DNA from: Bradymonas sediminis | GTDB lineage: Bacteria; Myxococcota_A; Bradymonadia; Bradymonadales; Bradymonadaceae | NCBI RefSeq assembly: GCF_003258315.1 | Contig: NZ_CP030032.1 | Location: 720,001-784,000, forward strand | DNA length: 64,000 bases | Reading direction: 5' to 3' | In this document: piece after piece, positions 1-64,000 of the stretch | Layout of the letters: every line of letters begins with the position of its first letter | How positions within the stretch are numbered: position 1 is the stretch's first letter | The notes under the pieces: model-generated | The model's database searches: none | Seen by the model: only the letters and a program-made list of their open reading frames with translations | What the model was told of the DNA's origin: nothing | Program-made: the position numbers and the translations under genes

Positions 1-74
1 AGGTTTGCCTCTGCCCGCCCAACATCTTCGGTGGATGTGCAGCCCAGAATTATTCGGCTCTCTTTACCATATTC

Positions 75-103
75 TTGACGCTTTCCAAGCACGTTGTTAA
101 AGC
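75..103 (+). promoter_or_regulatory. Possible sigma70 promoter of the dehydrogenase-hyuAB operon
   Basis: TTGACG at 75-80 resembles a -35 box. A 17-nt spacer leads to TAAAGC at 98-103, a poor -10. It lies about 60 nt before the chosen ATG at 165. Pattern-based only; the -10 is weak. Confidence 0.3.
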
Positions 104-114
104 AATCAGCCCGC

Positions 115-131
115 CCGGTCTATTAGACCGG
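115..131 (+). promoter_or_regulatory. Small perfect hairpin/operator-like palindrome in the leader
   Basis: CCGGTCT (115-121) pairs perfectly with AGACCGG (125-131) around a 3-nt loop and is followed by six A residues. It sits between the possible promoter and the ATG at 165, so it could be an operator or leader hairpin. It is short (7 bp) and its function is unknown. Confidence 0.35.
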
Positions 132-164
132 AAAAAACCTCCCCAGACTAGTAGGATTCCGAGG

Positions 165-1520
165 ATGCCAAGCGACACGAACAATCGCGATGAAAAAGCG
201 GTCCAGTTCGCCCAGAAGATGGAAAGTTCATTGGACGCAACGCTCTCTGGCGCCACCGATGCAGGGGATGCCGGCTTCTATCGCACCCATCGCGCCCAGA
301 TGCAGAAGGCGATGGAACATCTGGACGTGGCCCCTCATGTGCGGGCGATATTGGCGGAGCCAAGAAATGAGCTGATCGTGAATTTCCCGGTCCGCATGGA
401 TAATGGGGAATATAAATTATTCACCGGCTACCGCATTCAGCACAATAATATGCTGGGGCCCTATAAAGGCGGGCTGCGTTTTCATCCCGAGGTGACCCTT
501 GAAGAGGTCAAGGCCCTCGCCTCGGTGATGACGGTGAAATGTGCGCTGGTTCAGGTGCCCTTTGGCGGCGCCAAGGGCGGGATTAGCATGTCGCCGGGGG
601 ACTATTCGCGCGATGAGTTGGAGCGGATCTCGCGGCGCTTTGTCCACGACCTGGGCAATAATATCGGGCCCGAATACGATATTCCGGCCCCGGATGTGGG
701 CACCAATAGCCAGATTATGGTCTGGATGATGGACACCTACCTCAACACCCATAGCCGCAAGGATAAGAACGCGCATAAAGGGGTGGTGACCGGAAAGACG
801 CTGTCTTCCGGCGGCAGCCGCGGGCGCAGCAAGGCGACCGGGCAGGGCGCGGTCTATTGCATTCAGGAGTGGGCCAGCGAGCATAATGTGCGCCTGGAAG
901 GGTGCCGCTATATCGTGCAGGGCTTTGGCAACGTCGGCAGCAAGACCGCGATTTTGTTGGAGAAATTGGGCGCGAAACTCGTCGGCGTCCAAGACCACAC
1001 CGGCAGCATCGCCTTCGCCGACGGGATCTCGGCCTCCGGGCTGGCAGAGTATGTCGCCGAGCACCGCGGCGTCGCCGGGTTCGCGGGCGCCCAGCCCATC
1101 GACAATGACGCATTCTGGGATCTCGACTGCGAAATCTGCATCCCGGCCGCCCTGGAGGCCCAGATCAACTCCGCGGTCGCCCGCAGGCTCAGGTGTAAAT
1201 TGGTGGTCGAGGGCGCGAACGGCCCGACCACCCTGGGCGGCGAGGCCGTGCTGCAGGAGCGTGGCGTCGAGGTCATCCCCGACCTGATGGCCAACGCCGG
1301 CGGCGTGGTGGTCAGCTATTTCGAGTGGCTCCAGAATAAGCGCACCGAATCCTGGCCGCTCGAAAAGGTCGACGCACGCCTGGGCCAGATGATGCGCCAG
1401 GCCTATAAGGAGATGCGCACCTTCGCGATTGAGCGAGGTGTTGATAATCGCACGGCTGCGCTGGCGGTCGCGATTCAGCGAATTAACCAGGTCTATTTGG
1501 AGCGTGGAATCTTCCCGTGA
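165..1520 (+). CDS. Glu/Leu/Phe/Val dehydrogenase family (probable glutamate dehydrogenase)
   Basis: Probable NAD(P)-dependent oxidative deamination of glutamate to 2-oxoglutarate and ammonia in the cytoplasm. The sequence has the family landmarks in order: GPYKGGLRFHP and PFGGAKGG (substrate site with the conserved Lys residues), PAPDVGTN, the glycine-rich VQGFGNVGS Rossmann motif, EGANGPTT and NAGGVVVSYFEW near the C-terminus. The open frame extends upstream to a TTG at 75, but the ATG at 165 has AGGA about 8 nt ahead and gives 451 aa, close to family length, so I prefer it. The stop overlaps the GTG start of hyuA by 4 nt, indicating co-translation with a 5-oxoprolinase-type enzyme. Leucine or phenylalanine specificity cannot be excluded from motifs alone. 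Confidence 0.93.
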   Translation: MPSDTNNRDEKAVQFAQKMESSLDATLSGATDAGDAGFYRTHRAQMQKAMEHLDVAPHVRAILAEPRNELIVNFPVRMDNGEYKLFTGYRIQHNNMLGPYKGGLRFHPEVTLEEVKALASVMTVKCALVQVPFGGAKGGISMSPGDYSRDELERISRRFVHDLGNNIGPEYDIPAPDVGTNSQIMVWMMDTYLNTHSRKDKNAHKGVVTGKTLSSGGSRGRSKATGQGAVYCIQEWASEHNVRLEGCRYIVQGFGNVGSKTAILLEKLGAKLVGVQDHTGSIAFADGISASGLAEYVAEHRGVAGFAGAQPIDNDAFWDLDCEICIPAALEAQINSAVARRLRCKLVVEGANGPTTLGGEAVLQERGVEVIPDLMANAGGVVVSYFEWLQNKRTESWPLEKVDARLGQMMRQAYKEMRTFAIERGVDNRTAALAVAIQRINQVYLERGIFP

Positions 1521-3646
1521 ATAACCCGACTACACCCAAGCCGCAGCCTACTCCCACCGCCCAAGACTCCCCCGGCGACCGGCGCCAGGTCGCGGGTGTA
1601 GACACCGGGGGCACCTTCAGCGATATCATTCTGCGCGAGGACGCCCCCGACGGCTCCAGCCGGGTGGTGATTCACAAGACACTCTCCACCCCGGAAGACC
1701 CCTCTCGAGCCATCGCCCAGGGGATTGCGCACGCCGCCGCCGACCTTAAACCGGCGGCGTCGCTGCATCTAATCCACGGCACCACGGTCGCCACCAACGC
1801 CTTGCTGGAGCGCCGCGGCGCGCGCGTCGCGCTGGTGACCACCGCGGGGTTTGAAGACCTGCTGGAGCTGCGCCGCCAGGACCGCCCCGAGCTCTATAAT
1901 TTTCAGATCAAGCGCGAGCCTCCGCTGGTCGCCGCGCCCCAATGCTTCGGGCTGCGCGAGCGCATGGCCTATGACGGCGAGGTCTTGGGCGCATTAGAAG
2001 ATGCCGAGATTGAGCGAGTCCTCGACGCGCTGGAGGTTGGCTGCGACGGCGCGCCGTTTGAGGCGGTGAGCGTCTGCCTGCTGCACGCCTACGCGAACCC
2101 CGCCCATGAGCAGCGCCTCGGGCGCGCCATCGCGGCGAGGTTCCCGAAGATGCATCTTTCGCTAAGCCACGAGGTTCTCCCCGAATTTCGTGAATATGAG
2201 CGCGCCTCGACGACCACGATTAACGCCTATGTTGGGCCGGTGATGGCGCGCTATCTGCACGCCCTGGAGGGGCGCGTGGCGGCCGAGCGCATCGAGATTT
2301 TGCAATCCAGCGGCGGGCGTTGCGAGTTGGAGTTTGCGGCGCGATTCCCGGTTAATACCGTTCTTTCGGGGCCGGCTGGTGGTGTCGTCGGGGCGTTTGC
2401 CGCGGCCGAAGAGGTCGGCATGGAGCGCATCATCACCTTTGATATGGGCGGCACGTCGAGCGATATCAGCCTATGCGACGCCGAGGTTCCGCTGAGCGCC
2501 CACGCCGAGATTGGCGAACTCCCGGTGGACGTGGCGACCCTGGATGTTCGAACGGTGGGCGCGGGCGGGGGCTCCATCGCCTGGGTCGACGCGGGCGGGG
2601 CGCTCAGGGTTGGGCCGCGCAGCGCCGGCGCGCTGCCGGGGCCGGCTTGCTACGGGCGAGGCGGCGTCGAGCCGACGGTAACCGACGCGCATGTCTATTT
2701 GGGGCGCGTGCGCCCGGAGCGTTTTCTGGGCGGCGAGATGACGCTGCAGGCCGAGGCCTCGCGGGTGGCGATTGAGAAGTTGGCCGCCGAGCTTGGGCTC
2801 GAGGCCGAGGCGGTCGCCCAGGGCATCTTGGAGGTCGCCGACGCCAATATGGTGCGGGCGATGAAGGTGATTTCGCTCGAGCAGGGCCACGACCCGCGCG
2901 ACTTCGCGCTGGTCGCCTTTGGCGGCGCGGGCGGGCTGCACGCCTGCCGTTTGGCCGAGAAGATCGACATCTCGACCGTGCTGATTCCGCGCAATCCGGG
3001 GCTATTGTCGGCCCAGGGCATGCTCAACGCCGACGCCCAGCGCCTCTATAGCGAGACCTTCTTGCGCCCCCTGGCCGAGCTTCTTCGCGAAGACGACGCC
3101 TCGCCAAACTCACTGCGCGCAGCGGTCACCGCGCTCAGCCAGCGCGCGCGCCAAGACCTGCTCGGCCCCGGCGCGGTTGAGGACGCATCGCTGCGCTACG
3201 AGTACTCCCTCGATTTACGCTATGAGGCGCAGAGTTTTGAGCTCAATATTGCGCTCCCAGGGGCGCTCGATTCGGGCGAATTGCAAGACCCGAGCGAAGA
3301 CTTCGAGCGCCAGCACGAGCGCCTCTACGGATACCGCGCGCCCGGGCGCGCCATCGAAGTCGTGGCGCTGCGGCTGCGCGCGTTCATCCCCGTTGAGCGC
3401 GTTGCTTCGGCGCAGCCTGCGCGCGCGAGCGCGGCTGCCGCATTTCCCTGGGAAGACATCCGCGTCGGCTTTCGCCAGGGCCGCCTCTCGGCGAAGCTCA
3501 TCGCCCGAGACGACCTCGCCGAAGGCTGCGAATTCGACGGCCCCGCGGTCATCAGCGAATATAGCGGCACGACCGTGGTCGAGCCCGGCTGGAGCGTTCG
3601 TGTGAGCCAGTCACACCTCATCCTGACGCGCCCGGATGCCCCGTAA
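1517..3646 (+). CDS. hyuA: HyuA: hydantoinase A / 5-oxoprolinase subunit A family
   Basis: ATP-dependent ring-opening amidohydrolase subunit (709 aa) of the hydantoinase/oxoprolinase family. The N-terminus carries the ATPase-fold signature GVDTGGTFSDI, then the family motif HGTTVATNALLERRGA, and a mid-protein second phosphate-binding motif FDMGGTSSDISL. The GTG start is set by a 4-nt overlap (GTGA) with the preceding dehydrogenase stop, and the stop lies inside the start of hyuB. The A and B subunits normally act together. In bacteria such pairs can be 5-oxoprolinase, N-methylhydantoinase or, with a third subunit, acetone/acetophenone carboxylase; no third subunit is present. The glutamate-dehydrogenase neighbour argues for 5-oxoproline hydrolysis to glutamate (inference). 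Confidence 0.93.
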   Translation: MNNPTTPKPQPTPTAQDSPGDRRQVAGVDTGGTFSDIILREDAPDGSSRVVIHKTLSTPEDPSRAIAQGIAHAAADLKPAASLHLIHGTTVATNALLERRGARVALVTTAGFEDLLELRRQDRPELYNFQIKREPPLVAAPQCFGLRERMAYDGEVLGALEDAEIERVLDALEVGCDGAPFEAVSVCLLHAYANPAHEQRLGRAIAARFPKMHLSLSHEVLPEFREYERASTTTINAYVGPVMARYLHALEGRVAAERIEILQSSGGRCELEFAARFPVNTVLSGPAGGVVGAFAAAEEVGMERIITFDMGGTSSDISLCDAEVPLSAHAEIGELPVDVATLDVRTVGAGGGSIAWVDAGGALRVGPRSAGALPGPACYGRGGVEPTVTDAHVYLGRVRPERFLGGEMTLQAEASRVAIEKLAAELGLEAEAVAQGILEVADANMVRAMKVISLEQGHDPRDFALVAFGGAGGLHACRLAEKIDISTVLIPRNPGLLSAQGMLNADAQRLYSETFLRPLAELLREDDASPNSLRAAVTALSQRARQDLLGPGAVEDASLRYEYSLDLRYEAQSFELNIALPGALDSGELQDPSEDFERQHERLYGYRAPGRAIEVVALRLRAFIPVERVASAQPARASAAAAFPWEDIRVGFRQGRLSAKLIARDDLAEGCEFDGPAVISEYSGTTVVEPGWSVRVSQSHLILTRPDAP

Positions 3647-5237
3647 ATCATCTTTGGATGCCTCTATGAACGCCATCGAACTCGAGATCTTTCGCCACCT
3701 CTTCGCCTCCATCGCCGAGGAAATGGGCGCGACGCTGATGCGCTCGGCCTACTCTCCGAATATTAAGGAGCGCCGCGACTTCTCCTGCGCGATCTTTGAC
3801 GCAGCCGGCGAGATGGTCGCGCAGGCCGCGCATATTCCGGTGCATCTGGGCTCCACGCCGCTGTCCGTGCGCGCGGCGATCGACGCCATTAAGATGACCC
3901 CAAAGATGCATGTCGTGCTCAATGATCCCTTCGCGGGCGGCACGCATCTGCCTGATATCACGATGGTTTCTCCGGTTTTCGATGCGGCTGGCGAGGTGCG
4001 CTTTTATGTGGCAAACCGCGCGCATCACGCCGATGTGGGCGGCATCAGTCCGGGGAGCCTGGGGCTCTCAAAGTCGATTGACGAGGAGGGCATACGCATC
4101 TCGCCGACTGCCTGGAGTGAGGCCCTGGAGGACGAGATTGCCGCGGCCAGTCGCACGCCTCAGGAGCGTCGGGGCGACCTGCGGGCGCAGATAGCGGCCA
4201 ATCGTCGCGGCCGCCAACGCCTCCAGGAACAGCTCGCTCGCCAGCCCGAAAAGGTGCTCGCCGCTTGCGCCGATTTGCAGGATTATAGCGAGCGATTTAT
4301 GCGCCGGATTATCGCGCAGATGCCCGACGGTCAGTGGGAATTCGAGGATTTTCTCGACGACGATGGGATGGGCAATGGGCCGCTGAAGATTCGCTGCACG
4401 CTCACGATTTCGGGGGACGCGGCGAGCGTTGATTTCCGCGGCACCGACGCCCAGACCGCCGGCCCGCTCAACGTCCCGCGGGCGGTGACGCTCTCGGCGG
4501 TGCTCTATGTGTTTCGCTGCCTCGCGCCGCCCGAGTTGCCCTCAAATGGCGGTTATATGCGCTGCGTGAAGTTGATGACGGAGCCCGGGAGCCTGGTCGA
4601 CGCCCAATATCCGGCGGCGGTCGCGGCGGGCAATGTCGAGACCAGCCAGCGCATCACCGATGTGGTGATCGGCGCGTTCTCCAAGGCCATTCCGGGCCAG
4701 GTGCCGGCGGCGTCCTGCGGGTCGATGAATAATATTTTGATCGGTGGCGCCGACCCTCGCCGCGTCGCGGGCGGCTCCGCGATCGATGCGGACTTCGCCT
4801 ATTATGAGACCATCGGCGGAGGCAGCGGTGCGTGCCCGGGCGTCGACGGTCAGGGTTATGCCGGCGAAAGCGCGGTGCAAACCCATATGACCAATACGCT
4901 CAACACGCCGGTGGAGGCGCTGGAGCATGCGTATCCGTTCCGGGTCGCCGAGTATCGTGTGCGACGTGGGTCGGGCGGGCAGGGGGCGTTTCGCGGCGGC
5001 GACGGCGTCGTGCGCGCCTACGAATTCGACGCGCCAGCGACCGTCACCCTGATGACGGAGCGGCGCGACCGCGCACCCTGGGGTTTGGAGGGCGGTGAAG
5101 ACGCGAAGGTCGGCGAGAACCTCCTGGTGCGCGATGGCGTCACCCGCCAACTTCCCAATAAATGCACGGTCGAGGTGCAGGCCGGAGACCGCGTGATCAT
5201 AAAAACGCCCGGCGGTGCGGGCGCCGGGCGTTTCTAA
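3636..5237 (+). CDS. hyuB: HyuB: hydantoinase B / 5-oxoprolinase subunit B family
   Basis: Partner subunit of HyuA (533 aa). Family features are the N-terminal NAIELEIFRHLFASIAEEMG block, SPNIKERRDFSCAIFD, the HxxDVGG-type stretch HHADVGGISPGS, and the glycine-rich C-terminal tail KTPGGAGAGRF. The ATG at 3636 overlaps hyuA by 11 nt. A second in-frame ATG at 3666 starts exactly at the conserved NAIELE block and is an alternative. Together with HyuA it would form the ATP-dependent amidohydrolase, and it closes the three-gene operon. The last codons also form the stem of an intrinsic terminator. Confidence 0.92.
   Translation: MPRKSSLDASMNAIELEIFRHLFASIAEEMGATLMRSAYSPNIKERRDFSCAIFDAAGEMVAQAAHIPVHLGSTPLSVRAAIDAIKMTPKMHVVLNDPFAGGTHLPDITMVSPVFDAAGEVRFYVANRAHHADVGGISPGSLGLSKSIDEEGIRISPTAWSEALEDEIAAASRTPQERRGDLRAQIAANRRGRQRLQEQLARQPEKVLAACADLQDYSERFMRRIIAQMPDGQWEFEDFLDDDGMGNGPLKIRCTLTISGDAASVDFRGTDAQTAGPLNVPRAVTLSAVLYVFRCLAPPELPSNGGYMRCVKLMTEPGSLVDAQYPAAVAAGNVETSQRITDVVIGAFSKAIPGQVPAASCGSMNNILIGGADPRRVAGGSAIDADFAYYETIGGGSGACPGVDGQGYAGESAVQTHMTNTLNTPVEALEHAYPFRVAEYRVRRGSGGQGAFRGGDGVVRAYEFDAPATVTLMTERRDRAPWGLEGGEDAKVGENLLVRDGVTRQLPNKCTVEVQAGDRVIIKTPGGAGAGRF
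5204..5234 (+). terminator. Intrinsic terminator overlapping the hyuB 3' end
   Basis: AACGCCCGGC (5204-5213) pairs with GCCGGGCGTT (5223-5232), followed by TTCT. The hairpin is inside the hyuB reading frame; the TAA is at 5235-5237. It separates the operon from the convergent AgmX-like gene. Confidence 0.75.
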
Positions 5238-5273
5238 AATATTGGGGCGAAAACTCGCGCAGCTTAGGCTGCG

Positions 5274-5900
5274 TTAGATCTTCGGCTCGAAGGTATAGGG
5301 CTTGTTCACCAGCACCGTGCCGCCTTGCGGGGCCGGGAACAGCCACTTCTTGCTGGTGATTTCCATGCAATTCAGCACGGTCTTGCTCTTAAGCTGGCTG
5401 CTGCGCGCGCGGGTCATGACCGGGGCCCCACCGTCGCCGATTCGCACCGTCAGGGTGACCTTGCCGCGAAGTTCGGGGTCGGATTTCAGCGCGCGCTCAT
5501 AGCATGCCTGCAGCTCGCCGTGGCGGGCGTTGAAGACGCGTCGCACGCCGGAGCCGTCGATGGTTCCCAGGTCCGTGGCCTTCGGCGCGCGTTTGACCGA
5601 GGGGGCTTTGATATTTTTCTTATTAAGACCTTCGATCTCCGAGGCGAAGAAGCGCGCCGCGGTCATCCGGTCAAAGCCAGCCTGAGAGCCGAGCTCTTTG
5701 GCCTGCTTGCGGGCTTCTTCGAGCAGCTTTGCTGCCTCTTCTGCGGCCGTGTCGGGCTCAGCCGTCGCGGCGCCCGTGTCAGGAGTTTGCGGCAAATTCT
5801 CCGGCTCGGTGCTTCCGCACGAGCCGCATGAGCCGCAGGATGCTGACAGAAGAGTGATGAGCGCAAAGCCAATGAGCAAAGGGCGTGACAGATATTTCAT
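5274..5900 (-). CDS. Lipoprotein with AgmX/PglI-type C-terminal domain
   Basis: Predicted 208-aa lipoprotein. The start was moved to the ATG at 5900 because it begins a lipoprotein signal (MKYLSRPLL..., lipobox LSASC with Cys22). After the lipid Cys comes a CGSCGSCGS tandem, then a Thr/Ala/Glu-rich linker (30-55), a Lys/Glu helical segment, and a C-terminal ~95-aa domain with the pattern ARHGELQACYERALKSDP, KVTLTVRIGDGG and a closing FPAP element. That domain is typical of AgmX/PglI and energy-transducer-like proteins of Myxococcota, where it is often linked to motility or envelope complexes. The function here is not known. It is convergent with hyuB. Confidence 0.8.
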   Translation of the reverse strand: MKYLSRPLLIGFALITLLSASCGSCGSCGSTEPENLPQTPDTGAATAEPDTAAEEAAKLLEEARKQAKELGSQAGFDRMTAARFFASEIEGLNKKNIKAPSVKRAPKATDLGTIDGSGVRRVFNARHGELQACYERALKSDPELRGKVTLTVRIGDGGAPVMTRARSSQLKSKTVLNCMEITSKKWLFPAPQGGTVLVNKPYTFEPKI

Positions 5901-6179
5901 GAGATAAATCGACGTTGCAGCGTGTGTTATAAGGGCTTCCAAACGAATCGGAACAGGTAAAACCCCTGATCGCATCAGCCTGGGAGCAATCGAGTGCCCC
6001 TGAGTTGGAAGATGGCGAAGGTGGAGAACGCGTTGAGCGCTCGCCGGACAGTAGCACGCTCCGGAGTTGAACCGCAAGTTTTGAAAAAATCAATTCCCTG
6101 TGGCTCCAATGCTTGTGGAGAACAGCGCTTTTCTCTACAGTTTTCCGGTCTTCATCACTTCAACTAATAAGGTGTTATC

Positions 6180-6884
6180 ATGAGACTGCGCTTTCGGTTT
6201 CTACCTCTTCTGCTTGTTTTTGTGGCCGCGTTCTTCTTCGCCGGGTGCGTCAATGTCGTGGGCGGCGGCGCGGGTCTAAGCCTGATTGTGTTTTTGGTGG
6301 TCGCGTTGGGCATGGGGGTGGTCGCCTGCTCGGGCGATGACGCGAGCTCAAATAATACCACGGGCGGTTGGGATGTTGGCACCAGGGATATCGGCACTGG
6401 CGACACCAGCGGTCCGAGGGATGTCAAAAAAATCCCCGACACTGAGCAACCCGACGTTGAGGACGAAGACGCGGGGCATTGGGAGCCTTGCTGCAACGAT
6501 GGCGTGGTGGAGTCCTGCTATTGTCCCGCGAATACGGCGTGTAATTACGGGATGTTCGAGACCTGCGATGACGGCTCCTGCTCCTATGGGATCGAAGGCT
6601 GCGCAGACAGCGACGCGGGCAGCGTCGATGCCGGTGAGCCCGATATTGGCGAGCCCGACGCGGGTGAGCCGGACGTCATCGAGCCAGACGCTGGCGAACC
6701 GGATGTCGAAGACCCGGACGCCGGCGAGCCCGGCACCTGGGAGGCGTGCTGCAAAGATGGCGTCGTCGATAGTTGCTTTTGCCCCGCCGGGATGGCCTGC
6801 AACTATGGCATGTTCCAGGATTGTGGCGAGGGGACGTGCGTCTTTGGCGGCGGCACATGCCCCGATGATGGGGAGGGACTTTAA
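6180..6884 (+). CDS. Secreted/lipoprotein with two identical-spacing 8-Cys modules
   Basis: No recognised family; 234 aa. The N-terminus has two consecutive hydrophobic stretches, each ending in a lipobox-like Cys: LPLLLVFVAAFFFAGC (Cys23) and LIVFLVVALGMGVVAC (Cys50, followed by SGDD as in many myxobacterial lipoproteins). Two Cys-rich modules follow, at residues 101-141 and 187-227. Cysteines are at 104,105,113,115,121,129,134,141 and 190,191,199,201,207,215,220,227, so the spacing is identical. Both carry the core CC-DGVV-SC-CPA-ACNYGMF. Between them lies an acidic repeat of AGEPD-type units (145-185). The ATG has AAGGTG upstream. Presumably a disulfide-stabilised surface or periplasmic protein; its role is unknown. 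It is followed after 3 nt by a ferritin-like gene. Confidence 0.75.
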   Translation: MRLRFRFLPLLLVFVAAFFFAGCVNVVGGGAGLSLIVFLVVALGMGVVACSGDDASSNNTTGGWDVGTRDIGTGDTSGPRDVKKIPDTEQPDVEDEDAGHWEPCCNDGVVESCYCPANTACNYGMFETCDDGSCSYGIEGCADSDAGSVDAGEPDIGEPDAGEPDVIEPDAGEPDVEDPDAGEPGTWEACCKDGVVDSCFCPAGMACNYGMFQDCGEGTCVFGGGTCPDDGEGL

Positions 6885-6887
6885 GCG

Positions 6888-7688
6888 ATGAGTCATAAAG
6901 CAAGCTTTGCAGGCGGTATTTTCGGCGAGTTTCACGAAGAATTGATGGGCGTGGCGATCGACTTTTCGGCCTTCGACCCGACTCCGTTCGACAACGAGCT
7001 TTTGGTTGAGGCGCGCCATACCTGGCTGGACCGATTTCAGACCGAGTTTCGCTCCACCCAGATCATGACGCGATTTATGACCGAGGTGCTCGGCGCGGGC
7101 GACCCGATCGACATCTACGCCGGCGGCGTGGACCTGATCGGCGACGAGGTGCGCCACGCGGCGCTCTGCGCGGGCATGTGCCGCGCGCTTGGAATTCAAC
7201 CCGTCTTCCCCAACCCCGTCACCCTCGATGACCCGCCGCAGTTTCTCGCCGCGTCGATGGGGGAGCGCGCGCTGCACACCGCGATCACGATGGTGGCGAT
7301 CAACGAGACCCTCTCCTACGGGTATATCACCGACCTGCGGGAGCGCTGCGAGCAGCCCACGGTGCGCGCGGTGCTCGACGCCACGGTCGAGGACGAGGAG
7401 GGCCATCAGGACTTCGGCTGGGTCTATATCGAGAAGTCACTAAAGCGCTTTCCGGAGTCGACGCTGCCGTCCTGGCGCCACCTGGTTGGCCTGACGCTGA
7501 AGACGCATTTCGACGTGATGAACCCGATCCTTGCCGATATGTCACCGGAGCAAAAACGCCTGGACGCCTGGCCTGATCATGAGCGTATCCCGCTCGGGCT
7601 TTTTAGCCGGCAGCGCCAGGCCCTGGTCTTCGACAAGACCTTCCGCGAGGTCGCGGAGCCGAAGCTAAAGCGCCTCGAACTTCTTTAA
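6888..7688 (+). CDS. Ferritin-like di-iron protein, unknown function
   Basis: A 266-aa, mostly helical protein with a likely four-helix-bundle carboxylate-bridged di-iron site. Candidate ligands are Glu54, Glu87xxHis90 (DEVRH), Glu140 (INET) and Glu170xxHis173 (DEEGH), the spacing seen in ferritin-like oxygenases/oxidases rather than Dps. There is no signal peptide, so it is cytoplasmic. GGAGG lies 8-10 nt before the ATG, and only 3 nt separate it from the twin-Cys lipoprotein gene, implying co-transcription. Possible roles include an oxidase or oxygenase, or a metal-storage function; the substrate is not predictable. A 10-bp hairpin follows the stop. Confidence 0.75.
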   Translation: MSHKASFAGGIFGEFHEELMGVAIDFSAFDPTPFDNELLVEARHTWLDRFQTEFRSTQIMTRFMTEVLGAGDPIDIYAGGVDLIGDEVRHAALCAGMCRALGIQPVFPNPVTLDDPPQFLAASMGERALHTAITMVAINETLSYGYITDLRERCEQPTVRAVLDATVEDEEGHQDFGWVYIEKSLKRFPESTLPSWRHLVGLTLKTHFDVMNPILADMSPEQKRLDAWPDHERIPLGLFSRQRQALVFDKTFREVAEPKLKRLELL

Positions 7689-7694
7689 CAAATG

Positions 7695-7719
7695 TGCCGA
7701 CGGGCCGCGCCCGTCGGCA
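7695..7719 (+). terminator. Hairpin after the ferritin-like gene
   Basis: TGCCGACGGG (7695-7704) pairs perfectly with CCCGTCGGCA (7710-7719) around a 5-nt loop. No U tract follows, so it may be a weak terminator or mRNA 3' stabiliser. Confidence 0.5.
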
Positions 7720-7750
7720 TCACTGCTGAATCCCTATAAAATATTCCTAT

Positions 7751-8686
7751 GTGTCGGCACTCCGGAACACCGTGCAAAATTCTGACTATCATTCAAGCCT
7801 CGCCGAATCCTTTGATGCGCCGGCGAGTCTGGAGCAGGTGCGCGCCGAGATCGACGCGCCAATGCTCGCGCCAAAATTTACGCAGGTGACGCTGCAAGGC
7901 GACGGACTCGTGGTCACGGTGGACGTCAAGCCGCGTATTCAGTGGTTGGCGATTGGACTGATCATCCTGGGCAGCGTCCTGATGTCCTTTGACGCCGGGC
8001 GATTGGACCTGGGCGGGCTCATCTGCTTTGGGATTCCTATCTTTTTTGGGGGCTTTGCGTTTCTTAAATTTGACGCCAATCGCATGGTTGGGGCCGGCCG
8101 GCATCAGTTGCGCATTTCGGCGGAGGGCATCCGGATAAGCGAAGACGGTGTGGGTGGCGACGAGTTGCTGCCCATGGGACAACTAAAACAGTATTTCCTT
8201 GAGGGGCGCCCGCCGAGAACGGATGGGCAAAGCACCATCTCCAGGCCGCCTTCTCCTGGCGACAGAGAGGTCGTGCGTCCTCCCGGCATATATTTTCGCT
8301 CGGCGGACGACTTTCAGCGTGTCTTTGACCTCAGAGGCATCATTTCCCAGGGCCGCCTGCTGCGTATCAAGTCGTCGACGAGCGAAGATTTTCTTGAGCT
8401 CGAATGGATCTTTTGGCTGGTCCGCCAATATATGCTCGCCATCGGCGTCTATCCAGGCTCGCCAAAGTCACCTGAATTGGTGGCGCCGCGTCGCGCGTCG
8501 AGCGACCTCGCGCCCAGGGCACTGCCAACGCCTGAGCTCGAGTCTCAGACCTTCGAGCTCGACGTGGCTCCCCAAGAATCGGAGGTCGTTTCGGCCGATT
8601 GGGGCGAAAATAACGATGCCCCCCTTGAACTCGAGCCCCGCGGTTTTAAGATACCGGTCGTGCAAGAAGACACCGACCCGTGGTGA
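7751..8686 (+). CDS. Hypothetical membrane protein
   Basis: Unrecognised 311-aa protein. The soluble N-terminus (1-55) is followed by two adjacent transmembrane segments (about 57-77 and 85-105), a predicted cytoplasmic domain (110-240) rich in short beta and aromatic patterns, and an acidic, Pro/Glu-rich tail (245-311). The TM pair next to a PH-like beta region resembles other small bacterial membrane proteins, but no family can be named. The start is a GTG at 7751 without a clear Shine-Dalgarno, so the true N-terminus is uncertain. It stands alone between the ferritin-like gene and dps. Confidence 0.55.
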   Translation: MSALRNTVQNSDYHSSLAESFDAPASLEQVRAEIDAPMLAPKFTQVTLQGDGLVVTVDVKPRIQWLAIGLIILGSVLMSFDAGRLDLGGLICFGIPIFFGGFAFLKFDANRMVGAGRHQLRISAEGIRISEDGVGGDELLPMGQLKQYFLEGRPPRTDGQSTISRPPSPGDREVVRPPGIYFRSADDFQRVFDLRGIISQGRLLRIKSSTSEDFLELEWIFWLVRQYMLAIGVYPGSPKSPELVAPRRASSDLAPRALPTPELESQTFELDVAPQESEVVSADWGENNDAPLELEPRGFKIPVVQEDTDPW

Positions 8687-8831
8687 GCCAGAGCGAGGCG
8701 CCTGCGCGTTTTTCCGAAATAAATAGCGCGCGCCGTTTGTTCTGGCACCAGATGAAGCGACTTGCGCTTCAGATATGATTTTTTCCGGACGTTCGAAATT
8801 TTCTGGGACGACCAAACCATAAGGAGGCTCA

Positions 8832-9299
8832 ATGAATATTGACATTGGTATTGAGAAGTCGACGCGAAATGAGATTGCTAAGGGCTTGTCGAAGGTGCTC
8901 GCCGATAGTTATACGCTCTATCTAAAGACGCATAACTATCATTGGAACGTCACCGGCCCGATGTTCCAGACCCTGCATAATATGTTCGAAGAGCAATATA
9001 CCGAGATGGCCGTGGCGGTGGATGATATCGCCGAGCGCATTCGCCAACTCGGGATGCCCGCGCCGGGAACCTTCAAGGAGTTCAAGGCATTGTCGGCCAT
9101 CAAAGAAGACGACGGCGTGCCCAAGGCGATGGATATGATTCGCAACCTCTGCGAGGCCAACGAGGCCGTCGCGCGCACCTCGCGCGAGGCGTTCAGCACC
9201 GCTGAGGCGGCCAACGACCAGCCCACCTGCGACCTGCTCACCCAGCGCATGCAGGTTCATGAGAAGACCGCGTGGATGCTGCGAAGCATGCTTGAATAG
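8832..9299 (+). CDS. dps: Dps-family DNA-binding ferritin-like protein
   Basis: Dps dodecamers oxidise Fe(II) with peroxide and protect DNA in stress or starvation. The 155-aa product matches family length and carries the intersubunit ferroxidase ligands His37 (HNYHWNVTG), His49, Glu53, Asp64 and Glu68 (VDDIAERI). The start is secured by a strong Shine-Dalgarno (AAGGAGG, 5-6 nt before the ATG). The N-terminal tail is short and not very basic, so DNA binding through a Lys-rich tail is not obvious. It is monocistronic, with a strong terminator downstream. Confidence 0.93.
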   Translation: MNIDIGIEKSTRNEIAKGLSKVLADSYTLYLKTHNYHWNVTGPMFQTLHNMFEEQYTEMAVAVDDIAERIRQLGMPAPGTFKEFKALSAIKEDDGVPKAMDMIRNLCEANEAVARTSREAFSTAEAANDQPTCDLLTQRMQVHEKTAWMLRSMLE

Positions 9300-9350
9300 T
9301 CTTCGGTTCGCGCCAATTTGGCCTGCTTTCTGAGGCCGCGTAGAACGAAA

Positions 9351-9388
9351 AACGCCCTCATCGCAACCGCGATGAGGGCGTTTTTTTT
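9351..9388 (+). terminator. Strong intrinsic terminator after dps
   Basis: AACGCCCTCATCGC (9351-9364) pairs with GCGATGAGGGCGTT (9369-9382) around an AACC loop and runs into an eight-T tract. Confidence 0.93.
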
Positions 9389-9491
9389 GGCTCCAATCAC
9401 CGCCGCCCCCCGCCCACTCTCCCCTCAAACACGAGCATCCGGGCCAGCGCTCTCGAATACTGGCTAAGGCTGCCTTTGCGAGCGCGTAGAA

Positions 9492-9520
9492 TTGATTGCC
9501 AAGCCCGCAGATGCTAGACT
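9492..9520 (+). promoter_or_regulatory. Predicted sigma70 promoter of the 9575 lipoprotein gene
   Basis: TTGATT (9492-9497), a 17-nt spacer, then TAGACT (9515-9520) preceded by TGC, an extended -10 pattern. It lies 55 nt before the ATG at 9575. Confidence 0.5.
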
Positions 9521-9574
9521 TGGGACGAGATAGTCGACAACAATTGATAACGCTTAAAAACTGGTGAGAGCTAA

Positions 9575-11377
9575 ATGGCTTCTTTTCACTCAAAAATAAT
9601 GTTGTTTTTAATGGCGTTCGCCCTGGTTGGTACATCCCTTTACGGGTGTGGCGACGCGAAGGTGAGCACCACGGTCGACCAGTCTCGAAACGCCGACGAC
9701 GCGACCGCGCCGCGGCTCGACGACAAATATTTCATGGTCGCCGGTGGCGAGACCCATCTGATCGGTAATGTCACCGAGACGATCCCGCTGAAGGTCTTTT
9801 TATACGATAAAGTGACCGGCGCTCCGGCCCCGAATCAGATCATCGGCTACGAGATTTTGGAGCCGACCGCGGGCGATGAAGTCGCGTCGCTCTCTTCCTA
9901 TAACGGCACCACGCACGAAGAGGGCTCCGCGTCGATCGACCTGCGCCTGGGCGCCCAGCCCGCGACGCTGCGGGTGCGCGCGAGCCACGAGCTGTCGAAC
10001 GCGGTCGAATTTGACATCGACATTGAGGCGATGGACACCGGCGACCTCGAGATCACGTTGGTGAACTCGAGCCCGTCGGTGATGCGCCTGAGCAATATCG
10101 ACATTCGCCTCTACCGAAACTCCGAGATTAGCTGCGCACAATTTCATCCCTTCCGCGACCATGGCGTCCAGGAATTGGATATGCGCACCGCCGCTTCGAC
10201 CAGCGTGAAGCCGCTCTTCGAGAACCTCGGCACCCGCGAGCGCTTCGTGGTCACCGCGCGCGCTCAGGGTGACGCCGGTCAGATCGCGTCGGCCGGCTGC
10301 GTCGAAGACATCGTCATGGAATCCGACCGGGTCACCCGACGCGAGCTGCTGCTTCAACTCATCCCGCTCAACCCGGTGGGTCGCTACGACGTGACCAGCC
10401 ACTGGGACTTCAGCAACGCCCTGGCCGAGTCCGGCTCGGTGGGCTCCACGATCATGACCGTGCTCAATATCTTCGAGAACCCCGGGCAGGGGCTCTACGA
10501 CGGCATGATGGCGCTGATTCGCAACTTCGTCGGCGTGATCGGCGTGGGCGTTGACGCCTTTATGAACGTCACCGGTCTCGACGACGTGCTCATCAACGCG
10601 ATCAATACCGCAGTTGAGAATAACGATGCGCTGCGACGCATTCGCGACGCCGGGCGAGACTTGCGCGACGTCGTGGCGAACCTCGAAGTTCATAGCGAGC
10701 TGACCATCGGCAAGATGTTCTCGGATTACGAGTTCCGTGGCACCGATAACTGGTTGGGCATCACCCTCTATTGGCGCTGGAATTGTGACTCGAACTCGCC
10801 GGCCGATTGCGGCGCGATCAATATTCAGGCCGACGGCGAGGGTGACCTCGGCGAGCTGGGCGTGCTGAGCTCGGATTGGACCGGGCGAATCATCGCCTAC
10901 AACCAACTTCAGATTGACCGCCACCCGCTCTCGCTGCGCTACGGGCGCCTGATGATGTACGTGCTCAACCAGATCATCATCCCCGAGATCACCGGCGGCG
11001 AGTCGCACTCGCTGAGCGAAGCGTTCACCGGTTGGGTTTGTGGCGGCTTGGTCGGCTCGATCGCCGACAGCAATGGTGAGATTTGCGCCCCGGATCTTCT
11101 GGGCGGCAGTTGCTTCGACGCCGCTGGTGCGTGTGTGAGCGCGGTGTCGAGCGTCTTCGGTTTGGCCGATCTTCTGGTCAACGAATTGGAATATGATGTG
11201 GGCTTAAGCATCGCCGGTGAGGGCACGCTCATCGAGGTGACCTCCGATGGTATCGTCGACAGCATCACCAACGGCGTCTTCGAAGGCACCATGCGCACCA
11301 CCAGCGATTCCAACGGCAACGCCCAGGCCTCTGGTATCTCGGCCACCTGGGAGGGTGTCCGCGCGGATCAACAATGA
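9575..11377 (+). CDS. Large lipoprotein with N-terminal Ig-like domain
   Basis: A 600-aa predicted lipoprotein. The signal peptide ends at lipobox LYGC (Cys25). Residues about 50-155 form a beta-rich domain with the pattern of invasin/Big-type Ig folds (IPLKVFLYDKVTGAPAPN, ATLRVRASHELSN). A mid-domain has two conserved Cys, and a helical segment (around 290-370) is followed by another beta-rich C-terminal half. There is no catalytic motif that I recognise. A GGTGAGAG sequence precedes the ATG, and a promoter is predicted upstream. Likely an outer-membrane-anchored surface or periplasmic protein. A 15-bp perfect hairpin follows. Confidence 0.7.
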   Translation: MASFHSKIMLFLMAFALVGTSLYGCGDAKVSTTVDQSRNADDATAPRLDDKYFMVAGGETHLIGNVTETIPLKVFLYDKVTGAPAPNQIIGYEILEPTAGDEVASLSSYNGTTHEEGSASIDLRLGAQPATLRVRASHELSNAVEFDIDIEAMDTGDLEITLVNSSPSVMRLSNIDIRLYRNSEISCAQFHPFRDHGVQELDMRTAASTSVKPLFENLGTRERFVVTARAQGDAGQIASAGCVEDIVMESDRVTRRELLLQLIPLNPVGRYDVTSHWDFSNALAESGSVGSTIMTVLNIFENPGQGLYDGMMALIRNFVGVIGVGVDAFMNVTGLDDVLINAINTAVENNDALRRIRDAGRDLRDVVANLEVHSELTIGKMFSDYEFRGTDNWLGITLYWRWNCDSNSPADCGAINIQADGEGDLGELGVLSSDWTGRIIAYNQLQIDRHPLSLRYGRLMMYVLNQIIIPEITGGESHSLSEAFTGWVCGGLVGSIADSNGEICAPDLLGGSCFDAAGACVSAVSSVFGLADLLVNELEYDVGLSIAGEGTLIEVTSDGIVDSITNGVFEGTMRTTSDSNGNAQASGISATWEGVRADQQ

Positions 11378-11410
11378 GTCACGCTGTGGGTATCCAAGCG
11401 CCACGATCCG

Positions 11411-11444
11411 CCACAAAATCGGTGCCAGTGCACCGATTTTGTGG
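11411..11444 (+). terminator. Perfect 15-bp hairpin with 4-nt loop
   Basis: CCACAAAATCGGTGC (11411-11425) pairs without mismatch to GCACCGATTTTGTGG (11430-11444), loop CAGT. It lies 34 nt after the lipoprotein stop and 107 nt before the PP2C gene. It is AT-rich at the base and no real U tract follows (GATTCTTT), so terminator is the likeliest call but not certain. Confidence 0.6.
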
Positions 11445-11550
11445 GATTCTTTACCTGAACCGAAACTACGCATATACTTCGGCCGAAATCGGGCGAAATT
11501 TGCCCAACTAATTTGTTTTGATCCCTCTGGGGTTCATTTAGGAAGCGTAC

Positions 11551-12324
11551 ATGAAGCTTATTTGTGCCGGGATGACGGACGTCGGCAGCACGCGAGACCA
11601 CAACGAAGACGATTTCTACCTTTCCGACGGAAAGGAGGCGCTGTGTGTTGTTGCTGATGGTATGGGCGGGCATCGCTCGGGCGAAGTTGCCAGCGCGATG
11701 GCCATTAAGGCGATGGTCGAATATTATCGCGAAACCATGTCGGACGAAGCGTCCGCCCCCGATCCACCCGTTGGCGAAGACGGCGAGGAGGTCGATCTCA
11801 TCGAGTATCGCCTGCGCGAGGCCGTCTTAAGCGCGAACACCGCGGTCTTCACCGCCGCCTCCGAGAGCGAGATGTACCAGGGCATGGGAACCACCATCGT
11901 CCTTGGGTATTTCACCAACGATGGCGCCTATTTCGCAAATATTGGCGACTCCCGCGCCTACCGCTTCCGCGACGGCAAGCTCGAGCAGCGCACCGAGGAC
12001 CACTCCCTGGCCAACGAATATGTGCGCATGGGAATCCTGGCCGCCGAGGATATCGAGTATTTCCCCTATAAGAACGTCATCACCCGCGCATGTGGCCTGG
12101 CCGACGAAGTCGAAGTCGACGTCCACTTCGAGGAGATGCAGGTCGATGATATCTTCCTTTTCTGCTCCGACGGCCTCAGCGATATGATTCGCGACGGTCA
12201 GATTGAGCAGCTATTTAAGGAAGAAGACGACCTCGAAAAACTCTGCCGGCGCCTCATCGACGTCGCCAATGAAAACGGCGGTGAGGATAATATCACCGTC
12301 ATCTTGGCCAAGGTCACCGAATAA
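11551..12324 (+). CDS. PP2C-family Ser/Thr protein phosphatase
   Basis: A 257-aa stand-alone metal-dependent phosphatase of the Stp1/PrpC type that reverses Hanks-kinase phosphorylation in the cytoplasm. Motifs in order: GSTRDHNEDDF, VVADGMGGHRSGEVAS (metal-binding Asp), GMGTTIVL, NIGDSRAYRF, TEDHSL, FCSDGLSDMI and GGEDNITV, so all metal ligands are present. It is 20-30 aa longer than Stp1 because of an acidic insert around residues 65-85. It is monocistronic with its own terminator. A cognate kinase candidate is encoded at 33091-34275, but the two genes are not linked. Confidence 0.92.
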   Translation: MKLICAGMTDVGSTRDHNEDDFYLSDGKEALCVVADGMGGHRSGEVASAMAIKAMVEYYRETMSDEASAPDPPVGEDGEEVDLIEYRLREAVLSANTAVFTAASESEMYQGMGTTIVLGYFTNDGAYFANIGDSRAYRFRDGKLEQRTEDHSLANEYVRMGILAAEDIEYFPYKNVITRACGLADEVEVDVHFEEMQVDDIFLFCSDGLSDMIRDGQIEQLFKEEDDLEKLCRRLIDVANENGGEDNITVILAKVTE

Positions 12325-12358
12325 GCCAAACAGAGCGTCCCAGATTTAGAGTAGTCAG

Positions 12359-12383
12359 AAGGCCCGCGAAAGCGGGCTTTTTG
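12359..12383 (+). terminator. Intrinsic terminator after the PP2C gene
   Basis: A GCCCGC/GCGGGC stem (12362-12367 and 12372-12377) with a GAAA loop, extended by A-T pairs and ending in TTTTT. Confidence 0.85.
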
Positions 12384-12521
12384 ATTTTCTTGGCCCAATG
12401 ACGCAACAAATAAGCGCCGATTGCCGAAAACTCATGTGGGGAGCACGCGCAGCGTCTCCCACATGCATGATTCAACTGGCAAATTATCAAGGCGCAACGG
12501 GGCGCCAGGCGAGGTTCTGGA

Positions 12522-13808
12522 ATGATGACCAATGAGTTCAATGAACGTGAGCCGTGTCGTGTCGATAGCGCCGAAGTCGACGTCGATTTTTCGACGGTCT
12601 CCCCAGCTGAGCGCGCCGCGCGTTGGGCGATTTGGCGCGTGGCGGGGGTTGGGTTTGCGCGGTTTGCTGGGCTCCTACATACCGTTCAAGATGATCTTCG
12701 AGGCCTCTTCCAGGCCGATGATATCACCCAGCGCGCGGTGCTTGAGCGAGCGAATTTTCAGCAAAAGATTCTGGCTCGTCTGCTCGAATGCCTGCAAAGC
12801 GTTGACCCGGAGGATGCCTACGCCCGCGAGGTCGCGGCGCTTGGGCCAAATGGGCAGCTTCTGGCGATTGGTGACCCTCGGTACCCCCGCCAATTGCTCG
12901 ACCTGCGCTATCCCCCGGTCTTCTTATATCTGCGCGGAAACCTCAGCGGTCTGAGCTTCGACGACACCGTCGCTGTGGTCGGGAGCCGCGCGGTGCAATG
13001 CGCTCAGGCGGGGCTCGCCAGGCGCATCGCCGGTGACCTGGCAGGCGAGGGCGTGGCGACGGTCAGCGGCGGGGCGCTCGGTGTCGACGCGGCAGCTCAC
13101 CTTGGTTGCCTGGACGCGGGGGCGCCCACCATCGCGGTGCTAGCCGGGGGCGTCGACCGCCCGTCACCGCGCCGAAACGCCGCGATTTTCGAGCGCATCG
13201 TCAACCAGGGTGCGCTCATCAGCGAATACCCACTCGGCGTCAAACCACGGGCATATCACTTCCAGCGGCGCAACGAATTGATCGCCGCGCTCAGCCGGGC
13301 CACCGTGGTCGTGCGCGCCGGCCTCACCAGCGGCACGATGCTCACCGCCCGCGCCGCCGCCGAGATCGGCCGGCCGATCTGCGCGGTGCCCGGCGACCCC
13401 GATGAGCCGCTGGCGGCCGGATGCAATCAACTGCTGGTCGAGGGCGCCGCGTGCGTGCGCGATGCCCGCGATATCCTCGCGTGCGTCTTCGGCGCCGCCG
13501 AGGACGGCACGCAACTTCGGCTCGATTCATTGCGGCCGAAGCGCTCCACTCGACCACGCCCGCGGCCCCCAGTAGCTCGCCCACCGGCGCGGCGCGTCGT
13601 GGACCTCACTGTCTTCTCGGCAGACGCCCAGGCGCTCTTTAAGGCCCTCGACGCACTCGCCGGCAAGGCGGGCGCCGATGTCGGGCGCGACGAGCTGAAG
13701 CGCCATATCGACTGGGCTGAATCGCGACTCTGCCCGGCGATGCTTGAGCTCGAGTTGGGCGGCGCGATCCACAAAAAAGCCGGCGCGAATCGATTTCGGC
13801 CGGCTTAA
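12522..13808 (+). CDS. dprA: DNA processing protein DprA/Smf
   Basis: DprA loads RecA on incoming single-stranded DNA during natural transformation. The 428-aa protein has an N-terminal SAM/HhH-like region (30-100), a Rossmann-like DprA core with VAVVGSRAVQ, VSGGALGVDAAAH, TIAVLAGGVDRPSP, ISEYPLG, FQRRNELIAALS, RAGLTSGTMLTA and AVPGDPDEPLAAGCNQLL, and a C-terminal winged-helix-like segment (about 365-428) after a Pro/Arg-rich linker. The usual SGxARGID motif reads SGGALGVD, losing the Arg. Two adjacent ATGs exist (12522, 12525). No other competence genes are nearby. Confidence 0.92.
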   Translation: MMTNEFNEREPCRVDSAEVDVDFSTVSPAERAARWAIWRVAGVGFARFAGLLHTVQDDLRGLFQADDITQRAVLERANFQQKILARLLECLQSVDPEDAYAREVAALGPNGQLLAIGDPRYPRQLLDLRYPPVFLYLRGNLSGLSFDDTVAVVGSRAVQCAQAGLARRIAGDLAGEGVATVSGGALGVDAAAHLGCLDAGAPTIAVLAGGVDRPSPRRNAAIFERIVNQGALISEYPLGVKPRAYHFQRRNELIAALSRATVVVRAGLTSGTMLTARAAAEIGRPICAVPGDPDEPLAAGCNQLLVEGAACVRDARDILACVFGAAEDGTQLRLDSLRPKRSTRPRPRPPVARPPARRVVDLTVFSADAQALFKALDALAGKAGADVGRDELKRHIDWAESRLCPAMLELELGGAIHKKAGANRFRPA

Positions 13809-13840
13809 TCTGTGCGCGTAAGCGCGCTATTTATCGCCGC

Positions 13841-15271
13841 TTAGGGTCGCAGCATGCCTTCCCATCGCTCGATAAATCGGGGCAGGGCGAGGAAGTGAAC
13901 CGAGGTGCCCTCGGCGGTATATTTTTCTTCCATAATCCGCGCGTTCTCATGCATCTCGCCGATGATGCGTCCCATCTTAAACGGGATCAGCAGGGTCGCC
14001 TTGCTCATGGCGTCTTCCTGCGCCTGGATGATGCTCGCGCGCAATTCGGCGAGCCCTGCGTCGGAATGCCCGCTGATCTTCAGCGCATCGGTGATGCCCA
14101 GGCTCCAGATCTCGAGGTCCAGGCGCTTGAGCGCGTCTTCGTCGAGGCGGTCGATCTTATTGAAAACAATCTGCTGGGGGATTTCGCTGGCGTCGATGGA
14201 GGCGAGGGTCTCCCGCGTGACGCGCAGCTGATCTTTCCACTGGGAATCGCTGGCGTCGACCACGATAATTTGAAGTTGGGCGTCGCGCGCCTCATCAAGG
14301 GTCGAGCGAAACGAGGCCACCAACTCATGCGGCAGATTGGTGATAAAGCCGACGGTGTCCGAGATAAGAATCTGCGGCTTGGTCGGCGGGTCGATGCGGC
14401 GAACGGTCGTGCCCAGCGTCGCGAATAATTTATCCTCGACGAGCACATCGCTGCCGGTCAGCCCGCGCATCAGCGTCGACTTGCCGGCGTTGGTATAGCC
14501 CACCAGAACCGCCTGGAAGGTGTCGCTTCGCTGCTCGCGGCGCGCCGACTCGGTGGCCTGGATTTCGGCCAATTCGCGGCGCAATTCGGAGAGGCGGTCG
14601 CGCGAGTGTTGGCGCGCCAACTCGAGGTTGGAATGCCCGCGCCCACCACGCCCGCTGATGCCGCCGCCACCACCGTGGCGGTCATCGCCGGTGTTGCTGT
14701 CGCGCAGGCGCGGCATCTCGTAGCGAAGCCGCGCAATCTCGACTTCGAGGCGCGACTCGCGCGTCTGCGCGCGTTGCTCAAAGATGCGCAGGATGACCGC
14801 GCTTCGATCCATGACCTCGACGCCCAGCGCCGCCTGCAAGACCCGCTGCTGGCGCGGGGCGAGGTCGGCGTCGACGAGGATTAGGTTGATATCTCCGGGC
14901 GAAATCGCGTCGGAATCCGCATCTTCATCGTTCGCGTGGAACGCGCCGAAGTCGTCTTCTTCGAGGTCATCATCCTCGAAGTCGTCTTCCTCCAACTCCT
15001 CGGCCAACTCGCCGTCGACGCCCGGGCCGCCGGTGAGGCGGGCGACCTCGCGCAATTTTCCCTTCCCCATGATCAGCGTGCTGGAATCGCTGGCGCGCCG
15101 CTGCGTCTCCAGCCCCATCACGTCGATGCCAAGGGTGTTTGCCAATAGTCTGAGCTCCGCGCAGGAGCGCGCCATATCCTCGTCGCTCTTATTGGGGGTT
15201 TGCACCGCCAGGATAAGCGCTTGATAGGTTTTCGACTGCTGGACTTCCGGAATATGCGTCTTTGATGTCAT
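13841..15271 (-). CDS. hflX: GTPase HflX
   Basis: HflX is a ribosome-associated GTPase that splits stalled ribosomes. The 476-aa protein has an N-terminal HflX domain, a coiled-coil linker and a G domain with GYTNAGKSTL (G1), the LFATLGTT switch I, DTVGFI (G3) and NKIDRLDE (G4). The ATG at 15271 is chosen over an upstream start because the family N-terminus begins here and GGAAA precedes it. Two things are odd. An acidic insertion at about residues 86-125 (nearly all Glu/Asp) sits inside the N-terminal domain. The canonical glycine loop is replaced by GGGGGISGRGGRGHSN. Convergent with dprA. Confidence 0.93.
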   Translation of the reverse strand: MTSKTHIPEVQQSKTYQALILAVQTPNKSDEDMARSCAELRLLANTLGIDVMGLETQRRASDSSTLIMGKGKLREVARLTGGPGVDGELAEELEEDDFEDDDLEEDDFGAFHANDEDADSDAISPGDINLILVDADLAPRQQRVLQAALGVEVMDRSAVILRIFEQRAQTRESRLEVEIARLRYEMPRLRDSNTGDDRHGGGGGISGRGGRGHSNLELARQHSRDRLSELRRELAEIQATESARREQRSDTFQAVLVGYTNAGKSTLMRGLTGSDVLVEDKLFATLGTTVRRIDPPTKPQILISDTVGFITNLPHELVASFRSTLDEARDAQLQIIVVDASDSQWKDQLRVTRETLASIDASEIPQQIVFNKIDRLDEDALKRLDLEIWSLGITDALKISGHSDAGLAELRASIIQAQEDAMSKATLLIPFKMGRIIGEMHENARIMEEKYTAEGTSVHFLALPRFIERWEGMLRP

Positions 15272-15579
15272 AGATTTCCAAATATATTTGAGTGCGAGCG
15301 CCCATTTCAACGTGCTTCGTTGAAATGGGCAATGGGGGCCGCAGATGCACGCGTCCGTTGGGTTGAGCATGGAGACGGCACCGATCGATGTCAAGGTCAG
15401 CGGTTTGTGCGGGGAGGCTCGGGCCGCTCAGAAATAGGGGGCACGCTGCGCTCGCGCCGCCAATCGACCGGCTCGAAGACACGTGCTCGCGTTGACTCTG
15501 CCTGCGCGCGGTTGTACCCATTTGGGCGACAAAATGTTGGTGTTTCCGCGCGTTTTTTGCGGCTTTCTTGAGGTCGATT
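15272..15579. other. Divergent intergenic region hflX / aminotransferase
   Basis: 308 nt without a supported gene. It must hold promoters for both flanking genes, but I cannot assign clear -35/-10 pairs. The only defined structure is the hairpin at 15300-15330. Confidence 0.6.
15300..15330 (-). promoter_or_regulatory. Perfect 13-bp hairpin in the hflX leader region
   Basis: GCCCATTTCAACG (15300-15312) pairs with CGTTGAAATGGGC (15318-15330), 5-nt loop. It is 28 nt upstream of the hflX ATG and would be in its 5' leader if transcription starts further upstream. No U tract in either direction. Confidence 0.5.
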
Positions 15580-16725
15580 ATGTCCAGAAAATATCTGCTA
15601 GCCCCCGGGCCCACGCCCATCCCCGAAGAGGCGCGACTGGCGATGGCCAGGAGCATTATTCACCACCGCGGACCCGAGTTCCGCGAGGTCTTCGCAGATA
15701 CGCGCCAACGGCTGGCCTGGCTCTTTGAGACCGAGCAGCCGGTGCTCACGGTGACCGCCAGCGGCACCGGGACCTTCGAGGCGGGGATGATCAACTTCAC
15801 CCGTCGCGACGACACCATCATCTGCATCGGCGGCGGGAAGTTCGGCGAGCGCTGGGCCGAAGTGGGCCGCGCCTATGGCATGAACGTGGTCGAGCTGGAC
15901 GTGGAGTGGGGCAAGGTCGCCCGGCCCGAGCAGGTCGCCGAGGCGCTGGCCGCCCACCCGGAGTGCGCCATGGTCACGCTGACCGCCAGCGAGACCTCCA
16001 CCGGCGTGATGCACCCGGTCGCCGAGATCGCCAAGGTCGTGCAGGAGCAGAGCAACGCGCTGTTTGCGGTCGACGCGATCACCGCCCTGGGCGTGCATAA
16101 ATTGCCGATGGACGCGCTCGGCATCGATGTGATGGTCGCCGGCTCCCAAAAAGCCTTCGGCATCCCGCCGGGCGTTGGGTTTTTGGCCGCCAGTGAGCGC
16201 GCGTGGGAGCGCGCCGAGCACTCCGACCACCCGCGCTATTATTTCGATCTGCTGCGCGAGAAGAAAAAGCAGCTCGGCGAGCAGACCGCGTTTACCCCGG
16301 GTGTCACACAGATTATCGCCGCCCAGGTGGTGCTCAAGATGATGATGGAAGAGGGGCACGACGCCCTGATCGAGCGCCACCGCCTCAACGCCGAGGCGAC
16401 CCGCGCCGGCGCCCTCGCCCTGGGCCTGAGCCTGCTGGCAGAGAGCCCGAGCGACGCGGTCTCGGCGGTTCTTTTGCCCGACGGGCTTTCCGCCCCCGAT
16501 TTGGTGCGTATCATGCGGGAGCGCTACGGCGTGACCATCGCTGGCGGCCACGACGCGCTCAAGCCGAAGATGATTCGCATCGGGCATATCGGGTTTTTTG
16601 AGCGCAGCGATATCCTGACCGCGCTGAGCACCCTGGAGTTGGCGCTGGCCGAGCTTGGCATGGACGTCGACGCGGGCGCCGGCGTTCGCGCCGCGCAGCA
16701 GGTCTACGCCAAGGCGCAGGCTTAA
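15580..16725 (+). CDS. Class V PLP aminotransferase (alanine/serine-glyoxylate type)
   Basis: Cytoplasmic PLP enzyme of the alanine-glyoxylate/serine-pyruvate aminotransferase group, 381 aa. It has the N-terminal LLAPGPTPIPEEA motif, TASGTGTFEA (phosphate pocket), the Asp that pairs with the pyridine N (Asp165 in FAVDAIT) and the Schiff-base Lys191 in GSQKAFGIPPG, plus a C-terminal RIGHIGF. The ATG at 15580 is preferred to a TTG at 15568 because GAGG lies 6-9 nt upstream and the family starts here. The donor (Ala, Ser or another amino acid) cannot be decided. A terminator separates it from purA. Confidence 0.88.
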   Translation: MSRKYLLAPGPTPIPEEARLAMARSIIHHRGPEFREVFADTRQRLAWLFETEQPVLTVTASGTGTFEAGMINFTRRDDTIICIGGGKFGERWAEVGRAYGMNVVELDVEWGKVARPEQVAEALAAHPECAMVTLTASETSTGVMHPVAEIAKVVQEQSNALFAVDAITALGVHKLPMDALGIDVMVAGSQKAFGIPPGVGFLAASERAWERAEHSDHPRYYFDLLREKKKQLGEQTAFTPGVTQIIAAQVVLKMMMEEGHDALIERHRLNAEATRAGALALGLSLLAESPSDAVSAVLLPDGLSAPDLVRIMRERYGVTIAGGHDALKPKMIRIGHIGFFERSDILTALSTLELALAELGMDVDAGAGVRAAQQVYAKAQA

Positions 16726-16753
16726 GAGCTTCTCGACCGATGAGATGCCTCTG

Positions 16754-18125
<1,372 letters not shown>

Positions 18126-18181
18126 AGACCGTGCACCTCCGCGAAGATGATTTTATTGAGTATAATTTGTGAGAATGACTG

Positions 18182-18985
18182 ATGAGTGACGATAAAAAGA
18201 AGACGGGTTCCAAGGACCACAGAAATGACGCATTCGGCTTTGATGATGACGCCGAATACGACGACGAGCACCTCTTCGACGACGCCGAGTTTGAGGCCGA
18301 GGGGTGGAGCATTCCGCACGACCCGGAGTCGGTCACGAAGTTGCTTAAATCGCTGGAGGGGCTGGTTCCCGGCATCCTGCGGCGCGTCGGCGTGGAGAGC
18401 GGCGCCTCGGAGGGCGCGCGTGGCGCGGGTTCGCGTGGGGCTGGTCAGGAGGCCGGCGGCTCCGAGAAGTCGTCGCCGGGCAGCGACGGGTTTCGCGCGC
18501 GCCTGGGCGGCACGAAGTTGCCGCGCGAGGTCGTGAACTTCATCCTCTCACAGGTCGACACCACGAAGCGGGAGTTTTTGCGCATCGCCTCCAATGAGGT
18601 GCGCGTCTTTCTTGAGAGCGTCGACCTGGGCGGTGAGGTCGCCAAAATTCTCACGACGCTATCCTTCGAAGTTCGCATGGAAGTGCGCTTTATCCCCAAC
18701 GACCAGGCGCTCAAACCGTCGGCGCGTGGGCGGATGCGCGTGAAGCGCAATCGTTCGGCCGAGGAGAAGGCTGGCGACGCCGGTGAGGATGATGAAGAGG
18801 GGTTTGACGAGCGCAGCGAGGCCGGGGTGGACGGCGAGGGCGAGGAGATGCCCGGGCGCGAGTTTAGCGATGTCTTTAAGCCGCGGCGCTGGTCGCTGCG
18901 CCGCCGCGCCCGAGGCGACGGTGAGTCGCAGGGCCTGGACGCGGAGAGCGAAGTTGAAGATGAGGCGGACGACGAGGACGAATAA
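18182..18985 (+). CDS. Conserved charged protein, unknown function
   Basis: 267 aa in three parts: an acidic N-terminus (1-45), a conserved-looking helical/beta core (about 112-182, with LPREVVNFILSQVDTTK, FLRIASNEVRVFLES and LTTLSFEVRMEVRFIPND), and a long C-terminal tail alternating acidic stretches with Arg-rich blocks. From memory, the core resembles Myxococcota proteins sometimes annotated as phasin-like; that is a weak recollection. It lies 57 nt after purA on the same strand. No catalytic motif and no signal peptide; probably a cytoplasmic scaffold or binding protein. Confidence 0.65.
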   Translation: MSDDKKKTGSKDHRNDAFGFDDDAEYDDEHLFDDAEFEAEGWSIPHDPESVTKLLKSLEGLVPGILRRVGVESGASEGARGAGSRGAGQEAGGSEKSSPGSDGFRARLGGTKLPREVVNFILSQVDTTKREFLRIASNEVRVFLESVDLGGEVAKILTTLSFEVRMEVRFIPNDQALKPSARGRMRVKRNRSAEEKAGDAGEDDEEGFDERSEAGVDGEGEEMPGREFSDVFKPRRWSLRRRARGDGESQGLDAESEVEDEADDEDE

Positions 18986-19005
18986 GTCCGCGCCCTCATT
19001 TCGCG

Positions 19006-19764
19006 TCACCTATCCGCGCGCGAGAATTGAATATCCAAAATCTTGGGCGGGTCCTGGGGCCGGTCATCCGGCCCCGCCGGCACGGTCGCGATGCTGCGCA
19101 CGACGTCCAGGTTTTCGCAGTGGCCGAAGATCGTGTGGCGCCCGTCGAGGTGAGGGATCGGCGCCGCGGTGATGAACCACTGGCTCCCCGCGCTGTCGGG
19201 CTTGCCTCGATTGGCCATGCTCAAGGTGCCGGGCATGGCGTGGCTGAGCTCATCTGAGATCTCGTCGGGCAATAGGTAGCCCGGGCCGCCCACGCCGGTC
19301 GCGGTAGGGTCACCCGCCTGAATAAAAAAGTTGGGGATGACGCGATAAAAGCCGCTGCCGTTATAAAACGGTGTGTCCTGCTTTTCGTGGCCGGTGCTCG
19401 GGTCGATCCAATTCTTCTGACCCGTCGCCAGTCCCACGAAATTGGCCACCGCGATGGGCGCCTGGGCCTCAAAGAGGGCGCATTCAATCGTGCCAAGATC
19501 GGTCTTTATCGTCGCCTGTAGTGGGCCATCGCCTTCGATATCGGCGGTGAAGCGCGCGAGGTCGCTGGGCGTGGGCGGGTCGAGCTTGGGCGCCGCGGCC
19601 TGCAATGCCTCGACGTCTTCGCGGGTGGTGGTCTTTTGGGCCGCGGCCTCGTCGGCTTGGGCGGCGTTCGGGTCGGGTTTTTTGTCGGGACCGCTGCACG
19701 CGCTCGCGCTCAAGCTGAGGCAAGCGAGGAGGCTAAGAGAGGCGATACGATAGGATAATTTCAT
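19006..19764 (-). CDS. Lipoprotein peptidyl-prolyl cis-trans isomerase (cyclophilin)
   Basis: Periplasmic foldase anchored by lipid. The ATG at 19764 gives a signal peptide with lipobox SASAC (Cys23), a Pro/Ala/Glu-rich linker (25-75) and a cyclophilin domain (about 85-250) with FYNGSGFYRVIPNFFIQAGDP, GVGGPGY, GTLSMAN, GSQWFIT and a FGHCE element. The catalytic Arg (YRVIPNF) and Gln (FIQ) are present. Its ATG overlaps the stop of the upstream secreted protein by 4 nt (ATGA), so translation is coupled; the partner may be a client. Convergent with the charged protein gene. Confidence 0.92.
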   Translation of the reverse strand: MKLSYRIASLSLLACLSLSASACSGPDKKPDPNAAQADEAAAQKTTTREDVEALQAAAPKLDPPTPSDLARFTADIEGDGPLQATIKTDLGTIECALFEAQAPIAVANFVGLATGQKNWIDPSTGHEKQDTPFYNGSGFYRVIPNFFIQAGDPTATGVGGPGYLLPDEISDELSHAMPGTLSMANRGKPDSAGSQWFITAAPIPHLDGRHTIFGHCENLDVVRSIATVPAGPDDRPQDPPKILDIQFSRADR

Positions 19765-20585
19765 TTTAATTTGGTGCAAATAATGCTGAGGCTATCGACC
19801 ATTCTGCCGGCTCCACCTTTGATACCGGTGACGACGTGGCCAGGCGGGCAATTGACTTGATAGGGCTTGCCGCCCGTACCACCGACGCGTTTTTGGACGG
19901 CGTGGTTATCGTCCAAGACCAGCCCACCGGTCGCCTGGTGGGCGTCCGGGTCGGCGAGGTGCTCGCCGAGGCGATTGAGCGCTAACTCACTGGTTTTTTT
20001 GATCTCTTCGGCGCTCATATCGCCGATGGCTTCGGCGCGCAGCGCGGTGTCTGCCTTGTCGGCGCTCACCGCGCGCTCGGAGATGTCGGCGAACGTAATG
20101 CGCTTGCCGCCTTTGGCGGCGTTGAGAAGCTCTCGTGTTTCCTCGGAGACCTCCCACTGGGTGCTGGCCTGGGTTGCGCCGCCGCCATTGCCGGCTCCGA
20201 CCTCCTGCGATTTGCCCGCGATTTTAAAGCGGTCACGCAGCAACTCGCCCTGACCGACCCACTCCACGCCAATCCAGGCGTCATCGGGCAGCGCGGACTT
20301 TTGCAGCGGCGCGTTCAACCCCATCGGCACCGTATAATCACCGTCGACGACCGCCACAAATTGGCGCGCGCTCCAGGTCGGACGCGCCGCGTGCTCCCCA
20401 TCGTATAGCTTGAATTCGAGGTCGAAGACCCCGCTGATCGCGCGACCCTGGCCGTCTTGCAGGCGACCTTGGTAGTCGACCACGATTTCAGAGGACTGTG
20501 CGGGATCGGCGGCGAGCGCCGTCGAGGCAGCACAGGCCGAGAAAAGAACCAGGGTTAAGGCGGCTATTGAGGAGGGTCGCATCAT
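19761..20585 (-). CDS. Secreted YQGRL-type protein with C-terminal CPPGHVVTGIKGG domain
   Basis: 274 aa with a signal peptide (cleavage near STALAA/DP). Residues 30-125 form the beta-sandwich module beginning VDYQGRLQDGQGRAISG and FDLEFKLYD, found at the N-terminus of many secreted or tail-fibre-like bacterial proteins. Helical residues 140-215 may form a coiled coil. The C-terminus (about 225-274) has GGTGGKPYQVNCPPGH, VTGIKGGAGRMVDSL and a final IICTKL, matching a small repeated disulfide domain of the form CPxGxxVTGxxGRxGxxxDxxxxxC. No enzyme motif. Its stop overlaps the cyclophilin start, so the two are co-translated. Two ATGs in tandem begin the frame. Confidence 0.75.
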   Translation of the reverse strand: MMRPSSIAALTLVLFSACAASTALAADPAQSSEIVVDYQGRLQDGQGRAISGVFDLEFKLYDGEHAARPTWSARQFVAVVDGDYTVPMGLNAPLQKSALPDDAWIGVEWVGQGELLRDRFKIAGKSQEVGAGNGGGATQASTQWEVSEETRELLNAAKGGKRITFADISERAVSADKADTALRAEAIGDMSAEEIKKTSELALNRLGEHLADPDAHQATGGLVLDDNHAVQKRVGGTGGKPYQVNCPPGHVVTGIKGGAGRMVDSLSIICTKLK

Positions 20586-20629
20586 CGCGTTTTCTACAAA
20601 TTGGGGAGATGAGATTCACCGTATATTCA

Positions 20630-20653
20630 GGAGGCGCCCCGAAGGGCGCCTCC
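20630..20653 (-). terminator. 10-bp hairpin with UUCG tetraloop
   Basis: On the minus strand GGAGGCGCCC-TTCG-GGGCGCCTCC (20653 to 20630) follows the lipoprotein at 20670-21308. It is very stable but has no U tract, so it may be a partial terminator or an mRNA stabiliser within a longer transcript. Confidence 0.55.
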
Positions 20654-20669
20654 CTATTGGCGAAGACGA

Positions 20670-21308
20670 TTAAAGCGCGTCTTGCGGGTTCACCGTGAAC
20701 TTAACATCGATATCCATTTTAATATTCGCCGAGCCCGAGGGCGGAAGGTCTTGGCCCTTCTTAACCACCGGCTCTGCGAAGATAATCGAGGATAATTTCA
20801 ACTCTTTGAGCAGGTCGCTGGATTTCGAGCGGCCTTCTTCGGAGACGATCGCCGCGCCCTGGGTGTTGGAGCCTGCGGGAATCGACGGGATGGTCGTCAA
20901 CTTGACCACGCCCTCATCCTTGGAGGAGGTCGCTTCGATGGGGCCCATATAGACGGTCATCTCGGGCAGGTCGAAGGTCAGCGTATTCTGCAAGGACGAG
21001 TATTTGATCTGCGTGATCTCGATGGAGCGGAACACGCCCTTGAATTTGGTCAGTTTGTCATTGCCCGTCAACTCGACCACGTCGATGGACGTGCCCTGGT
21101 CGATGGTCTGCAGGGGCGTGTCGACCGGAGCCGGGGTCGCGGCGCTCGCGCAATCCACGCCGGTCGGGCAGAGCGCGCCGGCGTTGACCGGGAACGCCAT
21201 CGGGATGGTCTCGGTATAGCTGATATTGGTATCTTCGTCGTCCAAGAGGCCGCAGGCGAGCGAGAAGATGACGAAGACGCTGAGGAAAATTAGGGAGGCG
21301 CGTTTCAT
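20670..21308 (-). CDS. Hypothetical lipoprotein
   Basis: 212 aa. The signal peptide has a lipobox-like SLAC (Cys19) followed by an acidic stretch (LLDDED), then a predicted beta-rich domain with one potential disulfide (CPTGVDC). No family recognised. The +2 residue after the lipid Cys is Gly, so outer-membrane sorting is plausible by the E. coli rule. It is upstream of the YQGRL protein/cyclophilin pair on the same strand (84-nt gap holding the UUCG hairpin) and may form an envelope-protein operon with them. Confidence 0.6.
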   Translation of the reverse strand: MKRASLIFLSVFVIFSLACGLLDDEDTNISYTETIPMAFPVNAGALCPTGVDCASAATPAPVDTPLQTIDQGTSIDVVELTGNDKLTKFKGVFRSIEITQIKYSSLQNTLTFDLPEMTVYMGPIEATSSKDEGVVKLTTIPSIPAGSNTQGAAIVSEEGRSKSSDLLKELKLSSIIFAEPVVKKGQDLPPSGSANIKMDIDVKFTVNPQDAL

Positions 21309-21483
21309 TGCTAAAAGTCCTTCTGAAATAAATAAATTTCGGCGTGAAGATATAAAAAATAAAAACGGGCCTGGGAAATAATCTCAGCCCGAACGTGGTG
21401 ATGATACAACGAATGCCAATACGACTCCAGAACTTAGGCGCAATTTTATTTGCGCTGCTCTGGTGTGGGATTTGTTTGTAAAT

Positions 21484-22605
21484 TCAACGGGTTATGCTGG
21501 CGAGTCTCGCGTCCTTGAGCAGGTTTCTCAGGACGCGAAGCGCGCGGGTGGGGATGATATGCTCGTAGGAATCGCCGAATTCGTCCTGCTCAACGATAGG
21601 CAGCGCCTCGCTGATGCGGATGAGATCGTCGATGATTTGGCGAGTTTGAGCGCCGACTTTGCTGAAGTGATATTCGAGGTAGACCTCGATATCAAAGGGC
21701 ATCAGCGCGGGGGCCAGGGCGAGCAGTGTGCCGACGATCTCGGGGCGCCGCACGGTGCTAAGAGCTGCGGGGACGCTGGTGCCATAATAGCGGGCCGCGA
21801 CGCGCTGGGCCTCTTTGCCCGCGGCGGTCGCGATTTCGAGCGCCGGGCTTTTTCGAAAGCGCTTCAGAGACCAACCTGCGACCTCCAGACCCGCGACAAT
21901 CGGGTTCATCGCGGTGCTTCCGAACGCCATTAGAAGCGGTGTGTTCGGGTCGACTTTGGCCGGATAGTCGCCCTTTGTTAGGGCGTCGACGACCCGCTCG
22001 CAGCGCAAATCTGCGTCGGCCGGCTCCGGCCCCTGGGTGAGCAGCAGCGGCGAGAACGGGTTTTGAGTCATGGGCGGCAATAGATACGCGACGCCTCGGC
22101 CGAGCTTCTCGCCCGGCAGCGGCGATTGATAGGCGATAAAGGTGATGAGGCCCGCGACGATCTTGGCCGGGTCGTAGACCTGGGCGACGTATTCGAGGTC
22201 TTCCAGGCCGGGCTGCAAAGACACCAGCGTTGCGTCGCCGATGCGCGCGCAGAAGTCGGCTAACCAATCGCCCTTTAGCGCGGTCGACGAGATGCACAGC
22301 CACACCTGGTCCCACCGGTTTTGGGCGACCTCTTCGACATCCGACAGGATGCGATAATTGTCATAATAAAAAGAGCGCGGCCCTCGAAGCGGTCGATGTT
22401 GGTGCATCAAAAAGCCGGCCTCGGCCTCGGCGCGGTATTTTTCTTTGACGAAAAATGTCACGTCGGCCCCGCCGCGGCTCAGATGGTAGCCGTAGGTCTG
22501 GCCCACCGCCCCTGCGCCCACCATCAGGATGCGCGGGGCGGGTTTGGCGCCCAGAAGATCGGTCGGGGGGAGAGGGGCCGGGAGGGTCGTATTTTGGGAG
22601 GTCAT
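21484..22605 (-). CDS. Ketopantoate reductase (ApbA/PanE)-like protein
   Basis: 373 aa. The N-terminal NADP-binding Rossmann motif is ILMVGAGAVGQTYGYHLSRGG, followed by LCISSTALKGDWL and a conserved NTPLLMAFG/AMNPIVAGLEV stretch where PanE proteins carry the catalytic Lys/Asn region. It is about 70 aa longer than E. coli PanE, and the C-terminal helical domain is divergent, so a substrate other than 2-dehydropantoate is possible. No pantothenate gene is adjacent. It lies 50 nt downstream of the APP1-like HAD gene on the same strand; a functional link is not evident. Confidence 0.75.
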   Translation of the reverse strand: MTSQNTTLPAPLPPTDLLGAKPAPRILMVGAGAVGQTYGYHLSRGGADVTFFVKEKYRAEAEAGFLMHQHRPLRGPRSFYYDNYRILSDVEEVAQNRWDQVWLCISSTALKGDWLADFCARIGDATLVSLQPGLEDLEYVAQVYDPAKIVAGLITFIAYQSPLPGEKLGRGVAYLLPPMTQNPFSPLLLTQGPEPADADLRCERVVDALTKGDYPAKVDPNTPLLMAFGSTAMNPIVAGLEVAGWSLKRFRKSPALEIATAAGKEAQRVAARYYGTSVPAALSTVRRPEIVGTLLALAPALMPFDIEVYLEYHFSKVGAQTRQIIDDLIRISEALPIVEQDEFGDSYEHIIPTRALRVLRNLLKDARLASITR

Positions 22606-22655
22606 AGGGAGGCTCTCAAGTAAATAATATTCTCAAGTCAACGCAGCGTGCGGCA

Positions 22656-23801
22656 TTATTTGGGTTGGACCGAGTGGCGCATCGCGCGGTCGGTGCGCAG
22701 TACTTCCAGATAGTCCACCGGCCCGGTCCACTCCGGCATCGGGTTCTGATTGCGCGGCGCCAGGGCGCGCACTTTGATAATAAAGCGCTCGATAAATTCC
22801 TTGGGGAAGGTGTTTCGGAGCTCTCGGGCTTTCGCGTCCGCGTCGGGGTCATCGGGGAAGTCGCGCGTCGCCTGGCGCCAATCTTCGGCCAGTCGCTTTA
22901 AGACGTCCATATTGAGGTGGCGGCGCCGGGCGAGGTCTTGGAGGCTGACGGCCAACTCCTGCATGTCGTATTTGGGGTGCTGCAATAGCTCGGCGGCCAC
23001 CCGTGCTACCGAGTCCACTTTGATCACGCCGTCGCCGTAGAGGATCACCGCGGCCTGAAAATAATTGGCGATCGGCACCAGGCGCGGCCCGAAGACCAGA
23101 AAACGCCCCGGTGAGGAGCCCGCCTCCAGGTGGATAAAGATGCGCTGGACGGTGTCGCGTTTGGTGGTGCGCTCAAAGCGCGCCAGGATGGTCTGAGCGG
23201 TGGCCTCATAGACCTGCGATTGGCGCAGGATCTCCTCTAATTGCGCGCGGTCGACGGTGCCGGCGGCGATATCGGCGTAGAGCGAATAGATAAACGCGTC
23301 CTGCTCGGCGTCGTCGCCAAAAAATGTCTCCGGGGCAAAGGGCGAATTCTCGCGCAGCGTCAGCAGCGCGTTGAGCTTATAGCCCACCTGTCCGCGAATC
23401 GCGCGAAAATGTCCCTTCAATAGATTGCGCAGCGTGGGCTTGAGGATAAACGCGTCGGGGCGAATCCCGTCGATCTCGAATTTTCGCTCCAGGGTCTCGC
23501 GCATCTGCGTGGGGCTGCCCGAGATAAAGGTTACCAGCGCGCGGCTGTCTTTGTCGGGGCGGCTTAGCTCGCGCAGCAGAGCGACCGCGCCGGGGACCGT
23601 GACTTTTTCTTCGGGCTTCTGGAGCGCCGTGCGGATCAGGTCGCGAATCGTGTCGAAGTCGGTGTGCAGATAGGTCTTATCGAGGTCCCAGCGGAAGATA
23701 TGGCGCACCGCGATCTCGTCGGACGCCTCGGCGATCGCCGCCGAATCGACCGCGTCGGGCACCTTGGGATCGGGGGTCGGAGTTTTAGGATCGGTGTTCA
23801 T
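22656..23801 (-). CDS. HAD-type APP1-like phosphatase domain protein (DUF2183-like)
   Basis: 381 aa. After a Pro-rich leader (1-25), a HAD-like catalytic core carries motif I WDLDKTYLHTDF (nucleophile DxD), motif II FISGSP and an acidic motif FGDDAEQDAFIYSLYADI. This arrangement fits the APP1 phosphatidate-phosphatase catalytic domain used in bacterial DUF2183 proteins. The C-terminal ~150 aa are helical without recognised motifs. No signal peptide is seen. The substrate (lipid phosphate or other) is inferred from family only. Confidence 0.65.
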   Translation of the reverse strand: MNTDPKTPTPDPKVPDAVDSAAIAEASDEIAVRHIFRWDLDKTYLHTDFDTIRDLIRTALQKPEEKVTVPGAVALLRELSRPDKDSRALVTFISGSPTQMRETLERKFEIDGIRPDAFILKPTLRNLLKGHFRAIRGQVGYKLNALLTLRENSPFAPETFFGDDAEQDAFIYSLYADIAAGTVDRAQLEEILRQSQVYEATAQTILARFERTTKRDTVQRIFIHLEAGSSPGRFLVFGPRLVPIANYFQAAVILYGDGVIKVDSVARVAAELLQHPKYDMQELAVSLQDLARRRHLNMDVLKRLAEDWRQATRDFPDDPDADAKARELRNTFPKEFIERFIIKVRALAPRNQNPMPEWTGPVDYLEVLRTDRAMRHSVQPK

Positions 23802-23988
23802 ACCCTCAATCTAGTGCAGCCATTCGGCCCAGCGCAAGTACTGTGCGCCGAATCGTGTCTTCGCGGCGGCGCCGAAACCAAGAAGAGCTAAAAAAAGTTG
23901 CGCCTCGCCTCTTCCGGACTAAGCTGCGCCTGTTGGTTCGAGGCTTTTGACACACTCATGATTTTGCATTTCGAAGATAAGAAATAAT

Positions 23989-24717
23989 ATGACCCGATGT
24001 TGGTATATTATCGACGCCGCCGGCTGGCGAAGGATCGATGTGGCTCCGAAGCGAAAGGGCGAAAAGCGCTGGGATTTCTGGTCGGATTTTCGTGTGGACG
24101 GCCCCGGCGACACCGGCTGGCCCGCGTTCACGCAATTGGTCGTGCGCGCCTCGGCCCAGGCCGTTTGTCGCGCCATCGCCGAGCTGGCCGCTGAGCTCGA
24201 GATTGAGTGCACCGACGTCAGCGATCAGCCCGACCAATGGCACGAAGCTCTGATGCTCAACGAGCAGATACTGGCCGACGGCCAGCCGCTGACTTTGCTC
24301 AGTGAGCCGAGCACCGACTTCGACGCGCGCCTGCTCGACCCGAACGCCGCCGAGCTGATCTTTGAGAAGCTGGGCGTCGACGGCGCCTTCTTCGGCCACG
24401 AACCCGACGCCGGCACGCTGATGCTGTCGATGTATCGCCAGGGGCTCCTCGCGCTTAGCTGGAGCGACTCGATCCAGCCGGGGCCGAGCCACGCGCTGAC
24501 CTTTTACCCGGACGGGCGCGCCACCGCCGAAGACCCGCGCCCCTTCGCGCTGAGCCGGCTGGGCCAAGAGCCTACCAGCCCCTTCCTGGACCGCTACGCC
24601 TACGTCGCCCACGAGCTCGCCAAGCTCGGCCTCGACGAGATCTCACCGCTGCTGACCAACCGCAGGATCAGCGCGGCGCTGCGGCTTGATCCCGAGAATG
24701 TCCGGCATCTCGGGTAG
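23989..24717 (+). CDS. Hypothetical protein
   Basis: 242-aa soluble protein, not recognised. It begins MTRCWYIIDAAGWRRIDV and contains many Trp/Asp/Glu residues and alternating alpha/beta pattern. No signal peptide, membrane segment or catalytic motif is visible. Codon use matches its neighbours. A perfect TTGACA (23947-23952) lies 36 nt before the ATG, but a convincing -10 is missing. A terminator hairpin follows, so it appears to be a single-gene unit. Confidence 0.55.
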   Translation: MTRCWYIIDAAGWRRIDVAPKRKGEKRWDFWSDFRVDGPGDTGWPAFTQLVVRASAQAVCRAIAELAAELEIECTDVSDQPDQWHEALMLNEQILADGQPLTLLSEPSTDFDARLLDPNAAELIFEKLGVDGAFFGHEPDAGTLMLSMYRQGLLALSWSDSIQPGPSHALTFYPDGRATAEDPRPFALSRLGQEPTSPFLDRYAYVAHELAKLGLDEISPLLTNRRISAALRLDPENVRHLG

Positions 24718-24740
24718 GGTCTTCGACCCTCGCCGAAGGT

Positions 24741-24776
24741 TACGCCCGCCAATTGCGCTAGCCATTGGCGGGCGTA
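24741..24776 (+). terminator. Terminator hairpin after the 23989 gene
   Basis: TACGCCCGCCAAT (24741-24753) pairs perfectly with ATTGGCGGGCGTA (24764-24776), 10-nt loop; GCGCTTTT follows. Confidence 0.7.
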
Positions 24777-24902
24777 GCGCTTTTGGGCGTCGGCCTGGGC
24801 ACCCCGAGATCACCCACCAGTTGTTCCTCCCGATCCCCTATGTTATTCTCGCCGGGGCTTTGCCCGACATTTTTTTGCTAAAGAAGCAGTTTGGGAGCGT
24901 GT

Positions 24903-25679
24903 ATGCTGATCGGCTTTAATAACGACGTTGAGTATCGTGGGAAGACCTTCCATATTCAGACCGAAGATCACGGTTTGGGGGGCTCGACGATCGAGACGCA
25001 GCTTTTCTACTCGGGGGCGATCCTCGACACGGTGATGAGCTCCTATGCGGATGCGATTGAGGGGCTGGGCGAGGAAGAAGCTGAGGAGCGGATTCGCGCG
25101 CAGATGAAGGCGAGCCACCGCAGCCTCTTTAAGAAGTTGCGGGCCGGCGAATATGACGAGATGGTCGGTCTGGAGCCGCTGTCGACGGCCGAGGCGCCCG
25201 ATATCGAGGCGGAGGCTGAGGACTTTACGCCCAGCCAGGAGCGTGTTCCCGCCGAGGCCCAGAAGCTCGAAGAGGGCGGGGCCGAGGCGATCGAGGAGTT
25301 CGAGAAGAAGCATTCGGACCCCAAGAAGTCGCTCAATCATATGAGCCTTAATAAGCTCAAGAGCCAGCTGTCCGCGCTCAAAAACCCCGGCGATTCCGCC
25401 AATTTAAGGCCGGCGAGCACGCCCGAGGATACCCAGGAAGACGACGTCGCGCTGGCCACGCAGATCATGGACGCCAGCGGCATTGGTATTGAGTTTAGCT
25501 CGGACCTCGCCGAGATCATCGCCGAGAAAGACGGCGGCGCGCCTCAACCCGCGCGTGCGGCTGCGGCCCCGGCGCTTGTCGACTTTCCCGCCACCGGCGC
25601 GAAGGCCTGGGACGGATGCCGGCCAAGCGACGACGATTTGAGCCTGGTCGATCTGGTCGAGGACTTTTTGGCGAGCTGA
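24903..25679 (+). CDS. Conserved MLIGFNND-type protein, unknown function
   Basis: 258 aa. The first ~80 residues (MLIGFNNDVEYRGKTFHIQT, then a symmetric beta-rich stretch with FYSGAILDTVMSSY) match, from memory, a conserved myxobacterial hypothetical family. The remaining two thirds are Glu/Ala/Pro-rich and probably disordered, ending in a short conserved-looking SLVDLVEDFL motif. The ATG at 24903 is chosen because GGGAG precedes it and the conserved block starts there. No known enzymatic motif. It lies 90 nt ahead of the ftsE-like gene on the same strand. Confidence 0.65.
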   Translation: MLIGFNNDVEYRGKTFHIQTEDHGLGGSTIETQLFYSGAILDTVMSSYADAIEGLGEEEAEERIRAQMKASHRSLFKKLRAGEYDEMVGLEPLSTAEAPDIEAEAEDFTPSQERVPAEAQKLEEGGAEAIEEFEKKHSDPKKSLNHMSLNKLKSQLSALKNPGDSANLRPASTPEDTQEDDVALATQIMDASGIGIEFSSDLAEIIAEKDGGAPQPARAAAAPALVDFPATGAKAWDGCRPSDDDLSLVDLVEDFLAS

Positions 25680-25769
25680 TGCGAGTGCCCGCCGGGCGCC
25701 CAAAATAGAATGAATGACCCTGCCTACCTCAGCGCATCAATTGCCTGACGGATTGCGAATCGAGCCTCG

Positions 25770-26483
25770 ATGATTTCGTGTTATCACCTTATAATTCAAC
25801 ACCCTACGGGCGAGCGTCCGCTCTTAGAAGATATCAGCGTTGATATCGCGCGCGGGGAATTCGTGGAGATTATCGGCCCAAGCGGCGCCGGCAAGAGCCT
25901 GCTCTGCTCGGTGTTCGGGCTGCGTCGACGCGTTCAGGGTGCCAAATGCATCGTGGTCGGGCGCAATATCGACCGCCTCGCCCCCTCGAAGGTAACCCAG
26001 GTTCGCCAGAAAATTGGCACCCATAGCCAGCGCCCCGAGTTCTTAGAAGAGCGCTCCCTATTGCAAAATCTATTGCTCCCACTGGTGGCCCGCGGCAAGA
26101 CCGACGGGGCGCTCCAGAAGGTGCAAACGCTCATCAGTGGCACGGCGCTCGAGGTCCTCTCCGAAGTTCCGATTCGGGGACTTTCGGCCGGCCAGCGCAC
26201 GCTCGCCAGCATCTTTCGCGCGCTCGTCGGACAACCGGAGTTGGTGCTGCTCGATGGCGGTCTCCAGGGGCTGGGCGAGCTTGAGGGCGACGCGATTTCG
26301 GCGCTTCGACAGGTGTCGCGCGCCGGGTCGACCGTGGTGCTCGCTGCGCGTGAGCTATCGCCGTGTGCCGACCTGCGTACCCAGGTGATTCGCCTCGATG
26401 CGGGGCGCGTGGTTTCGGTGCAACGTAGCGCGGAGCCCGAACCCGATGTGACTTCGGTCTCGGGCATCACGGAGGTGCGCTGA
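25770..26483 (+). CDS. ftsE: FtsE-like ABC ATPase with degenerate catalytic residues
   Basis: 237-aa ABC ATPase. Context (FtsX-like next, then an EnvC-like protein) identifies it as FtsE of the septal FtsEX complex. Walker A is intact (GPSGAGKS, 36-43) and a Q-loop Gln is present. However, the signature reads LSAGQ (138-142), Walker B is LVLLDG (Asp162, with Gly163 where the catalytic Glu should be), and the H-loop His position is Arg194 (LAARE). It should bind ATP but may hydrolyse it poorly. Its stop overlaps the ftsX start by one base (TGATG). Confidence 0.85.
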   Translation: MISCYHLIIQHPTGERPLLEDISVDIARGEFVEIIGPSGAGKSLLCSVFGLRRRVQGAKCIVVGRNIDRLAPSKVTQVRQKIGTHSQRPEFLEERSLLQNLLLPLVARGKTDGALQKVQTLISGTALEVLSEVPIRGLSAGQRTLASIFRALVGQPELVLLDGGLQGLGELEGDAISALRQVSRAGSTVVLAARELSPCADLRTQVIRLDAGRVVSVQRSAEPEPDVTSVSGITEVR

Positions 26484-27385
26484 TGTTACGTCCCGCGAAT
26501 GAGGCGCTCAAAGAGCGGCTTTTCGAATCCGCGACCGCCACCACGGTGCTCGCGTTTTCGATGATTATTCCGTGCTTGATCGCGCTGTTCGGCGTCTTTT
26601 TTGCCGACACGGCGAAGAGCTATCTGAGCGTGTACCGGCCGGTGGTTTATCTGAGCGCCGAGGCCGGCGAGGCGCAGGCGAAGCAGCTCGCTGAGGAAGT
26701 TGGCAAATGGTCGGGGGTTGGGGAGGTCGAGGTTCGCGCGCCGCAGCAAGCGTTTGAGACGCTTCAGCAGCGCGTCGGCGAGCAGGAAGTCTCACGCCTT
26801 GGCGTCACGCCGAAGATGTTGCCCTATAGTTTGGTGCTGGTGCCGACGGTGCCGCTGGTCGGGCATATTGACCTGATCGCTCAGGTCGAAGGGTTGCCCG
26901 CGCGCACCCATGTCGCCACGGTGGACGTGCCGTCGGCGAAGGCCGCGCGCACCTTGATCGCCGCGCGTTGGTTGCTGACCGCGGGCATTGTGCTGCTTTT
27001 TGTCGTGCTCATTATCGGCATCGCTCAGATGCGAATCCTCTTGATGCAATTGGCCGACGATGAGGAAAAAGAGGCTCGGCTGCTCGCCTTTTTTGGCGCG
27101 CCCGAGTCGGGCTTTCGTCGCGCGACCCTCACCCGCGGCGTGACGCTTGGGTTATGGGCCGGATTGCTCGCCCTGATTCTATTGGCGATGATGCTCTTCA
27201 TCTGGCATTACGCGCGCCCTGCGATCTTTGGGCTCGAAGATGCTACCTTGGGTTGGGCGTGGCTGATTATCGTCGTGCCTATTCTATTGGGGCCCGCGGC
27301 CGGATTCTTGGCGGCTGGGCTTGTGAATCGTAAGCGACTCAAGCGAAATGATACCGATGATCTTGGACTCGAAATCTTGCTCTAA
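26483..27385 (+). CDS. ftsX: FtsX-like permease domain protein
   Basis: 300 aa with the FtsX plan: a cytoplasmic N-terminus, TM1 (about 20-42), a ~110-aa periplasmic domain (PVVYLSAEAGEAQAKQLAEE and following), then three TMs (about 163-185, 212-238, 255-280). A cytoplasmic loop between TM2 and TM3 holds the MRILLMQLADDEEKEARLLAFFGAPE coupling segment, and the C-terminus is basic. In E. coli FtsX, the periplasmic loop recruits EnvC to activate septal amidases; an EnvC-like gene follows 22 nt downstream. Translationally coupled to ftsE. Confidence 0.88.
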   Translation: MLRPANEALKERLFESATATTVLAFSMIIPCLIALFGVFFADTAKSYLSVYRPVVYLSAEAGEAQAKQLAEEVGKWSGVGEVEVRAPQQAFETLQQRVGEQEVSRLGVTPKMLPYSLVLVPTVPLVGHIDLIAQVEGLPARTHVATVDVPSAKAARTLIAARWLLTAGIVLLFVVLIIGIAQMRILLMQLADDEEKEARLLAFFGAPESGFRRATLTRGVTLGLWAGLLALILLAMMLFIWHYARPAIFGLEDATLGWAWLIIVVPILLGPAAGFLAAGLVNRKRLKRNDTDDLGLEILL

Positions 27386-27407
27386 GGCGAAAGCGGGGGA
27401 GGTCGAT

Positions 27408-28490
27408 ATGGCGCTCAAAACGCGAAGGTTCTCGCGCGGTCGCGTCGCGCTTCTCTGCGGGATACTGGCGCTTCCGCTGACGCTGGCCGCGCCCAGTCTG
27501 GACGCCCAGCCTGTCGGCGCGAAGACGTCTTTTGTCGGGCGACTCGACGCCATCGAAGCGCGCATCACCCGGGGCAACCGCGAGATCGTTGAGCTCAAGA
27601 AAGCCGCGGATTTGGCGAGCAAATCGCTGAGCCGGGACGCCGCGCCATTTGATACGGCCCAGCGTGCGCGCAATAAGGTTCGGGCGCAGGTGTTGGAGCA
27701 ATTGGTCGCCTGGGATAAAGCGCATCGCAGCGGCGAGCGCGCCGGGCGTTTTTTGCCGCCCGGGCAAGCCGAGGATGCGCAAATGCTGCTGGCCGCGGCG
27801 CACTCCGAGGCGCTCAGTCGCCGGGTCTCCGATATCGACGTGCTCCAGATTATCGACGTGGACGTGCGGCGCACGCGCCAGAGCGTGGCGCAGCGGGCCG
27901 GGATGAGCGTCGAGATCGCGCAGAATACGGCGACCGTTAAAGCCGCCGAGAAGACGCGTAAAAGGCTGGTCAATGAGGCGAACTCCAGCGCCAATCAGAA
28001 GCAGGTCGAGCGCGAGGTTCGCGCCAGCGACCAGGACCTCGAGAATTCGCTGGGGATGCTGCTTAAGAATTCGACCGAGCGCGACTTCCACCGGCTCAAG
28101 GGCACGCTTCGCCCGCCGGTGTCGGCCGAGGTTGCCTTTGGCTACGGTCCGCAAAAGCAAGCGAAGTCCATGAGTTATGTGCGCCACACCGGGCTGACCT
28201 GGAAGCTCGACGAGGGCACCTCGGTGAAGTCGGTCGCCGGCGGACTCGTCGTCTTCGCCGGGCGCATGGAGGGCTTCGGTGAGCTCATTATCCTGGACCA
28301 CGGCCAGCAATATCATAGCGTCTACGCCCACCTGAAAACGCTGGACGTTAAGGTCGGCGACACGGTAGAACGCGGCGCCTCGATCGCAAGCACCGGGCAA
28401 ACCGGCAGCTTCGACGGGCCGAAATTATATTTTGAATTGCGCAAAAATGGCCACCCCATCAATCCGACGACATGGTTTATTCAGCCCTAA
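27408..28490 (+). CDS. EnvC-like murein hydrolase activator, degenerate LytM/M23 domain
   Basis: 360 aa, exported (signal peptide about 1-33), with a helical/coiled-coil segment (40-230) and a C-terminal LytM domain (about 255-355). Zinc and catalytic positions are mostly lost: His260 is kept, but the Asp of HxGxD is Thr264, and the HLH motif is Lys339-Leu-Tyr341; His307 (YAHL) remains. This matches EnvC/NlpD-type non-enzymatic activators rather than an active endopeptidase. The ATG at 27408 has GGGGGAGG upstream and a typical signal sequence, so I prefer it to the upstream start at 27348. Directly behind ftsX, it is the expected periplasmic partner. The stop overlaps the GT2 start by 19 nt. 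Confidence 0.87.
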   Translation: MALKTRRFSRGRVALLCGILALPLTLAAPSLDAQPVGAKTSFVGRLDAIEARITRGNREIVELKKAADLASKSLSRDAAPFDTAQRARNKVRAQVLEQLVAWDKAHRSGERAGRFLPPGQAEDAQMLLAAAHSEALSRRVSDIDVLQIIDVDVRRTRQSVAQRAGMSVEIAQNTATVKAAEKTRKRLVNEANSSANQKQVEREVRASDQDLENSLGMLLKNSTERDFHRLKGTLRPPVSAEVAFGYGPQKQAKSMSYVRHTGLTWKLDEGTSVKSVAGGLVVFAGRMEGFGELIILDHGQQYHSVYAHLKTLDVKVGDTVERGASIASTGQTGSFDGPKLYFELRKNGHPINPTTWFIQP

Positions 28491-29266
28491 ATCGCGACTT
28501 CGCCAACGGCGAAGTTGTGGACGCAAAGAAGCGCATCGCAGTGGTGATTCCCGCCTATTGTGAGACCCGTTTATTGCCCGCGACCCTCGCCTCGATCCCG
28601 GCTTTTGTCGACCAGATTATCGTGGTCGATGACGGCTCGCCCGACAAAACCTTTGAGGTGGCGGGCGCGGCCGCGCAGAGCGACGCGCGCGTGAACGTCA
28701 TCCGCATGGGCTATAATTACGGGGTCGGGCGCGCGATTACGCGCGGCTATGAATACGCGCTGGAGTCAGGCGCCGACGTCATCGCCGTGATGGCCGCCGA
28801 TAACCAGATGGACCCCGACGACCTCGCCCGGGTCATCGCCCCGGTCCTTGCCGGCCAGGCCGACTACGCCAAGGGCAACCGGCTGGCCCACCCGGATAGC
28901 TATCAGATGCCGCAGATGCGCCGCTTCGGCACGCGCTTGCTCGGTAAATTGACCGGCGTCATCGGCGGCTATGCCGAGCTTGATGACGCTCAATGCGGCT
29001 ATACGGCCATCAGCGCGCGGGCGCTAGAGCATCTGCCGCTGCACAAACTCTACCCGCGCTACGGCTACCCGAATGACCTGATCTTGCGTCTTTCGGAGGT
29101 CGGCGCGCGCATCGAGCAGCCGGTGGTTCGACCGGTATACGCGACCGAGCAATCGGGCCTGCATATCCCCAGGGTGATCCTGCCCATCGCGGGCATCCTC
29201 GCGCGCGGGGCGCTTCGACGGGCGTCGAATCGCCTGCGCGGTCGGCCGAAGATGCTCGCTGCATGA
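28472..29266 (+). CDS. Glycosyltransferase family 2 (polyprenyl-phosphate type)
   Basis: 264-aa soluble GT2 similar to dolichyl/undecaprenyl-phosphate sugar transferases. It has VVIPAYCETRLLPATLAS, VVDDGSPD (nucleotide-sugar Asp), GVGRAITRGY, AADNQMDP (DxD-like metal site) and YGYPNDLILR. It lacks the C-terminal TM pair found in GtrB-type enzymes. The ATG at 28472 overlaps the EnvC-like gene and has no clear Shine-Dalgarno; a GTG at 28517 just before the conserved core is an alternative. It overlaps the GT4 gene by 4 nt. Product unknown. Confidence 0.85.
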   Translation: MVYSALNRDFANGEVVDAKKRIAVVIPAYCETRLLPATLASIPAFVDQIIVVDDGSPDKTFEVAGAAAQSDARVNVIRMGYNYGVGRAITRGYEYALESGADVIAVMAADNQMDPDDLARVIAPVLAGQADYAKGNRLAHPDSYQMPQMRRFGTRLLGKLTGVIGGYAELDDAQCGYTAISARALEHLPLHKLYPRYGYPNDLILRLSEVGARIEQPVVRPVYATEQSGLHIPRVILPIAGILARGALRRASNRLRGRPKMLAA

Positions 29267-30498
29267 AGATCCTTGTCATCACGAGCAGCTTGCCGCGATT
29301 TCGCGGCGATATCGCGGGGCGCTTCGTCTTTGAGTGGGCGCAGCATCTTCGATATCTGGGCCACGACCTACGCGTCTTCAGCTGGGCGGATTCCTCGGTG
29401 TCGCCCGATGCAGCGCCGGAGTCGGCCGACTTCGAGGTGCTGCGCGTTCCCTACGCGCCGCCCGGATATGACACGCTTTTTTATGGTGCGGGAACCCCCG
29501 AAAATATTCGCCAGAATCCCTGGCGCGCGCTGCTCGCTGCCCCGGCCGTCGCGGCGATGAGCGTGCGCGTGCTCGTCGAAATCGCGCGTGAGCGCCCCGA
29601 TATTATCGTGGGGCATTGGCTGCTTCCGGCGGGATTTCTCGCCCGATTCTTGGGGAATCTCACCGGCATCCCGAGCCTAATCGTCGGGCATTCAGGCGGG
29701 GTGCATCTGCTCGAGCAGCTATCGACGGGTCTCCTCGAAAAGATCGGGATCGGCCAGGCGCTGGCGCGCTTTTGTGCGAGTGGAGCGATGACGGTTCCGA
29801 CCAAAGCGCTGGCCGATAAATTTGCGGGAGTGCTCGGTTCTGCGGGCGATTCGACGATGATTTTGCCCATGGGGTTTGAGCCGGCGAGGCGCTCGTTGCC
29901 CGGGCAGGTGACGCCTCGAGAAGACGCGCGCGATCATTGGTTATGCATGGGGCGCCTCGTCGAGATAAAGGGCGTCGACCTGGCGATTGAGGCGTTTTGC
30001 CGCGCGGATTTTGCGCGCCCGACGACGCTTCATATCGCCGGCGATGGGCCGGAGCGGGCGCGGCTTGAGGCGCTGGCCCGTGGATTGCGCGGCGAGGGCG
30101 AAAACACGCGCGTTGAGTTTCACGGGGTGGTGAGCGGGGCGGCGAAGGCGGCGCTTTTGCAGCGCTGCGGCTTCGCGCTCTTTTGCTCGAAGACCCTCGA
30201 CAACGGGCGTCACGAGGGGCTCCCGATTAGCTTTTTGGAGGCGGCCAGCCACGGCGCGATCGCGCTATGCGCCGAGATTCCGGGCCTGTCGGATTATGTG
30301 GTGACGCCTGATGCCCAGACGGTTTATACCCGCGACATATCTGCCTGGACCCGCGCCATCGAGCGACTCGCCGGCTCCTCCGAGCAGGTGCACCGACAGC
30401 TAAGCGAAGCCCAGCGCGCGCGGGTCGACGCGCTCGCCTGGCCCGTGCTCATTGCTAAATGGGACGCGTTGCTCCGCACGGTCGCAGTCCAAAGGTAA
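29263..30498 (+). CDS. Glycosyltransferase family 4
   Basis: 411 aa with a GT-B fold. The N-terminal domain has ITSSLPRFRGDIAGRFV and HSGGVHL. The C-terminal donor-binding domain has GRLVEIKGVDLAIEAF, HIAGDGPERARLE and the EX7E motif in HEGLPISFLEAASHG. Retaining sugar transfer in the cytoplasm is expected. The start overlaps the GT2 stop (ATGA), making the last gene of the ftsE-ftsX-envC-GT2-GT4 run. The acceptor is unknown; the context suggests an envelope glycan. Confidence 0.9.
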   Translation: MKILVITSSLPRFRGDIAGRFVFEWAQHLRYLGHDLRVFSWADSSVSPDAAPESADFEVLRVPYAPPGYDTLFYGAGTPENIRQNPWRALLAAPAVAAMSVRVLVEIARERPDIIVGHWLLPAGFLARFLGNLTGIPSLIVGHSGGVHLLEQLSTGLLEKIGIGQALARFCASGAMTVPTKALADKFAGVLGSAGDSTMILPMGFEPARRSLPGQVTPREDARDHWLCMGRLVEIKGVDLAIEAFCRADFARPTTLHIAGDGPERARLEALARGLRGEGENTRVEFHGVVSGAAKAALLQRCGFALFCSKTLDNGRHEGLPISFLEAASHGAIALCAEIPGLSDYVVTPDAQTVYTRDISAWTRAIERLAGSSEQVHRQLSEAQRARVDALAWPVLIAKWDALLRTVAVQR

Positions 30499-30576
30499 TT
30501 GATTTTCGTTTTCGACTTGTCAAATATACCGGGCTATGTGCACACTGGCGGCCCCGAGAGGGCTGGATTTTGTTAT

Positions 30577-30588
30577 TTAGGGCCCTAA
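30577..30588. promoter_or_regulatory. 12-nt perfect palindrome upstream of a small lipoprotein gene
   Basis: TTAGGGCCCTAA sits 36 nt before the ATG at 30624 in an otherwise AT-richer leader. It is operator-like; no binding factor is known. Confidence 0.3.
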
Positions 30589-30623
30589 GATCGGGCTATC
30601 AACTATCTTTTAAGGAGCAGCAT

Positions 30624-30956
30624 ATGCGTCATCTCAAGAATCTCCTCATCGCCGTAATCCCCATGCTTCTCGTGTCGAGCCTGATGCTGATGGGCTGCGA
30701 GAAAAAGGCAGAAGAAACGGCCATCGAAAGCGGCACCTACGCGGGGACAGTTAAGAAAGTCGTGCCCGAGAAAAAAGAGATCTATGTGGACTCCGAAGGT
30801 CGCGAATTTGAACTCTATTTTACCGAGACCACGACCTTGACCCTGAACGACGAGCCCGCCAAATTCGACGCGCTCAAGACCGGACAGAAGGTTGAAGTTG
30901 AGGTCAAAAAGGTGGGTCAACGTCTCGACCCGATCTCGGTGAAGATCCAGGAATAA
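30624..30956 (+). CDS. Small lipoprotein with OB-like beta domain
   Basis: 110 aa. The ATG at 30624 is fixed by AAGGAG 9 nt upstream and a lipoprotein signal with LMGC (Cys25). The remaining ~80 aa form a short beta barrel-like pattern (GTYAGTVKKVVPEKKEIYV, FELYFTETTTL, LKTGQKVEVEVKKV) similar to DUF5666-type or OB-like periplasmic domains. The function is unknown. It probably has its own promoter in the 125-nt upstream gap. Confidence 0.75.
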   Translation: MRHLKNLLIAVIPMLLVSSLMLMGCEKKAEETAIESGTYAGTVKKVVPEKKEIYVDSEGREFELYFTETTTLTLNDEPAKFDALKTGQKVEVEVKKVGQRLDPISVKIQE

Positions 30957-31018
30957 TGGCTTGTTAAGGCCATCGAGTAAGTTGGTACCTGTTGTATTGA
31001 GTTAGCGAGCTGTCGCGT

Positions 31019-31531
31019 ATGTCAGTGGTCCCCGATATGTTGCGGGTGGAGATGTTCCACCCGGTCGTCGTGCATTTTCCCATCGTGTTGCTTTTGTGCG
31101 GCACGATCGCGCGACTGATCGGTGAGTTCGTGGCAAGCGACGGTGTTCTGGGCTTTTTAAAGCCCGCCGGCCGCGCCGCCTTATTGGTCGGCGCGGCCCT
31201 GGCCTGGCTCGCCGTTTTTACCGGGGATTTGGCCGACGGCGAGGTCTCCAGGATGCTGTGCGACCCGCGGGTCAAGCAATCCCACGAGGACCTGGCCTAT
31301 GTGGTCGGGTATATCTTCAGCGCGGCGATTCTCGTCGACCTGGGCGCGGCATATTTCAAAGCGCAGGGCCGCTTGCGCGTTGGGCTCACGGTGGCCGTGC
31401 TGCTCGCCTGTATCGGCGGCAGCGGCCTGATGGGCTACGTCGGCCACCTGGGCGGCCAGCTCGTGTATCAGCAGGCCGCCGGCGTCTATCATCCCACGCC
31501 GGAGTGCACCGAATTTACGGACACTTATTGA
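31019..31531 (+). CDS. DUF2231-like integral membrane protein
   Basis: 170 aa with four predicted TMs (about 16-38, 50-70, 90-112, 120-142). The first helix begins with the family signature MFHPVVVHFPIVLLL. A conserved His follows in the loop before TM3 (KQSHEDLAY) and another in TM4 (GYVGHLGG); paired His residues in this family have been suggested to bind heme, though that is not established. Convergent with the rnd gene (8-nt gap). Confidence 0.75.
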   Translation: MSVVPDMLRVEMFHPVVVHFPIVLLLCGTIARLIGEFVASDGVLGFLKPAGRAALLVGAALAWLAVFTGDLADGEVSRMLCDPRVKQSHEDLAYVVGYIFSAAILVDLGAAYFKAQGRLRVGLTVAVLLACIGGSGLMGYVGHLGGQLVYQQAAGVYHPTPECTEFTDTY

Positions 31532-31539
31532 GGCGAGGT

Positions 31540-32682
31540 TTAGGAGTTCTGGGCGAGCACCCGCAGGATCTCCTCGCCGAACATCTCGCGTTGCCAATCT
31601 AGGATGGGGATAAACGCGTCGAGCCCGTCGATGGTGGCGGGCGGGTCGGCGGCGATGTCGGTGAGCGTCGAGTTCGTGGCGATGAGCATGCCCGGGACGC
31701 CGAGGCGATCGGCGGTGTGATTGCGCCAATCGATCAGCGCACGCCTGCGCGCCTCGATGACCAGGCTCGACGGCGGCTTGCGCTCGGTGGGGCGTTTTTT
31801 GGGCGGGAGTTTGGTGTGGCGCGCGTGGTCGATGGCGCGCAAAATCGTGTCGCTATAGTTGGCGATGAGCTCTTCGGAGAGCCCTTTGATCTTGCGCAAG
31901 CCCGCGATATTTTTGGGCTTTTCTTTGGCCAGGCTGCCCAGCGCGCGGTTGGGGAAGATATGCACCGGCGCGCGATTTTCCTTCTCGCAGATCTCGTGGC
32001 GCGCGGCGTAGAGCTCGCGCAGCGTGGCGCGGCCCTGCGCGTCCAGGCGACTGCCAACTTTCGCGTGCACCTTCCACCAACCCTCCGGGTCAAATTCTGA
32101 GGCCTGGTAATCGCTGGTCGAGGCGATATAGGCGCAGTGCTGCTGGAAGGGCCCCAGCCACCCGGTATTTTCGAGTTCGGGCAAAAAACGCTCGCGCAGC
32201 GCGAAGAGGTCGACGACGTCGGCGATCGCATATTCGCGCACCGGCGCCGGGATGGGCCGGGTATTCCAGTCGTAGGTCTGGAATTGGCCGGGCGGGGTCT
32301 TGCCGATGATATTTTTCTGCAGCCAGGTCAGCCCGTTGCGCTCATAGCCCAGAAATTTGGCCGCCACCTGGGTGTCAAAGATATTGGAGACGCCGATATG
32401 ATAGTCGCGATTGAGCTCGCGAATATCGTTTCGCCCGGCGTGCATCAGCACCGGATTTTTGGGGTCTTCGAGCAGCTCAAAGAGCGGGGCGAGCCCCTGC
32501 GGGCCAAGGCGAAGCGGGTCCACCAGCGCTCCCTGCTCGGGCGTGCCGACCTGAATCAGGCACACCTTGGCGTGATAGGCCTGGAAGTGGTCGCTTTCGG
32601 TGTCGACCGCGATGACTTCGCCGGCAATCTGCGCGCAAAAGTCTTCAAATTCGTCGGGCTCGTCGATCCAGGATATGCGCAT
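31540..32682 (-). CDS. rnd: Ribonuclease D-type 3'-5' exonuclease
   Basis: 380 aa. The DEDDy exonuclease domain has ExoI AVDTESDHF (Asp27, Glu29), ExoII HAGRNDIREL and ExoIII YAIADVVDLF. One HRDC domain follows (about 225-300, KPKNIAGLRKIKGLSEELI). A C-terminal extension also looks HRDC-like, as in E. coli RNase D. It matures tRNA 3' ends. The start at 32682 is the only reasonable N-terminus. Lone gene, convergent with the DUF2231 gene. Confidence 0.92.
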   Translation of the reverse strand: MRISWIDEPDEFEDFCAQIAGEVIAVDTESDHFQAYHAKVCLIQVGTPEQGALVDPLRLGPQGLAPLFELLEDPKNPVLMHAGRNDIRELNRDYHIGVSNIFDTQVAAKFLGYERNGLTWLQKNIIGKTPPGQFQTYDWNTRPIPAPVREYAIADVVDLFALRERFLPELENTGWLGPFQQHCAYIASTSDYQASEFDPEGWWKVHAKVGSRLDAQGRATLRELYAARHEICEKENRAPVHIFPNRALGSLAKEKPKNIAGLRKIKGLSEELIANYSDTILRAIDHARHTKLPPKKRPTERKPPSSLVIEARRRALIDWRNHTADRLGVPGMLIATNSTLTDIAADPPATIDGLDAFIPILDWQREMFGEEILRVLAQNS

Positions 32683-33090
32683 AATTTCGAGTCGTTTGGT
32701 GGGCGCTTAGCGGCGTAGTCGGGGGCGGAATCGGAACATAGAATCCGCTTGAGCGGCCAATTTAGGTGAAAATAAGGCGATGCGAATAATCGCATAGTTC
32801 CCAAATAGTTAGCAGTGATTGGGGAGCGAGCGCAAGATAATGGGGCGAAGTATTTGGGGGCCTATGCACCGTTTAGTTGTGAATGTGGCAAAAACGCATG
32901 TCACAATCGCCGGGCGAATGCTGCGTCACCTGCTTCACCGGAAAAAAAGAGGGAGCGCCGGTGGGCGCTCCCTCATAAATAAATAGCAAACCATAAATAT
33001 TCAGGTACCTATTTCTAGCGGCTATCTATCCAACATCATTCATCAATTGAAGGCGAAATAGCGCATCTGGGCCGAATATGCCACAGAAAT
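32683..33090. other. 408-nt intergenic region rnd / kinase
   Basis: No supported gene. It contains the kinase terminator (32942-32974) and, presumably, the rnd promoter; no clear promoter boxes or repeats were recognised in the rest. Confidence 0.6.
32942..32974 (-). terminator. Intrinsic terminator of the Ser/Thr kinase gene
   Basis: On the minus strand GAGGGAGCGCC (32974-32964) pairs with GGCGCTCCCTC (32959-32949) around a 4-nt loop, then seven Ts. Confidence 0.88.
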
Positions 33091-34275
33091 TTATAAGTTT
33101 AGTGGAAGATGAAAGCTGGGGTCCGGGGTGCGGTCCAAATGGTGAGCCTTGAGGGTCGAGTCGGTGGTGTCGCTGGAGGTATTCGAGGTGCCAAGGACGG
33201 CGAACATCGCGCGCATGCACATCATCAGATAGAGGAGCATGGCGGTTTGCTGGTTCGGCCCGGTCTTGGCGGGGGTGTCGCGGGTCCACTCGGTGGTGGC
33301 GGCGTTCTCCTCGGCCAATTGCATCATCTCGGCGCGCATCGCGGCCTGGATGGCGTCTTGAAGGGCCTGGATCATCTCGGGCGCGGAGTTAAAGCGCGAA
33401 TCCGGGCGCTTGGAGAGCGTGCGCAGGATGACGTTTTCGAACTCCGGCGACAAGGCCGGGTTGACCTCGCGCGGGCTCGGCGGCATGCGATTGGCGTGGG
33501 CTTCGAGCAGGGCGCGCGGGTCTTCTTCGGCGAAGGGGCGCTGGCCGCAGGCGGCTTCGTAGAGCATCACGCCGAGGCTATAGATATCGCTGGTTTGCCC
33601 GACGCTGTCGGGGTCGCTGACCTCTTCGGGCGAGATATACGCGGCGGTGCCGGCGATCTTGGAGCGCTCCTGGGCGCTGATCGGCTGGTCGGAGAAGCGC
33701 GCCAGGCCGAAGTCGATGACCTTGGCGACCAGGCGGCCCTGCTGGGTCGCGATGAGGATATTTGCGGGTTTGATATCGCGGTGGACGACGCCGTGGCTGT
33801 GCGCGTGGCTCAGCCCGCGCAGGATGTCCGAGAAGAGGCAGGCCAGCTCCATCTGGCTGGCCGACTTCGCCCGGGTGCGCATCCAATCCTCCAAGGTCGG
33901 CCCGTCGATATATTCCATGACGTAGGCCAGGTGCCCGTCGATCTCCATGATCTCACGGAAATTCACGACGTTAGCGTGGCGCATACGCATCATGATGCGC
34001 GCTTCCTGGTAGAATTTGCGGCGCTTGGCGGGGTCGGCCAAGAGGTGCGGGTGGAGCACCTTGACGGCGACCTTCTCGAAGCCGTCGACGGGGCGGGCTT
34101 CGTAGACGAAGCTGGTCGCGCCCTTGCCGGCGAAGCCGTTGATGACATATTTGCCGAATTGGTCCCCGTAGCGCAGAGTCGGCTGCGGTCCCTGACTTGA
34201 TTTTGTCTGGGATTTGTCGCCAAGTGGCGGTGGAGTCGCGGGGGTACGCGGCTTGCGTGGAATTCGTGATTTCAT
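33091..34275 (-). CDS. Hanks-type Ser/Thr protein kinase
   Basis: 394 aa. The start at 34275 has AGGG a few nt upstream. The kinase domain (about 41-310) is complete: glycine loop GFAGKGATSFV, Lys72 (VAVKVL), Glu91, catalytic HRDIKPAN (Asp167), DFG (Asp188) and SPEE. The N-terminal 35 aa are Pro/Ser/Lys-rich. After the kinase domain there is only a helical stretch and one short hydrophobic segment (AMLLYLMMCMRAMFAVLG) that might be a membrane anchor, with no extracytoplasmic sensor. This architecture is common in myxobacteria. The target is unknown; the PP2C at 11551 is a candidate antagonist. Confidence 0.92.
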   Translation of the reverse strand: MKSRIPRKPRTPATPPPLGDKSQTKSSQGPQPTLRYGDQFGKYVINGFAGKGATSFVYEARPVDGFEKVAVKVLHPHLLADPAKRRKFYQEARIMMRMRHANVVNFREIMEIDGHLAYVMEYIDGPTLEDWMRTRAKSASQMELACLFSDILRGLSHAHSHGVVHRDIKPANILIATQQGRLVAKVIDFGLARFSDQPISAQERSKIAGTAAYISPEEVSDPDSVGQTSDIYSLGVMLYEAACGQRPFAEEDPRALLEAHANRMPPSPREVNPALSPEFENVILRTLSKRPDSRFNSAPEMIQALQDAIQAAMRAEMMQLAEENAATTEWTRDTPAKTGPNQQTAMLLYLMMCMRAMFAVLGTSNTSSDTTDSTLKAHHLDRTPDPSFHLPLNL

Positions 34276-34337
34276 CGGGCCCTCCGTAGCGGCGGTATCA
34301 GGTCGCATCCTTGCGACGAACCAGTTGCAGCACGGCC

Positions 34338-34365
34338 ATCGTGCCCGAAATCGCGCGACTGTCAA
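34338..34365 (-). promoter_or_regulatory. Possible promoter of the kinase gene
   Basis: A perfect TTGACA on the minus strand (34365-34360), then a 16-nt spacer and CACGAT (34343-34338), only 3/6 to the -10 consensus. It lies about 63 nt before the kinase ATG. Confidence 0.3.
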
Positions 34366-34445
34366 AAAAATATGTGCGCGATGCGCATCATTCTATTAGA
34401 TGGGGCCGACGCGTCGCATGAGCGCGACGCCCCAGGGAGTTATAG

Positions 34446-35180
34446 ATGAACATAACAATTCGATATTTTGGTGGGATTCGCGAGCGCCTCGGAAAAGACG
34501 CCGAGGAGCTGGAGTTAGAGGTCGCCAAAGATCGAGCGGGCGAAGATGCGCAGCCGACCGTCGATGATTTGTGGCGCGCGATTTTTCGGGCGCATCCGGA
34601 GCTTGAGGGCATCCGGGAGTCGACGCGGGTGGCGGTGAATCGGGAGTTCGCGCCGCCCGAGTTGGCGCTGAGCCCCGATGATGAGGTCGCCTTGATTCCG
34701 CCGGTGTCGGGCGGCGTTGACGTGCCCGACGCGCGCGAAGATGCGACCGAATGTGCGGACCCGACCGGCGCGTTTCTGATGACCGACCAGCCGCTGGATA
34801 CCGAGGTGGTGCGTGCGTTCGTGTCGCGCCCGGAGGCCGGCGCGGTCGTGGTGTTCGAGGGCGTCGTGCGCGACCACACGGGCGACCGTAAGGTGAGCTA
34901 TCTTGAGTATGAGACCTACCTTGAGATGGCGCTCGCTAAGTTGGTGGAGTGCGCCGACGAGGTGGTGTTGCGCTGGGGTGGGGTGGTGATTGCGATTCAT
35001 CATCGCTACGGGCGCCTGGAGATCGGCGAGAAGGCGGTGGTGATCGCGGTGTCGAGTCCGCACCGCGTCGCGGCGTTTGAGGCCTGTGCGTTCACCATCG
35101 ACCGCCTCAAGGAGATCGTGCCCATCTGGAAAAAAGAGGTCAGTCCTGACGGTGATGAGTGGGTCGGCATGGGGGCCTGA
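34446..35180 (+). CDS. moaD-moaE: MoaD-MoaE fusion, molybdopterin synthase
   Basis: 244 aa uniting both molybdopterin-synthase subunits. Residues 1-90 are a MoaD/ubiquitin-like domain starting MNITIRYFGGIRERLG and ending in the Gly-Gly (IPPVSGG, 89-90) that must be exposed to form the thiocarboxylate. A 25-aa acidic linker follows, then MoaE (about 110-244) with VVFEGVVRDHTGDRKVSYLEYE, IAIHHRYGRLEIGE and the catalytic-region IWKKE. As in mycobacterial MoaX, proteolytic cleavage after Gly90 would be needed before sulfur transfer. No other moa/mog genes are nearby. It ends at a bidirectional terminator facing rpoD. Confidence 0.93.
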   Translation: MNITIRYFGGIRERLGKDAEELELEVAKDRAGEDAQPTVDDLWRAIFRAHPELEGIRESTRVAVNREFAPPELALSPDDEVALIPPVSGGVDVPDAREDATECADPTGAFLMTDQPLDTEVVRAFVSRPEAGAVVVFEGVVRDHTGDRKVSYLEYETYLEMALAKLVECADEVVLRWGGVVIAIHHRYGRLEIGEKAVVIAVSSPHRVAAFEACAFTIDRLKEIVPIWKKEVSPDGDEWVGMGA

Positions 35181-35192
35181 GTATCGGGCAGG

Positions 35193-35235
35193 CACAAAAA
35201 AGCCCGGGCGTTCGAGACGCCCGGGCTTTTTTGTG
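35193..35235. terminator. Bidirectional terminator moaDE / rpoD
   Basis: A 19-bp perfect stem (35193-35211 with 35217-35235): CACAAAAAAGCCCGGGCGT and its complement. The A/T runs at both ends supply a U tract for each strand. Confidence 0.93.
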
Positions 35236-35249
35236 GAGTACGCCGTCGA

Positions 35250-36872
<1,623 letters not shown>

Positions 36873-37260
36873 TTCGCCGTCCTTCATTCGATTGAAGATG
36901 CCCATCATATCTCGATTTGCGCCGATTCATCGATTACTATGACATTTTTGTCTCAGGCTATAAAAAGATTGCCTAGGATAGACCATCTTTTCGGGCTCCC
37001 TGGATGCGAGAAGGGTGCCGCAGACCGTGAGAAACGTGTGTTGGCCGGATTGGGACATCTTGGCAGGGCCAATACATAGTAACTATTAAGCAAGTTCCGT
37101 GCACAAATCTCATTGCGATGCAAAAAAAGATTATTTCTCTGGTTTATCCGCAACGCGTCGAAAGCAAAGAAGCCGCGCCCAGGGGAGGGCACGGCTTCTA
37201 AAGAGCGCTTGAGTCAGGCGAATCATTCCATCGGCTGGCGCTTAAGTTGTTGAGGACCAA
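36873..37260. other. 388-nt intergenic region rpoD / MerR gene
   Basis: No gene is supported. It should contain the rpoD promoter (minus strand), which I cannot place with confidence, and it contains the merR terminator at 37168-37199. No tRNA cloverleaf was found, although a tRNA is a common neighbour of this locus in related bacteria. Confidence 0.6.
37168..37199 (-). terminator. Terminator of the MerR-family gene
   Basis: A 13-bp stem on the minus strand (AGAAGCCGTGCCC with GGGCGCGGCTTCT, one G-T pair), followed by TTTGCTTTC. Confidence 0.78.
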
Positions 37261-37950
37261 TCAATCCGGGCGCTGCGCGAGGCTGGCCAGATGCTGGACC
37301 TGGCGGCGTAAGCTATCGAGGATCGCCGGGTCGAGGGCGCCGGGGGTGGATTGGGCCGGGCGGGCCTGAAGGTTTGCGATGGTCTGGTTGGCCTGGGCGA
37401 GTTCGGCCTCGAGCGCTTCGATCTGCGCGTCCTGTGCTGCGAACTCGGCGAGTTGCCCCATCAGCGTGTCGATCTCGGCGGCCTGCTCATGGGTGTGCGC
37501 GACCTGGGCCTCCAGGGCGGCGTCGAGCTCGGCGGCCAACGATGCCTTCTGCTGAAGCTCGGCGATCTCGGCCTCGAGCTCTTCGATGCGCTGGGCCTGT
37601 GTTTCGTTGCGCTGCTCCCACAGATCGGTCTGGGGCTGGGGCTGCTGGGACGCCTCGGAGGCGGTGTCCAGGCTGATGAGGTTCGGCTTGCCCTCGCCCT
37701 CGAGCTCAAGCTGGCGGCGGGCGCCTGCGATGGTGAACATCTCGTCGTAGAGAAGGCCCCGAATCTGGCAGATCAGCTCGATATCTTCGCGTTTGTAGCT
37801 ACGCTGGCCGCTGTCGGTTTTATCGGGTTGGAGCATCTCGAACTCGCTCTCCCAATAGCGCAAAACATAGGGCTCCAGGTCGAGCAATTTGGCGACTTCG
37901 CCAATCTTAAAAAATGTTTTTTCGGGGATGTCCAACGCTTCGATTTCCAT
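37261..37950 (-). CDS. MerR-family transcriptional regulator with coiled coil
   Basis: 229 aa. An N-terminal MerR winged helix-turn-helix (about 10-80; KTFFKIGEVAKLLDLEPYVL, RYWESEF, GQRSYKREDIELI) is followed by a long Glu/Gln/Ala-rich coiled coil (about 110-195) and a short tail. It lacks the Cys or drug-binding signatures of metal/drug MerR proteins. It sits 63 nt after ihfA on the same strand. A MerR gene of this kind behind pheT-ihfA is a recurring arrangement in Deltaproteobacteria/Myxococcota (from memory). The ligand and targets are unknown. Confidence 0.88.
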   Translation of the reverse strand: MEIEALDIPEKTFFKIGEVAKLLDLEPYVLRYWESEFEMLQPDKTDSGQRSYKREDIELICQIRGLLYDEMFTIAGARRQLELEGEGKPNLISLDTASEASQQPQPQTDLWEQRNETQAQRIEELEAEIAELQQKASLAAELDAALEAQVAHTHEQAAEIDTLMGQLAEFAAQDAQIEALEAELAQANQTIANLQARPAQSTPGALDPAILDSLRRQVQHLASLAQRPD

Positions 37951-38013
37951 ATTCCGATTCCTTGGCGGGGCCGCGGTGTGATTGAGCAGTGATAGAGCAG
38001 GGTTAAACAGGGA

Positions 38014-38301
38014 TTAGGCGTCGCCGTTGAGCTCATCCTTGAGCACTTGGCTAACTTTGAAACGCAATACTCGACGCTTGGGGATCATGATCTCAACGCC
38101 CGACTGGGGGTTTCGACCAATGCGCTCACCTTTTTGGCGGACTTCGAATTTGCCGAAGCCGCTGATCTTGAGTTCATCCCCGGTTTCCAGGGTTTCTTTC
38201 ATCAACTCTAGAACTGTATCCACACAATCGGCGGCTTCCTTTTTGGATACCCCAACGCGGTCGTAGACGGCGTCTACAAGGCCGGCTTTTGTCATCGTCA
38301 T
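38014..38301 (-). CDS. ihfA: Integration host factor alpha / HU family protein
   Basis: A 95-aa nucleoid protein that bends DNA. The HU/IHF fold is clear: TKAGLVDAVYDRVGVSKKEA, KISGFGKFEVRQK, GRNPQSG (beta-arm with the intercalating Pro) and a C-terminal amphipathic helix. The start is at ATG 38301 (GAGGAG upstream) or 6 nt later at 38295, which matches typical IhfA N-termini. Its location after pheT mirrors the pheST-ihfA order of E. coli, favouring the alpha subunit. A 14-bp hairpin in the gap from pheT may separate it transcriptionally. Confidence 0.92.
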   Translation of the reverse strand: MTMTKAGLVDAVYDRVGVSKKEAADCVDTVLELMKETLETGDELKISGFGKFEVRQKGERIGRNPQSGVEIMIPKRRVLRFKVSQVLKDELNGDA

Positions 38302-38426
38302 GAAGAAACTCCTCATTAAACCAGTTAATCTTGTTTATATCATCCCAGATCTGACGAATAGCATCGCTGCGCGCATCTGTTACAACATCGCTATAGTTAT
38401 CGCGTCACAATCGCAAATAATAACGA

Positions 38427-38464
38427 ATCTGGCGAGCGATATTATCGCGAATCGCTCGCCAGAT
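38427..38464 (-). terminator. 14-bp perfect hairpin between pheT and ihfA
   Basis: ATCTGGCGAGCGAT (38427-38440) pairs with ATCGCTCGCCAGAT (38451-38464), 10-nt loop. On the minus strand it is followed by TCGTTATTATTTG, a loose U-rich tract. It could be a pheT terminator or a partial attenuator ahead of ihfA. Confidence 0.65.
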
Positions 38465-38574
38465 GAATGCAGGATTTTTAGCGGTTAAATCCGATGCTTT
38501 CAAGGAGCATCTTCGAGAAGGCAGCGAAAATAAAGGATTATCTTGCTAATTTCTCGCGGCTCCTCGCGCCCGAT

Positions 38575-41067
38575 TTAGCCGCGAAGGGTCGCCTGAACCT
38601 GGGTCTCCAACCATTCGATCAGGCGCTTATCAGCGCGCTCAACGAGAGTATCGGTGAGCGTTTTATCCGCGGCGCGGTACACCACCGACAGCGCCAGTGA
38701 TCGCATGCCCTCGGCGACCTGCTCGCCGGCGTATACGTCGAAGAGTTCGAAGGACTCAAAGATCGCGCCGAAGTCGGGGTCTTGGTCGGCCAGGCGCGAA
38801 ATGGCGCGCTCAAGGTCGGCGTATGGGGTCTCGAGACCGTAGGTCAGCGCGAAGTCACGGGTCACCGCCGGGAAGCGCGGCGGCGCGCTGAAGCGGCGCT
38901 CGACGGGCTTAAGCGCGAAGAGTTCGTCCAGGTAGAGTTCGGCGACGAAGACTTCGGCGTCGACGTCAAGATCCGAGGCGACCATCGGGTGCAGGCGGCC
39001 CAGCGAGGCGATGATCTTGCCGTCGAGCACCCATTCGGCCTGCACGCCGGGGTGCAGGTAGGGTTGAGCGTCAGCGGGCACCTGCCACTCAAGACCTTCG
39101 GTCGCGAAGGGGCGGCAGATCGCCTCGACGATGCCCTTGAGGTCGAAGAAGTCCCAGGCGGTGTTTCCGCTCCAATGGTGCTCTTTTTGCCCCGACAGAA
39201 GCATCGCCAGCGTCGGGCGCTCGGTGTCTTTGAAATAACGGCGGCCGGTCTCGAAGATCGCGACGTTCTTGCGGCGGCGAGCGCGGTTGAGCGTCAGGTT
39301 TTTGAGCAGCCCGGGGAGCATCGTGGTCTGCATGAATGCGTCGTCGGCGACCAGCGGGTTGGCCAGGCGCGCGGTCTCGCGGCGGCGGTCGCCCGGGGCG
39401 ATGCGCAGCAGGTCGAGCTCCTGGGCCGACATAAAGCCGTAGTTGACGACCTCATAGAGGCCAAACGAGAGCAATTGGGTGCGGATCGTGGCCAGGATTC
39501 GCCGGTAATTGCGCGAGATGATCGTCTCGGGATGGCGCGTGTCTTCGGGGCGAACGCGGTGGGTATAACCCATCGATGAGCGCGGCAGCGTCGAGGGGAT
39601 CTCGTCGTACCCGTACATGCGTGCGACCTCTTCGACCAGGTCGATGGGGCGCTCGATGTCGGGACGGTAGGTCGGCACGGTGCACAGCCAGGTGTCCTCG
39701 CCCTGGGCCGTCATTTCGATGCCAAGGGCGCCGAGGTACCCGACGATGGTGTCTTCGCTGGGGTCGATGCCCAGGATGCGCGAAGGCATCGTTTTGGGCA
39801 GCGTGACCTGGGTATTCTTGGTGACGGCGTCGACGCAATGCTCGACGATGCCCGTGCGAACCGTGGGGTTTGAGTCGAGCGTCTCCTGGGTGCGCAGCAT
39901 CAGGCGCAGCGCGCGGGCCAGGGCGGCGGGGAGGCCGGCGGGGTCGATGCCGCGCTCAAAGCGGTGGCTGGAGTCGGTGTGCAGGCTGTGGCGGCGCGCG
40001 CTTCGGCGCACCGTGGTCGGCTCGAAATAGGCGCATTCGATCAAGACGCGCGTGGTCGTCTCGTCGACTTCGGTGTCGGCGCCGCCCATCACACCGGCGA
40101 TCGCCACAGGGCGCTCGGCGTCGGCGATGACGAGATCGCTGGGGTCGAGTTTGTATTCGTTATGGTCGATGCCGACGATGGTTTCGCCAGCGGTCGCGCG
40201 GCGAACGCGGATCTCTGGGCCCTGCAATTTGTCCAGGTCAAAGACATGCAGGGGTTGGTTCAGCTCCATCAAAATATAGTTGGTGATATCGACGATATTA
40301 TTGATGCTGCGAAGACCGATGGCGGTCAGTCGCGAGCGCAGCCAGGCCGGGCTCGGGCCGACTTTGACGTCTTCGATGACGGCGAAGAGGTAGCGCGGGC
40401 ACCCTTCGGCGTCTTCGACGATAAGAGGCGCGGCGTCGCTGGCTTGTGGCGCGGCGCTGCTCTCCCAGACCGGCGTCTCTTGCCAATCGGTGGGTGTCTT
40501 GAGCGCGCGCCCGTAGAGGGCGCTGAGCTCGCGCGCCACGCCCAGGTGGCCGAGGCAATCGGGGCGGTTGGGCGTGAGATCGACCTCGATGACCGTGTCT
40601 TTGAGGCCCATCGCCTCGAAGGCGGGCATGCCGAGTTCGTGGGTGCGCGCCAGGATGAGGATGCCGTCGGTGTCGTCTTCGAGGCCGAGCTCCGAGCCGC
40701 TGCAGAGCATGCCGTGGGAGAGCACGCCGCGGACTTTGCGCGAGACGATATCGAAGTCGACGCCGGGCGGGCTGCTGCCGGGTTGGGCGAGGGCGACGAA
40801 ATCGCCTTCGGCCATATTCTTGGCCCCGCAGACCACGTTGCTGGTTTTGCCTTCGCCTAGCGTCAGGTCGCAGATGACGAGCTTGTCGGCGTCAGGGTGC
40901 TCGCTGATGCGGTCGATCCGGGCGACCACGATATCATCGCAGCCCTCGCCGAGGTGCTCGACGCCGTCGACCTCCAGGCCGGCCATCGTCAAGCGATGGG
41001 AGACGTCGTCGACGCTAAGCTCGCTAAGATCTGCCCATTGTTGCAGCCACTTCCAACTAATTTTCAT
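38575..41067 (-). CDS. pheT: Phenylalanine-tRNA ligase beta subunit
   Basis: 830 aa, full length for bacterial PheT. In order: the N-terminal tRNA-binding/EMAP-like domain (about 40-150, ARIDRISEHPDADKLVICDL, VVCGAKN), the B3/B4 editing domain (about 210-390), B5 (about 405-480), the catalytic-like core (HRVRPEDTRHPETII, NYGFMSAQELDLLR) and the C-terminal anticodon-binding FDX-ACB domain (PPRFPAVTRDFALTY to the end). It forms the (alpha-beta)2 synthetase with PheS, encoded 60 nt upstream. Confidence 0.97.
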   Translation of the reverse strand: MKISWKWLQQWADLSELSVDDVSHRLTMAGLEVDGVEHLGEGCDDIVVARIDRISEHPDADKLVICDLTLGEGKTSNVVCGAKNMAEGDFVALAQPGSSPPGVDFDIVSRKVRGVLSHGMLCSGSELGLEDDTDGILILARTHELGMPAFEAMGLKDTVIEVDLTPNRPDCLGHLGVARELSALYGRALKTPTDWQETPVWESSAAPQASDAAPLIVEDAEGCPRYLFAVIEDVKVGPSPAWLRSRLTAIGLRSINNIVDITNYILMELNQPLHVFDLDKLQGPEIRVRRATAGETIVGIDHNEYKLDPSDLVIADAERPVAIAGVMGGADTEVDETTTRVLIECAYFEPTTVRRSARRHSLHTDSSHRFERGIDPAGLPAALARALRLMLRTQETLDSNPTVRTGIVEHCVDAVTKNTQVTLPKTMPSRILGIDPSEDTIVGYLGALGIEMTAQGEDTWLCTVPTYRPDIERPIDLVEEVARMYGYDEIPSTLPRSSMGYTHRVRPEDTRHPETIISRNYRRILATIRTQLLSFGLYEVVNYGFMSAQELDLLRIAPGDRRRETARLANPLVADDAFMQTTMLPGLLKNLTLNRARRRKNVAIFETGRRYFKDTERPTLAMLLSGQKEHHWSGNTAWDFFDLKGIVEAICRPFATEGLEWQVPADAQPYLHPGVQAEWVLDGKIIASLGRLHPMVASDLDVDAEVFVAELYLDELFALKPVERRFSAPPRFPAVTRDFALTYGLETPYADLERAISRLADQDPDFGAIFESFELFDVYAGEQVAEGMRSLALSVVYRAADKTLTDTLVERADKRLIEWLETQVQATLRG

Positions 41068-41127
41068 GATATATACGCTATTTTATCGGTTTCTTGTTTT
41101 TGAACACGCGGGCGCAAAACGGTCGGA

Positions 41128-42159
41128 TTAGAATTGCGCCAAAAAGCGCAGGTCATTGTCGAAGAACATCCGAATATCGTTGACGCCAAGCTTGAGCATG
41201 GCGATGCGCTCGACGCCCATGCCGAAGGCGAAGCCGCTGTATTTCTCGGGGTCGACGCCCACGGAGGTGAACACGTTGGGGTCGACCATGCCGGAGCCGA
41301 GGATCTCGAGCCAGCCGGTGTGGCTGCAGATGCGGCAGCCGCTGCCTTCACAGAAGATGCAGCCGATGTCGACTTCGGCGCTGGGTTCGGTGAAGGGGAA
41401 GAAGCTGGGGCGAAACCGGAGCGGGGTGCCCGGGCCGAAGACACGCTCGGCGAAGTGGCTCAGCGTGCCCTTGAGGTCGGCGAAGGTGATATTCTCGTCG
41501 ACCAGCAGGCCCTCGACCTGGTGGAAGACCGGGCTGTGGGTGACGTCGGCGTCGCAGCGGTACACGCGCCCCGGCGAGATGACGCGCACCGGCGTGCCGT
41601 AGGCGAGCATGGTGCGCACCTGCACCGGCGAGGTGTGGGTCCTGAGCAGGCGCCCGTCGTCGAGCATGAAGGTGTCCTGCATGTCGCGCGCGGGGTGGTC
41701 GGCCGGGAAGTTGAGCGCCTCGAAATTGTAGAAATCCTCTTCGATTTCGGGGCCTTCGGCGACCTCGAAGCCCATGTCGCTGAAGATCGAGATGAGCTCC
41801 TGCTGGACCTCGATAAGCGGGTGGCCGGAGCGCACCGCGGGGGTGCGGGCGGGCAGGGTGACGTCGATGGTCTCGGCGGCCAATTGGCGGGCGAGTTCGC
41901 GGGCGTCGAGCATGTCGTTGCGCGCGTCATAGGCGTCTTGAATGGTCTTTTTAGCGAGGTTTGATGCCTGGCCGGCGAGTCGCTTCTCGTCGTTGGGAAG
42001 CTCGCGGATGAGCTTCATCAACTCCTGGACTCCGCCTTTTCGGCCCAGATAGCGGTTTTTTACCTGGATGGCGTCTTCTTTTCGCTCGACTTCAGCGAAC
42101 TCGGCGACGGCCTGCTCGGCGAGTTGGTTGAGCCGGGTTTCAAGTTCCGAAATATTCAT
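41128..42159 (-). CDS. pheS: Phenylalanine-tRNA ligase alpha subunit
   Basis: 343 aa. An N-terminal coiled-coil arm (1-100) precedes the class II catalytic domain: [35 protein letters not shown] (motif 2) and [20 protein letters not shown] (motif 3). The ATG at 42159 is chosen (GAGGAT upstream, family N-terminus [11 protein letters not shown]) over the frame start at 42258. [17 protein letters not shown] cysteine cluster sits in the catalytic domain, as in a subset of bacterial PheS proteins. It precedes pheT on the same strand. Confidence 0.97.
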
Positions 42160-42365
42160 CAAGATCCTCGTATAAACGCTTTTGCTGGGCGGGTGTGTGG
42201 GGCGGGCGGGGCCGCCGACCGAGCACATGCGCCCAAATGGGTGTCCAAGAAAAGCCATCGCCCCACAACGACAAGCGAAGCGGGGCGGGGCGGTTCATCA
42301 AAGAGCCGGGCTGACGCGCGCCGTGCATCGAAAAGAGGCGCGAGTGCGGCACGGTTTGTGGCTGC

Positions 42366-42722
42366 TTAACCCAGGGCTTGACGCGCAGTCTCGACGACTT
42401 TGCTAAATCCTTTGGGGTCAAAGACGGCCATGTCAGCCAGGACCTTACGGTCGAGCTCGACGCCGGCTTTGTTCAGGCCACCGATCAGCTTCGAGTAGCT
42501 CATGTCATTCTGACGCGCGGCAGCGTTGATACGCGTGATCCACAGGCGACGGAATTGACGTTTGCGTTGGCGACGATCGCGGTAGGCATAGCACCATGCG
42601 CGATGAAGGGTTTCTTTAGCATTTGCGAAAAGACGGCGACGGCCACCCACAAATCCGCGAGCGGATTTCAGGACTTTTTTACGGCGGGCGCGAGCCTTGG
42701 TTCCTCGTTTAACGCGCGGCAT
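42366..42722 (-). CDS. rplT: 50S ribosomal protein L20
   Basis: 118 aa. It begins [20 protein letters not shown] and has [20 protein letters not shown] and [20 protein letters not shown]; it is essential for 50S assembly and often autoregulates its operon. It lies 15 nt behind rpmI. A 206-nt gap separates it from pheS. Confidence 0.97.
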
Positions 42723-42737
42723 AACATTACCTCAAAA

Positions 42738-42938
42738 TCAAAGATAGGGGAGCAATTTCTTGATGCGTTTTGCATCGGCATCACACAGGTATGAGCCCGC
42801 GCGCAACTGACGTTTTTGCTTGGGAGTCTTACAAGTCGTAAGCAAGTGAGAGCGATAAGCGCGGCGGAATTTCACCTTGCCGTTTTTGTTAATCTTAAAT
42901 CGCTTAGCAGAACCACGATGGGTTTTCATTTTTGGCAT
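42738..42938 (-). CDS. rpmI: 50S ribosomal protein L35
   Basis: 66 aa starting [20 protein letters not shown]; the longer frame upstream (to 43034) is an artefact. It is the first gene of the rpmI-rplT-pheS-pheT-ihfA-merR run. In most bacteria infC (IF3) precedes rpmI; here a convergently irrelevant desaturase gene, 144 nt upstream on the same strand, takes that place. Confidence 0.97.
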
Positions 42939-43082
42939 TGCGTCCTCGTTTTTTCTGTATGTTGAACGCTTTATATCGCGCTCATGAAAACAAAGTAGGC
43001 GGAAATTTAGCGTTTTGGCGCGGCCGTTCCCCAAATGGGAGCGAAAGCGAAGACGAGTGACTACCCGATCGCTGTCAGAAAT

Positions 43083-44207
43083 TCAAATGCTATTTTGGAG
43101 CGGCTCGTCGCCGGTTGCTTTTTCGGCGCTGCCGAAGCGTTTTAGGGTGCGATAATGCGACCCCACGGCGTCGCCGAAGGTCTCGTAGCAATGATAGGGG
43201 ACTCCGTATTCCCGGGCGGTCTGGCGCACAATTGAGGCGATATCGGGGTAATGAATGCTGCAGATGCGCGGAAAGAGGTGGTGCTCGATCTGGAAGTTGA
43301 GCCCGCCGATATACCAGCACAGAAATTTATTATCCTGGGCGAAGTCAGCGGTGGTGGCCATCTGATGGACCAGCCAATGCTCGGGGATCGTGTCGTCGGT
43401 GTCGGCCACGGGGTGTTCGGTGTCTTCGACGATGTGGGCGAGTTGGAAGATAATGCCCAGGGTGAGGCCGGCGGTCAGGTGCAGGGTGAAGAAGCCGATC
43501 GCGAATTGCAGCCAGGTGATGTCGAGCAGGAGCATCGGCACGGCGATGATATAGCCGTAATAGATGAGCTTGGTGACGATGAGGATCGCCCACTCACTGG
43601 CCGGGTGCTTCTTATCCTTATAGGGGCCGAGATCGCGTTGAAGGAAATATTTATAATCCTTGATAAAGACCCAGAAAAACGTCGCGAAGCTATAGGCAGG
43701 GAACGCCAGGAGATGCTGGAGGCGGTGGATCGGCTGGTGCTCGGTGTTGGGCGAAAGGCGAATGAATCCGGCCACTTCCAGGTCTTCGTCGTGCCCCTGG
43801 ATATTGGTGTAGGTGTGGTGGATCACGTTGTGGGTGATCTTCCAGATATACCCGTTGGCCCCGAGAAGATCGAAGCTTAAGCCGAGCAGTCGGTTGACGT
43901 GTTTGTTGGCCGAATACGCCCCGTGCAGGGCGTCATGAGAGACAGAGAAGCCGATGCCGGCCATCCCAAGCCCCATGACAAAGCACATCGCCCACATGCC
44001 CCAGACGGGCAAGATATCGCTGATGATCAGCGCGTAAGAGCCAAAATAGAGGGTGAATAGGGCGATGGTCTTTCGAATCATCGCCGCGTTGGCAAATTTT
44101 GAGAGGTTATTTTCGGCGAAATACGCGTTGACACGCGCCTTGACGGTTTTGCTGAAGTCGCGATTCCTTCGATTGTCGAAGGTGATCTTGCGCTGGGTCT
44201 CGTTCAT
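43083..44207 (-). CDS. Membrane fatty acid desaturase
   Basis: 374-aa integral membrane di-iron desaturase of the acyl-lipid/linoleoyl-CoA (delta-6-like) type. All three histidine boxes are present: HDALHG, HNVIHHTYTN and QIEHHLFP (the QxxHH form typical of front-end desaturases). Four to six TMs lie around 48-95 and 205-255. There is no cytochrome b5 domain, so an external electron donor is needed. The ATG at 44207 is supported by AGGAAG 5-6 nt upstream. It is located ahead of rpmI on the same strand with a 144-nt gap; I consider it an independent unit. It may adjust membrane fluidity or make polyunsaturated acids (inference). Confidence 0.9.
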   Translation of the reverse strand: MNETQRKITFDNRRNRDFSKTVKARVNAYFAENNLSKFANAAMIRKTIALFTLYFGSYALIISDILPVWGMWAMCFVMGLGMAGIGFSVSHDALHGAYSANKHVNRLLGLSFDLLGANGYIWKITHNVIHHTYTNIQGHDEDLEVAGFIRLSPNTEHQPIHRLQHLLAFPAYSFATFFWVFIKDYKYFLQRDLGPYKDKKHPASEWAILIVTKLIYYGYIIAVPMLLLDITWLQFAIGFFTLHLTAGLTLGIIFQLAHIVEDTEHPVADTDDTIPEHWLVHQMATTADFAQDNKFLCWYIGGLNFQIEHHLFPRICSIHYPDIASIVRQTAREYGVPYHCYETFGDAVGSHYRTLKRFGSAEKATGDEPLQNSI

Positions 44208-44355
44208 ATACTTCCTACGTCTGAGCGAGGGCGAAACTAACATAAATAGGGTGGGGAAGGAAAGGTGGACGAAATAAGGGAGGTTTATCTTTGGTTTGAA
44301 ATACTGTTATAGTCGAGTTCTACCGCAAAATTGCTTTCGTGAAGCAGGATTTTTG

Positions 44356-46044
44356 ATGGGGCTATGGTGCGCATTATTTGAGGATATAACCAAATCCGTC
44401 GATAGGGATTTGGTCGGCGCGCAGGTGCGCGCATGCCTCGGTATTGCGGCGGCCCTGGCTCAGGGAGGCGCGTCGGGTGACGCGTCGGCGGGCGCAGAGC
44501 TGCTCTGGGTGGATTGGCTGGAGTGGATGAGCGCGTGCGCGTGCGCGGGGATTCGGCGGGACGAGGCGGTCTTCGAGGTTATTTTGGATCATTTGGTCGC
44601 CGGGGATCTTGGCCGGCGCATAGAAAATGGTCCTTCGTCTGGGGCGCCGAGGAGGCGTTGGCGATTTGTGACGGCCGAGGCAGTTCAAGCTTTGGCGAAG
44701 ATCGCGGTCGAGGACAAGGGTTGGGTTCGGTATCACGCGGCGTGTGCGCGCGGGTTGCTAAAGACGTACGGCGATGACTCCCATGACCGTCGAGGGCGCG
44801 TGGTCGCCGGGCGCCGTGCGCAGCATCTGATCGCGGGCCGACGGGTTGATGAGGCGCTTGAGATGCTGCTGGTCGCCCAGAAGGTCGCGCTCGACTCCGA
44901 CGACCATCTGGCGTGCCGAGCCTATCTGGACCAGCGCGATCGCCTCCTCGATGAGATGGAAGTTGGGCCCGGGAGTCCGTTTCGGGCCCAGAACGATACG
45001 CGTCGCGCGCGATCTTATTTTTTGAAGGGGGAAATCCCGCGCGCACAGGAGTTGGTCGATCGCGCGCTGAGGGTCTTTCGCCGCAGCGATTGGGCGGCTG
45101 AGACCGGCTACGCGATGCTGCTCTACGGGCAGATCCGGACCGGTCAATGTCGCTACGCGGACGCGCTGCGTCTCAATGACGACGCGTGTGGGTATCTGGC
45201 GGTTGCGGGCGACGAGCACGGTTTGACGCGTGCTCGGGCGAATCGCGCGTACGTGATGATGCTGCAGGGGCGCTACGTGGAGGCGCGCGAAGGCCTGCTT
45301 AAGGCGGTCGCGACCTTCGAGGCCCTTGACGATTATTTTATGCAGGCGGTCAATAATAATTTTATCGCCCAGACCTGGCTCGGGGAGGGCAAGTACACCG
45401 AGGCGGTCCGATACGCCGAGCTTTCGCGAAAGCTCGCCCGTGAGCGTGGCTTTCGGGTCGTCGAGGGGACCGCGTGGACGGTATTTGGCGAGATCGCGCG
45501 CCACGCCGAAGATTGGGAGCAGGCGCGCCATCATTATGCCAAGGCGCTCGATCTTTTTCAGGTCGATAATAGTCGCCCGGCGCATGTGGCGCGCTATAAT
45601 ATTGCGCTGGTTGAGATCGGCGCGCAGAATTTTGAGTGCGCCCGGCCCGTCCTGATTAAGCTGATTATGTCCTATGTGGAGCTGGGCTATCAGTCGAAGT
45701 TGCCGCTTATCTACGCCGGGTTGATGGTCTGCGCGCTGGGCCGGGGGGATTGGGCCGCGTGGGATGAGAGCTTGGCGCGCTTCGAAGATTCGTTGGCGAA
45801 AATTAGTGGGGCCCACGAGGACCTGGCCTGGTTGGCGGTGCGGGGGTTGCGCTACCTGGATGCCGTCGAGGACGGCTCGATGTCTGAAGACGGCGCTGAG
45901 TTCAAGCGCCGTCGCGCGGCGCGAGAGGTGCTCTACACGCTCGCCTGCCAACAGAATGACTTGCTGGGAAATAGCGCGCGACTGAGCGCCCTGCGCGCGA
46001 CCTACGCCGACGCGTCGCCGACTCTTGTCGCCCAGTCTTATTGA
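44356..46044 (+). CDS. TPR-repeat protein, unknown function
   Basis: About 562 aa from the ATG at 44356 (AGGA upstream; the TTG at 44296 is less likely). It is almost entirely helical. Residues about 150-470 show degenerate tetratricopeptide repeats (RRARSYFLKGEIPRAQELVD, RANRAYVMMLQGRYVEAREG, IAQTWLGEGKYTEAVRYAEL, VFGEIARHAEDWEQARHHYA). Such SpoIIAA-free, MalT/NB-ARC-like TPR arrays usually mediate protein contacts in signalling. No DNA-binding or ATPase domain is seen here, and no signal peptide. Lone gene, divergent from the desaturase. Confidence 0.75.
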   Translation: MGLWCALFEDITKSVDRDLVGAQVRACLGIAAALAQGGASGDASAGAELLWVDWLEWMSACACAGIRRDEAVFEVILDHLVAGDLGRRIENGPSSGAPRRRWRFVTAEAVQALAKIAVEDKGWVRYHAACARGLLKTYGDDSHDRRGRVVAGRRAQHLIAGRRVDEALEMLLVAQKVALDSDDHLACRAYLDQRDRLLDEMEVGPGSPFRAQNDTRRARSYFLKGEIPRAQELVDRALRVFRRSDWAAETGYAMLLYGQIRTGQCRYADALRLNDDACGYLAVAGDEHGLTRARANRAYVMMLQGRYVEAREGLLKAVATFEALDDYFMQAVNNNFIAQTWLGEGKYTEAVRYAELSRKLARERGFRVVEGTAWTVFGEIARHAEDWEQARHHYAKALDLFQVDNSRPAHVARYNIALVEIGAQNFECARPVLIKLIMSYVELGYQSKLPLIYAGLMVCALGRGDWAAWDESLARFEDSLAKISGAHEDLAWLAVRGLRYLDAVEDGSMSEDGAEFKRRRAAREVLYTLACQQNDLLGNSARLSALRATYADASPTLVAQSY

Positions 46045-46139
46045 GTATCCCCGCCGACACCGCGTAAGATCTTTCGCAGCCCCGATCAGGCGCTCATCTC
46101 TGGCGCCGAGTCCATCACCGCCAACACGAGGAATACCCC

Positions 46140-46403
46140 ATGAAATCAGCCCTATGGATGAAATTGGGTCGCTTTCGAATTAACCTTGCCCAGGTTGCGT
46201 TTATTGAGCGCGACGCGGAGTGCCTGTTGTTTTTTAACGCCGATGGGGCTCAGATCTTTGAGCGCCGCTTCGAGACTCAGCGCCAGGCGGATCAGGTGCT
46301 GCGCGACCTGTTCGGCTACGAGGATATTCAACTCGTCACCGCCCGGTATGAGGGCGTGGACGCAGGTTCAAAGGCGAGCGCCGCAGATGCCGGCGCTGAA
46401 TAG
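46140..46403 (+). CDS. Small conserved-looking protein (87 aa)
   Basis: A GAGGAA Shine-Dalgarno 8-10 nt before the ATG supports it. Residues 8-65 read as a compact beta-beta-beta-alpha unit (GRFRINLAQVAFIERDAECL, LLFFNADGAQIFERRF, then an amphipathic helix RQADQVLRDLFG) with an Ala/Asp-rich tail. No family is recognised, although the beta part resembles short INLxxVxYIE modules. The role is unknown. Same strand as the two small genes that follow. Confidence 0.6.
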   Translation: MKSALWMKLGRFRINLAQVAFIERDAECLLFFNADGAQIFERRFETQRQADQVLRDLFGYEDIQLVTARYEGVDAGSKASAADAGAE

Positions 46404-46494
46404 ATGCGTGACGTGATCGGCGTGCGCGTCGATGTTATGCTTAGAGCGCAGATTCATCGAATCCGAGCAGTTCACTTCACCCCAGGAGCCGACC

Positions 46495-46656
46495 ATGTGC
46501 CTAATTTGCGTTGAATTTCAGAAAGAAAGAATGACAGTCTTCGAGGCGCGCCGCGCGTTTGGTGAGATGGTCGAGGGGCTTGACGCTAAGCACGCCGCCG
46601 AGGTCGAGGAGATGCTCGACGAGGCTGAAGAAGCCGAGGAAGCCGCTGACGATTGA
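46495..46656 (+). CDS. 53-aa acidic CxxC small protein
   Basis: Starts at ATG 46495 with AGGAG 6-7 nt upstream. The N-terminus MCLICVEFQKERMTV contains a CxxC pair right after Met; the rest is an acidic amphipathic helix ending in a Glu/Ala/Asp run. Similar MCxxC small proteins occur in Myxococcota (from memory). The CxxC could bind metal (as a dimer) or be redox-active; no function is known. Confidence 0.65.
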   Translation: MCLICVEFQKERMTVFEARRAFGEMVEGLDAKHAAEVEEMLDEAEEAEEAADD

Positions 46657-46735
46657 GCGCGGCCGGGCGGCGCGTGAGTTGCATTGGTATTCATTTCTAT
46701 CGACACCCCTGAAGTCTTATAAGTACGAGTTTTTT

Positions 46736-47191
46736 ATGGCCATTTCGTTCGCGCAGCAGATTATGTCGAACCCTACGGATAAAGACGCATGGGTAAAGGC
46801 GTTTAAGGCGACCACCGGGCATACCGCGATGGCGCCGCATCAAATTGAGTTGGTCGATATCGGCGACGATTTCGCGGTGCTCGAGATGCCGATCGGCGAC
46901 CACGCGCGCCAGCCCTTCGGGCTGCTGCACGGTGGGATGAGCCTGTTATTGGCGGAGTCGGCGGCGAGCATGCACGCCTGTTGGGGCGTCGATTTGAGCA
47001 AGCGCGTTCCGGTGGGGATCGAGGTGAGTTGCTCGCATCTTAGCTCGGCGACCGAGGGGAGCGTGCGCGCGCACGCCACGGTGATTAAGCGCGGCCGCAC
47101 CCTGATTCGCCATAAGATCGATATCATCCATATCGAGACCGAACGGCTGCTCTGCGAAGTGCGCGTGACGAATCTATATAAGTCGATGTGA
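46736..47191 (+). CDS. Hotdog-fold acyl-CoA thioesterase (PaaI/MenI-like)
   Basis: A 151-aa single hotdog domain. The key stretch QPFGLLHGGMSLLLAESAAS, with the catalytic Glu in LAES, closely follows E. coli YdiI/MenI. GIEVSCSHLSSATEG and VIKRGRTLIRHKI also match the family. It hydrolyses acyl- or aryl-CoA thioesters; DHNA-CoA is a candidate, but no menaquinone genes are near. The start is ATG 46736 at the family N-terminus. Convergent with the AI-2E permease gene (15 nt apart). Confidence 0.88.
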   Translation: MAISFAQQIMSNPTDKDAWVKAFKATTGHTAMAPHQIELVDIGDDFAVLEMPIGDHARQPFGLLHGGMSLLLAESAASMHACWGVDLSKRVPVGIEVSCSHLSSATEGSVRAHATVIKRGRTLIRHKIDIIHIETERLLCEVRVTNLYKSM

Positions 47192-47206
47192 TGATTGCGG
47201 GTCAGG

Positions 47207-48529
47207 TTATGTGCTCGGCGAGGCCGGTAGCGCGTGGTCGGGCCCGCTTTTTTGTGCGCTCTCATCGGGCTCGGGCGGCGATTCGGCGACGAGGTCGACT
47301 TCTCCGCCCTGGTAAATGGTCGTCTCCTGGTAGAGGGCGCGCAGATCCGGGATGATCACCTTGACGGCCCCCGCGATGGGTATCACCAATAGGATGCCCC
47401 AGAGACCGGCCAATTCACCGCCGGCCAGCAGCAAAATGATCACCGCGATGGGGTTCATGTCGACGGAGTCGCCCAATACCTTGGGGCCGACGATATATGC
47501 CTCCAAGATGTGGTTCACCAGGAAGACGCCGACGACAAAAAGGATGCCGATCCATCCCGGCCAGTCCAGCAGGACCACCAGGGCGGTCATGGCGATCGCC
47601 AAGATCATGCCAAGGTAGGGGATAATATTGGTGATCCCCGCGGCGACGCCGATGGCGATCCCGAGTTGGAAGTCGATCCCGAAGAGGGCGAAGACGATGG
47701 CCAGCCCGATGGCATAGAGCGCGCCGACGATCGCGGCCACCAGAAGTTGCCCGCGGAACCACTGCCCGACGGCGACGTCCATCCTCGCCAGAATCGAGAG
47801 ATAATATGCGCGTCGTTTGCGCGGAATCCACTCGACCACCGCCGTTTTATAGCGGGCGAATTTCATCAGGAAATAATAGGTGAATAGAGGGATAAGGATG
47901 AGGTTGAACGCGGCGAAGAGGGCCCTTCCGGTTCCTGAGACCGCGCCCACGCCCCAGCCGCCGATGCGTTGGGCGAGTCCGGGCAGCGCGTTGGCGGCGT
48001 CGCTGATATAGCCTTGAACGGTTTCCTGCATGGATTCGGGCAGCCGGGTTTCGATCTGGGTCGTTATCCAGGGGAACCAGGTGTCCTGAATCTCGCCGAT
48101 GAGCTCCGGGATATTGCCGATCCAATAGCTGAGTTGGGAGATGATCGAGGGGAGCAAGAATAGCAGGACGACGGCGATGAGCGCGAAGACTGAGCCCAGG
48201 CACACCAGGGTGGCGGCGCGCCGGCTTAGGCCGCGGCCTTGGAGTTTGCGCACGAGCGGGTCGAGCAAATACCCCAGGATGAAGCTGCCGAGCAGGGGGG
48301 TGAGCAGGGTGCCCATGGAGATGCTCAACCACCAGGCGATGGCGACGATGAGCGCGAAGAATAAGATGCGCATTGAGATATAGACGTAGCGCCAGACGCG
48401 CGCGCGGTATTGCTGGGCGCTGAGGCGCGGGAAGAGCGCTGGCCCGACGGCGGCGTCGCGCGGCGGCGTCTCCTCGGGAGCGCCGTCGGGCAGGTGCTCA
48501 TCGGGATGCTCGCCTATGAAGCTAGCCAT
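47207..48529 (-). CDS. AI-2E family transporter/permease
   Basis: 440 aa. A soluble N-terminus (1-50) is followed by about eight TMs in the TqsA/PerM pattern: a TM pair (53-95), TM (103-125), a periplasmic amphipathic stretch (130-190), then TMs around 200, 250-275, 280-320 and 345-385 with the family motif GITNIIPYLGMILA, plus LEAYIVGPKVLG and LLLLAGGELAGLWGILLVIPIAGAVKV. Substrates of the family are diverse (AI-2 export or ion antiport) and cannot be assigned. It lies 42 nt after the DoxX-like gene. Confidence 0.9.
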   Translation of the reverse strand: MASFIGEHPDEHLPDGAPEETPPRDAAVGPALFPRLSAQQYRARVWRYVYISMRILFFALIVAIAWWLSISMGTLLTPLLGSFILGYLLDPLVRKLQGRGLSRRAATLVCLGSVFALIAVVLLFLLPSIISQLSYWIGNIPELIGEIQDTWFPWITTQIETRLPESMQETVQGYISDAANALPGLAQRIGGWGVGAVSGTGRALFAAFNLILIPLFTYYFLMKFARYKTAVVEWIPRKRRAYYLSILARMDVAVGQWFRGQLLVAAIVGALYAIGLAIVFALFGIDFQLGIAIGVAAGITNIIPYLGMILAIAMTALVVLLDWPGWIGILFVVGVFLVNHILEAYIVGPKVLGDSVDMNPIAVIILLLAGGELAGLWGILLVIPIAGAVKVIIPDLRALYQETTIYQGGEVDLVAESPPEPDESAQKSGPDHALPASPST

Positions 48530-48571
48530 AAGTCATTCCTTCGAAGCGCTCAGTGAGATGCGGCGCGGCGT

Positions 48572-49024
48572 CTATTCGATGCCGACCTTGCGGCGTCGAA
48601 TCATCGTGTGGACCCGCTCGGGGCGGCGTACCCAGGCGACAAAGGTCAGCAGGAGCAGCATGGTAAATGGGATCAGCGCGTAGATGGCCTCGCCGAAGAA
48701 TAGATGTGTGACGATTGCGCCGATCATGACCACGCCCAGGACGATGGCCGAGTAGAGCGCGGTGCTTGGGATGATCAGGAAGATCGCCGCGGTGGCTTCG
48801 ATCATCCCGATACCTTTGGCAAACCAGGTTGGGTATCCCCAGCGGGTAAACCCGGAGTCAAAGAGGCCGAGTTCGCCCAGCTTGGGCACCGACGCGCCCA
48901 GGAAGATGGTGGCGAGCAGCAGGATGATAAACCAGGTGCCTATGCGCTTGAGGGACCGGTTTGGGTAGACCTCGGGGCGGCCAATGAGGTCAGACGGGGG
49001 CGCGTTCAACGATGAGGATTCCAT
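48572..49024 (-). CDS. DoxX-like membrane protein
   Basis: 150 aa with four TMs (about 29-48, 68-90, 93-115, 118-137). The first begins with the family-like LATIFLGASVPKLGEL pattern, and GIGMIEATAAIFLIIP fits DoxX/DUF417-type helices. GGGAG upstream of ATG 49024 supports this start over the frame's 49114. Its role in the family (quinone or redox-linked) is poorly defined. It precedes the AI-2E permease on the same strand. Confidence 0.72.
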   Translation of the reverse strand: MESSSLNAPPSDLIGRPEVYPNRSLKRIGTWFIILLLATIFLGASVPKLGELGLFDSGFTRWGYPTWFAKGIGMIEATAAIFLIIPSTALYSAIVLGVVMIGAIVTHLFFGEAIYALIPFTMLLLLTFVAWVRRPERVHTMIRRRKVGIE

Positions 49025-49144
49025 GGTTCTTCTCCCGGGTTCGCTTCGCGAGGCCAATGCCAACCTGCACGGCCGGCGCGACGTCGATCGGTTACGTGCG
49101 TTCAATGGGTTCAATTTAAACGCCGCGCACGCGACTGCAATCGC

Positions 49145-51154
49145 CTAGAGCCTGCAGGCGCGCTTGAGGCTTCGCCCGTCGGCGGTGACTTGTTGCTCCT
49201 CTTCGATGGTGATGGAGGCGCAATTGGTGCTGTGAATCTTGGCCCCGGGCTCGATATGCATCCCGGCGCCGCCGCTAAAGCGCGTGGTCACGTTATTGAG
49301 GGTGGCCGAGACGAGGCCGAAATAGTCGTCGAACATCAGGTTGGCCGGCTCGGCGCCCTTGAAGGTGCGCGCGCTGCCGCCGTATTCGATAGTGACATGC
49401 TCGAAGGCGTTCTCGACGCTCGAGGTGTCGACCAGGTGAATGCCCTTCCAAAAGCCAGGCTGCTTGGTCTGGGCGGTGAAGATGATCGGTTTTTCGGCGG
49501 TGCCCCGCGCGGTGATGCGCGCCCGGAAGACCGAGATGCCGGCGCCCTCGGCGAAGACCAGTGTGACCCCCGGCTCCAGGATGAGGTGGGCGTCGTCGCG
49601 CACCAGGATGTCGGCGCGCACCAGGTAGTCGGCGTCGGTGGCGGGCCAGCTGGAGGTGACGCTGTCGAGGTTTGCGCCCATCACCTCGATGGTGCCTCGT
49701 GTGTCCGGGGCGGGTTTGGTCGGGGTGTCGACGGCGTTGGCGGCGGTGGCTGCGGCGTCATGGCCGTCGTCTTCGCCGGCGTCCGGGGCGTCGTCGAGGC
49801 TATTATTGGACTCGGCGGGCTGGGGCGTCGGCTTGCCGAATTTGGAGGCGTAGGAGCTCTGGGCGTCCAGGGCGCTCACCGCGCTGGGATCGAGCAGGGC
49901 GGCCGCGCGTTTATTATCGACAAGCTTATTATTGCCAAAGTCGAGGTCGACCTTTGCCTCGGCGTAGAGGCCGTAGCGCCCGCTGTGGGAGAGCTCGGTA
50001 TTGTTAATCTTCAGGCGCACCTTTCCGTAATAATCGTCGAGCATCAGGTTGGCCGGCTCGACCCCCTTAAAGGTCGGGTTGGCGCCGCCGTAGCGAATCG
50101 CGACGTGCTCCAGGACATTGTCGACGCTATTGCTGTCGATATACAAAATCCCCTTCCAATACCCCGGAATCTCGCTGAGCCCGGTGAAGACCACCGGGGC
50201 GTCCTTGTGGCCGCGGGCCGAGAAGCGCGAGCGAAATACTGAGATGCCCGTGTTCTCTGCGAATTTGAAGACGGCGCCCGGGGCGACTTCGACGAAGCTA
50301 TTCTCGGTGAGGTTGAGGTCGCCGGAGACGATATACGGCACCTTGAGCCCCGGCCAACTCAGGCGCTCGCCCACCAGGTTGGCCCCGCTGAGTTTGACCA
50401 GGTCGTTTTGATTGCCGGTGAAGTCGCTGTCGGCGTCGAGCTGGTTGAGGAATAGCGGGCTGAGGTAGGCGGCGCCTTTTTGGTTCTCGGTGAGGATGTT
50501 TTGGGCGAATTTACTGCGCGTATTTGCCTCGGCATAGAAGCCGTAGCCGGCGCTATTTCGCAGGGTAACCTCCGAGATGTCGACGCTGACTTTGCCATAA
50601 TAATCGTCGAGCATCAGGTTGGCCGGTTCGGTGCCCGCGAAGCCCGGGGTGGCGCCGCCGTATTCAATGATGACCTGGTGAAGGATATTTTTGGGGCCCG
50701 CCGAGTCCATGAATCGTACGCCCAGCCAACTTCCGGGCTCCTTTCGCTCACCGGTGAAGACGATGGGCGCGTCGGCGGTGCCGCGGGCGTGAAGCACGCC
50801 CTCATGCACGCTGAGGCCGGCGGCGTCGCCGAAGACGATTTTGACGCCCGGGTCCACGGTCAGCTCAACGTCGGTGCCCACGGTGAGCTGCTCGCTGACG
50901 GTATAGCAGCGGCCCAGGCCGGCTTTTAGGTGCACTGACTTTCGCAGCATCTCGGCGGTGAGCGCGGTGTTGCGGCGGCAGTCGACGGCCTGGGTGGCCG
51001 GGTCTTCGTCGGTGCGCTCGGCCCAGCAGGCGGGCAGCGCGGTGCTCAAGCTGAGCAGCAGCGCGGCGCTGATGCTCAGGTTGCGGCGCAGCGCGCGGCG
51101 CGTGCGGCCATCAAACGACCTCGAATCACCGAGTCCCCCGATAAATTGTGTCAT
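49145..51154 (-). CDS. Lipoprotein with three beta-helix repeat units
   Basis: 669 aa from ATG 51154 (GAGGAG upstream). A long basic N-terminus precedes a signal segment ending ALPAC (Cys43). Three ~170-190-aa repeats follow. Each has a PGVKIVF/PGAVFKF/PGVTLVF strand, ARGTADAPIVFTG-like strands, a W-G-I turn, an IEYGG element and the near-identical signature EPANLMLDDYYGKV (EPANLMFDDYFGLV in the third). This pattern is typical of right-handed parallel beta-helix proteins that bind or process polysaccharides. A Pro/Ala/Asp-rich linker separates repeats 2 and 3. No catalytic residues can be named. Last gene of the putative exopolysaccharide set, 37 nt after the YaiO-type gene. Confidence 0.8.
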   Translation of the reverse strand: MTQFIGGLGDSRSFDGRTRRALRRNLSISAALLLSLSTALPACWAERTDEDPATQAVDCRRNTALTAEMLRKSVHLKAGLGRCYTVSEQLTVGTDVELTVDPGVKIVFGDAAGLSVHEGVLHARGTADAPIVFTGERKEPGSWLGVRFMDSAGPKNILHQVIIEYGGATPGFAGTEPANLMLDDYYGKVSVDISEVTLRNSAGYGFYAEANTRSKFAQNILTENQKGAAYLSPLFLNQLDADSDFTGNQNDLVKLSGANLVGERLSWPGLKVPYIVSGDLNLTENSFVEVAPGAVFKFAENTGISVFRSRFSARGHKDAPVVFTGLSEIPGYWKGILYIDSNSVDNVLEHVAIRYGGANPTFKGVEPANLMLDDYYGKVRLKINNTELSHSGRYGLYAEAKVDLDFGNNKLVDNKRAAALLDPSAVSALDAQSSYASKFGKPTPQPAESNNSLDDAPDAGEDDGHDAAATAANAVDTPTKPAPDTRGTIEVMGANLDSVTSSWPATDADYLVRADILVRDDAHLILEPGVTLVFAEGAGISVFRARITARGTAEKPIIFTAQTKQPGFWKGIHLVDTSSVENAFEHVTIEYGGSARTFKGAEPANLMFDDYFGLVSATLNNVTTRFSGGAGMHIEPGAKIHSTNCASITIEEEQQVTADGRSLKRACRL

Positions 51155-51191
51155 GGTCTGCTCCTCTTTGTTGCGCAATAAAAATGAGTGC

Positions 51192-52583
51192 TCAGAGGCG
51201 AAATTCGTAGCCGCCGAGGACCTCGGTTTGGTCGTAATTTTGGGTGCCCGCGGAGTCGTGGCGCTGGGTCACCGCGATCAGGAGGCGGTGGTGAGAGGTG
51301 AGCATATAGCGAAAGCCCGCGGTCACCAGCCAATGCGACTCGGAGTTGATGTCGCGCGGCTCCAGGTAGTCACTTTTGCCGCCGCCACCGCCGCCGATAT
51401 AAAATTGTGTCAGGTTGCTAAAGAAGTAGAACGCGCGCCCGAGTCCCGAGTGGGCGACGGGATCGCCGTCGTCGGAGAAGGTCATAAAATAGCGCAATTC
51501 GAACATATAGGGCTTGATATAGATCTCGGCGTTGGCGTTGAGGACCTCGTTGGATTCATCGGGAAATTCGATATGCCAATAGCGCGCCGATGCCTGAAAA
51601 TACTCGAAGGACCAGCCGGCCTCGACCAGCGCGTTCCACTTGGGCGAGAAGATCGGGTCGATGGCGAAGCCGCCGCCGGCTTTGAAGAAGAGGCCGGAGT
51701 CAAATTTATAGTCGCCCCAGGCGTTGAAGCGCCAGTCGGCGGCGCGGTGGTCGAAGAAAGGGCGGTGCAGCCACTCCCAGGTGCCCATCAGGGTGAGGTT
51801 TCGCGAGAGTTCGCTGCCCACGTCGCCCCGCAGGCGCCAGCCGTCCAGGCGATTGATGATCCGGCTATAGCCGTAGAGAATATTTGCGTAGAGCTTGGGG
51901 TAGGAGTCCTCGGCGATTCCCTCGTGGGCCTTGCAGGCGTTGGTCGCCTCGGGGGCGATCTCGCAGGATTTCGCCAGGTCCTCGAGCGCTTTGGAGTCGT
52001 CGCCGGCGCCGCGGTGGGCCATCGCGCGTTTGTAGAGCACCAGGGGGTTGTCGGGGTCGGCCTCATCGTAGCGATTATACCACTCGATGGCCTCGTCGAA
52101 GGAGTCATCCCAGAGCAAGATATCGGCGCGAAGCCGCATCGCTTCGGGGCGCTCGTAGAGGTCTTCGGGGAGCGTCTCAAGGAGCTTTCGCGCCGCGTCG
52201 AGCTGGTCGGTCCAGGCGAGCAGCCGGGCTTTGAGAAGTTTGAGGTCGTTGCTGTCCGGGTAGTCCAGCAGCGCCTTGTCGACCCATGTGAGGGCTTCTT
52301 CGGAGTTGCCCTGGGCGGCCAGGGCGCGGGCGAGTTCGACCCAGGCGTCGGGGTTCCCCTGCTGCTCTTCGGTGCAGGCGCGCGCGGTCTTTTCGGCCTC
52401 GCTAAAACGGCGCTGCATGCGCAGGCCGCGCGCCGCCTCGACGCAGTCGACCTGGGGCCGGGCGCGCTCGGGCGGCGCCTCCAATTCTTCGCTCTCCTGG
52501 GCCGCCACCAATCTCGGCAGGGACAGGGCGAGCAGGAAGATGACCAGCATCAATAGCAATCGCATGGCAAGTTTTGAATTCAT
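51192..52583 (-). CDS. TPR protein with C-terminal YaiO-type outer-membrane beta-barrel
   Basis: 463 aa. The signal peptide is cleaved near LVAA/QE. TPR-like helices fill residues about 45-215 (AWVELARALAAQGNSEEALT, LKARLLAWTDQLDAARKLLE, AMAHRGAGDDSKALEDLAK). The last ~240 aa are amphipathic beta strands (YANILYGYSRI, GDVGSEL, FFKAGGGFAID, WHIEFPDESNE, LLIAVTQRHDS), ending GGYEFRL. The TPR-plus-barrel plan is that of PgaA/BcsC-like polysaccharide secretins in miniature and matches YaiO-family proteins. The ATG at 52583 has GGAG upstream. Likely the export channel of the neighbouring GT2 synthase. Confidence 0.85.
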   Translation of the reverse strand: MNSKLAMRLLLMLVIFLLALSLPRLVAAQESEELEAPPERARPQVDCVEAARGLRMQRRFSEAEKTARACTEEQQGNPDAWVELARALAAQGNSEEALTWVDKALLDYPDSNDLKLLKARLLAWTDQLDAARKLLETLPEDLYERPEAMRLRADILLWDDSFDEAIEWYNRYDEADPDNPLVLYKRAMAHRGAGDDSKALEDLAKSCEIAPEATNACKAHEGIAEDSYPKLYANILYGYSRIINRLDGWRLRGDVGSELSRNLTLMGTWEWLHRPFFDHRAADWRFNAWGDYKFDSGLFFKAGGGFAIDPIFSPKWNALVEAGWSFEYFQASARYWHIEFPDESNEVLNANAEIYIKPYMFELRYFMTFSDDGDPVAHSGLGRAFYFFSNLTQFYIGGGGGGKSDYLEPRDINSESHWLVTAGFRYMLTSHHRLLIAVTQRHDSAGTQNYDQTEVLGGYEFRL

Positions 52584-52661
52584 GCTCAGCTCCATCATCG
52601 GCACCGGGGCCGCGCATCGTCGCGTGTGTGTGCGATGCGCCGGCGTGCAATCAGCGGGCAC

Positions 52662-54062
52662 CTAAAAAGTCAGTGAGGGCGTCGTCGATGCACTAAAAAT
52701 CGGCGCATCTCGCCCGGTCGCCATCTCGCGCTCTAAAAAGAGAAACCACAGCGTCGGCGCGGCCGCTGCGTGCGTGGAAAATCCCGGCAGTTGAACCGTC
52801 GAATAGGGTATCCCCGGCGCGCCCGTGCAACTCAGGGCGATCCCGGTGCGCAACATCTTCTGCGCGGTCTCCGGGTCGCCAAGGCGGTGGGCGGCGATGC
52901 CCATGCCCATCGCACCCTCCACGAAGATATGATCGGCGGCGGCGTCCACATCGTAGCCGTCGATATCGTCTTCGTAGGGGCGAAATCCCTGGAGTTTAAG
53001 GGTCACCGGACCGTGCTTGGCGTGGCCCACCAGGAGGGCGCTGCTGGCGAAGGTCTCGCGGGAATACCGATAACTCTGGGCGGCGAGTTGGGGGTGTCCG
53101 GCCCCCAGAAGCCACAGGGCGCCCCAGGCGCCGGCGGCGTCGAGCGCCCGGCGGGTGTCGACGCGCTCGGCTCCCGCGGCGACCGCGAATCGCCCGGGGC
53201 GTTTGAGCCACAGCACGTCGAGCATTTGCTCGGCGAGGCGCTCGGCCTGCATGGGGAAGAAGCGGGCCAGGACGATATGCGCGTCGAATTGATGCTCGCT
53301 GACCGCGAAGCCGAGCTTGGGGCTCGGCGGGGCTTCCATCAGGGTGCTCGGCAGGCCGCGCCCGGCAGACACAAGCCCGCGCGTCGGGCCGCTGCCGCCA
53401 AGGCGCATGGACTCCAGAAAACGCGCGGCCCGCTGGGCGCTCAGCAGCGCCGCGGGCTCGCCAAATTGCGTGCCGAAATAGGCCAGCGCGTGCGCCGCCC
53501 AGGCGACCGCCCCGCTGCGAATATAGCGCGCGTGATGGTCCTGCGGGTTGTCCAGGTGAAAGCTATAGCCCCAGCTGCCGTCCTCTAATTGCAAGTAGCG
53601 CAGGGTCTGGGCGAGGGCGCGGGCCCGGCTATATTGCCCCTTCCAGGCGTACCAGAGCAGGGCCAGGGCGTTGTCGTAGAGATAGCTTCGCCGGGAGATG
53701 GAGGTGGTGGCCTGTGGGAAAGACAGCAGCGCCATCGCGGGCGCGCCGGGCAGGGACGCGGCCTGGTATTCGGCCAGCTGCAGCCAGTCCTCGGCGCGTT
53801 TTCGCGCCGTGCGATGTGTGTCTTGCATCGCGCGCTCCCTATGCGCTCGCCGCGTCGGGTTCTCGGAGGGGTCGGGCGCCTCGGCGTCGTTTAAGATCTG
53901 CATGAATCGCGGATCACAATCACGCGACTCCGGCTGCTGGTGATGGGCGGGACGGCTGGACGCGGTCGCGCGGTGGCAGCCCGCGCCGATGAGTCCTGCG
54001 GCGAGCATCACCAGCGCCGCAGCCATCGCGGACCGTGGCCAGGCTTTCGGTGGCATGCTCAT
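52662..54062 (-). CDS. Lipoprotein with alpha/alpha-toroid (glycosidase/lyase-like) domain
   Basis: 466 aa. The lipobox is IGAGC (Cys29). The mature part is a series of helical hairpins with conserved loops (DNALALLWYAWKGQYSRARA, LEDGSWGYSFHLDN, TRGLVSAGRGLPS, YDVDAAADHIFVEGAMGMGI, GIPYSTVQLPGFSTHAA) typical of (alpha/alpha)6 toroids of glycoside hydrolases, polysaccharide lyases or terpenoid-cyclase-like proteins. Asp/Glu residues in these loops could be catalytic but cannot be assigned. The start overlaps the GT2 stop by 4 nt (ATGA), so the two are co-translated. A periplasmic polysaccharide-trimming or -binding role is inferred. Confidence 0.75.
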   Translation of the reverse strand: MSMPPKAWPRSAMAAALVMLAAGLIGAGCHRATASSRPAHHQQPESRDCDPRFMQILNDAEAPDPSENPTRRAHRERAMQDTHRTARKRAEDWLQLAEYQAASLPGAPAMALLSFPQATTSISRRSYLYDNALALLWYAWKGQYSRARALAQTLRYLQLEDGSWGYSFHLDNPQDHHARYIRSGAVAWAAHALAYFGTQFGEPAALLSAQRAARFLESMRLGGSGPTRGLVSAGRGLPSTLMEAPPSPKLGFAVSEHQFDAHIVLARFFPMQAERLAEQMLDVLWLKRPGRFAVAAGAERVDTRRALDAAGAWGALWLLGAGHPQLAAQSYRYSRETFASSALLVGHAKHGPVTLKLQGFRPYEDDIDGYDVDAAADHIFVEGAMGMGIAAHRLGDPETAQKMLRTGIALSCTGAPGIPYSTVQLPGFSTHAAAAPTLWFLFLEREMATGRDAPIFSASTTPSLTF

Positions 54063-55561
54063 TCGCCACCGCCTGACGCGGCCTTCGACGACTCGGCCAG
54101 CGCCTCTGGGCCGCTCAGCTCCAGCATCTCCTGCGGGCTTGGGAGCGCCTCGACGCCCTCCTCGGAGTCCGGATGTCGCTCAAAGCCTTTGCGTGTCATT
54201 TTGCCCCATGATTTTTCCCCAACCATATATTTAACCAGCCCGCGGATGCGGAACCAAAGCGTGAGTTGGCGGTAGCCGAGGTTCTCGAAGACCGCCGCGG
54301 CGAGCAGTTTGAGCCGGGGTTTTGCGCCGCGAAAAAGGTTGAACCCCCAGTTGTCGATGAGCAGCGCCTGCACCGACATCATGGCGCCGAGCCAGAAGGC
54401 CGCGATCAGGAATAGAATCGCGAATTTCAGATCGACAAACCCAAAGATGAGTCCGGCGCCAAACCAGAAATACCCGAATAGCTCGATGACCGGCCCGAAG
54501 AGCTCGAACATCAGGTAGGCCGGGTAGACGACCAGGCCGACCGGGCCGTATTTGGGGTTGAGCATCATCGCCTTGTGGCGCCACATCGTGTCGGCCATGC
54601 CGCGGTGCCAGCGGTCGCGCTGGTTGCCCAGCAGCTCCAGGGTCTCGGGCGCCTCGGTATACGCGATGGGGTCGCTGATATGGATGATCTTTCGCGGCGG
54701 TTTTTCCTCCAGGATATGGCGCTGCAATTTGACCACGACCTCCATGTCTTCGCCGACCGAGTCGCGCGCGTAGCCGCCGACCGCCACGACCGCCTCGCGC
54801 TTAAAGAGCCCGAAGGCCCCGGAGATAATGAGGTTTCCGCCCAGGCGATTGAGGCCCATGCGGCCGAATAAGAAGCCGCGCAAATACTCGATGATCTGGA
54901 AGCGGGCGAGCCAGGATTTCGGGACGTCGACCTTCTGCAAAACCCCGTGGCGAAATTGGCAGCCGTTGGCCAGGCGCACCGTGCCGCCGACCGCGACCAC
55001 CCCGCGCGGGTCGTATAGGAAGGGCTCGACCATGCGCAAAAGCGCCTTGCGGGTGACGATGGTGTCGGCGTCGGCGCAGCAAATCAGTGGGAAGCGCGAG
55101 GTGTTGATGCCGACGTTGAGCGCGTCGGCCTTGCCGCCGTTTTCCTTGTCGACCACGAAGAGGCGCGCGTCTTTGCGGGATTGGTAGATCCCGCGAATCG
55201 CCTCGGTCTCGATCTCGCGGCGGATGATGAGGTCGACCTTCTCGAGGTCAAACTCCTCGACCAGCTTTTGCAGCGTCATGTCGGTGCTGCCGTCGTTGAC
55301 GACCAACACCTGGTGGTGGGGGTATTCGAGCTGCAAGAAGGCGCGCACCGAGTCGACGATGGTCTGCTCTTCGTTGAAGGCCGGGGCGATGACCGAGATG
55401 GGCGGGGTGCTGGCCTGGGCGAGCACCAGCGCGTCCAGTTCGGGGACCTGGCTGGCCTTTCGGCGCGCGATCTCAAAGACCGAGAAGATGATGAGGAGCC
55501 CATAAAATGCGTTGAGCCCAATAAAATAGCATAGAACAAAGATATCAACCCATTCTCTCAT
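54059..55561 (-). CDS. Processive GT2 polysaccharide synthase (PgaC/BcsA/HasA-like)
   Basis: 500 aa. An N-terminal TM (about 5-28) is followed by a GT-A domain with VIAPAFNEEQTIVDS, VVNDGST, NGGKADALN, CADADT (DxD), SGAFGLFKR, GEDMEVVVKL (catalytic ED) and NQRDRWHRG (QxxRW, the mark of processive synthases), then about four C-terminal TMs (320-345, 350-372, 378-400 and a weaker one). The cytoplasmic tail is acidic with no PilZ domain. It should polymerise and translocate a beta-linked polysaccharide across the inner membrane. The sugar (GlcNAc, Glc or other) cannot be read from sequence. Coupled to the toroid lipoprotein. Confidence 0.92.
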   Translation of the reverse strand: MREWVDIFVLCYFIGLNAFYGLLIIFSVFEIARRKASQVPELDALVLAQASTPPISVIAPAFNEEQTIVDSVRAFLQLEYPHHQVLVVNDGSTDMTLQKLVEEFDLEKVDLIIRREIETEAIRGIYQSRKDARLFVVDKENGGKADALNVGINTSRFPLICCADADTIVTRKALLRMVEPFLYDPRGVVAVGGTVRLANGCQFRHGVLQKVDVPKSWLARFQIIEYLRGFLFGRMGLNRLGGNLIISGAFGLFKREAVVAVGGYARDSVGEDMEVVVKLQRHILEEKPPRKIIHISDPIAYTEAPETLELLGNQRDRWHRGMADTMWRHKAMMLNPKYGPVGLVVYPAYLMFELFGPVIELFGYFWFGAGLIFGFVDLKFAILFLIAAFWLGAMMSVQALLIDNWGFNLFRGAKPRLKLLAAAVFENLGYRQLTLWFRIRGLVKYMVGEKSWGKMTRKGFERHPDSEEGVEALPSPQEMLELSGPEALAESSKAASGGGE

Positions 55562-55632
55562 ATCGAGTTACCCCCTGAAATTTTTGAAAGTCATCGCTCT
55601 CTAGAGAGAAAAATACGTGACGGAAAAATTGC

Positions 55633-56742
55633 TTAGACGGCGCGCTCCAGGAGGCGCTGGCTGCGCTGTAATTCCTGGGTGGCGGACTCGGCGGCGTAGC
55701 GGTCGTCGCAGTAGGCGGCGACGTGGTGGAGCTGCTCGGCGCCGGGTGCCCCGAGCATGCCGAGGGCGCCGGCGGCGTCCTGGCGCACCCAGAACGCGCG
55801 GTCCTTGAGCGCCTGGGCGAGGGGGGCGGCGGCGGCGGGCTCCTGGCGACGCCCGAGCGCGCGCGCCGCGCGGGCGCGCACCTGCCAGGTCGGGTCGTCC
55901 AGCGCGCTCAATAAGAGGTCGAAGCTCGGGCGCCCCTGCAGTGAGCCGGCCGCCTGGCAGGCGCCGATCCGGACCTCCATATCCTCGGAGCGCGCCGCCG
56001 GTGCGAGCAATTCGGACACGCCCTCAAGCCGCTGCTCGGCGGCCACCGTGAGTAAGAGTCGGCGCACCCGCCCGCACTCAAATTGCTGCCAGCGCGCGAA
56101 GACATAGCGAAGCGACTCCGGCGGGAGCTTGGAGAGCACCGCCTGCACGGGCTCCTCCATCATCTGAGAATAGAGGCGGGTGACCTGCAAAAGCGCGACG
56201 ATATCCTCGGGCTGGCCGACCCGGGCCAGGGTTTGCATGGCGAGGACCTGGGCCAGATACTCCGCGCCGGCCTGCTCGAGCAGCACGGGGCGGTCCTCGG
56301 CGCTGCCCAGGACGTAGAGCCTGCGAAGGGCGCGCAGCCGCTTCAGCGCATTTTTCGAGCGGCTCGCCGCGCGGTCTTGCTCGGCGTAGCCAAACTCGTG
56401 GTAGAGCACGATCAGCGCGTCGTAGGCGGCCCCTCGGGTGTGCAGCAGGACGCTGGCCAGAAAGTCCTGGACCAGCGAGGGCTCAAATTTCGCCGCCCGC
56501 TCCATCCACCCGCGCAATCGCTCGGGGGTGGGCTCGCCGAGGGCCTCAAAGAAGTCGTCCTCGAGGGCCTCCATGAATAGGCGCTTGGCGCGCCCCTGGC
56601 GCATCTGGCGGGCCGACTGAAAGATCATCCACGCGATCAGGGCGCCGACCACCACCAGCTCGGCTGCGATCAGAATGATCAGCCCACGGTACAGCGGCGT
56701 GGACCAGAGGATCTCCCAAAAAATAAGCAATGTTTCGGACAT
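55633..56742 (-). CDS. Membrane-anchored HEAT-repeat protein
   Basis: 369 aa from ATG 56742 (AGGAG upstream). A single N-terminal TM (about 18-42) is followed by an all-helical cytoplasmic domain. The last ~120 residues are clear HEAT repeats (VRIGACQAAGSLQGRPSFDL, WQVRARAARALGRRQEPAAA, WVRQDAAGALGMLGAPGAEQ). It lacks enzyme motifs. Placed between a response regulator and the GT2 synthase, it may scaffold or gate the synthase; that is inference. Spacing is 71 nt to the GT2 gene and 81 nt from the receiver gene. Confidence 0.8.
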   Translation of the reverse strand: MSETLLIFWEILWSTPLYRGLIILIAAELVVVGALIAWMIFQSARQMRQGRAKRLFMEALEDDFFEALGEPTPERLRGWMERAAKFEPSLVQDFLASVLLHTRGAAYDALIVLYHEFGYAEQDRAASRSKNALKRLRALRRLYVLGSAEDRPVLLEQAGAEYLAQVLAMQTLARVGQPEDIVALLQVTRLYSQMMEEPVQAVLSKLPPESLRYVFARWQQFECGRVRRLLLTVAAEQRLEGVSELLAPAARSEDMEVRIGACQAAGSLQGRPSFDLLLSALDDPTWQVRARAARALGRRQEPAAAAPLAQALKDRAFWVRQDAAGALGMLGAPGAEQLHHVAAYCDDRYAAESATQELQRSQRLLERAV

Positions 56743-56823
56743 CGAAACTCCTATTCGACCGACATGATGGCAGATCGCCATGGGGGCGAAACCAGTATTG
56801 TTGCGGCATACGGTCGATCAACA

Positions 56824-57291
56824 TCAGCACATATTCGGGCGTTTAAAGAGGCGGTCGATGCGGGCGATAAGAATCTCGGGGACCAGCGGTTTGTCGACGA
56901 AATCCTCGGCCCCCAGCTCAAAGGCGCGCAGCACGGGCTCGGACTGGGTCTGGGCGCTGATGACCACCGCCTTTGCGCGGCGGTCTTCGGGCAGATGCTC
57001 CAGCGCGTCGAGCAACTCGAAGCCGTTGATAAAGGCCAGGTTCAGGTCGAGCACGAAGAGGTCAAAGCGCTCGGTTTGCATCAACTCCAGCGCCTCTCGC
57101 CCGTCGGCGGCCTGGCAGACGAACCAGCCGCGGCGCTCAAAGGCGGTGCGTAGAATGCGCTGCACGACGGCGTCGCCGTCGGCGGTCAAGATGGACAGCG
57201 GGGTGTCTTCGCCCGGCTGGGGTGGGCGCGCGGCGGCGGCGCTGCCGGGCAAGGCCGGCGGCGCGCTGGGCATCTTCTGATCTTGCTTCAT
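56824..57291 (-). CDS. Stand-alone response-regulator receiver
   Basis: 155 aa. A Pro/Ala-rich N-terminal 28 aa precedes a single REC domain with Asp38/Asp40 in the acidic pocket (TADGD), phospho-acceptor Asp82 (LFVLDLN), Ser112 and Lys134 (FVDKPL). There is no output domain, so it likely signals by protein contact. No histidine kinase is adjacent. As first gene of the minus-strand exopolysaccharide set it probably regulates synthase activity; its likely contact is the HEAT-repeat protein. Confidence 0.88.
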   Translation of the reverse strand: MKQDQKMPSAPPALPGSAAAARPPQPGEDTPLSILTADGDAVVQRILRTAFERRGWFVCQAADGREALELMQTERFDLFVLDLNLAFINGFELLDALEHLPEDRRAKAVVISAQTQSEPVLRAFELGAEDFVDKPLVPEILIARIDRLFKRPNMC

Positions 57292-57481
57292 AAATTCATC
57301 TCCAAAAAGTGCTTTTAGGGGCAGTGGGGAATATCAGCACTGTTGGGGAGGGCTGCAAGGGGGGGCGGTGGGTTTGTGGGCGGCGAGCCCGGGCGGCGGG
57401 GCTTGGCGCTGGTTTGGGGGCGCTTAACTTGGGGGAGACGGGTGCGGTTGGCTTGGCGATATGATGATTTTGGGGGGATAA

Positions 57482-59758
57482 ATGGACCGGTTAAGGCGCT
57501 TAAATATCTGGGTAATGCTGATACTTTGCGGGTTTGTCGCGCTGAGCGCGCTGGGCTGTGAGGATATCGACCCGCAGAATCCGCCGATCCCGAATAATGA
57601 CCCGGGAGACCCGTTGGACGCCGGCACCCCGGCGGCCAGCGACCCGTGTAAGGGGGCGCAGATCTGTCGCCTGGATGAGTCGCCCGAGAAGTCCGGGACA
57701 CGGGTGCCGTTTAAGACCAATGAGGACTTCTTGATGGTGCGAAAGGGCGGCAATTGGCGCTCGATTTTCATCAAAGGCGTCAACCTCGGGGTCGGCGTGC
57801 CGGGGACGCGCGCCGGGCATCTGGCGGCCACCCGCGAGCAATACGCCCATTGGTTTGACCTGATGACCAAGAACGGGGTGAACGCGCTGCGCATCTATAC
57901 GCTGCACTATCCGCGTTTTTACGAAGAGTTGGCCAAACATAATAAAAAACACGCCGACAACCCGATTTATCTATTGCAGGGCATCTGGCTCGACGAGCAA
58001 TTTAAGGGGCTGGATCTTCTGACCGAGGATTTCGACTTTAATATCCGCGAGATGGTGGATTGCACCCGGGGGAATTGTCATATCAATCACCGCTACGGGC
58101 GCGCCTACGGCACCTTTGAGACGGATGTGTCGCAGTGGATCCTGGGGTGGGTGATCGGGCGCGAGGTGAACCCGGAGGAGATCGAGCGCACCAACGAGCA
58201 CCTCAACGACAGGACGAGCTTTGCCGGAAAGCATATCTCGGTCACCGACGCCCAGCCCTCCGAGGTGTGGTGGGGCGAGCGGGTGGATTATTTGATCGAA
58301 TATGAGCTCGAAGGCTACGGGCAGACGCGCCCCATCAGCGTGTCGAGTTGGCCCACGCTCGACCCCCTGGACCACACCACCGAGGGCAGCATTTATACCT
58401 CGGAGGATATCCAGAGCTTCGATATGTTGGAGCTCAAGCCGGTGGACGCCCCCGGCGGGCTCTTCGCGACCTTCCATGCCTATCCTTACTATCCCGACTT
58501 CATCGTCGACGACCCCGGGTTTCGCGAGCATTCGGATGCCGAGGGGCCGAATTCCTATATCGGGTATCTGCTCGACCTGAAGTCCCACTACGCCAAGATG
58601 CCGCTCTTTATCGGCGAGGTCGGGGTGCCGTCGAGCTGGGGCTCGGCGCATTGGGGGCACAAAGATATGAACCACGGCGGGCATACCGAGGTAGAGCAGG
58701 GAAAGGTCAACGGGCGGCTATTTCGCAGCGTCTATGACACCAACGGCGCCGGCGCGGCGGTGTTTGCCTGGATCGATGAGTGGTGGAAGCCGACCTGGAT
58801 TGCCGATGCGCGCGGCTCCGGCGAGGAGCGCCGGCCCTTCTGGCATAATATCTGCGCGCCGGAGCAAAATTACGGCCTGATCGCCTACGATCTTGGCGAG
58901 CCCGACTGGGCAAATCCCGGCAAGAGCACGGAGTCGTCGGGGTTTGTGACCAGGGTGTCGACCGTCGCGGACACCCAGTTTTTTCATGTGCGTTTAAACA
59001 CCCGCTCGGCCCTGAGCGGGTCGGATAAGATGGTGGTGGCCTTTGACACCTACGGGAGCAAGGACAGCCCGCAATTCGACAAGGAGCTCGGCGAGTCGGT
59101 GCTGCCAAACGGGGTGACCACGCAGAATCGAAACGAGTTCGCGCTCGTCATCAACGGCAGCGAGAGCGCGGAGCTGATGGTGACCTTTGCCTACGATAGC
59201 AAGCGCATCTGGCACGGCAGCCCCATCGAGGGGCAGGTCTACCACTCGACCCAGACCGACGGCGCGCCGTGGAATCTGGTGACCTGGATGAATAGTCAGG
59301 CGCATGGTTCCAACGACAAAGAGTTCTGGTTCGAAGAGACTTTTCACGAGATCGGCAAGCTGAAGATCCGGCGCGCGGGCGACCCGGCGACCAGCCACGA
59401 TGCGGTGGTTATCTACGATGACCATATCGACATTCGGATCCCCTGGACGCTGCTGAGCGTGACTGACCCGAGTCGCCTTGAGGTGTTGCACTCCAGCCCG
59501 AACGCCGCGCGTAAAGGGCGAAATTCCCGCGCGATCACCCGCGGCATCGCCATCGGCGTGACCTATAACGGGCAATTGCTGGTCGAGACCGACCGCTATA
59601 TCTGGGACACCTGGGGCGAGAACGAGAATATCTACGACATCCCGGGCTTTGAGTTTGACGAGGAGGTCGGGCCCGATTGGATGAAATACGAACGCATCAA
59701 ACCGACCATGCAGATATTTAAAGAGGCGCTCGACGCGTTGCCCGATTGGGTGGATTAG
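57482..59758 (+). CDS. Lipoprotein glycoside hydrolase, clan GH-A-like
   Basis: 758 aa with lipobox SALGC (Cys26). A TIM-barrel-like region (about 92-470) shows GH-A landmarks: a first strand IFIKGVNLGVG, LMTKNGVNALRIYTLHYP, strand 4 QWILGWVIGREVNPE with Glu228 as candidate acid/base (preceded by Arg instead of the usual Asn), FHAYPYYPDF on strand 6, and PLFIGEVGVPSSWG with Glu379 as candidate nucleophile. The C-terminal ~280 aa are beta-rich. A GGGGGG Shine-Dalgarno precedes the ATG. It is transcribed divergently from the GT2 synthase set, so it is a candidate hydrolase for the same polysaccharide. Confidence 0.8.
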   Translation: MDRLRRLNIWVMLILCGFVALSALGCEDIDPQNPPIPNNDPGDPLDAGTPAASDPCKGAQICRLDESPEKSGTRVPFKTNEDFLMVRKGGNWRSIFIKGVNLGVGVPGTRAGHLAATREQYAHWFDLMTKNGVNALRIYTLHYPRFYEELAKHNKKHADNPIYLLQGIWLDEQFKGLDLLTEDFDFNIREMVDCTRGNCHINHRYGRAYGTFETDVSQWILGWVIGREVNPEEIERTNEHLNDRTSFAGKHISVTDAQPSEVWWGERVDYLIEYELEGYGQTRPISVSSWPTLDPLDHTTEGSIYTSEDIQSFDMLELKPVDAPGGLFATFHAYPYYPDFIVDDPGFREHSDAEGPNSYIGYLLDLKSHYAKMPLFIGEVGVPSSWGSAHWGHKDMNHGGHTEVEQGKVNGRLFRSVYDTNGAGAAVFAWIDEWWKPTWIADARGSGEERRPFWHNICAPEQNYGLIAYDLGEPDWANPGKSTESSGFVTRVSTVADTQFFHVRLNTRSALSGSDKMVVAFDTYGSKDSPQFDKELGESVLPNGVTTQNRNEFALVINGSESAELMVTFAYDSKRIWHGSPIEGQVYHSTQTDGAPWNLVTWMNSQAHGSNDKEFWFEETFHEIGKLKIRRAGDPATSHDAVVIYDDHIDIRIPWTLLSVTDPSRLEVLHSSPNAARKGRNSRAITRGIAIGVTYNGQLLVETDRYIWDTWGENENIYDIPGFEFDEEVGPDWMKYERIKPTMQIFKEALDALPDWVD

Positions 59759-59774
59759 AGCGAGCGGGTCGAAC

Positions 59775-59814
59775 GCAAAAGCCCCTGCAGTCCGCGAACT
59801 GCAGGGGCTTTTGC
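59775..59814. terminator. Bidirectional terminator GH gene / POT transporter
   Basis: GCAAAAGCCCCTGCAGT (59775-59791) pairs perfectly with ACTGCAGGGGCTTTTGC (59798-59814), 6-nt loop, with A/T runs on both sides. Confidence 0.9.
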
Positions 59815-59840
59815 TGATGCGTGCGCGTACACAAAAGCGA

Positions 59841-61451
59841 TTAGTGCACGCCGTGCATCCACCTATTGAGCAGCGGCGAGACGGCCAGGCACAGGACGCC
59901 GACGACCACCGAGATAAGGGCGATGGTGGTGAAGAGTTCGGTATAGATCGGCAGGGTCTCGACCGCCGACAAGGCGTTCATATCGGCGCCATCGGGGGCG
60001 CTGGCCAACTGGGCGAAGACCGAGGCGATATAGTTGGCGAAGGAGCTCGACAAGAACCACACGCCCATGATGACGCCGACGAGTTTGGGCGGCGACAGCT
60101 GCGTGATCTTCGACAAGCCGACCGGCGACATCGACAGCTCACCGGTGGTGTGCAGCAGGTAGCCGAGCATCAAAAAGCTCATCGGCACCAGGCCGGAGTC
60201 GCCGGCGAAAGCCGCGCTCCAGGACAGCAGGGCGAAGCCGGCGCTGACCTGCAAGAGGGCCAGGCCGAATTTGACCGGGGTGCGCGGCTCGAAACCCTTT
60301 TTGCTCAGCACCTGCCACATCCAGGCGAAGACCGGGGCGAGCAGGATGATATAGGCGGGGTTGGCGCTCTGGAACGCGGCGGCGGGGATCTCCCAGCCGA
60401 AGAACATCCGGTCGACGTTGCGCTCGGTGAACAGGGTCAGCGAGCTGCCGGCCTGCTCGAAGAAGGCCCAGAAGATCGTGCTGAAGAGGATAAGCGCGAG
60501 GATGACGAAAATCTGGTCGCGCTGGGCTTTCTCGGAGCGCGCCGCCAGGATGAGCATGCCGACGAGCACGAACGCGCCGATTCCCAGGAGCAGTGCCTGC
60601 ATAATGCCCTGGGCGCTGACGAGGATCGCGACCAGCGGGACCGCCAGGAAGGCGGTGATGTAGATGGTCGTCCCGAGTGAGATCCCCGGGGCGATTGGCC
60701 GATTCAGCAGCTCCAAATTCGTCGACTCGCCCTCGCCGTAGAGCCATTTTTGCAGCCCCATAAACACCGCGAGCCCCGCGACCATGCCGAGCGCAGCCAG
60801 GCCGAAGCCGTAGTGCCAGCCCCATTTGGCCGCCACCCAACTGCACAGGATGCCGGAGATAAAGGCGCCCAGGTTGATGCCCATATAGAAGATCGTAAAC
60901 CCGCCGTCGCGTTTGCTGTCGGAGGCCTCCTCGGCGTCGTAGAGCTTGCCGACCATGGTGGAGATATTGGGCTTGAAGAAGCCGTTGCCGATGATCAGAA
61001 AGGAGAGCGCGGTATAGAGGAAATACGAGGTGTTGATATCATAACTCGCCCCGCCCAGGACCACGGCGAGTTGCGTGGCGCCGTCTTTGGTCGCTGCGAT
61101 CCCCAGAAGATTGAAGATCGCGAGCAATGAGGTCTGGTCGATCGCCATGGCCGCGTGGCCAAAGACCATCAGCACCCCGCCCAAAATAACGGCGCGCTTT
61201 GCGCCCAGGACCTGGTCGGCCAGCAAGCCGCCGATCAGCGGGGTCGCGTAGACGAGGGCGGTGTAGGAGCCGTAGATCCCCACGGATTTTGCGTCCGAAA
61301 ACAGCAGCGCCTGCACCATATAAAGCGTGAGCAGCGCGCGCATGCCGTAATAGCTAAACCGCTCCCACATCTCGGTAAAAAATAGGACAAATAGGCCGGC
61401 GGGGTGGCCGAAAAAGTGTTTCCGCCGGTTTGCATAAGTTGCATCGGTCAT
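59841..61451 (-). CDS. POT/PTR2-family proton-dependent peptide transporter
   Basis: 536-aa inner-membrane MFS protein with 12-14 predicted TMs. The family signature EMWERFSYYGMRALL (ExxERFxYYG, proton coupling) is near the N-terminus, with GNGFFKPNISTMVG and FTIFYMGINLGAF (the PTR2 second signature) following. It imports di-/tripeptides with protons. Candidates DtpA-D or DtpT cannot be told apart. Lone gene; the facing terminator separates it from the glycosidase gene. Confidence 0.93.
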   Translation of the reverse strand: MTDATYANRRKHFFGHPAGLFVLFFTEMWERFSYYGMRALLTLYMVQALLFSDAKSVGIYGSYTALVYATPLIGGLLADQVLGAKRAVILGGVLMVFGHAAMAIDQTSLLAIFNLLGIAATKDGATQLAVVLGGASYDINTSYFLYTALSFLIIGNGFFKPNISTMVGKLYDAEEASDSKRDGGFTIFYMGINLGAFISGILCSWVAAKWGWHYGFGLAALGMVAGLAVFMGLQKWLYGEGESTNLELLNRPIAPGISLGTTIYITAFLAVPLVAILVSAQGIMQALLLGIGAFVLVGMLILAARSEKAQRDQIFVILALILFSTIFWAFFEQAGSSLTLFTERNVDRMFFGWEIPAAAFQSANPAYIILLAPVFAWMWQVLSKKGFEPRTPVKFGLALLQVSAGFALLSWSAAFAGDSGLVPMSFLMLGYLLHTTGELSMSPVGLSKITQLSPPKLVGVIMGVWFLSSSFANYIASVFAQLASAPDGADMNALSAVETLPIYTELFTTIALISVVVGVLCLAVSPLLNRWMHGVH

Positions 61452-61685
61452 CGCAAGAAACCTCTTGAAAGTTCTGAACTCGCAGGGTGTTAGAGCATTT
61501 TTGTGCCGAGGTCTAGTTTCACGTGCTCGGGCTGGGCCCAGCCGAGGGGGGAAAAAATACCGGCACCGAAATGGAACCGCGAGGGCGATGGCGTTGTCTA
61601 TCTATTTGTGACGAAATTTGGGAGTCGCGGGGATGCGTTTACCTTAGGTCTGGCATTGATTTTTCCGTGCACATTGAGGTCTCGA

Positions 61686-62909
61686 ATGAGCTCGAAACGG
61701 AATAAAGGACGAAATCGGAAAGAAGGGCGCCGACGGTTTTTGAATGAACTTTCGGCCTCGGCGGTGGCGCGCGATCCGCGGGACGCCGAGTATAAGGAGG
61801 GGTTTTTCCGCGATATCGTGGAGCACAACCCTGACCTGATCTTGTGCGTCGCCCCGGATGGTGTGATTCACTACGCGAACCCGGCATTTTGGGGGCTTGT
61901 AAAGCGGGACTCCGGCCGGGGGGCCAATTTTATGAAGTCGCTATCGATCGAGTCCCGCGGGATTTTTTTGGCGGCGGCCGAGGAGTTAAGCCGGGGCGGG
62001 GACACCGAGCGGGTTGAGCTGCTCCTGTGGGATACGCATAAGCAGGCGCACCCGGTTGAGGCGCATATTAACGCTCATTTCGACGGGGAGACGGTCACGT
62101 GGTTTCGCGTGGTGTTGCGCATGCAGCCGGTGATTGAGGGCGCCGCGGCCCCGGTCGACGAGACCCCGCGCATCCTGGTGGTCGAGGATGACCCGGTCAG
62201 CGCGCGCATGCTCTCGCGGATGTTGGAGAATGGGGGCTTTGAAACCGAATGGGCGGCCACGGCTGCCGCCGCCATTGAGATGCTCTCCGAGGATTATTAT
62301 GACGCGATGACCCTGGACCTGATGCTGCCGGACCGCAACGGGCTCGACCTATTGCGCGAGATTCGCGCCGACGCCGAGACCGAGGAGATGCCGGTGATCG
62401 TGGTGTCGGCGTCGGCCGATAAGACCCGGGATTCGCTCAGCGGAGACGCGGCCTATGTGGTCGACTGGCTCAATAAACCCTTCGACCCAGGCGCCCTGCA
62501 GAGCGCCATGGCCGGCGCGATCCGCAACGATAAGGAACGCCTGCCTCGGGTGCTTCACGTCGAAGCCGACGACGCGTTCTTTGAGCAAGTAAGCCAGACC
62601 CTGCTCGGCAGCGCCGGGATCGACCGGGCCCGCACGCTCGGCGAGGCCCGCAAGATGCTGCAAGACAACGATGATTATGACCTCGTGCTGCTCGGGCTCA
62701 ACCTGCCCGACGGGTTCGGCGCCGAGCTGCTGCCATTTTTGAACCGCCCGCGCGGCCGCTCGGTCCCGGTGATCCTGGTCTCCTCGGATGAGGCCGTCGA
62801 CGCGCTCTCCTCGCATGTCGCCGATACCCTGAACAAATCGCACGCCACCCAGCAGCAGATGCTCGAGACCATCCGCGCTCACCTGCGCCCATCGCCGCCT
62901 GCGCATTAA
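61686..62909 (+). CDS. PAS-REC-REC regulator with a degenerate second receiver
   Basis: 407 aa from ATG 61686 (GAGG upstream). A Lys/Arg-rich N-terminus (1-20), then a PAS domain (about 38-145: DIVEHNPDLILCVAPDGVIH), REC1 (about 162-280) with Asp168/169, phospho-acceptor Asp211 (TLDLMLPDRNG) and Lys264 (LNKPF), and REC2 (about 288-400) reading LVLLGLNLPDG, so Gly337 replaces the acceptor Asp while Lys384 is retained. No DNA-binding or enzymatic output domain. Divergent from the POT gene. REC2 probably binds partners constitutively. Confidence 0.88.
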   Translation: MSSKRNKGRNRKEGRRRFLNELSASAVARDPRDAEYKEGFFRDIVEHNPDLILCVAPDGVIHYANPAFWGLVKRDSGRGANFMKSLSIESRGIFLAAAEELSRGGDTERVELLLWDTHKQAHPVEAHINAHFDGETVTWFRVVLRMQPVIEGAAAPVDETPRILVVEDDPVSARMLSRMLENGGFETEWAATAAAAIEMLSEDYYDAMTLDLMLPDRNGLDLLREIRADAETEEMPVIVVSASADKTRDSLSGDAAYVVDWLNKPFDPGALQSAMAGAIRNDKERLPRVLHVEADDAFFEQVSQTLLGSAGIDRARTLGEARKMLQDNDDYDLVLLGLNLPDGFGAELLPFLNRPRGRSVPVILVSSDEAVDALSSHVADTLNKSHATQQQMLETIRAHLRPSPPAH

Positions 62910-63257
62910 CGCGTTCGGTTGAATAGCGATGCGCCCACGTTCGTCATTTGACCGGGCGTCGGCGATAAGATCCCCAATAGAAGAGACAATAGCGCGCGAC
63001 TCAGCCATCCGCGCATCTGCGGGTTGGCGTGTCGACAGCGGATAGTCGGTGCTCCAACTCGCCTGCGGATTGGGTAGGGCTTATCCGCAACGTTGCAAGT
63101 CTCGACGAAACATTGGTCTTGAAAGGGCGCTCGGGCTGCTATAAGTCACCGTTTTAACGGATTTTTGTTTTTGGCATATCTTATGCATTGTATCTTAAGC
63201 ATCGAAAGCGCGAAGGCGCTCAACCTTGTGTCCAACTATTTTACTGCGGAGTTTAGA
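62910..63257. other. 348-nt intergenic region
   Basis: No supported gene. It is AT-richer toward the downstream gene and contains the direct repeat at 63177-63202; no terminator hairpin or convincing promoter was found. Confidence 0.6.
63177..63202 (+). repeat. 12-nt direct repeat upstream of an OMP gene
   Basis: TATCTTATGCAT (63177-63188) and TATCTTAAGCAT (63191-63202) differ at one base and are offset by 14 nt. They lie 56-81 nt before the ATG at 63258, a position suited to an operator or activator site. Confidence 0.5.
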
Positions 63258-64000
63258 ATGAAGAGTTTAATTTCAAGCGGCGTTGTCTCACTGGTTTTGT
63301 TGGCCTCGGCCTCGGCGTCCGCAGCGGTTTGTGTGCAGGTCGATGAAGCGCGCGATAACCTGGACCCGGCGGAGCGTACGGCGGTTAAGACGATGGTTGA
63401 GGAGTCGCTTCGCGGCCAGAACCAGAGTGTCAGTGACGCCAATTGCGACACGACCTACAAGATCTACAGCCTGCGCCTGGGCAATTCGGTGACCGCGAAT
63501 ATCTCCGGGCCCAACGGGTCGAAGTCCCAGAAGGCGTCGAGCATCGAAGAGTTGCCCGAGACCTACGACCAGCTGACGCGCTCGCTGCTCAACGGAGAGA
63601 CTGGCAGCACGACGACGGCCGGGGTGAACCGTCATAATGTGACCAAGCAGCAGGCCGTGCAGCGCCGCATAGTCGCCGACAACCTGTGGTTCTTGCGTCT
63701 GGGCTACGGCGCGGTGGCGGGCGGAGATATCGCCAGTGGGCCGGCGTTCGGCCTGGGCTACCGCTACGAGCTGGACCAACTCGGCATCGAGATCTCGACC
63801 CTTAATATCGTGGCGGCCACCGACGGCTCGTCGGACGACGGCCTCGGGGTCAGCGCGAGCTGGATTCGCCTGGGCGGCCTGTATTTCTTCAACCCGGTCG
63901 CGAATCACTCCGCGTATCTCAACGTCGGGTTGAGCTGGGGGACGTCGGCGTCGCGATCGCAATACCAGGGGGAGAGCTATATCTACTCAGGAAGCGGCAT
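63258..64000 (+). CDS. Outer-membrane-type protein, truncated by the window edge
   Basis: The frame from ATG 63258 stays open to the last base (247 complete codons, no stop). The signal peptide runs MKSLISSGVVSLVLLASASA with cleavage near ASAA/VC. Residues about 25-140 form a soluble domain with two Cys (VCVQVDE, ANCDTTYKI) that looks like a periplasmic alpha/beta module. From about 150 the pattern is amphipathic beta strands (LWFLRLGYGAVAGGD, AFGLGYRYELDQLGIEIS, SASWIRLGGLYFFNP, SAYLNVGLSWGT), suggesting an OMP barrel. The C-terminus is outside the window. Confidence 0.72.
   Translation, partial: MKSLISSGVVSLVLLASASASAAVCVQVDEARDNLDPAERTAVKTMVEESLRGQNQSVSDANCDTTYKIYSLRLGNSVTANISGPNGSKSQKASSIEELPETYDQLTRSLLNGETGSTTTAGVNRHNVTKQQAVQRRIVADNLWFLRLGYGAVAGGDIASGPAFGLGYRYELDQLGIEISTLNIVAATDGSSDDGLGVSASWIRLGGLYFFNPVANHSAYLNVGLSWGTSASRSQYQGESYIYSGSG

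Follow-up and report, generated by a model that had tools for sequence, protein, structure and literature searches.

The window that we analysed, a stretch of 64,000 nucleotides from Bradymonas sediminis (G000:C1:720001-784000, in a genome that forms a single contig of 5,045,683 bases), carries the genes romY-ftsE-ftsX-envC-GT2-GT4 in this order (table 1), and these genes probably specify a true FtsEX-EnvC complex in which FtsE has been a non-hydrolysing pseudo-ATPase since the ancestor of the family and acts as a non-cycling scaffold that recruits EnvC. This reading draws on sequence comparisons, namely the orthology of the components, the invariance of the residues that hold ATP, the disappearance of those for hydrolysis and of the signature, the purifying selection on the gene, and a genome search in which no second FtsE/FtsX pair was found. 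The prevailing view of FtsEX is that of a switch powered by ATP. In E. coli, EnvC is activated when FtsEX binds ATP, and hydrolysis resets the complex; the K41A and E163Q substitutions are both reported to block amidase activation (PMC12505981). ATPase-dead E. coli FtsEX blocks septal synthesis through FtsA, and the FtsE(D162N)X variant continues to recruit EnvC and to promote the separation of cells if it is unable to block FtsA and NlpD is present (PMC7343993). The role and regulation of ATP hydrolysis by FtsEX are stated as open in both studies (PMC7343993, PMC12505981), and our search of the open-access literature turned up no description of a naturally degenerate FtsE.

Table 1. Positions of the genes and motifs in the window, with the evidence for each assignment
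Feature	Position	Strand	Evidence and remarks
romY homologue	24903..25679	+	NF053858 RomY_Nterm, 100.8 bits (cut-off 50); starts the conserved block
ftsE, predicted pseudo-ATPase nucleotide-binding domain (NBD)	25770..26483	+	NCBIfam, AlphaFold2, Foldseek, motifs
Walker A GPSGAGKS, residues 36-43, kept	25875..25898	+	19-sequence alignment
ABC signature LSAGQ, residues 138-142, instead of LSGGE/Q	26181..26195	+	Alignment
Walker B D162 kept, then G163 where the catalytic Glu is expected	26253..26258	+	Alignment
R194 at the H-loop His position	26349..26351	+	Alignment
ftsX, permease-like subunit with FtsX extracellular domain	26483..27385	+	TIGR00439, PF18075, 8tzj
envC-like activator with signal peptide, long coiled coil and LytM domain	27408..28490	+	8tzk, Foldseek, AlphaFold2
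LytM/M23 domain, zinc ligands lost (HTGLT, KLYFE)	28182..28466	+	Pfam and motif alignment
GT2 glycosyltransferase, polyprenyl-phosphate glycosyltransferase-like	28472..29266	+	PF00535, 80.7 bits; best NCBIfam match PpgS
GT4 glycosyltransferase	29263..30498	+	PF13692/PF00534

The reading frames for FtsE, FtsX, the EnvC-like protein, GT2, and GT4 lie where the original prediction had placed them according to the list of open reading frames, and Pfam and NCBIfam agree with the assignments. romY fell outside the coordinates of that prediction, yet it is part of the same conserved block. The open reading frame of the EnvC-like M23 protein spans 27348-28490, and the signal peptide favours the ATG at 27408 as its start.

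The top NCBIfam match of the window FtsE is FtsE itself (TIGR02673) with 94 bits, which is below the curated equivalog cut-off of 265 bits, as expected for a diverged pseudo-ATPase. Its gene lies directly 5' of an ftsX that carries the FtsX_ECD domain, and its AlphaFold2 model (pLDDT 90.6) matches E. coli FtsE in Foldseek (8hd0_A, TMt 0.91), as well as MacB NBDs. In an alignment with FtsE from E. coli K-12 (read from NC_000913), K41, D162, E163, and H195 of the E. coli protein correspond to K42, D162, G163, and R194 of the window protein. The Walker A lysine and the magnesium-binding aspartate of Walker B are thus present, and it had been correctly proposed that Walker A is kept while the catalytic Glu has become Gly and the H-loop His has become Arg. 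The change in the ABC signature, which reads LSAGQ here and is worse in relatives, had been missed. Because this signature is less altered in the window than in the relatives, weak ATPase activity is conceivable for B. sediminis, and its FtsE may possess some.

The partner proteins point to an FtsEX-EnvC complex as well. The window FtsX matches TIGR00439 with 67 bits and FtsX_ECD (PF18075) with 30.5 bits (cut-off 23.5), and it is the only FtsX_ECD protein in the B. sediminis genome. Searched against PDB, the family FtsX profile has the solved FtsX 8tzj as its best match (E 1e-24), and the best match of the family EnvC profile is EnvC 8tzk (E 2e-32), with coiled coil and LytM domain both covered (profile positions 39-363 on chain positions 56-380). 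V. cholerae EnvC is on top in a Foldseek search with the EnvC model, and E. coli EnvC is also matched. Counted from the ATG at 27348, the coiled coil comprises residues 62-238, with AlphaFold2 helices at 62-133, 138-211, and 214-238. On these profile and fold matches, the window can be taken to encode orthologues of FtsE, FtsX, and EnvC. The zinc residues of the LytM domain had been proposed to be lost, and this is real: the Asp of HxGxD (HTGLT) and both His of HLHFE (KLYFE) are gone in every complete member of the family. The loss is not unusual, and we rejected it as a novelty, because relatives with a canonical FtsE also have LYFE at the second His motif and activators with a non-enzymatic LytM domain have been described as a class (PMC10336132); it is ordinary for EnvC-type activators. 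An Amidase_3 enzyme is encoded elsewhere in the genome (G000:C1:4885621). The insertion between its conserved motifs presumably has the length of that in AmiC and would be an autoinhibitory helix. FtsA is retained (2457603, 476 bits), so its loss was rejected as a cause of the degeneration of FtsE.

We aligned 19 FtsE sequences of the window's family (Bradymonadales), consisting of the window protein and 18 relatives, from 13 genera in total. A scan of genome contigs with a single FtsX protein as the query gave no matches; the named family members found by a scan with a RomY alignment include Lujinxingia vulgaris and metagenome-assembled genomes of Lujinxingiaceae and Bradymonadaceae, which puts the genome in the Bradymonadales. 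The order romY-ftsE-ftsX-envC is kept in each of the other 18 loci, to the extent that the contigs cover it. G36, G41, K42, and D162 are invariant in 19/19 sequences, and the Q-loop Gln is present in 17/19. Position 163 is occupied by Gly (13), Ala (4), Ser (1), or Asp (1) and never by Glu, position 194 is occupied by Arg (17), Ser (1), or Thr (1) and never by His, and the Gly-Gly pair of the signature (LSGG) is found in 0/19. The original prediction had called for an alignment at the Walker B Glu and the H-loop, in which a neighbouring residue might prove to fill these roles. No conserved Glu or His near the catalytic positions was found in the 19 sequences, the sole acidic residue in that region without any variation is D162, E195 occurs in 3/19, and a neighbouring catalytic stand-in was therefore rejected.

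Chance or sequencing error as the source of the motif losses is excluded because the same losses recur in 18 related genomes. FtsE of this family is under purifying selection: dN/dS within one genus is 0.06-0.11, the lowest or near-lowest of the block, whereas FtsX and EnvC have 0.14-0.20 and GT4 has 0.24-0.34. That ftsE is a functionless decaying remnant is scarcely credible; related lineages (genome G022 of the sister family f2 and family f4) do without ftsEX, but in the family of the window the frame is open in 19/19 genomes, K42 and D162 do not vary, almost every locus has ftsE and ftsX overlapping by 1-7 bases, and the selection data refute this reading. The protein is best described, from its motifs, as a predicted pseudo-ATPase shared by the whole lineage, neither a sequencing error nor the product of a dying gene.

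In the class families f3 and f7, FtsE is fully canonical, romY is 5' of ftsE in most loci covered by the fetched stretch, and an M23 gene is located 3'. Where the motifs could be read, the FtsEs sampled from the remainder of the phylum all have the catalytic Glu and nearly all are fully canonical; in one of them, L164, the signature is altered and Asn replaces the His, with the catalytic Glu present. In the sister family f2 the decay is graded. Its member G025 has lost the signature and the H-loop His and has kept Walker A and DEP, G023 has lost Walker A besides the signature and His, G021 has lost every FtsE motif, and G022 has no ftsEX at all, with romY directly followed by a short LytM gene, ctpA, GT2, and GT4. 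Two genomes of family f4 likewise have romY-lytM-ctpA without ftsEX, and neither G022 nor any of the searched genomes of f4, f5, and f6 gave a match to FtsX_ECD. Phylogenetic analysis placed the FtsEs of the window's family in one clade (100/100) and split this family together with f2 from the rest (89/91), with the other NBDs of the B. sediminis genome placed elsewhere; long branches make finer placement in this tree unsure. In the simplest history, the ancestor of the order would already have lacked the signature and His, the catalytic Glu would have disappeared later in the family of the window, and f2 would have lost further motifs.

The original prediction had considered that ATP binding alone might do the switching. 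In an elaborated form, binding without hydrolysis would drive an open/close switch that is reset by nucleotide exchange, with R194 sensing the gamma-phosphate in place of the H-loop His. The invariance of K42 and D162, the 17/19 conservation of both R194 and the Q-loop Gln, and the finding that binding is the activating step in E. coli (PMC12505981) make this possible. However, LSGG, the motif that closes the ATP sandwich, is disrupted in every member of the family; this makes an ATP-driven closing cycle doubtful, and since Walker A has been dropped in members of the sister family, nucleotide binding is dispensable in close relatives. We regard a binding-only switch as a tentative alternative.

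The other proposal, that an unlinked ATPase does the switching, led to a search of the genome for a second FtsE, and no second FtsE/FtsX pair was found in B. sediminis. About 30 NBDs of the genome outscore the window FtsE against the FtsE model, and one at 961486-962178 has no adjacent permease, so that a canonical ATPase encoded elsewhere might be imagined to pair with FtsX or with the window FtsE and give an active or half-active complex. Yet the top FtsE-profile matches examined fit LolD, MacB, or DevA better than FtsE or sit with MlaE permeases. The lone NBD is not supported as the missing ATPase, since several members of the family have no close orthologue of it and, in some relatives, a large PF02687 permease is encoded about 2 kb away. 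An elsewhere-encoded ATPase is very improbable, and that part of the original prediction was not supported.

The likeliest role for this FtsE would be that of a scaffold, perhaps ATP-bound, that places EnvC and the amidase at the division site. From its conserved residues, FtsE may still bind Mg-ATP without cycling and would form a structural cytoplasmic foot through which FtsX-EnvC is recruited to the divisome, where EnvC, through its LytM domain, would activate the retained AmiC-type amidase. In that case the timing would be set not by ATP hydrolysis but by recruitment or by a partner in the cytoplasm, for example the neighbouring RomY. Counting against the scaffold reading are the block of amidase activation by K41A and E163Q in E. 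coli and the retention of FtsA; since ATPase-dead E. coli FtsEX blocks via FtsA and this lineage keeps FtsA, compensating changes must be assumed.

romY, whose product has a conserved LVExFLA motif in its C-terminal region, adjoins ftsE in the window's family, in the class, and in other families of the phylum. It is beside ftsEX in every family locus with both ends visible and no more than 3.5 kb away from ftsX in 43 of the 87 other phylum genomes that have both genes, spanning 11 families outside the class. RomY homologues of other phyla had no adjacent ftsEX in the fetched stretches. In M. xanthus, RomY is a co-activator of the MglB GAP in motility polarity (PMC9481161); a mention of FtsE, FtsX, or an operon was not found in that paper, and no paper linking RomY with FtsX was found in the open-access literature. 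The B. sediminis genome encodes a Robl_LC7 MglB-like protein and, just 3' of it, an MglA-like small GTPase (G000:C1:520.6-521.9 kb), the latter called from its sequence as no NCBIfam model matched. These genes, the proximity of romY and ftsEX, and the persistence of romY-lytM where ftsEX is lost would fit a takeover of the switching by RomY and the MglA/MglB module, with a small-GTPase cycle on FtsE replacing ATP hydrolysis. Such a takeover is unlikely, as romY is equally linked to fully canonical ftsE, so that the linkage does not track the loss of hydrolysis and is not simply readable as a replacement for it, and as the only known role of RomY is to assist the MglB GAP in motility polarity (PMC9481161). 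Quite improbable, too, is an extension to the history of the Bradymonadales, according to which the hydrolase switch moved to RomY-MglB-MglA docking on a non-hydrolysing FtsE and, once the dock was unneeded, ftsEX was deleted and romY-lytM was left. The phylum-wide linkage of romY and ftsEX nevertheless hints at an unstudied connection between MglA polarity and cell division.

GT2 and GT4 had been thought to be tied to the division machine. Their linkage is real, and the order has conserved it: in 12 family loci both are 3' of envC (GT4 being on the opposite strand in one of them), ctpA is located between envC and the glycosyltransferase genes in f2, and the two genes are missing from the neighbourhood in two loci of genus g4 with contigs long enough. 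Gene order by itself does not make such a tie, and the enzymes are best treated as conserved neighbours for which a part in division is at most putative.

The Bradymonadales, culturable relatives of Myxococcus in which an FtsE without ATPase residues appears to be fixed, offer a natural test of the role of ATP hydrolysis, and, as sister lineages span all stages between a canonical ftsE and its deletion, the scaffold role could be separated from that of hydrolysis. Comparison with known systems places the window complex among them as follows. It shares the RomY N-terminal family, and its genome shares MglB- and MglA-like genes, with the RomY-MglB-MglA system of Myxococcus; M. xanthus RomY, however, acts in motility polarity, and romY is beside ftsEX in 0/25 genomes of families f14 and f18. 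As in FtsEX-EnvC of E. coli, V. cholerae, and P. aeruginosa, profile and fold assign the same three subunits to the same roles, EnvC has a coiled coil and a degenerate LytM domain, and an Amidase_3 enzyme is encoded elsewhere; unlike in those species, FtsE lacks the catalytic Glu, the H-loop His, and an intact signature, and romY and two glycosyltransferase genes are joined to ftsE-ftsX-envC in a single block. Loss of the catalytic Glu and signature is common to the window FtsE and the degenerate sites of TmrAB, TM287/288, and BmrCD, but those transporters are heterodimers with one working site, whereas the window FtsE is the only NBD found for its FtsX and both sites would be degenerate. Beside the D162N and E163Q mutants of E. 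coli, the window FtsE is a natural equivalent of an E163 mutant with the nucleotide-holding residues present; the mutants are engineered and defective, whereas the state in the window is fixed family-wide and extends to the H-loop and the signature.

The gene romY lies immediately 5' of canonical ftsE, in which all ATPase motifs are kept, across many families of the phylum, and an open-access literature search turned up no paper connecting RomY with FtsX. There is no ftsEX at the locus of G022, a member of sister family f2, where romY adjoins a LytM gene followed by ctpA, encoding an S41 protease; L111 and L112 (genomes G027 and G030) likewise have no ftsEX, and here romY and the LytM gene are still neighbours, with ctpA next. 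RomY and LytM possibly form a functional pair independent of FtsEX. RomY N-terminal homologs are also encoded in genomes of Nitrospirae, Acidobacteria, Aminicenantes, Dadabacteria, and CSSED10-310 (L189–L198), with no adjoining ftsEX within the fetched stretches.

Coordinates and loci of the features discussed
Feature	Location
romY directly upstream of canonical ftsE	L085, L087, L088, L091, L094, L095, L097, L103, L104, L107, L108
romY, LytM gene, ctpA (G022)	L121:5026-9516
Lone LolD/MacB-type NBD	G000:C1:961486-962178 (= L124:6486-7178)
FtsE residues 85-87	window 26022-26030
NBD adjoining FtsX_ECD gene (G094)	L164:2162-2914

The lone NBD has no neighboring permease in the B. sediminis genome, and in some relatives a large PF02687 permease is encoded approximately 2 kb away.

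In the family FtsE alignment (A1, residues 85-87 of the window FtsE), most members carry a conserved Cys shortly N-terminal to the Gln of the Q-loop (GSCxQ), a position at which the window FtsE itself has His. A stretch reading LPxVxRG is conserved as well, and both features may point to a contact surface for a new partner. Outside the class, Asn takes the place of the H-loop His (ASND) in the G094 NBD (family f25), whose signature reads LSAGE and whose DEP is retained; this NBD possibly represents an independent early stage of the motif decay seen in the window's lineage.

Follow-up and report, generated by a model that had tools for sequence, protein, structure and literature searches.

A candidate synthase-dependent polysaccharide system with a HEAT-repeat partner protein in Bradymonas sediminis

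Introduction

Synthase-dependent exopolysaccharide systems have been surveyed for five polymers, and a c-di-GMP-binding subunit is typical of them (PMC7112194). PgaABCD/IcaADBC combines a GT2-class synthase with export through a TPR protein and barrel and with a periplasmic glycosidase-fold protein, and Bcs similarly unites a GT2 synthase, a periplasmic hydrolase (BcsZ), and TPR-barrel export (BcsC). We analyzed a 64,000-nucleotide stretch of Bradymonas sediminis DNA (the window) from a genome assembled as a single contig of 5.05 Mb (G000). A first-pass annotation of the window had proposed that seven of its genes form an undescribed, envelope-spanning exopolysaccharide machine with Pga/Bcs-like logic, and the synthase, the periplasmic enzyme folds, and the TPR-barrel exporter that this logic calls for are all present. 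Taken as a whole, the locus probably encodes a synthase-dependent polysaccharide system that belongs to a family apparently not described before, in which a HEAT-repeat protein would partner the synthase and a response-regulator receiver would control it.

Gene organization of the locus

All seven open reading frames were found where the first-pass annotation had placed them (Table 1). Six are on the minus strand: receiver, HEAT, GT2, toroid, TPR-YaiO, and beta-helix, in that order. The tight spacing that had been put forward as a sign of a single unit is borne out by short gaps and by a 4-nt overlap between the GT2 and toroid genes (54059-54062). Comparison with homologues suggests start codons later than the longest reading frames for the HEAT gene (frame extending to 56781), the YaiO gene (to 52661), and the beta-helix gene (49145-51178). 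A promoter and terminator scan gave nothing beyond chance, and the divergent region between the receiver and GH genes held no above-chance consensus promoter.

Table 1. Features of the gene block, in window coordinates
Feature	Position	Strand	Basis
Stand-alone receiver (response regulator)	56824..57291	-	Pfam Response_reg 3.3e-21
HEAT-repeat protein, one N-terminal TM	55633..56742	-	Pfam HEAT_2 6.7e-17
GT2 membrane glycosyltransferase, putative processive synthase	54059..55561	-	Pfam Glycos_transf_2 3.3e-19
(alpha/alpha)6 toroid lipoprotein, putative periplasmic glycoside hydrolase/lyase/epimerase	52662..54062	-	AlphaFold2 pLDDT 82
TPR + YaiO-type outer-membrane beta-barrel, putative export part	51192..~52583	-	Pfam TPR, YaiO PF19413 2.4e-8
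Right-handed beta-helix-type lipoprotein, three internal repeats	49145..~51154	-	Pfam Beta_helix 2.2e-5, just under cut-off
GH-A-fold lipoprotein, beta-rich C-terminal region, putative glycan hydrolase/transglycosylase	57482..59758	+, divergent	structure search
Intergenic region of 190 bp separating the divergent receiver and GH genes, likely control region	57292..57481	.	gene positions

The block has further neighbors. A POT-family transporter gene (59841-61451) adjoins the GH gene and also lies near GH in another Myxococcota genome, G010. Past it, the product of 61503-62909 combines a PAS domain with two receivers and is a possible but unproven signaling link to the cluster. At the other end, a DoxX-family gene (48572-49114) follows the beta-helix gene by 30 bases on the same strand; it is not kept beside the beta-helix gene in G010.

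The GT2 synthase

The GT2 protein has the features of an inner-membrane synthase: in addition to the Pfam match, D90, DAD164-166, ED271-272, and QRxRW314-318 are invariant in an alignment of 12 homologues. The first-pass annotation had called it a processive enzyme with QxxRW, ED, and several TMs; the motifs hold, whereas simple hydropathy gives only three clear TM segments. The closest NCBIfam model is PgaC_IcaA, at 125.6 bits against a cut-off of 422.3, followed by an exosortase-linked glycosyltransferase and cellulose synthase, all far under their cut-offs (61.6 bits against 699 for CelA). The protein shares 29% identity with E. coli PgaC and, over 277 residues, 21% with E. coli BcsA. In a tree with E. 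coli PgaC, BcsA, NfrB, and YaiP for comparison, whose branches are long, 60 GT2s from the loci described here form one group (94/90) apart from those four.

When the seven proteins were compared with Pfam and NCBIfam, none contained a PilZ, BcsB, PgaB, or PgaD domain, as the first-pass annotation had held, nor did any contain the polysaccharide deacetylase domain of PgaB/IcaB. Where a c-di-GMP-binding domain or co-polymerase would be expected, the block has the HEAT protein and the receiver. Membership in Pga was rejected on the scores above, as was membership in Bcs, given the CelA score and the missing PilZ and BcsB matches.

A divergent form of the PNAG system (Pga/Ica), with PgaB, PgaD, and PgaA replaced, would account for PgaC_IcaA being the closest curated synthase model, for export through a TPR-barrel, for a GH-A-fold protein that recalls the PgaB hydrolase domain, and for the amino-sugar genes that adjoin some copies. 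It is nevertheless quite improbable, given the gap between score and cut-off, the level of identity to PgaC, a window cluster with neither a deacetylase nor a PgaD-like subunit, and the placement of the GT2 group apart from PgaC, albeit with long branches. The window TPR-barrel is of the YaiO type and scores 29.4 bits with the PgaA model (cut-off, 366.65), which found nothing over its cut-off in G000 or in three other genomes (G010, G006, and G343).

The QxxRW motif is shared by some lipid glycosyltransferases that are not processive, including ones with few TM segments, so polymerization cannot be proved by motif. The GT2 could accordingly be non-processive and make a lipid-linked sugar or glycolipid, in which case the GH and toroid proteins would act on envelope glycans and YaiO would have another outer-membrane role. 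We regard this as unlikely, since, among curated families, PNAG and cellulose synthases come closest; the distribution of the other genes, given below, also bears on it. A processive synthase remains our preferred assignment.

Several relatives have unusual architectures. In one Myxococcota family, a domain of about 370 residues with no Pfam match is fused C-terminally to GT2, giving proteins of about 830 aa (L014, L016, L075, L076, L078, and other f12 loci). Elsewhere the same domain is encoded by a separate gene after GT2 or, in Paenibacillus, is fused ahead of a GH-A-like domain (L024:8202-9332; L069:9755-11101; L087:2746-5847); it is a further component of the family. One genome (G038; L026:3082-10170) encodes a 2362-aa open reading frame in which GT2 occupies only a C-terminal portion (2009-2281), with about 2,000 residues lacking any Pfam match.

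The HEAT partner and the receiver

Of 62 loci, drawn from six phyla and two domains of life, 61 have a HEAT gene next to GT2, and the two genes invariably share a strand. The DNA flanking the cores, 552 kb in all, gave no unrelated HEAT match; three matches that seemed distant were long HEAT proteins encoded by these very clusters. Hydropathy places a TM segment at residues 22-40 of the window protein, and because basic residues follow it, the positive-inside rule predicts cytoplasmic HEAT repeats. The sole full GT2 locus that lacks a HEAT gene (L077 in G134, 6123-10611) instead has an FHA-domain protein adjoining GT2, together with a lipoprotein-like protein of 698 aa that matches no Pfam model; the HEAT partner has possibly been replaced here. 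The same genome carries a second, HEAT-paired GT2 copy (L078).

Aligned with receivers of related loci, the window receiver has the phospho-acceptor Asp (VLDLNL) and the conserved Lys (DKP). A receiver gene lies within 4.5 kb of GT2 on the same strand in 21 of the 62 loci, including all three haloarchaeal ones, and is absent from the large f12 group. With linkage in only about one-third of loci and none in f12, the receiver is not essential across the whole family. Judging by the near-universal HEAT-GT2 pairing and the frequent linkage of the receiver, the HEAT protein and receiver may with good reason be taken to stand in for c-di-GMP parts. A precedent makes receiver control plausible: in Myxococcus xanthus, the receiver EpsW is reported to activate the polysaccharide enzyme EpsZ by direct contact (PMC12802240).

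Periplasmic and outer-membrane components

Neither the toroid nor the GH protein matches any Pfam or NCBIfam model. Because profile searches of the PDB with alignments of the two proteins gave only chance-level matches, their folds were assigned by structure search with AlphaFold2 models. For the toroid protein (model pLDDT 82), the best match was MmpH (7qsj; VIA Z 29.8, rmsd 3.1, 308 residues), and others were (alpha/alpha)6 glycosidases and sugar 2-epimerases. All 28 aligned sequences share D130, E256, H257, D260, D308, and E382. On this model the protein has an (alpha/alpha)6 barrel fold, in agreement with the toroid lipoprotein of the first-pass annotation, and is a putative enzyme.

The divergent GH-A lipoprotein also named there finds support that is less firm: its model, of low confidence (pLDDT 53), matches the clan GH-A folds GH157, GH5, and GH2 with VIA Z of about 17. 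Given the poor model, no GH family is named. Clan members have a (beta/alpha)8 fold with catalytic glutamates on strands 4 and 7; here the expected pair would be E228 (GxE) and E379 (near GEVGVPSS), which are kept in eight of nine homologues, the exception being the Planococcus protein, where both are lost. With their lipoprotein-like signal peptides, the toroid and GH-A proteins are putative periplasmic modifying or hydrolyzing enzymes. They represent two unclassified carbohydrate-enzyme families that are ready targets for biochemistry.

The proposed exporter joins TPRs to an outer-membrane barrel within one protein. As the first-pass annotation had it, the barrel is of the YaiO family (PF19413, 34.6 bits against a cut-off of 23.9), although the score with TIGR04390 falls just below that model's cut-off (29.4 versus 32 bits).

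Among all fetched loci, a homologue of the beta-helix protein was found only in G010, so that with the window just two loci have it. The lipoprotein gene is present as first described, but the protein was rejected as a core part of the conserved machine; by its distribution, it is best classed as a lineage-specific neighbor.

Conservation in Myxococcota

The whole block is syntenic and in the same order in G010, with identities of 82% for GT2, 64% for GH, 63% for YaiO, 61% for beta-helix, 58% for HEAT, and 51% for toroid. Most of it recurs in G006, G002, and G014, where GH is divergent from HEAT-GT2-toroid and YaiO comes next wherever the contig continues. G014 also has a second, simpler HEAT-GT2-YaiO copy; in this genome with two GT2 copies, a second GH-A-fold copy sits on a short contig (G014:C94, L138). 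A scan of genome contigs yielded four loci, all Myxococcota-like.

Across an even sample of the phylum, GT2 was detected in 54 of 379 genomes, or about one in seven; the scans scored the best few candidates per genome, and many of the loci belong to genomes that are related or incompletely assembled. Within the class of the window, 14 of 57 genomes are positive, and the distribution is patchy even in the window's own family. Profile searches placed the toroid in 32 genomes, every one of them GT2-positive, and GH-A in 27, of which 26 were GT2-positive; in the exception (G017), the GH is a fragment cut by the contig end. GH is often unlinked and still tracks GT2, as in G343 (GT2 at 5.42 Mb, GH at 6.04 Mb). 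Hypergeometric p values for co-occurrence with GT2, uncorrected for relatedness, are about 2e-32 (toroid) and 4e-24 (GH) by genome and 1e-20 and about 2e-12, respectively, by genus. The toroid association extends over seven families and that of GH over five.

The co-occurrence survey that the first-pass annotation had called for therefore shows GT2, HEAT, YaiO, and toroid, and GH as well, to be co-conserved far beyond the strain. With this co-occurrence and the synteny in relatives, the grouping is not accidental. That two separate glycosidase-fold families track GT2 across the phylum speaks against a non-processive GT2. It also bears on whether the block is a set of separate neighboring functions, namely a two-gene HEAT-GT2 unit beside unrelated secreted enzymes and surface proteins. 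The lineage-specific beta-helix gene and the many loci without toroid or GH would suit such an arrangement, which is very improbable given how closely both families keep to GT2-positive genomes, even with GH unlinked. A role in predation, also suggested initially, is not supported: the patchy distribution of GT2 in the class speaks against it. The Bradymonabacteria papers that we searched do not discuss a matrix polysaccharide.

Distribution beyond the phylum

Outside Myxococcota, a tblastn search of plasmid records with GT2, which is not a census, returned relatives with 30-44% identity. These come from haloarchaea (Haloarcula, Salinirubellus, and Halosolutus), Bacillota (Paenibacillus and Planococcus), Deinococcus, Bacteroidota (Emticicia and Bacteroides), Alphaproteobacteria (Mesorhizobium, Erythrobacter, and Devosia), and Legionella. 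In the plasmid loci, the HEAT gene directly precedes GT2, and in many a receiver precedes HEAT. Of 57 diderm loci, 51 encode a TPR/YaiO protein, whereas none of the five archaeal or Bacillota loci does. This restriction to diderms matches the expectation for an outer-membrane exporter, and the presence of a TPR-barrel in most diderm loci is a further point against a non-processive GT2. GH occurs in 9 of 62 loci, among them those of Paenibacillus, Planococcus, and Deinococcus, where it is fused to TPRs; many of the 62 lack the toroid and GH genes.

The smallest archaeal clusters consist of receiver, HEAT, and GT2 only, a content that a GT2 making a lipid-linked product would also fit. On our preferred reading, this smallest form suggests that the three proteins are the polymerizing and control unit and that TPR-YaiO is a diderm export add-on. 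The first-pass annotation understated the reach of the system: because the core is also found in haloarchaea and Bacillota, which lack an outer membrane, the envelope-spanning part would be an addition to it.

Neighboring genes offer hints of the sugar donor. The Halosolutus copy is adjoined by glmS and an archaeal-glmU-like gene, and genes for a TviB/TviC-like UDP-GlcNAc dehydrogenase and epimerase surround the Legionella copy; at least in those copies, the neighbors may point to N-acetylhexosamine-type donors.

Other plasmid loci merit mention. One Haloarcula halophila plasmid (NZ_CP119560.1) carries two copies of the receiver-HEAT-GT2 unit together with its surroundings (L082 and L131); most genes have identical protein accessions in both, indicating recent duplication. 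On an Erythrobacter aureus plasmid, receiver-TPR-HEAT-GT2 is embedded in a cluster of flagellar genes, not far from a gene for a PilZ-domain protein (L084, 1-15227). In the Gram-positive Planococcus maritimus, a plasmid cluster reads polyphosphate polymerase-DUF4956-CotH-GH-like-HEAT-GT2 (L089, 807-8242).

Proposed function

The best reading of these data is a c-di-GMP-independent exopolysaccharide system whose constant core is HEAT and GT2, often with a receiver. GT2 would work at the cytoplasmic face, joining units of an activated sugar (most probably a UDP-N-acetylhexosamine or one of its derivatives) into a chain that it would move through the inner membrane. The HEAT protein would be an obligate partner or activator of the synthase, and the phosphorylated receiver would act on the HEAT-GT2 pair post-translationally, in the place taken by c-di-GMP domains in Bcs and Pga. 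The toroid and GH-A lipoproteins may trim or rearrange the polymer in the periplasm, from which the TPR-YaiO protein would carry it across the outer membrane. More tentatively, and with somewhat less than an even chance of being right in full, we propose a synthase family of bacteria and archaea in which HEAT is an obligate partner, phosphorylated receivers rather than c-di-GMP switch synthesis on, TPR-YaiO was added in diderms, and toroid, GH-A, and the fused domain were added in many lineages. The presence of the family in about one-seventh of sampled Myxococcota genomes, in archaea, and in Gram-positives, with no c-di-GMP part seen, points to an unstudied matrix polymer and to a way of controlling synthases different from c-di-GMP.

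Comparison with known systems

Beyond Pga and Bcs, four described loci resemble the cluster in part. E. coli NfrA/NfrB likewise pairs an inner-membrane GT2 with an outer-membrane secretion partner. NfrB, however, is c-di-GMP-activated according to its annotation, its similarity to the cluster GT2 is barely detectable (E 0.002), and no HEAT, receiver, GH, or toroid gene adjoins it; membership in Nfr was rejected on scores. At E. coli yaiO-yaiP-yaiS, a YaiO barrel gene is again near a GT2 gene. YaiP is 27% identical to the cluster GT2 over 231 residues, but the locus has no HEAT gene, and the YaiO proteins of E. coli and the cluster show no BLAST similarity. EpsW-EpsZ shares control of polysaccharide synthesis by a single-domain receiver after translation, and differs in that its target, a phosphoglycosyl transferase, belongs to a Wzx/Wzy pathway (PMC12802240). 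Our search of the openly accessible literature returned no description of a HEAT-GT2-YaiO system, in keeping with the first-pass view that the system is undescribed; the one similar gene list is that of Clostridium perfringens NELoc-2, which comprises a HEAT-repeat protein, a glycosyltransferase, CotH, and a polyphosphate polymerase (PMC11677781). In gene content this list resembles the Planococcus cluster, and NELoc-2 probably represents a branch of the HEAT-GT2 family that was noticed earlier.
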